A DNA stretch of 21,515 bases from a virus, in the IMG/VR virus record IMGVR_UViG_3300025664_000079, positions 1 through 21,515 of that record; one strand, given 5' to 3'. How positions within the stretch are numbered: position 1 is the stretch's first letter; the number at the start of each line of letters is the position of its first letter. Positions 1-21,515 of this stretch are shown in pieces. The notes under the pieces were generated by a model. It did not search any database. It worked only from the letters and a program-made list of their open reading frames with translations, and was not told the DNA's origin. A program made the translations under genes and the position numbers.

Positions 1-645
1 TCACGCCGCCTCGACGCTGATCCGCCCCGCGGGGCCGGCCTTCAGCAGGGGGGCGACGTCGGCGGTGAGGTCCAGCCACGCGGCCCAGTCGCCGCGGTCC
101 AGGATCACCGGCTGGCGGTTGTGGTAGGGTTCGCAATCGGCGCCCGGCGCGGTGGTCATGAGGGTGAAGCTCTCCAGCGGACCCTCGGGCGTCTGGGCGC
201 GGTCCCAAAGGCCGGCGAAGGCGAAGACCTCCTGGTCGGGGACGGTGAAACGCCACATCAGCTTGCGGGCCCTGGGCCCCTCCGGATTGGCCGTCCACTC
301 GAAGAAGTGGGTGGCCGGCGCCAGGCAGCGGCGCCGCGCGAACGCCGACTTGTAGCTCGCGGTCGTCGCGACGCTCTCGCTTCGGGCGTTGGTGGTGAGC
401 GGCTTCCACTCGCGCTCGGACTTGCGGTGAAACCACGGGATCAGTCCCCAGCGCAGTTCCAAGAGCTCGAGGCCCTCGGCCGGCCGCTCGGGGTCGGCGG
501 GACGAATGATCGGGGCGCGGTCTGTCGGCCGGATATGCTCGCGCGCCGCGTTGGGCTCGGCGCCGGCCCAGCGCACCGGCCCGATATGCGAGAATTCCGC
601 GACCAGACGGTTGTACGGATGCTGGTAGCCGTAGCGGTTGCACAT
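1..645 (-). CDS. SRAP domain protein (YedK/HMCES-like abasic-site DNA-protein crosslinker)
   Basis: The 214-residue product begins MCNRY, so removal of Met exposes Cys2, the residue that crosslinks to abasic sites in single-stranded DNA in this family. Other expected active-site residues are present: Asn86 in TTNARSE, Glu116 in HFFEW and His175 in YHNRQPVIL. The length matches bacterial YedK-type proteins. I chose the internal ATG (complement of 643-645) over longer upstream readings because the family requires Cys at position 2. The stop codon is the first three bases of the window. The gene is divergent from the lipoprotein at 756, with a 110-bp gap between them. It is probably cytoplasmic and protects abasic sites in ssDNA. 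SRAP genes occur both on chromosomes and in phages, so this may be a host border gene. The family call is confident; its belonging to the phage is not. Confidence 0.93.
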   Translation of the reverse strand: MCNRYGYQHPYNRLVAEFSHIGPVRWAGAEPNAAREHIRPTDRAPIIRPADPERPAEGLELLELRWGLIPWFHRKSEREWKPLTTNARSESVATTASYKSAFARRRCLAPATHFFEWTANPEGPRARKLMWRFTVPDQEVFAFAGLWDRAQTPEGPLESFTLMTTAPGADCEPYHNRQPVILDRGDWAAWLDLTADVAPLLKAGPAGRISVEAA

Positions 646-755
646 GGCGGGGAATTTAGGCGCGCGGGGCCGCGGCGCAATCCTCGCCGCGAGACGGGGA
701 TGGCTGACGCCGCGCGGTCTTGGTGTAGGCTCGGGGTCGAGCGCGGGAGGCGGCG

Positions 756-1193
756 GTGGCGATTCGACCAAGATCGACTGATCGGCAGAGGGGCCTCGGC
801 CTCGCCGCAATGGCGGCGCTCTTCGCCGGCCTTGCGGCCTGCGGCGGCCATGGGACGGCGGCGACGGCCTCGGGGGACGCCTCGCCGGCCGCCCCGACCG
901 CGGCGAGCCCGGCGGATCCGGCAAATCCCCTGATCGGCGCCTGGCGGTTCATCGGCTTCGGCAAGGGACCCGCCGAGCCCTCGGGCTGCTCGACGCAGAT
1001 GGTGTTCAGTCCGGGCCAATGGACCCAGACCCAGGGCGGCGCCACCACGAACATGGCCGTGACCTTCATTCCCGGGCCCAAGACGGTCTATGTCGTCGAC
1101 GCCAACGGCGGCCACATCACCTATGTGCTCATCGACCAGAACCACATCGCCCTGAACTCCTTCGCCCCCTGCACCTACGAACGGGTCGGCTGA
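756..1193 (+). CDS. small lipoprotein of unknown function
   Basis: A 145-residue protein with a GTG start preceded by GGGAGG at 745-750. The N-terminus has a basic stretch and a hydrophobic run ending in LAAC (residues 26-29), a good lipobox with Cys29 as the lipidated residue. A low-complexity Ala/Pro/Thr linker (about 34-57) leads to a small domain starting near PLIGAWRF, with two cysteines (Cys78, Cys139) that could form a disulfide. The GAWRF motif and short beta-rich look are reminiscent of small lipocalin-like envelope proteins, but I do not recognise the family. It is probably anchored in the periplasm or outer membrane. It is divergent from the SRAP gene and separated from the portal by repeat-rich DNA, so it may be a host gene at the phage border. 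Confidence 0.8.
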   Translation: MAIRPRSTDRQRGLGLAAMAALFAGLAACGGHGTAATASGDASPAAPTAASPADPANPLIGAWRFIGFGKGPAEPSGCSTQMVFSPGQWTQTQGGATTNMAVTFIPGPKTVYVVDANGGHITYVLIDQNHIALNSFAPCTYERVG

Positions 1194-1257
1194 ACCACGA
1201 CGCGCCTTCCTTCTCCCGCATGCGCGCTCTTCACGCATTTCTTCAGGTCGCCTCAAG

Positions 1258-1334
1258 AAACCCTCGCCCGGAGGGAGAGGGAGGGGCCCGCCGATCCGGC
1301 GAAGGCCGGAGCGGTGGGAGGGTGAGGGGTTACG
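1258..1334 (+). repeat. intergenic palindromic repeat, copy A (core type 1)
   Basis: The element starts AACCCTCGCCCGGAGG and ends GGGTGAGGGGTTACG. The middle contains an imperfect palindrome around CCGGCGAAGGCCGG. The reverse complement of copy C (3549-3627) matches it almost base for base, including the core. The ends are shared with the other copies, while the core differs between subtypes. It resembles REP/BIME-like sequences scattered between genes of GC-rich alphaproteobacteria. Confidence 0.85.
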
Positions 1335-1382
1335 CCGCATCCAACTTCTCGCTGCGTGCGCCGCGCCTTATCGACGAGGACC

Positions 1383-1448
1383 CTAACCCCTCACCTTCCC
1401 ACGCCTCCGGCGCGGGCCCCTTCCTCTCCCCTCCGGGCGAGGGGTTTT
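1383..1448 (-). repeat. intergenic palindromic repeat, copy B (core type 2)
   Basis: It is inverted relative to copy A: it begins CTAACCCCTCACC and ends CTCCGGGCGAGGGG. Its core, CACGCCTCCGGCGCGGG, differs from copy A but is found in copy D (3643-3703) on the opposite strand. Identity to the reverse complement of copy D is essentially complete from the CACCTTCCC arm to GGGCGAGG. Confidence 0.85.
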
Positions 1449-1627
1449 GTGGCTTGGCCCCCGATGTTCTGTGAATCCGATACCCCCATGGCGAGGGTTT
1501 TTTGTGATGTGAGGCGATTTTTCCGCTTGACGGCCGGTCGAAAGTGTGTTGCAATATGAAAAGTGGCGAAGCGTGACCGCCGCGCCGGCCATCCCCCTTT
1601 TCATTCTCTTTCCGAGCGGAGGGCGCG

Positions 1628-3553
1628 ATGGCGAGAGCTGCGCTGGGAGAAGGCCAGACCGCGCCGCTTCCCGCCGCCGACGGCGCCGATCTGGAGACGA
1701 TGAAGCGCTACTTCAGCGAAGCCCGGGACCTGACCGCGGCGGCGCGGACCAATTCGCTCACCGCGATCGATTACTACGACAGCGACCAGTACACCCGCCA
1801 GGAGCTGGAGAAGCTCGACCAGCGCTCGCAGCCGCCGATCATCGTCAACCGGCTGAAGGTGGCGATCAACGGCATCGTCGGGGTGACCGAGCGGGGCCGG
1901 AGCGATCCGAAGGCGTGGCCGCGCAATCCCGGCGAGGACGACCAGGCCGACGCGGCCACCGACGTCCTGCGGTATATCGCCGACTTCAACCGTTTCAAGC
2001 GGCTGAAACAGGACTGCTTCCTGGACATGCTCGTCCCGGGCACCATGGCCGCCCTGGTCGGGGTCGACGAGGACAGCCAGGTCACGATCAACCAGGTCCG
2101 TTGGGAGGAGTTCTTCGCCGATCCGCGCTCGCGGCGGCGCGACTTCAAGGACGCGCGGTTCATCGGCATCGCCAAGTGGATGTACGCCGACGATGTCGGC
2201 GCCCTCTACCCTGACAAGGCCGATGCGATCGCGGCGATCGTCGACAATGGCGTCGGCGGCGGCATGACCCCGGACGCCTCGTTCCAGGACCGGCCGATCA
2301 ATGCTCCCGGGACCGCCGGGGCGTGGGTGGACAGGCGCCAGCGGCGGCTGATGGTGGTGGAGATCTACTACCGCGAGGCTGCGGCTGGGACGGGCCGGGG
2401 CATGAGCTGGAAGCGGTGTGTGTTCACCGGCGCGGACATCCTCGAACAGGGGGAGAGCCCCTATCTCGACCACAAGGGCCGTCCCGACTGCCCGGTCGAG
2501 GCGATGAGCGCCTACGTCAAGCGCGACAACTCCCGCTACGGCGCGGCCTGGGACATGCTGCCGCTGCAGGACGAGATCAACAAGCGGCGCAGCAAGGCGC
2601 TGCACCTGCTCGTCACGTCCAGGATCGAGGCCAGGGACGCCTCGGCGATCAACGTCGACGCCGATGTCGCGCGCCAGGAGGCGGCCAGGCCCGACGGGGT
2701 CCTGCCCTTCGGCTGGGCGATGGCCCCCAACACCAGCGAGTTCGCCGGCCAGCTGGGGCTTCTGCAGGAGGCCAAGAGCGAACTGGAGCGGATGGGGCCC
2801 AACCCGGCCCTGGCGGGGCGCAGCGACGACGCCTCGGGGCGCCACCTTCTCGCCCGCCAGCAATCGGGGCTGATCGAGCTGGCCAACCTCTATGGCGCGC
2901 TGGAGGACTGGGAGCTGCGCATCTATCGCCAGTGCTGGGCGCGGGCGAAGCAATTCTGGAAGGCCCCGCAGTTCATCCGCGTCACCGACGACGAGGACGC
3001 GCCGAAATTCGTCGGCCTCAACCAGCCGATCCTCGGACCCCCGGTGGTCGGCGCCGATCCGGCGAGCGGCGCGCCGCGGCTGCAGCCCAGCGTGCTCGGA
3101 TATAGCAACGCCGTCGCCGAGATGGACGTCGATATCGAAGTCGACGCCCAGCCGGATGTCGGGACGATAGCCGCCGAGCAGTTCAGCGAGTTGATGGCGA
3201 TGATCGGCTCGAACCCCGCCTGGCAGAGCCAGGTCCCCTTGGAGGTGATGATCCAGCTCTCGACGATTCCGCACAAGCGCGGCGTGCTCGATGCGATCAA
3301 GCAGGCGCGCCGGCAATCCCAGGAGCAGCAGGCGCAGGCGAGCCAGGTCGCCCAGGCCCACGCCGCCGCGGCCACCGACGAAACCCGGGCGAAGGCCGCC
3401 CTGCACCTCGCCAGCGGCCAGGCCAGGCTGATCAACGCGGTCACCGAGGCCCACGCCCTGCACGCCGACCACGCCGCCGCCGGCTTCGCGGCCGGCCAGG
3501 CCCAGGCGCGCGCGGATGCGTGGGGCGATGGGGCGGCGGCGACGCAGGCGTAA
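1628..3553 (+). CDS. P22-like portal protein
   Basis: A 641-residue protein with ATG at 1628 and GGAGGG at 1618-1623. The N-terminal half reads like the P22-type portal family: an early helix with an acidic/aromatic stretch (about 40-60, AIDYYDSDQYT), then PPIIVNRLKVAINGIVG (about 73-89) and the later conserved-looking region RYGAAWDMLPLQDEINKR. Length is close to the usual 600-750. The C-terminal roughly 100 residues are Ala/Gln-rich and helical, as expected of a portal barrel or coiled-coil tail. Twelve subunits should form the DNA entry/exit ring at one capsid vertex and bind terminase, scaffold and the gp4-like adaptor. The TAA stop is the first triplet of repeat copy C, so the repeat defines the C-terminus. 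The scaffold gene follows only after about 540 bp of repeats. Confidence 0.9.
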   Translation: MARAALGEGQTAPLPAADGADLETMKRYFSEARDLTAAARTNSLTAIDYYDSDQYTRQELEKLDQRSQPPIIVNRLKVAINGIVGVTERGRSDPKAWPRNPGEDDQADAATDVLRYIADFNRFKRLKQDCFLDMLVPGTMAALVGVDEDSQVTINQVRWEEFFADPRSRRRDFKDARFIGIAKWMYADDVGALYPDKADAIAAIVDNGVGGGMTPDASFQDRPINAPGTAGAWVDRRQRRLMVVEIYYREAAAGTGRGMSWKRCVFTGADILEQGESPYLDHKGRPDCPVEAMSAYVKRDNSRYGAAWDMLPLQDEINKRRSKALHLLVTSRIEARDASAINVDADVARQEAARPDGVLPFGWAMAPNTSEFAGQLGLLQEAKSELERMGPNPALAGRSDDASGRHLLARQQSGLIELANLYGALEDWELRIYRQCWARAKQFWKAPQFIRVTDDEDAPKFVGLNQPILGPPVVGADPASGAPRLQPSVLGYSNAVAEMDVDIEVDAQPDVGTIAAEQFSELMAMIGSNPAWQSQVPLEVMIQLSTIPHKRGVLDAIKQARRQSQEQQAQASQVAQAHAAAATDETRAKAALHLASGQARLINAVTEAHALHADHAAAGFAAGQAQARADAWGDGAAATQA

Positions 3554-3627
3554 CCCCTCACCCTCCCGCCGCTCCGGCTTTCGCCGGACCGGCGGCCCCC
3601 GCCCTCTCCCCTCCGGGCGAGGGTTCT
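3551..3627 (-). repeat. intergenic palindromic repeat, copy C (core type 1)
   Basis: It begins TAACCCCTCACCCTCCC and ends CTCCGGGCGAGGGTTCT. Its reverse complement matches copy A (1258-1334) throughout, with only scattered substitutions and single-base gaps. The first TAA doubles as the portal stop codon. Copies A and C form a long inverted repeat about 2.2 kb apart that encloses copy B and the whole portal gene. Confidence 0.87.
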
Positions 3628-3642
3628 CATCGCACCGCACTT

Positions 3643-3703
3643 AACCCTCGCCCGGAGGGGAGAGGAAGGGGCCCGCGCCGGAGGCGTGGGAAGGTGAGGG
3701 GTG
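3643..3703 (+). repeat. intergenic palindromic repeat, copy D (core type 2)
   Basis: It begins AACCCTCGCCCGGAGGGG and ends AAGGTGAGGGGTG. Core GCGCCGGAGGCGTGGG is the exact reverse complement of the copy B core. It sits 16 bp after copy C, facing the opposite way, which gives a hairpin-prone pair. Confidence 0.85.
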
Positions 3704-3779
3704 AAGGTCTTTGAGGAGAAGAGGGACTGTAAGCGCAACTGCATGCAGCACTTCGACGTGTGCTCAAACCCAAGCGGCG

Positions 3780-3842
3780 TAACCCCTCACCCTCCCATTG
3801 CTGCGCAATGGGCCCCTCCCTCTCCCTCACGGAGAGGGTTTC
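3780..3842 (-). repeat. intergenic palindromic repeat, copy E (core type 3)
   Basis: It begins TAACCCCTCACCCTCCC and ends GGAGAGGGTTT. The core is the near-perfect palindrome CCCATTGCTGCGCAATGGG, followed by the CCTCTCC/GGAGAGG arm. The core is shared, in reverse orientation, with copy F. Confidence 0.83.
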
Positions 3843-3909
3843 TTGGGGCGATCCGTGGAGATGTGTGAATGCCATAGCCGCAGGGGCGAGGGGTCTTTCG
3901 CGCACCCTG

Positions 3910-3977
3910 AAACCTTCTCCCTGCAGGGAGAGGCCGCCAAGGCCCATTGCGCAGCAATGGGAAGGTGAGGGGTTACG
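3910..3977 (+). repeat. intergenic palindromic repeat, copy F (core type 3)
   Basis: It begins AAACCTTCTCCCTGCAGGG and ends GGAAGGTGAGGGGTTACG. Its core CCCATTGCGCAGCAATGGG is the reverse complement of copy E's core. The left arm carries an extra CTCCCTGCAGGGAG palindrome, so E and F match only over the core and the GTGAGGGGTTACG end. Confidence 0.8.
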
Positions 3978-4095
3978 CCCTCCACTCTTACCCGCCGCCG
4001 GGGATCGGGCGCATCGGGGGCTGGACCGCAAACCAGCGACGGGTCGCCGCCGATCGGGCGCATCGGGTCGCCGCCGCAGCGGGCGAGGGAAAGTC

Positions 4096-4746
4096 ATGAG
4101 CGAAGAACTGCCGTTTCTCGACGCCGAAGGTCCGGCGCTCGATCAAGCCCGCGCGACCGGCGAAACCCCGGCCGAGCCGACCGCCGCGCAAGCGGCCGAA
4201 CCGGCCGCCCGCGAGGAGCGCGACAACAGCCGCGTGCCGATCGGCGCGATGCTGGGCGAGCGCGACAAGCGAATGGCAGCCGAAAGGCGCCTGGCCGAAC
4301 TCGAGGCGAAGGCGCAGCCGCCGGCGCCTCCCGAGGCCGCCGAGCAATTCGGAGCCGCCCTCTACGCCCAGAACCTGCGCTCATCGCGCAAGTTCGCCGA
4401 GCGGGAGTACGGCAAGCCGCTGATCGAAACGGTGCACGACTGGGCGGCGAAGCGGTGCGACGCCGATCCGGAGTTCAACCGCCAGATGCGTCTGGCCGAC
4501 GATCCCTACGAGGCCGCGATGCAGGCCTACGACCGCGAGCAGATCCTCGCGAGCGTGAGCCCCAAGGACCTCGACGCCTTCAAGGCCTGGCAGGCCGCGC
4601 AAGCGGAGCTCCAGGCGATGACCGACCCTCAGCAACCGGCGCCGCCGCCGCCTCGATCTCTCGCCACCGCGCCGGGCAACGGCGGGGCCGGCAAGCCCCA
4701 CGTCCAGGTGGGCGAGGGCGAGGCGTTCAGCGCCGCCTTTTCGTAA
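4096..4746 (+). CDS. putative scaffolding protein
   Basis: A 216-residue, hydrophilic, strongly charged, mostly helical protein. I chose ATG 4096 because GAGGGA lies at 4085-4090; a longer in-frame reading from 3760 runs through repeats. The N-terminus is acidic and Ala/Pro-rich, then a charged helical stretch (about 45-75, including GERDKRMAAERRLAELEAKA) suggests a coiled coil. Position between portal and major capsid protein, size and composition fit a P22-like scaffold that co-assembles inside the procapsid and then exits. Scaffolds diverge quickly and no signature motif is visible, so the function rests mainly on synteny. The stop lies 16 bp before the capsid ATG, so the two are surely co-transcribed. 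Confidence 0.78.
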   Translation: MSEELPFLDAEGPALDQARATGETPAEPTAAQAAEPAAREERDNSRVPIGAMLGERDKRMAAERRLAELEAKAQPPAPPEAAEQFGAALYAQNLRSSRKFAEREYGKPLIETVHDWAAKRCDADPEFNRQMRLADDPYEAAMQAYDREQILASVSPKDLDAFKAWQAAQAELQAMTDPQQPAPPPPRSLATAPGNGGAGKPHVQVGEGEAFSAAFS

Positions 4747-4762
4747 GAAGGACTAGCCTCAC

Positions 4763-5881
4763 ATGGCCGAAACCACCCTCGCCACCGCCTCCGAACGCCA
4801 GGTCTGGGTCACGACCTATTTCCAGGAATACGTGCGCCAGAGCCGTTTTCTGCCCTACATGACCAACGCCGATCTCAACAAGGGCGGGATCATCCTCACC
4901 AAGTTCCAGAAGGAAGAGGAGGCCCAGCGGACGATCAACATCCCCTTCATCGGCCGGCTGAAGAGCGCCGGGGTGACCGGGGCGACGGTGCTCGACGGGG
5001 TGGAGGAGAATCTCACCAACTACAACTGCCCGATCACCGTCGACTGGCGGCGCAACGGCATCCGCCTGCCGAAGTCCACCACCTTCCGCACCGAGATCAA
5101 TCTGTGGAACGCCGCCAAGGACGCCCTGCAGGTGTGGGAAAGCGAGAAGATCAGGGACGACATCATCCACGCCATGACCGCCGCGGTGGTCGACGCCAAC
5201 GGCCAGGTGATCAACTGGGACGCGGCCACCGCAGCCCAGCAGAACGCATGGTGCGCGGCGAATGCCGACCGGATCCTGTTCGGCTCGCTCAACTCGAACT
5301 TCTCGCCGACCTTCGCGACCGGCGCAGGCAATGTCGCGACCACCGCCAAGGCTTCGGTCGCCAACATGAGCCTGGCCAAACGGGTGGGAAAGCTCGCCGA
5401 TCCGCACATCCGGCCGTTCCGCGTCGCCGGCGGCGATGGGCGTGAATACTACGTCGCCTTCCACGGCTCGCGCAGCTTCCGCGACCTCAAGGCGGATACC
5501 ACCATGGTCGCCGCCAACCAGTCCGCCAGGGCCAGGGAGGCGCAGGGGATGGACAAGAACCCGCTCTTCCAGGACGGCGACCTGCTCTACGACGGGATCA
5601 TCCACCGCGAGATCCCCGAGATCGACGCCTATGCGGCTACCGCCGGGTTCAACGGCATCGGCGGCGCCGGCGGCGACATCCGCCCGGTGTTCGTCTGCGG
5701 CGGCGGCGCGGTGGGGATCGCCTGGGGCCAGGAGCCGACGCCGAAGACCGATCTCATCAAGGACTATGCGTTCCGCCCCGGGGTGGCGATCGAGGAGCTG
5801 CTGGGGGTGAAGAAGATCAACTTCAACGGCGTCCAGAACGGCATCGTCTCGGTGTTCGTCGCCGCCGCCGCCGACAGCTGA
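4763..5881 (+). CDS. major capsid protein (DUF4043/N4-gp56-like)
   Basis: A 372-residue protein; the ribosome-binding site AAGAAGGA is at 4746-4752. The sequence has the pattern of the N4-gp56/DUF4043 coat family: VWVTTYFQEYVRQSRFLPYM near the N-terminus, an INIPFIGRLKSAGVTG segment near residue 60, LDGVEENLTNYN near 76-87, and a WRRNGIRLPKST segment that follows. It should have the HK97 fold and form the icosahedral shell around the portal and scaffold. The neighbours (scaffold upstream, small putative head protein downstream) agree. It does not look like the P22 gp5 coat family although the portal, gp4-like and gp10-like genes are P22-like, so the head module seems mosaic. Function is confident; exact family is from memory. 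Confidence 0.88.
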   Translation: MAETTLATASERQVWVTTYFQEYVRQSRFLPYMTNADLNKGGIILTKFQKEEEAQRTINIPFIGRLKSAGVTGATVLDGVEENLTNYNCPITVDWRRNGIRLPKSTTFRTEINLWNAAKDALQVWESEKIRDDIIHAMTAAVVDANGQVINWDAATAAQQNAWCAANADRILFGSLNSNFSPTFATGAGNVATTAKASVANMSLAKRVGKLADPHIRPFRVAGGDGREYYVAFHGSRSFRDLKADTTMVAANQSARAREAQGMDKNPLFQDGDLLYDGIIHREIPEIDAYAATAGFNGIGGAGGDIRPVFVCGGGAVGIAWGQEPTPKTDLIKDYAFRPGVAIEELLGVKKINFNGVQNGIVSVFVAAAADS

Positions 5882-5926
5882 TCCTTCGCGCTTGCCGCCT
5901 TTCCCATTCACTGACGAGGAGCGGTC

Positions 5927-6397
5927 ATGACCGCCTACAACACCACGAACTACAACAACCGCCAGGGCGCGGCGACCGGGCACGGCCCCTACCAGGGAAC
6001 CACCCACCTGCATGCGACGAGCCCGGCCCTGCCGGCGAGCCTGGCGACCGGCGATTCCGTCAACGTCGGCTATCTGCCGGCGGGCGCCATCGTCACCGGG
6101 GCGATCCTCAAGGCCGGCTCGCAGCTCGACAGCAACGGATCGCCCACCCTGACCCTGGATCTGGGGGTCGCCGGATCGACGCAGCTCTTCAAGGCGGCGG
6201 TGACCACGGTGGGCCGCGCCGCCGGCGCTTCGGCCGACGTGACCCTGGCCGGCGCCGGGGCCCTCTACAAGAACCTCACCGGCGCCCAGGTCGCGGTCAT
6301 CGCCACCGTCCATGCCGGGGCGGCCACCGGCGTCGCCGGCGCCCTGGAGGTCGATGTCGAATACTACGTCGAGGATGCCGTCGGCTCGCCGGCCTAG
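5927..6397 (+). CDS. small putative head protein (decoration/cement type), function not proven
   Basis: A 156-residue protein with ACGAGGAG just upstream of ATG 5927. The N-terminus is Asn/Thr/Tyr-rich (AYNTTNYNNRQGAATG), followed by alternating hydrophobic and Gly/Ala-rich segments that suggest a beta-sandwich, ending in DVEYYVED. No signal peptide or membrane segment is visible. It lies 45 bp after the major capsid gene, where many phages encode a head decoration or stabilizing protein. I do not recognise a named family. The role is inferred from position, size and predicted beta-rich character. Confidence 0.72.
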   Translation: MTAYNTTNYNNRQGAATGHGPYQGTTHLHATSPALPASLATGDSVNVGYLPAGAIVTGAILKAGSQLDSNGSPTLTLDLGVAGSTQLFKAAVTTVGRAAGASADVTLAGAGALYKNLTGAQVAVIATVHAGAATGVAGALEVDVEYYVEDAVGSPA

Positions 6398-6569
6398 GGG
6401 GAGCTCTGGGTGCAGGCGCCCTTTCGGATGAACGCAACGCTGGCCGGAAAAGTACAGAACCCCTCTCCCTCCAGGGAGAGGGTTTCTCAGTGTGACTTCT
6501 CGCGGGGAAGGCGAGGGAGGCGACGAATGCGGGATCGGGATCGGGATCGGGGCGGGGGAGAGAGCTGAA
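6398..6569. other. 172-bp gap with partial repeat hairpin and hexamer repeat
   Basis: It holds the partial palindromic repeat at 6459-6485 and a short tandem run of GGGATC (three units, 6531-6551) immediately before the ribosome-binding site of the next gene. An in-frame upstream extension of the adaptor gene from 6492 is possible but less likely than ATG 6570. Confidence 0.5.
6459..6485. repeat. partial palindromic repeat, copy G (hairpin, possible terminator)
   Basis: AACCCCTCTCCCT and AGGGAGAGGGTT flank a CC loop; only one extra C interrupts the pairing. It corresponds to the outer arm of the longer repeats A-F without the variable core. It is followed by TTTCTC, so it could work as a weak intrinsic terminator or attenuator between the head genes and the first adaptor gene. 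Confidence 0.65.
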
Positions 6570-7217
6570 ATGCCTACCTGCCGCGCGATCATCGGGGAGG
6601 CGCTGCGGGCGCTCAAGGCGTTGGCGCCGGGCGATGATCCGGACGCCGACGAACTGGCCGCCGGGATGGAGGCGATCGGCGAGCTGATCCTCGACATCCA
6701 CGAGGCGCGCGGGCCGATGCAGGACGTCGACGTGACCGCCGACTACACCGCCGGCGAGAACCAGCGCTGCCGCATCCAGGCGCCGTTCACGGTGAACATC
6801 ACCCTGCCCAACGCGATCCAGCTCTATCCGCGGATCGACCCCTATGACTATGGCTTCACCGCCCCGATGATCCTGCCCTCGCCGGGCTCGACCGGCAGCG
6901 CCGACGGCCTCTCCTTCCGCCAGCCTCGCGACGGGACGCGGATCGAGATCGTCGGAACCAGCCAGGCGCTCTTCTTCTACCGCGCCGACATCAACCAGTG
7001 GCTGGCCGCGACCGGTCTTTCCCTGGACGGGGAGATCCCGTTCAACGCCCGCTACGCCTCGGCCCTGGGCGCGCTCACCGCCGAACGATTGATGGAGACC
7101 CTGCCGGGGATGGACGAGCCGACGCCGGGCCTGGCCAGGCGGATCGCGCGCGGCGCCGCGGCGATGCTGCTGCGCCCCGGGACCGCCCGGGACCCGGTGG
7201 TCGCCCAATACCTCTGA
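6570..7217 (+). CDS. P22 gp4-like adaptor / head-completion protein, paralogue 1
   Basis: A 215-residue protein starting at ATG 6570, preceded by GGGGGAGAG. The N-terminal helices include GDDPDADEL (21-29), typical of gp4-like proteins that bind beneath the portal ring. It lines up with the second adaptor at 13407: GDDPDADEL matches GDDPTADEM at 22-30, FFYRADINQW (135-144) matches WWFRPDTGNW (133-142), and IPFNARYASALG matches IEFPDGLIAYLP about 13 residues later. In P22, gp4 extends the portal after packaging and starts tail assembly. Here the gene is separated from the gp10-like partner by over 6 kb of lysis, tailspike and glycan genes. Overall identity between the two is low, so the assignment rests on motif spacing, size and position. 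Confidence 0.72.
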   Translation: MPTCRAIIGEALRALKALAPGDDPDADELAAGMEAIGELILDIHEARGPMQDVDVTADYTAGENQRCRIQAPFTVNITLPNAIQLYPRIDPYDYGFTAPMILPSPGSTGSADGLSFRQPRDGTRIEIVGTSQALFFYRADINQWLAATGLSLDGEIPFNARYASALGALTAERLMETLPGMDEPTPGLARRIARGAAAMLLRPGTARDPVVAQYL

Positions 7218-7275
7218 AAGAACGGGCGCCCGCGCGGCGCCTCCATCGCCTCCCACGGTTCGGAAAGGAACCCCC

Positions 7276-7560
7276 ATGTCCACCGCCAACGACGCCGGCC
7301 CGCCGGTCCCGATCCCGACCTTTGCCCAGACCCTGATCCACTCCCTGGCCCAGAAGGGGCTCACGGTGGTCGCCACGGCGGCGGCGGCCAACGGCGTCAT
7401 CCAGACCTCCCAGGAGGCGCAGTTCGTCAGCCTGGGCGTCTCGGTCGCCCTGTTCGCCGCCTCGTGCCTGTGGACCTGGGCGCGCACCAGGATCGACACC
7501 GCGCGCAACGCCGCCCTGGCCAACGCCCCGGCCGTCCATCCGCCGGTCCGGGCGGGCTGA
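7276..7560 (+). CDS. putative holin (small membrane protein)
   Basis: A 94-residue protein with AAAGGAA at 7264-7269 and ATG at 7276. It has two hydrophobic segments: about 28-42 (GLTVVATAAAANGVI) and about 51-67 (FVSLGVSVALFAASCLW). A short basic and Ala/Pro-rich tail follows. Size and topology fit small phage holins, and the look is similar to Pam3-gp28-type putative holins as I recall them. It starts a tight cluster that includes a spanin pair, which supports a lysis role in the inner membrane. The function is inferred from topology and context only. Confidence 0.62.
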   Translation: MSTANDAGPPVPIPTFAQTLIHSLAQKGLTVVATAAAANGVIQTSQEAQFVSLGVSVALFAASCLWTWARTRIDTARNAALANAPAVHPPVRAG

Positions 7561-7572
7561 CGGCCGACCGCC

Positions 7573-7686
7573 TTGGGCCCGCTCCTCGCCGTCGTCATCG
7601 CCATCGCCGTCGTCCTCATGCTGATGGACGACGACTTCCCCTCATCCGGCCATCCCAGCGCCAAACAGCAAGGAGACTTCCCATGA
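7573..7686 (+). CDS. tiny single-pass membrane protein in lysis cassette
   Basis: This 37-residue ORF opens with TTG at 7573, twelve bases after the preceding stop and in the same frame. Its N-terminal half (LGPLLAVVIAIAVVLMLM) is one clear membrane helix, followed by DDD and a Pro/Ser tail. Its TGA overlaps the ATG of the next gene as ATGA (7683-7686), a hallmark of translational coupling. There is no strong ribosome-binding site, so it may be expressed by re-initiation after the holin-like gene. It could be a holin accessory or antiholin. It could also be chance, because the region is GC-rich. Confidence 0.42.
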   Translation: MGPLLAVVIAIAVVLMLMDDDFPSSGHPSAKQQGDFP

Positions 7687-8114
7687 ACTTCATCGCCACC
7701 ATCGAAGCCGACGGCGCCGCCGCCCTGGCCGAGGTCAAGGCCGGCCTCACCTATCTGGAAGCCGAGGGCAAGGCGGTGATCGCCTGGGTCGAGAAGGAGG
7801 TTCCCGGATCGGCCGGGGCCATCGCCGCCTTCCTGACCAGCGCCGAGGCCGACGCCGCGAGCCTGGCGCGGATCGCCGCCTCCGGACTCTCGGGGCAGAT
7901 CGCCGCGGGAGGCGACGCGATGCAGACCTTCCTGCTCAACCTCGTCTCCTCCACCGGCTTCGGGGTGAACGTGCAGAGCGGGCTCAAATCCATCGACGCC
8001 GGGGCGATCAGCCTGCTCGAGAGCATCGGCAAGGGCCTGGTCTCGACCGGCCTCGCCGCGCTGCTCGCCAAGCTCGCCCCGGCCGCGGCGCCCAGCGCCG
8101 CCACCGCGCCATGA
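7683..8114 (+). CDS. Ala-rich helical protein of unknown function in lysis cassette
   Basis: A 143-residue protein starting at ATG 7683 with AAGGAGAC at 7670-7676. It is Ala-rich and mostly helical, with no signal peptide and no long uninterrupted membrane segment; the moderately hydrophobic C-terminus (about 112-142) ends in an Ala/Pro tail. It contains VKAGLTYLEAEGKAVIAWVE near residues 19-38. I do not recognise the family. It sits between the holin-like and spanin genes and overlaps the next tiny ORF by ATGA (8111-8114). It does not look like a lysozyme, amidase or peptidase, so I do not call it an endolysin. Confidence 0.72.
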   Translation: MNFIATIEADGAAALAEVKAGLTYLEAEGKAVIAWVEKEVPGSAGAIAAFLTSAEADAASLARIAASGLSGQIAAGGDAMQTFLLNLVSSTGFGVNVQSGLKSIDAGAISLLESIGKGLVSTGLAALLAKLAPAAAPSAATAP

Positions 8115-8176
8115 GGCGGATCGCGATCACCGTGAAGTGGCTGTGGGACCGGCTCATGGGCCGGCCCCTGCCATGA
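8111..8176 (+). CDS. 21-residue micro-ORF linking two genes by ATGA overlaps
   Basis: ATG 8111 overlaps the stop of the upstream gene (ATGA), and its own TGA overlaps ATG 8173 of the i-spanin-like gene (ATGA again). The peptide, MRRIAITVKWLWDRLMGRPL plus a final Pro, is basic and aromatic. Neither junction has a good ribosome-binding site, so the micro-ORF could carry ribosomes across the 58-base gap to the spanin start. It may be a coupling leader, a real micropeptide or chance. Confidence 0.4.
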   Translation: MRRIAITVKWLWDRLMGRPLP

Positions 8177-8424
8177 TCGGCGCCCTTGCCGCCCTGGCGA
8201 GCTGGCTCCTCGGGCTGATCTTCAGGCGCCCCGGGCCCTCGCCGGAAGCCCAGGCGGCCGCGGCGGCCGCCGCCGCGGGCGCGAACCTCGCCACGGAGAT
8301 GAAAGCCAATGAAGAGATCCGATCGGCGATCCGCGCCGGAGATGCGGCGGGCGCCGCCGCCGACGCCTCTGCTGCTGCTGGCGCTGGCCGCCTGCCAGAC
8401 GACGGGTTCGAGCGCGCGGACTGA
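8173..8424 (+). CDS. i-spanin-like (Rz-like) inner membrane protein
   Basis: An 83-residue protein starting at ATG 8173 by ATGA coupling. It has an N-terminal membrane anchor (residues 1-17, MIGALAALASWLLGLIF) followed by RR and a soluble, Ala-rich helical region with EAQAAAAAAAAGANLATEM, the topology of an inner-membrane spanin. It is shorter than classical Rz (about 150). The strongest evidence is the overlapping out-of-frame lipoprotein gene starting inside it at 8309, the embedded Rz/Rz1 arrangement. It would join the outer-membrane partner across the periplasm at the last step of lysis. Confidence 0.66.
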   Translation: MIGALAALASWLLGLIFRRPGPSPEAQAAAAAAAAGANLATEMKANEEIRSAIRAGDAAGAAADASAAAGAGRLPDDGFERAD

Positions 8425-8578
8425 GATCCCCGCGCCCGCGGCGCCGCCGCCGGCCGCCACCGCCTGCGCGATCTTCGCGCCGATCCGCTGGAGCGCCCGC
8501 GACACCCTTCAGACCCAGAAACAGGCGGTGGTCCACAACGCCAGATGGAAGGCGCTGTGCGCGCCGGCGAAACCCTAG
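8309..8578 (+). CDS. o-spanin-like (Rz1-like) outer membrane lipoprotein
   Basis: An 89-residue protein in the +1 frame relative to the i-spanin-like gene; it starts inside that gene and runs 154 bases beyond its end. LLLLALAAC (21-29) is a clear lipobox with Cys29 lipidated, and the mature part has a Pro-rich stretch (EIPAPAAPPPAA), as expected for Rz1-type o-spanins. GGAG at 8295-8298 precedes ATG 8309; ATG 8342 is an alternative that leaves the lipobox intact but has poorly spaced GGAG. After lysis triggering it would bind the i-spanin and help fuse inner and outer membranes. Confidence 0.72.
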   Translation: MKRSDRRSAPEMRRAPPPTPLLLLALAACQTTGSSARTEIPAPAAPPPAATACAIFAPIRWSARDTLQTQKQAVVHNARWKALCAPAKP

Positions 8579-8588
8579 AGAGGCGATC

Positions 8589-9320
8589 ATGAAGACCCTC
8601 AAGGCCGCCCTCGCCGCCATCATCCTCATCGCGCCCGCCGCGGCGAGCGCTGGGAGCAAGAGCGGCGTCGACGGCACATTGGACGTCACCCAGGTGGGCG
8701 CCAACGGCGCCGCGCCTTCCACCGCCAACGGCGCGACCGACACCGGCACCCAGCGGGTGACGATCTCCAGCGATTCGACCGGGCAGGTGAAGTTAGCAAC
8801 TGGCGCGAATACGATCGGCACGCTGACCGCGAACCAATCAGTGAACATCTCTCAGGTCGCGGGTGCTGCAAGATCGGTCAATTCCGGCGCGGCAGACGTC
8901 GGTACGGCGCGAGCGGTGCTCTCTGATGACGGCCTCAGCGTCGTCTCGGCTCTGCCCTACCCGAATGGCGCGACGCCAGTCACCGCGACCTCCGGTTCGA
9001 TCGCCAACACCGCCAGCACGCTCAATCTTCCCGCAGTCGCCGGAAAGACGACATATATGAGCGGCCTGGAGGTCACGGGGCTCGGTGCCACCGCAGCTGG
9101 GTCTATTGCCGTCTCGATCTATTTCGGTGGAACCGCCAAAAATCTGTACTTCATCATCCAGATCCCCGCTGGCGTGACGACCGGCATTACGCCCCTCGTG
9201 GTTCAATTCAATCCGCCGCTATCCAGCGGAGCAGTCAACAGCGTAATCCAGACTACAATGCCTGCATTCGGATCGGGCAACATGGCCGCAAATCTCAACG
9301 TCCACGGGTTCCAATACTAA
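8589..9320 (+). CDS. phage structural-type protein with N-terminal signal peptide, unknown function
   Basis: A 243-residue protein with AGAGAGGCGATC before ATG 8589. Residues 1-21 (MKTLKAALAAIILIAPAAAS plus Ala) form a textbook Sec signal peptide with an ASA cleavage site. The mature part is rich in Thr, Ser, Gly and Asn with beta-strand character (GTQRVTISSDSTGQVKLATG near 54-73), as in phage particle or fibre proteins. Base composition changes within the gene: the first 170-200 bases are very GC-rich, then AT content and codons such as TTA rise from about 8790. It lies between spanins and tailspike. It could be an exported receptor-blocking protein or a virion protein with a coincidental hydrophobic start. 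Confidence 0.75.
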   Translation: MKTLKAALAAIILIAPAAASAGSKSGVDGTLDVTQVGANGAAPSTANGATDTGTQRVTISSDSTGQVKLATGANTIGTLTANQSVNISQVAGAARSVNSGAADVGTARAVLSDDGLSVVSALPYPNGATPVTATSGSIANTASTLNLPAVAGKTTYMSGLEVTGLGATAAGSIAVSIYFGGTAKNLYFIIQIPAGVTTGITPLVVQFNPPLSSGAVNSVIQTTMPAFGSGNMAANLNVHGFQY

Positions 9321-9503
9321 GTGCCGACCACCGGTCTCGAATCGAGTCTCGTCGTTAGCGACGGGGGTTCAGTCGATTCCACCTATCTCAATCTCGCCCA
9401 GGCGGCGACCCCGCTTCACGCGCTTGCAGTGAACGGCACGCAGGCGCTCGCGATTCAAATTCTTGATGCCTACTCGGGGCTAAGCGCCGCGCGGGTGGTT
9501 TGA
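9321..9503 (+). CDS. short ORF before the tailspike
   Basis: A 60-residue ORF whose GTG start directly follows the TAA of the previous gene (9318-9320), with no clear ribosome-binding site. It has no signal peptide or membrane helix; LAQAATPLHALAVNGTQALA near the middle could be a small beta/alpha structural domain. A longer tailspike start (TTG 9500) would overlap its stop by four bases (TTGA). I do not recognise it. It may be a small tail protein translated by coupling, or a remnant of a fused tailspike N-terminus. Confidence 0.45.
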   Translation: MPTTGLESSLVVSDGGSVDSTYLNLAQAATPLHALAVNGTQALAIQILDAYSGLSAARVV

Positions 9504-9550
9504 GCGCGGACGTTGTGGTCTTAATCGGCCCGCAGGCGGCGAGGTGGGTC

Positions 9551-11110
9551 ATGGACGAAACGCGGCGATTCTTCCTCAACGCCTTGGGAGCGCCAATGAC
9601 CCTTAGCGCTAGCGATATCAAGCCTCTAGACCAGCTGCCTCAGATAATCGGCCCGGCGGGGACTGACCTCATCCCCATAATGCGTACGACACCCACGCTC
9701 AGCTTTAGCAAGGCGTCCGATCTCCAAAGCCTTTTCCTCAACTCTGCAAAAGCCTACGGCGCAGTCGGCGACGGCGTGGCCGATGACACCTCTGCGATCC
9801 AAGGGGCGATCAATTCAGGTCTGCCATTTTACATCCCATCGGGCGTTTACAAGACAAGCGCCACGCTGACCGTTACTACCACGGCGAGTCATGGCCAAGT
9901 GGTGCGGGGTTCTGGACCAGTAGCTGCCAACTCTCTAGGGACGGGCAAGGCCATCATCCGCCCAACGTCCGGGGTATCGATCGCGGTTCAAATTGATGGC
10001 ACGTCATTCTCCGGCTATCTTGTCGGGTTCGGGTTGGAAAACCTTGCTATAGACATGTTGAACATGCCGGATACTACAGCAAGTGTTGCAATACAGCAGA
10101 TTCAGGCGTACGACTGCCACTACGAAAATATTCGCGTTCTCAACGACGGCGTGAACAAAAGGGGCTGGAAATTCCAAGGAGGAGCGTACACCACTGCCGC
10201 TCGCGATTGCCAGTGTGCTAATGTCGAGTTCGCTGGCGCGACCACTAGCAATCGCGCCACCACGATCACCTTCGACAATCCGGACATCAAGCGCGTCTTC
10301 GCCACCTGGGCGGACGACATCACCTTCATCGGCGGCGCCGTCCAGGCGCCATACAATCCGGCGAGTGTGATCTACCTGCCGCCGGGGACGAACCTCTATG
10401 GGTATCCGGCCAACACCACCGGCATCTATGGAGCGATCGGCTCGAGCCTGGACACGATCATCAACTTCGTCTCGATGGGGACCGACTGGGAGCAAGCCGG
10501 CGGCTATCCTTCGACCTTCAATGACGGAACGCACGGGGTTCTGCCCTTGTTGCCGATCATTCAGATGACCGCGAACGCCAGCAACTACACCTTCATCAAC
10601 CCGCAGTTCGCGGGCATGTACATGCTCGACCAGGGTTCGCGCGGAAGGGTGCTGGGCTACCAAGACGCCGGGCCGGACCTCGACAGTTTCCTTAAACCGA
10701 TAGCGGTGTTGCGCAACAACATCGCCCAAGCGATTCCGAACGCGACGTTCACCACGGTGGACGTCAGCGGCGCTCCGATCGAGCTCGATGCGAACTATTT
10801 CAAATGGGATACGGTGAACAAGCAGATCGTCATCCTGAAGACCGGGACCTATATCGTTTCCGGCCAGGTGGGCCTTACCGGCTTCACAACCGGCCAGATG
10901 CGAATTCAGATCCTCACCCCGGCCGGCAATTGGACGAGCCCTTTCGTCGGGGCCCTCGCGCCTGGCTATACCGGCGCCGGCATCCCGGGCTTCGCGACGA
11001 ACATGTTTCCTGGTGATACGATTCAGCTTCAGGTCTATCAGAACAGCGGCGGGACCATAAGCACCTCCAGCGGAATCACTGAGACGTGGCTTTCGGTTTT
11101 AAAGAGTTAA
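9551..11110 (+). CDS. tailspike: pectate-lyase-like beta-helix with C1q-like C-terminus
   Basis: A 519-residue protein from ATG 9551 (GAGGTGG at 9541-9547); a TTG at 9500 would add 17 residues. After a short particle-binding N-terminus, AKAYGAVGDGVADDTSAIQG (about 66-85) is the hallmark start of the pectate lyase superfamily 3 right-handed beta-helix seen in phage tailspikes. Repeated short strands fill about 90-380. The last roughly 125 residues (FKWDTVNKQIVILKTGTYIV and later GDTIQLQVYQNSG) look like a C1q/TNF-like jelly-roll, commonly used for trimerization. It should bind, and probably cleave, surface polysaccharide. I cannot place catalytic residues. Base composition switches from AT-richer (27 of 60 G+C at 10081-10140) to GC-rich near 10255, which suggests a swapped N-terminal part. 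Confidence 0.83.
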   Translation: MDETRRFFLNALGAPMTLSASDIKPLDQLPQIIGPAGTDLIPIMRTTPTLSFSKASDLQSLFLNSAKAYGAVGDGVADDTSAIQGAINSGLPFYIPSGVYKTSATLTVTTTASHGQVVRGSGPVAANSLGTGKAIIRPTSGVSIAVQIDGTSFSGYLVGFGLENLAIDMLNMPDTTASVAIQQIQAYDCHYENIRVLNDGVNKRGWKFQGGAYTTAARDCQCANVEFAGATTSNRATTITFDNPDIKRVFATWADDITFIGGAVQAPYNPASVIYLPPGTNLYGYPANTTGIYGAIGSSLDTIINFVSMGTDWEQAGGYPSTFNDGTHGVLPLLPIIQMTANASNYTFINPQFAGMYMLDQGSRGRVLGYQDAGPDLDSFLKPIAVLRNNIAQAIPNATFTTVDVSGAPIELDANYFKWDTVNKQIVILKTGTYIVSGQVGLTGFTTGQMRIQILTPAGNWTSPFVGALAPGYTGAGIPGFATNMFPGDTIQLQVYQNSGGTISTSSGITETWLSVLKS

Positions 11111-11155
11111 GCTCGCGCAATAGATCGAAAGTCACGAACTTACCCAAGGTTCTCA

Positions 11156-12229
11156 GTGTACGTTGCTCCGCAATTTGCCATGAAATCACCTCCCACCGAG
11201 AGATTGCTCGCGGCCGTTCTTGTGGCTGCCATCCTGACCGTCATGTACGTGCTGCTGTCGGGTTATGATCTTCCTGACTGGCAAAGCTACGAATACCTGT
11301 ACACCCGGCAGGGGGGTTGGCTGGCTGCGGCTGGGCGAGACCCCATCTTCACGGGACTGCTTCACATCGCGACTCTAATATTCGGGAGCAACGGATACGA
11401 ACCATTTCGCATCACGCTATTTGTAATCTTCACCTTAATAGTCTCATGGGTCGCTTACATATCGCCTCATCAAAAGCGTCTTGGTGTACTGTCGCCCTTG
11501 GTAGTCGCGATAGTGCTGGTGACGACGATGATGATAAAGGGCCTCATCCAAATTCGCGAAGGCCTTGCTTTCCTATTTATCCTGGTCCCAGTCGCAATGA
11601 CGTTCCGATCTACCCGTCGGAGCACAATGCGCACCGGATTAGGATCTATTATAGCTGCGTTCACGCATTTGGGTACTGGCATCTATGTAGCGTTGTGGCT
11701 CGCAGCCGTAGGAACATCGCGCCTCGGTAGAAAATCAGTCGGTAGTGCGCGGTTCGGAATGCTTATCCTATGTATTAGTATCGTCATTGGATTGGCTTTA
11801 GGCTTCGTATTTTTGCGAAACAGCTACGCGGTACGACTGTTCCTACAAGATACCGGCGTGAACATATCGGGATACGTTGTTGGAGGGACCCTGAAGTACG
11901 CTTATTGGCTTGTAGTGGGTGGTCTAATTCTGACCGTGCGCCATCAGATACGGCGATCGGTGATGGACATGTCCGAATTCCAGCTGGCGTACGCGACCTG
12001 CTTAGTATCTGGCGTTCTGCCGAGTCTATACGTGACCTGCATAGCATTGGTGTTTAGCAACTTCTATACACCTGCGTTAACGACAATGGTCATTAGGCTA
12101 TTGTTTACGGGGATCGAATTGGCGCTGGTGCTTGTGGTTGTTCGTGGTGGCGCGACGTTCATGACATTGTTGGTTGCGTTTGTGATGCTTGCAGACCGAG
12201 CAAGGATCATCGTGCCGCTGCCGGTTTAG
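11156..12229 (+). CDS. EpsG-family-like multi-pass membrane protein (putative glycan polymerase)
   Basis: A 357-residue protein with about ten hydrophobic segments. GTG 11156 follows AAGG at 11146-11149; ATG 11180 is an alternative that lacks a ribosome-binding site. The first periplasmic loop has DWQSYEYLY (41-49) and RDPIF (61-65), resembling the D-x-x-x-Y/E-P-F pattern of EpsG-type proteins that polymerize exported polysaccharide units. Base composition is the most AT-rich in the window (22 of 60 G+C at 11761-11820, against 41 of 60 at 2101-2160 in the portal), a sign of recent acquisition. With the neighbouring acyltransferase it probably changes the host surface glycan during lysogeny. 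It could also be another Wzy-like or membrane glycosylation protein. Confidence 0.74.
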   Translation: MYVAPQFAMKSPPTERLLAAVLVAAILTVMYVLLSGYDLPDWQSYEYLYTRQGGWLAAAGRDPIFTGLLHIATLIFGSNGYEPFRITLFVIFTLIVSWVAYISPHQKRLGVLSPLVVAIVLVTTMMIKGLIQIREGLAFLFILVPVAMTFRSTRRSTMRTGLGSIIAAFTHLGTGIYVALWLAAVGTSRLGRKSVGSARFGMLILCISIVIGLALGFVFLRNSYAVRLFLQDTGVNISGYVVGGTLKYAYWLVVGGLILTVRHQIRRSVMDMSEFQLAYATCLVSGVLPSLYVTCIALVFSNFYTPALTTMVIRLLFTGIELALVLVVVRGGATFMTLLVAFVMLADRARIIVPLPV

Positions 12230-12236
12230 TGGATGG

Positions 12237-12262
12237 CGTCCTGGAATCCGGGGACGTTTGTT
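12237..12262. terminator. weak hairpin between convergent genes
   Basis: CGTCC (12237-12241) can pair with GGACG (12252-12256) around a ten-base loop, followed by TTTGTT. It lies in the 52-bp gap where the polymerase-like and acyltransferase genes converge, where a terminator is expected. The stem is short, so this is a low-confidence call. Confidence 0.3.
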
Positions 12263-12281
12263 GGCATATCGTCCCGCCCGG

Positions 12282-13340
12282 CTACCTCGCAACGACCATC
12301 CGCACGCTGCGCCAAGGAACGGCGTCCTTGAGGTTCAGCGCCGGCTTCTCGACGAGCCGCCAGCTCACCCAGGCAAGGCCCAGGCCGGCGGCGAGGGTGA
12401 AGGCGAAGATCAGCCACGGCGACATCCCGGGGAAAAGCAGCACCAGGCCGTTCGTCAGCGGCCAGGCATAGAGGTAGAGGCCGTAGGAGAGATCGGCGCG
12501 TGCGTTGATCCTGGCGAGCCATCGGGACTTCAGATGCAGCGCGGCCCAGAAGATCAGATAGCCGCCGAAGAGCGCCACTCCGATCTCCGCCAGGGGGGTG
12601 AAAAGGGCTGCGATGAGTCCGGCGCCGGCGGCGAAGGCGAGGCGGGCGGAATAGACCACAAGGTCGCGAAACAGAAAGAACGTCGCGCCGGCGGCGAACA
12701 GGGCGGTGAATCGCACCGTCACCTGGAGCCAGCCGACGACCAGGGCGACGGGGGGCGGCAGGCCGGCCAAGGGGCCGACGAGGCTCGCCGCGAGCAAGGC
12801 GCCCGCCGCGGCGGCGATGAGGCGCCGGCGGCGGAAGAGGCCGATCGCGCCGACCAGCATCACCAGCAGGTAGCAGCGGAACTCGAAGCCGATCGTCCAC
12901 AGCGATCCATTGAGATGCGGCACGGGCAGAGCGGCGAAAGCTCCGGGCAGCTTCGGCCCCTGGAGCACGAGCATCCTGGCCGCCAGGGTGGCGAAGCCGC
13001 CGGCGCCTAGCCTGGAGAGATCGCCGCCGACCAGCGGGCCGACGATGAAGAGGCTCACCAGTGAGGCGACGACGAACCCCGGATAGATTCGCAGGATCCG
13101 CCGCCAGAGGTAGGCGAGGGGATCGGCGGTGCTCTGCCAGCTCTGGGTGACCAGATAGCCGCTGACGAGGAAGAAGCCGTCCACGGCCAGATCGCCGAAG
13201 GTGATCGTTCCGAAGGCCCGCGTGAGTGGTTCGCGATGGAGATCGCCGTCCACGAGCCAGGGGGCGTGGCTGAGCACCACCAGGGCGGCGAAGAAGAGGC
13301 GCAAGGCGCCGAAGTTGTTGTGGTGGTCGGCGGCTCGCAT
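12282..13340 (-). CDS. acyltransferase family 3 (OafA-like) membrane protein
   Basis: A 352-residue protein from ATG at 13340 (complement), preceded on that strand by GAGGG at suitable spacing; an ATG at 13358 would add six residues. The N-terminus LRLFFAALVVLSH (13-25) and RRILRIYP (80-87) match the family 3 acyltransferase pattern, with Arg14 and His25 in the usual conserved positions. About ten membrane helices are evident. This family transfers acetyl or similar groups to O-antigen, capsule or other envelope glycans. It lies opposite to its neighbours and faces the EpsG-like gene. Phages often carry such genes to modify the receptor of lysogens and block superinfection. The family is confident; the glycan target is unknown. 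Confidence 0.9.
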   Translation of the reverse strand: MRAADHHNNFGALRLFFAALVVLSHAPWLVDGDLHREPLTRAFGTITFGDLAVDGFFLVSGYLVTQSWQSTADPLAYLWRRILRIYPGFVVASLVSLFIVGPLVGGDLSRLGAGGFATLAARMLVLQGPKLPGAFAALPVPHLNGSLWTIGFEFRCYLLVMLVGAIGLFRRRRLIAAAAGALLAASLVGPLAGLPPPVALVVGWLQVTVRFTALFAAGATFFLFRDLVVYSARLAFAAGAGLIAALFTPLAEIGVALFGGYLIFWAALHLKSRWLARINARADLSYGLYLYAWPLTNGLVLLFPGMSPWLIFAFTLAAGLGLAWVSWRLVEKPALNLKDAVPWRSVRMVVAR

Positions 13341-13406
13341 CGGCCCTCGCGGCCTCATTGGACCGTCGCGGCGCAGGCGGCAAGCGCGTGAAGGAGCCTT
13401 GTTTCG

Positions 13407-14084
13407 ATGTCCCTCAGCCCCCGCGATGTCATCAAGCGCGCCGCCCGCCTGCATGGGGCCATCGCCTCGGGCGATGATCCGACCGCCGACGAGATGGTCG
13501 ATGCGCTGATCGCGCTCAACACGATGAAGCGGGCGATGTTCGGGACGGTGATCGGAACGCGCCTTTCGGCCCAGGACGCCACCGGCTCTACGATGCAGGC
13601 CGAGAACGGCGGCCTCTATCAGATACCAGCGGCGCTTTTCACCCTCACCGCGCCCTCAAAGCCTCGCGGCGGCTCGCGCTTCGGGGTCGCCGATCCCAAC
13701 CTCAATTTCGCGACCAACAACTGCACCATCGCCCGCAATGGCCGGCTCGTGGAGGGTCTTGCGGCCAACCTCGTCCTTTCCGTGGCCGGCACGTCGCGCA
13801 ACTGGTGGTTCCGGCCAGACACCGGCAATTGGACCCGCGAGACCGACTACGTGACGCCGGACGATACGATCGAGTTTCCCGACGGCCTCATCGCCTATTT
13901 GCCCTATCTGCTCGCCGTGGCTTTCGCCGCCGAATACGGGGCCGATCTGCGGCAGGACGTGATCGCCGGGGCGGCGGAGGGAAGGGAGGCATTCGTCAAG
14001 GCCTATGGCAGGCATGGAAGGAACCAGCTCGACCCGCCGATAGGTTCAGCCCCGCAGGCGCAACCTCAACCCCAGGCCCGCTGA
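13407..14084 (+). CDS. P22 gp4-like adaptor / head-completion protein, paralogue 2
   Basis: A 225-residue protein with AAGGAG at 13391-13396 and ATG 13407. The N-terminal helices (PRDVIKRAARLHGAIASGDD, then PTADEM) and the later WWFRPDTGNW (133-142) match the gp4-like tail accessory family and align with the first adaptor at 6570. The aromatic strand LIAYLPYLLAVAFAAEYGAD (161-180) and a helical Gln/Pro-rich end complete the protein. It is followed after one base by the gp10-like gene, the canonical gp4-gp10 order, so this is the better candidate for the functional portal extension. The 66-bp gap to the divergent acyltransferase gene may hold divergent promoters. Confidence 0.8.
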   Translation: MSLSPRDVIKRAARLHGAIASGDDPTADEMVDALIALNTMKRAMFGTVIGTRLSAQDATGSTMQAENGGLYQIPAALFTLTAPSKPRGGSRFGVADPNLNFATNNCTIARNGRLVEGLAANLVLSVAGTSRNWWFRPDTGNWTRETDYVTPDDTIEFPDGLIAYLPYLLAVAFAAEYGADLRQDVIAGAAEGREAFVKAYGRHGRNQLDPPIGSAPQAQPQPQAR

Positions 14085-14085
14085 C

Positions 14086-15645
14086 GTGGGCGACGGCATC
14101 CAGGGCCAGGGGTCCGCCCCACAGTCGCAGATCGCGCAGTTCCGCTCCGACGGGATCACCGCCGCGACGGGCCTGCGGATTCCGTTCTTCTCGGACGACT
14201 TCTCCCGCGCCTACGGCCTGCCCCCGGCGCGTCTGGTCAACATGCTGAGCGAGGCGACGCCTTTGCGCGAGGAACGGCCCTACGTGCCATTGGTGGGGCT
14301 CAGGGAGGTCCGTTACAGCCGGCCGGGCCTGGTCTCGGTCCGAAACCAGGGGACAGGCCCGATCCGGGGGATGTTCTACCAGGAAGGCAGCTTCTTCGGC
14401 GGCACGCTGATCTGGGTTTCGGGGACCAATTTCTACGCCGACACGACCCTGATCGGGACCATCCCCGGAACCGACCGGGTGCGCTTCGCCACCTCGGCGA
14501 GCCAACTGATCATCGTGGCCGGCGGGATCGCCTATCTGTGGGACGGCGCATATTTCGGCCCCCTGACGGCGCATCCCTCGTTCGTCGCGGATGGCTCGTA
14601 TCTCCCCCCCGTGATCGACGTGGCGTGCCTGGCCCAGCAGTTCGTGTTCGCCATGGCCGGCTCGATCCGGTTCTATTTCTCGGCCCCGAACAATGCGGTG
14701 AACATCAGCGCGCTCAATTTCGAGTCCAAGGAGATATTCCCCGATCCGATCGTCGGCTTGGCCGTTTGGAATGATGCGCTGGCGGTGTTCGGCTCGCAGA
14801 GCGTGCAGTTCTTCTCCCTTTCCGCCGATCCGAACGCCCCGTTCACTCCACAGCTCGGCCAGGGCTTCCAGCGCGGCTGCGCCTCACGCGACGCCATCGC
14901 CTATGCCGACAACGCCCTCTTCTGGGTGGGCGAGAACCGGGTGGTCTATCGCAGCGCCCCGACCCCTTCGCGGATCAGTTCGAACTCGATCGAGGACAAG
15001 CTGCGGCAATGCACCAATATCGCCGCCCTGACCGCCTTCGTCGTCACCTTCGAGGGCCATGAGCTCTATGTGCTCAACATCCCCGGCCAGGGGAGCTTCG
15101 CCTACGACATCAGCCGGATCGGCACGACCATCTCCACCTATGGCGACAGCTTCAGCCGGGGGGAGTGGGACGAGTGGCAAAGCTGGCAGCATCCGACCTT
15201 CCGGGGCGCGTGCGGCCTGATGGCGAAAGGGACCGCCTACATCGGCGACGATACGACCGCCGATATCTGGACGATGCAGTTTGGCGTCTATACCGACGCG
15301 GGCGGGCCAATGACGCGCCAGGCCAGCGCCTTCATCAAGATCGAGGAGGGCGCCCCCAGGTGCCTCAACCTCGTCCTGCATTGCGTGATGGGGGTGGGAA
15401 ACCCCGTCGATCCGGGCCTCAACCCGGTCGCCGAGATGCGCTACTCCGATGACCTCGGCGGCTCGTTCTCGCGCTGGCGTCAGGCCCCGCTGAACCAGGT
15501 CGGCAATTACGGCTCGCCGCGCTGCATGTGGCAAAGGCTCGGGCTTCTGAGAGCGCCGGGCCGGCTGATCGAGGTCCGCGTGACCGATCCGGTCAATGCG
15601 TGCTTTTCTCATCTCGAGCTGAACGCGAGCCGGCCGGCGCGGTGA
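14086..15645 (+). CDS. P22 gp10-like packaged DNA stabilization (tail needle hub) protein
   Basis: A 519-residue protein with GTG 14086 one base after the adaptor's TGA, so translation is probably coupled. The body is a repeated beta-rich pattern (LIIVAGGIAYLWDG, ALAVFGSQSVQFFS and DNALFWVGENRVVYR) typical of the P22 gp10 family, which caps the adaptor ring and holds packaged DNA. The length is close to P22 gp10 (about 470). It starts the tail machine after gp4 and contacts the tailspikes or needle. No needle gene (gp26) is recognisable next to it. The next genes are cargo, so the tail operon is interrupted here. Confidence 0.84.
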   Translation: MGDGIQGQGSAPQSQIAQFRSDGITAATGLRIPFFSDDFSRAYGLPPARLVNMLSEATPLREERPYVPLVGLREVRYSRPGLVSVRNQGTGPIRGMFYQEGSFFGGTLIWVSGTNFYADTTLIGTIPGTDRVRFATSASQLIIVAGGIAYLWDGAYFGPLTAHPSFVADGSYLPPVIDVACLAQQFVFAMAGSIRFYFSAPNNAVNISALNFESKEIFPDPIVGLAVWNDALAVFGSQSVQFFSLSADPNAPFTPQLGQGFQRGCASRDAIAYADNALFWVGENRVVYRSAPTPSRISSNSIEDKLRQCTNIAALTAFVVTFEGHELYVLNIPGQGSFAYDISRIGTTISTYGDSFSRGEWDEWQSWQHPTFRGACGLMAKGTAYIGDDTTADIWTMQFGVYTDAGGPMTRQASAFIKIEEGAPRCLNLVLHCVMGVGNPVDPGLNPVAEMRYSDDLGGSFSRWRQAPLNQVGNYGSPRCMWQRLGLLRAPGRLIEVRVTDPVNACFSHLELNASRPAR

Positions 15646-15771
15646 CGGGGGCGGCGTCGCCCTGGCGCCACAGGCTAGGGGACTGTTAAGGTGCGCCACA
15701 CACTGTAGGATGTCTGTGGAACCTAAAGGTGTGTTCGCACGGTTCCGATGGGGGGCGAGTCGGGAGTCCGC

Positions 15772-16104
15772 ATGGCCAAAAGGGATCAGGTGCGCGCCGT
15801 CGCCTTCAAAGAGGGCGACGTCTGGGTGGTCCATGGCGTCGAATACGACGTGGTCGCCCAGACGGCCGACATCTTCGATGCGCCCCGCGCTTTCCTCAAG
15901 ACGTTGCGCAGCACCATGCTGATCAATCAGAAGCTCGGCCGGCCGCCCCTGTCCTGCCTCAAGGCGGCGCCCGAAAAATATCGGGAGATGTTCGACGGCG
16001 CCGAGATGGAACTTCACCCCGTCCACCCGCCATTTCCGAAGGAAGCTGGCATCCCACGCCCCGACATCAGGTTACGCGGGGTGAGGGAGTTTCAAGCCGC
16101 TTAG
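15772..16104 (+). CDS. small unknown protein, faintly HicB-like
   Basis: A 110-residue protein. I chose ATG 15772 (GGGAG at 15762-15766) over ATG 15748. The N-terminal half, VRAVAFKEGDVWVVHGVEYD (6-25), followed by a helix with FDAPRAFLKTLRS, has the strand-strand-helix rhythm of HicB-type antitoxin domains, but the match is weak and I do not rely on it. The C-terminal half has PPLSCLKAAPEKYREMFDGA and a Pro/His stretch. No membrane or signal sequence is visible. It is followed after three bases by another small gene, so the two form a likely two-gene unit inserted after the gp10-like gene. Function unknown; a defence, toxin-antitoxin or regulatory role is possible. Confidence 0.66.
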   Translation: MAKRDQVRAVAFKEGDVWVVHGVEYDVVAQTADIFDAPRAFLKTLRSTMLINQKLGRPPLSCLKAAPEKYREMFDGAEMELHPVHPPFPKEAGIPRPDIRLRGVREFQAA

Positions 16105-16107
16105 GCG

Positions 16108-16377
16108 GTGGCGCGGTTTGTCAGCAAGGAACCCTGGCTTTCTGTCAGAAAGGTCATCGAGCTCTTCGTGGCGATGGGCTGCGAGCCTCAGGAATTTCCT
16201 GGCCAGGATGTAGCGGCGTTCGCCGATTGGACGGTCCGCTATCTCTATGACCGAGCGAGTGATCGCTTCGTCGATCTCAGCGACTTCGACCTCGATGATC
16301 GGGTGGCGCCCTCGACCCTCGAAACATGGGAGCGGGTGCTGGGCGTTTCGATCCCGCGCCCAGGCGACTTCAACTAG
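16108..16377 (+). CDS. small unknown acidic protein paired with the preceding gene
   Basis: An 89-residue protein with GTG 16108, three bases after the previous TAG, without a clear ribosome-binding site, suggesting coupled translation. It is acidic, with an N-terminal helix (LSVRKVIELFVAMGCEPQEF) and the segment YLYDRASDRFVDLSDFDLDD. No membrane segment, signal peptide or known motif is recognised. It forms a likely two-gene unit with the upstream gene. It has no obvious toxin fold and no DNA-binding motif that I can see. Confidence 0.6.
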   Translation: MARFVSKEPWLSVRKVIELFVAMGCEPQEFPGQDVAAFADWTVRYLYDRASDRFVDLSDFDLDDRVAPSTLETWERVLGVSIPRPGDFN

Positions 16378-16484
16378 GCCAGATTTCAGACAGGTAGCAC
16401 TGCCGGCGAACGCTAGGGTCGGGCTGCCAGGACAGCGCTGGCGACGCCGGGCAAGCCGCACAAGCCGAACGACAACAGGCCTTC

Positions 16485-16991
16485 CTAGGCAGGCGGCGCG
16501 GCGCGACGCATGCGCTGCGGGGAGACTCGGAACATTACCCCGAATCCTTTGTCGCACGTGTTGCACGACCACCTATCGACGACATGACCGCCTCCTTTGG
16601 GGGCATCCCGACTTTGGAATTGAAGGATTGATAGGTGACCATTGTCGAAACAATTCGTGCAAAGCCAATGAGGTGGCTTGCCGTCTGCCACGCCTTCCTT
16701 CTCCATGTAGGCGAAAGCTCCAAAATCAACGGCGTGAAGCTCGTAATTCTTCTTCTCGCCTTCCCAGTTTTTGAGCTTCACAATTTGCTGTTCAAGATCT
16801 CGTATTCGGTCGGCCGCCGTCGTCTCCGCCGCTTGAGCCGCCGCAAGAACGTTATGGAGCTCAAGGACTTGCTCCTGGAGCGCGATCTTGACGTCATTGA
16901 TACTTACTTGCGTGTTGGCAGCATTCAAGGTCTTCGCAAGATTTGTGAGCGCCTGGAGGCTGCTAAGGCCCGCGCTGAGTTCAGCGATCAT
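16485..16991 (-). CDS. coiled-coil / zinc-ribbon protein (cargo gene), unknown function
   Basis: A 168-residue protein on the strand opposite to the phage operon, with GGGGAAA upstream of its ATG. Residues 1-78 are a long helix rich in Ala, Leu, Glu and Gln that looks like a coiled coil, ending in RIRDLEQQIVKLKNWE. The C-terminus has CTNC (111-114) and CNTC (143-146), a pair of CxxC motifs typical of a zinc ribbon, separated by a strand with LQFQSRDAPKGGG. Similar coiled-coil plus zinc-ribbon proteins occur as accessory genes in mobile elements, from memory. I do not recognise a function. The opposite orientation marks it as an independently expressed cargo gene. Confidence 0.76.
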   Translation of the reverse strand: MIAELSAGLSSLQALTNLAKTLNAANTQVSINDVKIALQEQVLELHNVLAAAQAAETTAADRIRDLEQQIVKLKNWEGEKKNYELHAVDFGAFAYMEKEGVADGKPPHWLCTNCFDNGHLSILQFQSRDAPKGGGHVVDRWSCNTCDKGFGVMFRVSPQRMRRAAPPA

Positions 16992-17077
16992 GCTTTCGTT
17001 TCCCCGAGCGCATCCGATGAATGCGCCTCGCCTTCTGTTTACGCGCGCGCCTTGAGAGTCCAGCGGGAGCGCCGTGA

Positions 17078-17500
17078 ATGACCGCCCAGTCCGTCCCGCC
17101 GCCTTCCTTCGGCTCGCCGATCACCGATGGCCGGGGCATCGCCACGGTCGGTTTCCGTGCGTGGCTGACCGCGCTCTACCAACGCACCGGTGCTCAGGCG
17201 GACAAGGTCGATGCGGCACACGCCATGGCCAGCGCGGCGGTCCCGCAGACGACGCAGGTCGTGACCGGAGGGGGTGCTCAGGGCGGCGGGGCCTTGGGAG
17301 GCAATGTGGTCATCGCGCTCTACAAGGCGATCGACGCCCTGGACAACCTGCCCACGACGGGCCTGAGTTCCGGCGACATGGCCTATGTGCTCGACGGCCG
17401 CAAGGCGGGCGAGGGAGCCAATGCGGGGACCGGGATACCGGCCTTCTGGTCGAAGGGGAACTGGTATTCGGTCGGCAGCGGGGCGGTGGTGACGACGTGA
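17078..17500 (+). CDS. small phage structural-type protein
   Basis: A 140-residue protein starting at ATG 17078 with GGGAG at 17065-17069. It has a Gly-rich, beta-type sequence with a short N-terminal region (SPITDGRGIATVGFRAWLTA), a Gly/Gln-rich linker and a C-terminal segment MAYVLDGRKAGEGANAGTGIP that looks like a small phage tail or decoration domain. No signal peptide is visible. It lies between the minus-strand zinc-ribbon gene and the toxin-antitoxin pair. The YVLDGRKAGEGANAGTG pattern is a common phage structural feature; I infer a virion protein. Confidence 0.68.
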   Translation: MTAQSVPPPSFGSPITDGRGIATVGFRAWLTALYQRTGAQADKVDAAHAMASAAVPQTTQVVTGGGAQGGGALGGNVVIALYKAIDALDNLPTTGLSSGDMAYVLDGRKAGEGANAGTGIPAFWSKGNWYSVGSGAVVTT

Positions 17501-17706
17501 GGGCGTGGCGTCGCCTTGCGGGAGTGCAAGGTGGAGGAAGCTATTCAAACTTGAAACTGTGAGCTTTTGGGAGCATGTTGCAGTCTTGATTACCCCTCCG
17601 GCGGCTTCGAAGCACGGGCAAAGAGTTTGAATGCCGAGGAACGCAGTATGATTGCTCGAAAAGCAGCTGCGACCTGGTGGGGTTAGACGAAGGAAAGGAG
17701 GCGCCG
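17501..17706. promoter_or_regulatory. putative regulatory region of the toxin-antitoxin pair
   Basis: This 206-bp AT-richer stretch separates the small structural gene from the antitoxin gene. The strong ribosome-binding site AAGGAGG at 17695-17701 precedes ATG 17707. An autoregulated TA promoter would be expected here, but I could not identify clear -35/-10 or operator repeats. Confidence 0.35.
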
Positions 17707-17877
17707 ATGAGCAAGTTGGAAAAGCAAGCCGCCCGCGTTACCGCCTCCCCGCGGCGGAAGGCGCAGGCCGCCACGATTTCGTTCAAGGCGCGTCCCTGCG
17801 GTGACATAGATTACGCGAAGCTCGCGGCGGAGTTGCGCGAAAGGTACCCGAAGATACTCGCGCGCCTTGCTGAGTGA
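17707..17877 (+). CDS. small antitoxin-like protein upstream of Doc toxin
   Basis: A 56-residue protein with AAGGAGG at 17695-17701 and ATG 17707. The N-terminus is basic (RVTASPRRKAQA), followed by a C-terminal helix (YAKLAAELRERYPKILARLA). It overlaps the downstream Doc-like gene by 11 bases, as in classical phd-doc pairs where the antitoxin C-terminus blocks the toxin. It lacks the longer N-terminal DNA-binding part of typical Phd (about 73 residues), so it may be truncated or an independent antitoxin type. The assignment comes mainly from the neighbour. Confidence 0.7.
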   Translation: MSKLEKQAARVTASPRRKAQAATISFKARPCGDIDYAKLAAELRERYPKILARLAE

Positions 17878-18280
17878 GCCGTGCTGGTTGACGCCAGACG
17901 GCGTCATTGAGCTCAATCGCGAAATTCTAAATCCGGGAGAGCCACATCAGCTTCTGGATCGCGGGTTGCTGGAGAGCGCCTGCGCGCGGCCAAAAAATCA
18001 TTGGCACTATAATGGAGTAGACGACGTGGAGAAATTGGCCACGTTGCTACTCTTTGCCATTGCAGAAAATCACGCTTTCCTCCAAGGCAATAAGAGAACG
18101 GGCTTTGCTGCAATGGTCGGCTTTCTAGGCGCTAACGGATTTCGGTTTGATCTTTCCGACGATGCCGCGTGTGCTGACGATATACTCGCGACATTGCAAC
18201 AGCAGTCTACGCCAGAGGCCTTTGAGGATCGGCTCCGTAGGGCAATCGTGCCGGTGGACACGCGCAGTTGGCGGAGCTGA
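17867..18280 (+). CDS. Doc/Fic-family toxin (death on curing)
   Basis: A 137-residue protein, a usual size for Doc (about 126). The signature is HAFLQGNKRTG at residues 69-79, matching Hx-F-x-[D/E]-G-N-K-R except that Gln73 replaces the usual acidic residue that binds Mg2+. The rest fits Doc: PCWLTPDGVIELNREIL (5-21) and GLLESACARPKN (33-44). I use TTG 17867, the start that retains this conserved N-terminus; it overlaps the antitoxin gene by 11 bases. Fic/Doc enzymes transfer AMP or phosphate from ATP to targets such as EF-Tu. The pair probably stabilizes the prophage or guards against infection. Some Doc-like proteins may normally have Gln here, so activity is not excluded. Confidence 0.87.
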   Translation: MLSEPCWLTPDGVIELNREILNPGEPHQLLDRGLLESACARPKNHWHYNGVDDVEKLATLLLFAIAENHAFLQGNKRTGFAAMVGFLGANGFRFDLSDDAACADDILATLQQQSTPEAFEDRLRRAIVPVDTRSWRS

Positions 18281-18451
18281 CCCGGTGAGGGCGAAGGCTA
18301 AAGCCTGAGTCCTCCACGACGATTTCGACCCGTCGAGCGGGCGGGGGCCCTGGTTTTGGGCGCTACCTGCGGCCGACCGCGGCGCCGTAGGCCCGCATCC
18401 TCCCGCCAGCCGCGGGGCCGTGGCTTTCGCAGCGATCAGGGGAGGCGATCC
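18281..18451. other. 171-bp gap before the tail-fibre gene
   Basis: No gene seen. It contains small hairpin candidates (CCCGTCGAGCGGG and GGCTAAAGCC), neither followed by a convincing T run, and the ribosome-binding site GGGGAGG at 18439-18445. Confidence 0.35.
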
Positions 18452-19240
18452 ATGGCCGGTAACCTGCTCCAGACGCTCGTCTTTCGGGCCGCGGACGCCA
18501 ATGGCGCGCCGATCAACGGCGCGCAGCTGCAGTTCTACCTCACCGGCACGACCACGCCGACCAATGTCTATACCTCCTCGTCCCTGGGAACTCCGCTCAG
18601 CAACCCCGTTGTCAGCGACAGCGCGGGGCTTTTCCCGCCGATCTATCTCGACCCCACCGTCACCTATCGGATGCAGTATTGGAACGCGATCGGCGGCCTG
18701 GTGAAGGACTACGACCCGCTGAGCAGCGGGGTGATCGAGGCCACGCAAGCCCAGGTCAACGCCGGGGCCGCCACCGGCGTCTATGTCAGCCCGGCCAAGC
18801 TCGCCGGATGGACGGGCATAGCGACCGCGCTCGGCTACACGCCGCTGAACAAGGCGGGCGATACGGCGACCAACCTCATCATCGCCAATTCGGTCCTGGC
18901 GACCGCCTCGGCGGGCTATCTGGGCGCTCCGGTCAACGAGCAGGACGGGGTCTATGCCTTCGTGGCCGGCGATGCGGGCAAGCTCGTGCGTCACAACAGC
19001 GGCGCGGGCCACGCCTGGACGATCTCGCCCTTCGCCACCACGCCCTTCCCGGTCGGGACGGCGATAGCGGTGCGCAATGTCGGGGCCGGGGTGGTGACGC
19101 TGACCCGCGGGGCCGGGGTGACGCAGCTGCTCTCCGGCTCGGGGACCAGCAAGGACGTCGCCGTGGCGCAGTGGGGCCTGGCGACGCTCATCCAGGAGAC
19201 GCAGGACAATTGGGTCGTGAGCGGGGCGGGCATCTCGTGA
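18452..19240 (+). CDS. tail-fibre-like structural protein
   Basis: A 262-residue protein from ATG 18452 (GGGGAGG at 18439-18445), chosen over a longer upstream reading. The N-terminus (LLQTLVFRAADANGAPINGA, with strands up to about residue 75) resembles a small beta domain that anchors fibres. ALGYTPLNKAGDT (126-138) is the well-known phage tail-fibre repeat motif. The C-terminal part has an immunoglobulin-like or lectin-like beta pattern ending in DNWVVSGAGI. It is presumably a short fibre or accessory tail protein that binds or positions receptor-recognition parts. It overlaps the next start by four bases (GTGA). Confidence 0.76.
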   Translation: MAGNLLQTLVFRAADANGAPINGAQLQFYLTGTTTPTNVYTSSSLGTPLSNPVVSDSAGLFPPIYLDPTVTYRMQYWNAIGGLVKDYDPLSSGVIEATQAQVNAGAATGVYVSPAKLAGWTGIATALGYTPLNKAGDTATNLIIANSVLATASAGYLGAPVNEQDGVYAFVAGDAGKLVRHNSGAGHAWTISPFATTPFPVGTAIAVRNVGAGVVTLTRGAGVTQLLSGSGTSKDVAVAQWGLATLIQETQDNWVVSGAGIS

Positions 19241-19614
19241 GCGCCATGATGCTGGCCCTGGCCGGGGCCAGGCCGGCGGCGGGAGCGGCCGGAGGAGTGA
19301 CGCCGAACGCCCTGCCGTGGAAGGTGATCTACGGCATCACGCCGGCGAGCACTCAGCCGTTGCAGGTCACCGGGATCACCAACCCGATCACGGTGAGCGC
19401 CAGCCTGGCCGGCGGGGCGAGCCTGGCCCATATCCTCAACGGCGCGGTCACCGCCTACAGCGGGCCATTCGTGGTCAATCTGAACGATTACCTCGCCTGG
19501 CAGGTCAGCGGGGCGTTCGGAACCGACTATTCGGGGACGATCACCGTGACCAACACCACCGACAGCGGCGCGCTTCTGGCGCACGTCACCTACATCCTGC
19601 ACGGCTCGTTCTGA
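19237..19614 (+). CDS. small beta-rich structural protein coupled to the fibre gene
   Basis: A 125-residue protein; GTG 19237 overlaps the previous TGA as GTGA, indicating coupling (ATG 19246 is an alternative). After an Ala/Gly-rich N-terminus, the sequence has the alternating pattern of a beta-sandwich (VTGITNPITVSASLAGGASL and then GTITVTNTTD). No membrane segment or signal peptide is certain; the first 20 residues are mildly hydrophobic. Probably a minor tail or fibre-associated protein. No family recognised. Confidence 0.66.
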   Translation: MSAMMLALAGARPAAGAAGGVTPNALPWKVIYGITPASTQPLQVTGITNPITVSASLAGGASLAHILNGAVTAYSGPFVVNLNDYLAWQVSGAFGTDYSGTITVTNTTDSGALLAHVTYILHGSF

Positions 19615-19616
19615 GG

Positions 19617-20072
19617 ATGGTGCGGATCGAGCGCGACCCGGCCTTCTGGGCCAATGTCGCGAGCCACCTTCAGGTCGCGCCGCATATCGGCGTGGGGCCG
19701 GAGGTGGTCGGCGAGTTCGCGCTGCGCCCGGGGGTGACGCCGCTCGCCGCCGAGCACGGGGGGTTCCTGTTCAGCACCCTGGACGGGATGGGGATGGTGC
19801 GCGAACTGCACACCCTCTTCACTCCCGAGGGCTGGGGCCGGGAGGTGGCGCGCGCGGCGCACGAGGCCTTCGCCCTGATCTTCGCCGCCGGCGCGCAGGT
19901 GATCGTCACGCACGAGCGGGCGGACTGGTGGCGCTCGGCCCCGCCGAAGTCGCACGGCTGGGCCGTCGCCGGGGAGTGGGCCGGGACGGCCATCGGGGAG
20001 GTTCGGATGTGGGTTCTGACACTTGACGCCTGGCGCGCATCGCCGGCGGTGAGGAGGCGGGCATGCCACTGA
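19617..20072 (+). CDS. DUF2824-like / GNAT-like phage protein
   Basis: A 151-residue protein; ATG 19617 lies two bases after the preceding TGA. The sequence (RIERDPAFWANVASHLQVAP near the start; GREVARAAHEAFALIFAAGA near the middle; ending MWVLTLDAW) resembles small DUF2824-type phage proteins with a GNAT-like acetyltransferase fold, found near ejection genes of P22-like phages. I cannot point to acetyl-CoA binding residues with confidence, so enzyme activity is uncertain. It overlaps the next gene by 10 bases and is clearly in the same operon. This is from memory of the family, not from a search. Confidence 0.72.
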   Translation: MVRIERDPAFWANVASHLQVAPHIGVGPEVVGEFALRPGVTPLAAEHGGFLFSTLDGMGMVRELHTLFTPEGWGREVARAAHEAFALIFAAGAQVIVTHERADWWRSAPPKSHGWAVAGEWAGTAIGEVRMWVLTLDAWRASPAVRRRACH

Positions 20073-20752
20073 TCATTCCGGCGGTGATCGGCGCGGCCGG
20101 GATCGTCGGCGGCTCGCTGATCTCGGCCGGCGCGGCCAACAACGCGGCGAACATCGCCCAGCAGACGGCGGCGCAGAACAACGCCCTGGAAAGCCAGATA
20201 TACGCCTCCAACAAGGCGGAGATTCAGCCCTTCGTCGATCGCGGCAATACGGCCGGAGACGAGCTGAACGGCTTTTTGGGCCTCGGCGGCGATCCGGCGG
20301 CGACGCAGGCCGCTTTCAACGCCTATCTCAACTCGACCGGCTATCAGTTCAACTACAACCAGGGCCTGGACGCGGTGAACAGCAATGCCGCCTCCAAGGG
20401 CCTGCTGGACAGCGGCGCGGCGGTGAAGGCCCTGGACGCCTATGGCACGGGCCTGGCCCAGCAATATGGCCAGCAATACGCGACCGACCTGGCCGGCGTC
20501 TCCAAGCAGGGCTCCGACAGCGCCTCGGCCCTCGCCGGGGTGGGGCAGAACTACGCCAACGCCTTTTCCTCCAACAACAACAACGCCGCCTCGATCACCG
20601 CCAACGCCGGCCTTTCCAGCGCCAATGCGATCACCGGCATGATCGGCCAGGGGCTGAGCGCCTATGGCCTCAGCCGGGGGCAGAGCTCGTTCGGTGGAGC
20701 GAACGCCGGGGCGACGCCATACAATCCGTTCGCTCCGGGGACCGGGACATGA
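20063..20752 (+). CDS. internal virion / DNA-ejection-type protein
   Basis: A 229-residue protein with GAGGAGG upstream of ATG 20063. It has an N-terminal hydrophobic helix (residues 2-24, PLIIPAVIGAAGIVGGSLIS) and then STGYQFNYNQGLDAVNSNAA (91-110) with SKGLLDSGAAVKALDAYGTG (111-130), a pattern common in P22-like phage DNA transfer or ejection proteins. The rest is Ala/Asn/Gln/Ser-rich helix with a Gly-rich tail. Such proteins sit inside the capsid or near the tail and are ejected into the cell envelope to help DNA enter. Overlaps with both neighbours (10 bases before, ATGA after) suggest coordinated expression. Confidence 0.78.
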   Translation: MPLIIPAVIGAAGIVGGSLISAGAANNAANIAQQTAAQNNALESQIYASNKAEIQPFVDRGNTAGDELNGFLGLGGDPAATQAAFNAYLNSTGYQFNYNQGLDAVNSNAASKGLLDSGAAVKALDAYGTGLAQQYGQQYATDLAGVSKQGSDSASALAGVGQNYANAFSSNNNNAASITANAGLSSANAITGMIGQGLSAYGLSRGQSSFGGANAGATPYNPFAPGTGT

Positions 20753-21207
20753 GCGAGATCACCCCGATGAGCGTCGACTTTGGGCTGTTGAAGCCAGTCG
20801 ACTATGTCGGCGATTACGCCAATGCGTTCCGGGTGGGCCGCGCGCTGGCGCAGCCATCCGCGCCGCCAGCCCAGCCGGGACCGGCGCCCCAGGCCAACGC
20901 CTTCGCGCCGCCGGCTCCTGGCCCCGGCGTTGATCCCGCCGCCGCGGTCTCGGCGATGAGCGGGGCGCAGCGCGGCGCCGCCGCGGCGAGGGCCGAGGCC
21001 CTGGCGGCGGTGTTCTCTGGACTGAAGGGGGCGAGCGCCGATCCGCAGCAACGGCTGGCGATGGCCAGGCATGTGGCGGCGCGCAACCCGACCCTGGGGA
21101 TCGCGCCCCAGGCGATCGGCGCGGGCGATGTCAGCGACACAGCCCTGGACGCGCACCTCGCCCAGGCCGTTTCCCTGCGCGTCCTGCTGCAAGGCCCGAC
21201 GCCATAA
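20749..21207 (+). CDS. putative ejection-cassette protein, unknown function
   Basis: A 152-residue protein; ATG 20749 overlaps the previous stop as ATGA. It has a conserved-looking N-terminus (MSVDFGLLKPVDYVGDYANA at residues 7-26), a Pro/Ala-rich linker with many Gln and Pro residues (about 37-60), and an Ala-rich helical C-terminus. Low-complexity helical phage proteins of this size next to gp7-like ejection proteins are often internal virion proteins. No recognised domain. Confidence 0.7.
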   Translation: MSEITPMSVDFGLLKPVDYVGDYANAFRVGRALAQPSAPPAQPGPAPQANAFAPPAPGPGVDPAAAVSAMSGAQRGAAAARAEALAAVFSGLKGASADPQQRLAMARHVAARNPTLGIAPQAIGAGDVSDTALDAHLAQAVSLRVLLQGPTP

Positions 21208-21257
21208 GGCACGCCGGCCGGCCGCTTGCCCCGCAGATCCGAAACGGAGGCGTTCGC

Positions 21258-21515
21258 ATGCATTGGGAATTCACCGCGGCGACCGTTGCGCTTGGAGCGG
21301 CGGGCCTGGCGCAGGTCGCCGGCGGGCTGGTGTGGGCGGCGACGCTCACCCATCGGGTCAAGGCCATCGAGCGCGACGTCGAGCCTGTGCGGTCGCTCTC
21401 CAACCAGGTGACCCGGGTGGAGACGAGGCTCGAGACGCTGATCGAACAATTCAAGGATCTGAACGCCGCCGTCCGCTGGATGCGCGAGCCGCCGCGCGTG
21501 ATCCCGCCCACCTAG
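21258..21515 (+). CDS. small membrane-anchored coiled-coil protein
   Basis: An 85-residue protein with ACGGAGG ahead of ATG 21258; its TAG is the last triplet of the window, so it is complete. Residues 5-30 (FTAATVALGAAGLAQVAGGLVWAA and on) form a hydrophobic segment, then a heptad-rich helix (VKAIERDVEPVRSLSNQVTR and then LETLIEQFKDLN) predicts a coiled coil. It resembles an N-terminally anchored phage membrane protein such as a second holin-like or spanin-like protein. Function unknown. Confidence 0.7.
   Translation: MHWEFTAATVALGAAGLAQVAGGLVWAATLTHRVKAIERDVEPVRSLSNQVTRVETRLETLIEQFKDLNAAVRWMREPPRVIPPT

Follow-up and report, generated by a model that had tools for sequence, protein, structure and literature searches.

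A tailspike and an interchangeable slot for glycan-modifying enzymes in P22-like podophages of Caulobacteraceae: a candidate receptor-replacing module

The genes around the tailspike

The stretch of DNA analysed here (the window; 21,515 bp, IMG/VR record IMGVR_UViG_3300025664_000079) represents part of a P22-like podovirus genome, the host group being Caulobacteraceae, with portal, major capsid, stabilization and ejection proteins of this phage type (PF16510, PF13252, PF11134, phrog_578, phrog_598). The phage is probably temperate; its relatives border host genes, which fits prophages, and no integrase was identified in the present phage group. The features relevant to this report are listed below, where "slot" denotes the interval between the tailspike and the head-tail adaptor gene.

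1628-3553, + strand: P22-like portal; the block 1628..5881 matches PF16510 (E 2e-97) and PF13252 (E 1e-40)
about 4096-4746, + strand: scaffold-like gene between portal and capsid
4763-5881, + strand: capsid, which together with the portal and the scaffold-like gene marks the phage type
6492..7217, + strand: conserved virion-region gene with homologues in relatives, 5' landmark of the variable tail region
8589..9320, + strand: signal-peptide-bearing tail-region protein, not the tailspike; open reading frame with weak homologues in loci L007, L009, L014, L157 and L161
9500..11110, + strand: tailspike, 536 aa, from PF12708 and PHROG tailspike matches, AF2 model and PDB neighbours
11156..12229, + strand: EpsG-family protein, predicted Wzy-type glycan polymerase, 357 aa, 9 TM, 45 bp 3' of the tailspike
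12282..13361, - strand: family-3 acyltransferase, predicted O-acyltransferase of a glycan (PF01757, phrog_3333), convergent with the EpsG-like gene
13407..14084, + strand: head-tail adaptor-like gene, conserved 3' border of the slot (phrog_637, E 3.5e-4)
14086..15645, + strand: head-closure/stabilization protein, P22 gp10-like, conserved backbone (phrog_578, E 7e-70; PF11134, E 2e-10)

Our analysis of reading frames and protein families bears out the gene content and order given in a preliminary description of this DNA, except that the range had been started too early, at 8589; the interval 8589-9320 is a separate gene, and the tailspike begins at 9500. The protein of 6492..7217 gave no match in the family searches (Pfam, PHROG) and has homologues, 45-65% identical, in most relatives. 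The tailspike matches the pectate-lyase-like family PF12708 at E 1.2e-5, slightly under the curated cut-off, as well as several PHROG tail and tailspike families, and has homologues in at least 12 relatives. The core of its AlphaFold model, about residues 81-385, is a right-handed beta helix, with the Sf6 tailspike among the PDB neighbours in a structure comparison, while the N-terminal part resembles a virion-attachment domain and the C-terminal third is without a confident model. Beta helix and tailspike similarity, the marks of a depolymerase tailspike, are both present, and the protein is predicted to be one that probably cleaves a surface polysaccharide of the host. Tailspikes of many relatives bear a Sec-type signal peptide.

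The EpsG-like protein has nine hydrophobic segments and an all-helical AF2 model (pLDDT 85), and by itself matched nothing in Pfam (E up to 0.1), NCBIfam, PHROG or the phage records, and nothing significantly in the PDB by Foldseek. We assigned it to the EpsG family because it is homologous to members that pass the PF14897 cut-off: a profile built from the window protein together with related sequences matches the homologue in locus L198 at E 1.2e-56, and this homologue scores 35.4 bits against PF14897, for which the cut-off is 30.1; another homologue, in L022, matches PF14897 at E 9e-6. Six further podophages have homologues in this position, as does one prophage with a tape-measure protein. 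An EpsG alignment of six rows proved too divergent to scan the collection with, and scans with narrower alignments returned known members only.

The acyltransferase is assigned more directly, with 74.6 bits (E 9e-21) against PF01757, above the cut-off of 31, and E 2e-27 against the O-acetyltransferase family phrog_3333. Its reading frame has possible starts at 13454, 13361 and 13340, of which 13361 was chosen by reference to its closest homologue, 52% identical and placed alike in a Caulobacteraceae MAG locus (L157). There the gene stands next to a polymerase of the Wzy_C type, and since this is the sole other close homologue of the acyltransferase, a strict pair of EpsG-like gene and acyltransferase, inherited together, was rejected.

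Occupants of the slot behind the tailspike

Using the head-tail adaptor gene as an anchor, we collected 22 viral loci. Across the related podophages the slot has a fixed position, and its occupants differ. It holds an EpsG-type polymerase in seven phages and a non-homologous, Wzy_C-type polymerase in 11, with a 12th Wzy_C gene lying two genes downstream of the slot; no phage has both types, and none has two polymerases. In the remaining relatives the slot is filled by a GT-C-like protein, acyltransferases or methyltransferases, or is empty (about five relatives). The Wzy_C-type proteins are putative members of that family: an RX(11-24)GXG motif stands at the same aligned place in 12/12; against PF04932, those of L157 and L011 gave E about 2e-4, under the cut-off, and that of L177 gave no match at 0.01.

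Backbones that are near-identical can bear different enzymes, as in L166 and L167 (adaptor and hc3 genes at 94-96% of the self score), the former with a Wzy_C gene and the latter with an EpsG gene. The arrangement also appears outside the podophages, as L198 is an unrelated prophage, with a tape-measure protein, in which an EpsG-type gene again lies behind a tailspike. The proposal of a recurrent, exchangeable module made up of a tailspike and a membrane enzyme that modifies glycans is upheld, in that non-homologous enzymes alternate in one slot and the association with the tailspike, whose failure across related phages would have spoken against the proposal, recurs in most relatives.

The base composition calls for a different interpretation from the one first offered. 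The G+C counts that had been reported, 22 of 60 at 11761-11820 against 41 of 60 at 2101-2160, are exact, and 60-mers as poor in G+C begin only at positions 11753-11764 in the whole window; the EpsG-like gene overall is 52% GC. A recent acquisition had been deduced from this AT content. In 15/17 genomes, though, the GC of the slot enzyme gene is below that of the virion gene hc3, so low GC is a property of slot genes and not a sign of recent arrival.

A proposed replacement of the receptor linkage and its alternatives

The interpretation that we favour, with a probability of roughly 0.6 for the whole of it, is that the window carries a receptor module of a P22-like Caulobacteraceae phage that replaces the Wzy linkage and acylation of the receptor and renders the lysogen resistant, the slot between tailspike and adaptor gene being the site at which enzymes are exchanged when tailspike specificity changes. 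The tailspike would bind, and probably cut, a surface polysaccharide made of repeat units. The EpsG-family enzyme would act as an alternative Wzy-type polymerase, linking the host's own lipid-linked repeat units by a different bond, and the acyltransferase would put acyl groups on the same glycan. A phage-carrying cell would then stop showing the linkage that the tailspike recognizes, and with that linkage gone it would resist re-adsorption and infection by relatives. This presumes that the enzymes are active and alter the glycan, that they are expressed in the lysogen, and that the glycan they modify is the tailspike's own receptor. The alternation of unrelated enzymes in one position suggests that the phage relocks its own entry door. 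Points that weigh against the interpretation are the empty slot of about five relatives, the fragile covariation described below, and the searches that found neither an integrase nor an obvious inhibitor of the host polymerase.

The direction of transcription bears on when the enzymes act. The EpsG-like gene runs in the late-gene direction, which we counted against conversion of the lysogen, and a promoter/terminator scan, uninformative on the whole, recognized no promoter of its own. In most relatives, too, the enzyme gene points the same way as the late genes and begins 2-90 bp after the tailspike gene, where the two do not overlap. It can be hypothesized from this that the polymerase shares a transcript with the tailspike and changes the receptor during lytic growth only, such that a new glycan without the tailspike's target keeps progeny off debris or blocks superinfection of the dying cell. 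We regard this as unlikely, since the acyltransferase of the window and the gene cluster of L166 are reversed and require their own promoters, and a single lytic cycle probably leaves too little time for glycan turnover to exchange the coat already in place. Those phage polymerases and acetylases that are known, moreover, work in lysogens (PMC13228068, PMC4815439).

Somewhat less probable still is that the slot genes are captured host glycan genes which aid the lysogen in its habitat, through its surface properties or in relation to grazing or other phages, with no functional link to the tailspike. L166 would suit such passengers, as it bears a small polysaccharide locus with a flippase, a polymerase and a UDP-galactopyranose mutase, and so would the statistical weakness of the covariation between tailspike and enzyme. 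Their similarities do correlate beyond the backbone (partial Mantel r 0.34-0.36, p 0.003-0.005, n 15), which is the part of the proposed co-inheritance that stands, but the result is fragile, p rising with the stepwise exclusion of near-duplicates and special cases from 0.003 to 0.03 and, for the strictest subset, to 0.25. Against passengers, the position directly behind the tailspike is fixed in the podophages and is found again in an unrelated prophage type, and the polymerases are associated almost exclusively with phages. In 390 Caulobacteraceae genomes, the EpsG-type profile matched L198 only and the Wzy_C-type profile matched six genomes, in five of which the gene lies in a prophage behind a tailspike; the single exception adjoins a transposase. 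Host glycan loci without a tailspike, where the preliminary description had said that such genes would count against its reading, held none of these polymerases in the same 390 genomes. The EpsG-like profile also matched nothing in 385 alphaproteobacterial genomes, a sample that gave no positive-control match either and so shows little.

That the genes were mis-joined or belong to a dead prophage is highly improbable, even though the window is a single metagenome-derived record and some relatives are remnant-like (L158 is without tail genes in the stretch read), because independent contigs and MAGs in large number show this gene order, which contradicts mis-assembly, and the slot genes are in open frame between conserved phage genes.

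Comparison with known phage polymerases

Phage polymerases that rewrite the linkage of a capsule or O-antigen are known from a few bacteria, mostly pathogens. Among P22-like phages, Shigella phage Sf6 (oac) and Salmonella phage P22 (gtrABC) carry glycan-modifying genes near the tailspike gene, and the tailspike of Sf6 is among the structural neighbours of the one in the window; there, however, a side group is added (acetyl or glucose), whereas most phages of the present lineage bear polymerase-like enzymes.

A close likeness in enzyme families is to prophages of Acinetobacter baumannii, in which Wzy1Ph (EpsG family) or Wzy2Ph (Wzy_C family) occurs with a depolymerase and the capsule structures were determined (PMC13228068, PMC9241936). 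The same two polymerase families are found with a tailspike depolymerase, a predicted one in the present phages, in both cases, the same protective role has been proposed there, and Wzy1Ph (347 aa) and the window protein (357 aa) are alike in length. The Acinetobacter capsule linkage was determined, while the present system is known from sequence; its host is Caulobacteraceae, its phage is P22-like, and its enzyme lies in a fixed slot immediately behind the tailspike throughout the lineage.

In Pseudomonas phage D3 the seroconversion unit consists of Iap, Wzy-beta and an O-acetylase, Wzy-beta being a further precedent with a determined capsule structure, and in both D3 and Salmonella phage epsilon15 the phage polymerase alters the bond between repeats (PMC4815439). 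A Wzy-family gene inside the phage genome, as expected of a seroconversion module, lies between structural genes in the window and its relatives, and as in D3 an acyl- or acetyltransferase accompanies the polymerase in the window. The D3 and epsilon15 polymerases are of the Wzy_C type and that of the window is of the EpsG type. D3 also encodes an inhibitor of the host polymerase, whereas the gaps around the window cassette held no convincing open reading frame for a small membrane peptide like Iap. Such an inhibitor is not universal in alternative-Wzy seroconversion modules. Variovorax phage VarioGold is likewise temperate and has a pectate-lyase-like tailspike and a D3-like Wzy_C protein; it is one isolate with a lysis module between the two genes, and an exchange slot is not described in the available part of the source (PMC9658991).

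In a single search of the open-access literature we found no comparable system in Caulobacteraceae. Linkage-replacing phage polymerases are known, and what looks new is the interchangeable slot in Caulobacteraceae podophages. A more general and decidedly tentative idea, to which we give rather low odds, is a lock-and-relock cassette in which the tailspike would cleave the resident Wzy bond and the adjacent polymerase would make a different bond between the same repeat units, the two being matched opposites. If that were true, both the glycan linkage of a host and the linkage that a phage puts in its place could be deduced from genome sequences. On this idea a lysogen might even export those tailspikes that have a signal peptide, and so cut back the coat of its own cell. 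Within one lineage of phages of environmental alphaproteobacteria, the position next to the gene for receptor binding shows many natural replacements, which provide a comparative set both for testing whether the bond targeted by the tailspike is the matched opposite of the bond that the polymerase makes and for asking how phages drive the diversity of Caulobacteraceae surface glycans.

Phage type, host group and probable prophage borders

By family and profile matches, the gene set of the window, a 21,515-base IMG/VR virus record, is that of a P22-like podovirus, with its predicted glycan enzymes in a slot between the tailspike and adaptor genes.

Genes of the window discussed here
1628-3553: portal
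4763-5881: capsid
9500-11110: tailspike
11156-12229 (+): EpsG-like protein, predicted Wzy-type polymerase
12282 to ~13361 (-): acyltransferase
13407-14084: head-tail adaptor-like gene
14086-15645: stabilisation/head-closure protein
20063-20752: ejection protein

Caulobacteraceae is well supported as the host group, because the nearest relatives in the capsid comparison were 71 viral contigs and 7 MAG contigs, and all 7 of the latter bear that label. Directly upstream of the portal, relatives have host genes: adenylosuccinate synthase at locus L014 and, by sequence, at L153, GTP cyclohydrolase I at L006, and other chromosomal genes at L158 and L159. In the window, a SRAP-family gene at 1-645 (-) (PF02586, E 3e-43) directly precedes the portal; as the host genes at this border vary among relatives, the gene is probably host sequence bordering the prophage, whose left end would then lie here. 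The terminase large subunit lies at the far right, past the ejection gene, in L166 (19407-20642) and L167 (18689-20029), and adjoins the portal in L020, L022 and L155; this differing placement points to an attachment site between these two genes and, together with the host-gene borders, fits integration there. As no integrase was identified in this phage group, we can only infer a temperate life for it.

The late region has a further moron-like insert, the AT-rich, reversed phrog_1244 gene (function not known) at 16485-16991 (-) (E 3e-32). A Fic/DOC-family gene at 17867-18280 (PF02661, E 8e-13, 55% GC) has homologues (58%) behind the acyltransferase in L157 and between portal and scaffold in L027, placements by which it appears to be a small mobile gene.

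Contents of the slot

The preliminary description had proposed a seroconversion module of tailspike, EpsG-like gene and acyltransferase. All three are present in that order, but the stretch from 8589, where the range given there begins, holds a different gene. Relatives were located by their adaptor gene, in 22 viral loci and in 10 of 390 Caulobacteraceae genomes (2 of these 10 being weak matches), and the genes between adaptor and tailspike were read. The slot held an EpsG-type protein in 7 phages, the window counted, and a non-homologous protein of ~370-430 aa in 11, its similarity to Wzy_C being weak where tested. The motif RX(11-24)GXG, reported for type-B Wzy (PMC12502699), was found at the same aligned place in all slot Wzy_C-type proteins checked at full length and in L176, where the Wzy_C gene is displaced two genes further on. 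Other slots held a 10-TM GT-C-like protein named by no family model (L174), an acyltransferase, a GT-C-like protein and a methyltransferase on the other strand (L170/L171), an acyltransferase (L172) or a methyltransferase (L179); L033, L163, L175 and probably also L205 and L207 were empty. Among the slots read, none had two polymerases in one phage. Between tailspike and adaptor, L166 carries a small polysaccharide locus (4947-9787, -) of Wzy_C polymerase, flippase (PF01943), UDP-galactopyranose mutase (PF03275) and an additional possible glycosyltransferase without family match, while its sister L167, whose adaptor gene and virion gene hc3 are almost the same, carries an EpsG-type gene instead.

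Family searches gave no match for the EpsG-like protein of the window itself, which has 9 hydrophobic segments and a confident, all-helical model. Its same-position homologues have D41, Y45, Y49, K128, Q132, R134, E135 and H171 in common, and the most distant homologue, in L198, scores above the curated EpsG cut-off. The acyltransferase clearly belongs to PF01757 and has 52% identity to one in L157.

Association of the enzymes with tailspikes

Among the 390 Caulobacteraceae genomes, the EpsG-like profile matched once, in L198. There, 593-11658 is a prophage with tape-measure protein, tailspike, EpsG-like gene and integrase, its integrase end adjoining a bacterial sugar transferase and a polysaccharide flippase of the host; the tailspike/EpsG-like pair therefore occurs in two unrelated phage types. 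The Wzy_C profile matched in 6 genomes, once beside a transposase and five times behind a tailspike, with the adaptor gene seen in four of the five and L157 seen with tailspike and acyltransferase. Searches of IMG/VR with the slot enzymes returned only phages already known; such pattern-based searches reach no further than close relatives, and more distant forms may exist.

Covariation of tailspike and slot enzyme is suggestive only. Controlled for the adaptor and head-closure genes, their similarities gave a rank correlation of 0.34-0.36 (p 0.003-0.005, n=15 phages), which became 0.27 (p 0.03) with near-duplicates left out and 0.07 (p 0.25) in a set of ten phages whose slot holds a polymerase. 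Tailspike core subtype I went with EpsG and subtype II with Wzy_C, each 6:1 (Fisher p 0.03, relatedness only partly corrected); the subtypes had initially been delimited visually from an alignment, and the check motif is absent from L162.

Virion tailspikes normally lack a signal peptide, and the window tailspike has none. About half of its homologues carry a canonical Sec signal peptide at the N-terminus (L164:6895, L165:6428, L167:6959, L166:3108, L033:5896, L157:4490, L177:6749, L176:7789 and L202:1480), frequently lipobox-like, with an A-x-A end before QN.

Proposed role and timing of the slot polymerase

By analogy, the slot polymerase most likely replaces the linkage between repeat units of the receptor glycan, and in the window phage acylation would assist the change. 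EpsG- and Wzy_C-family polymerases of Acinetobacter prophages with depolymerases have been assigned this linkage effect, with capsule structures determined (PMC13228068, PMC9241936), and Wzy-beta of D3 acts likewise in Pseudomonas (PMC4815439). The slot polymerase gene is co-directional with the late genes and in most cases 2-90 bp behind the tailspike, so it may be expressed late in the lytic cycle instead of in lysogeny; the acyltransferase, being reversed, requires a promoter of its own. The seroconversion reading is largely upheld, and the observation behind it was right, but neither the recent acquisition of the EpsG-like gene nor its inheritance as a pair with the acyltransferase survives. 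While this kind of system is already known, a fixed, much-exchanged slot in one podovirus lineage of Caulobacteraceae looks new as a form of it, and the set is good material for comparative testing.
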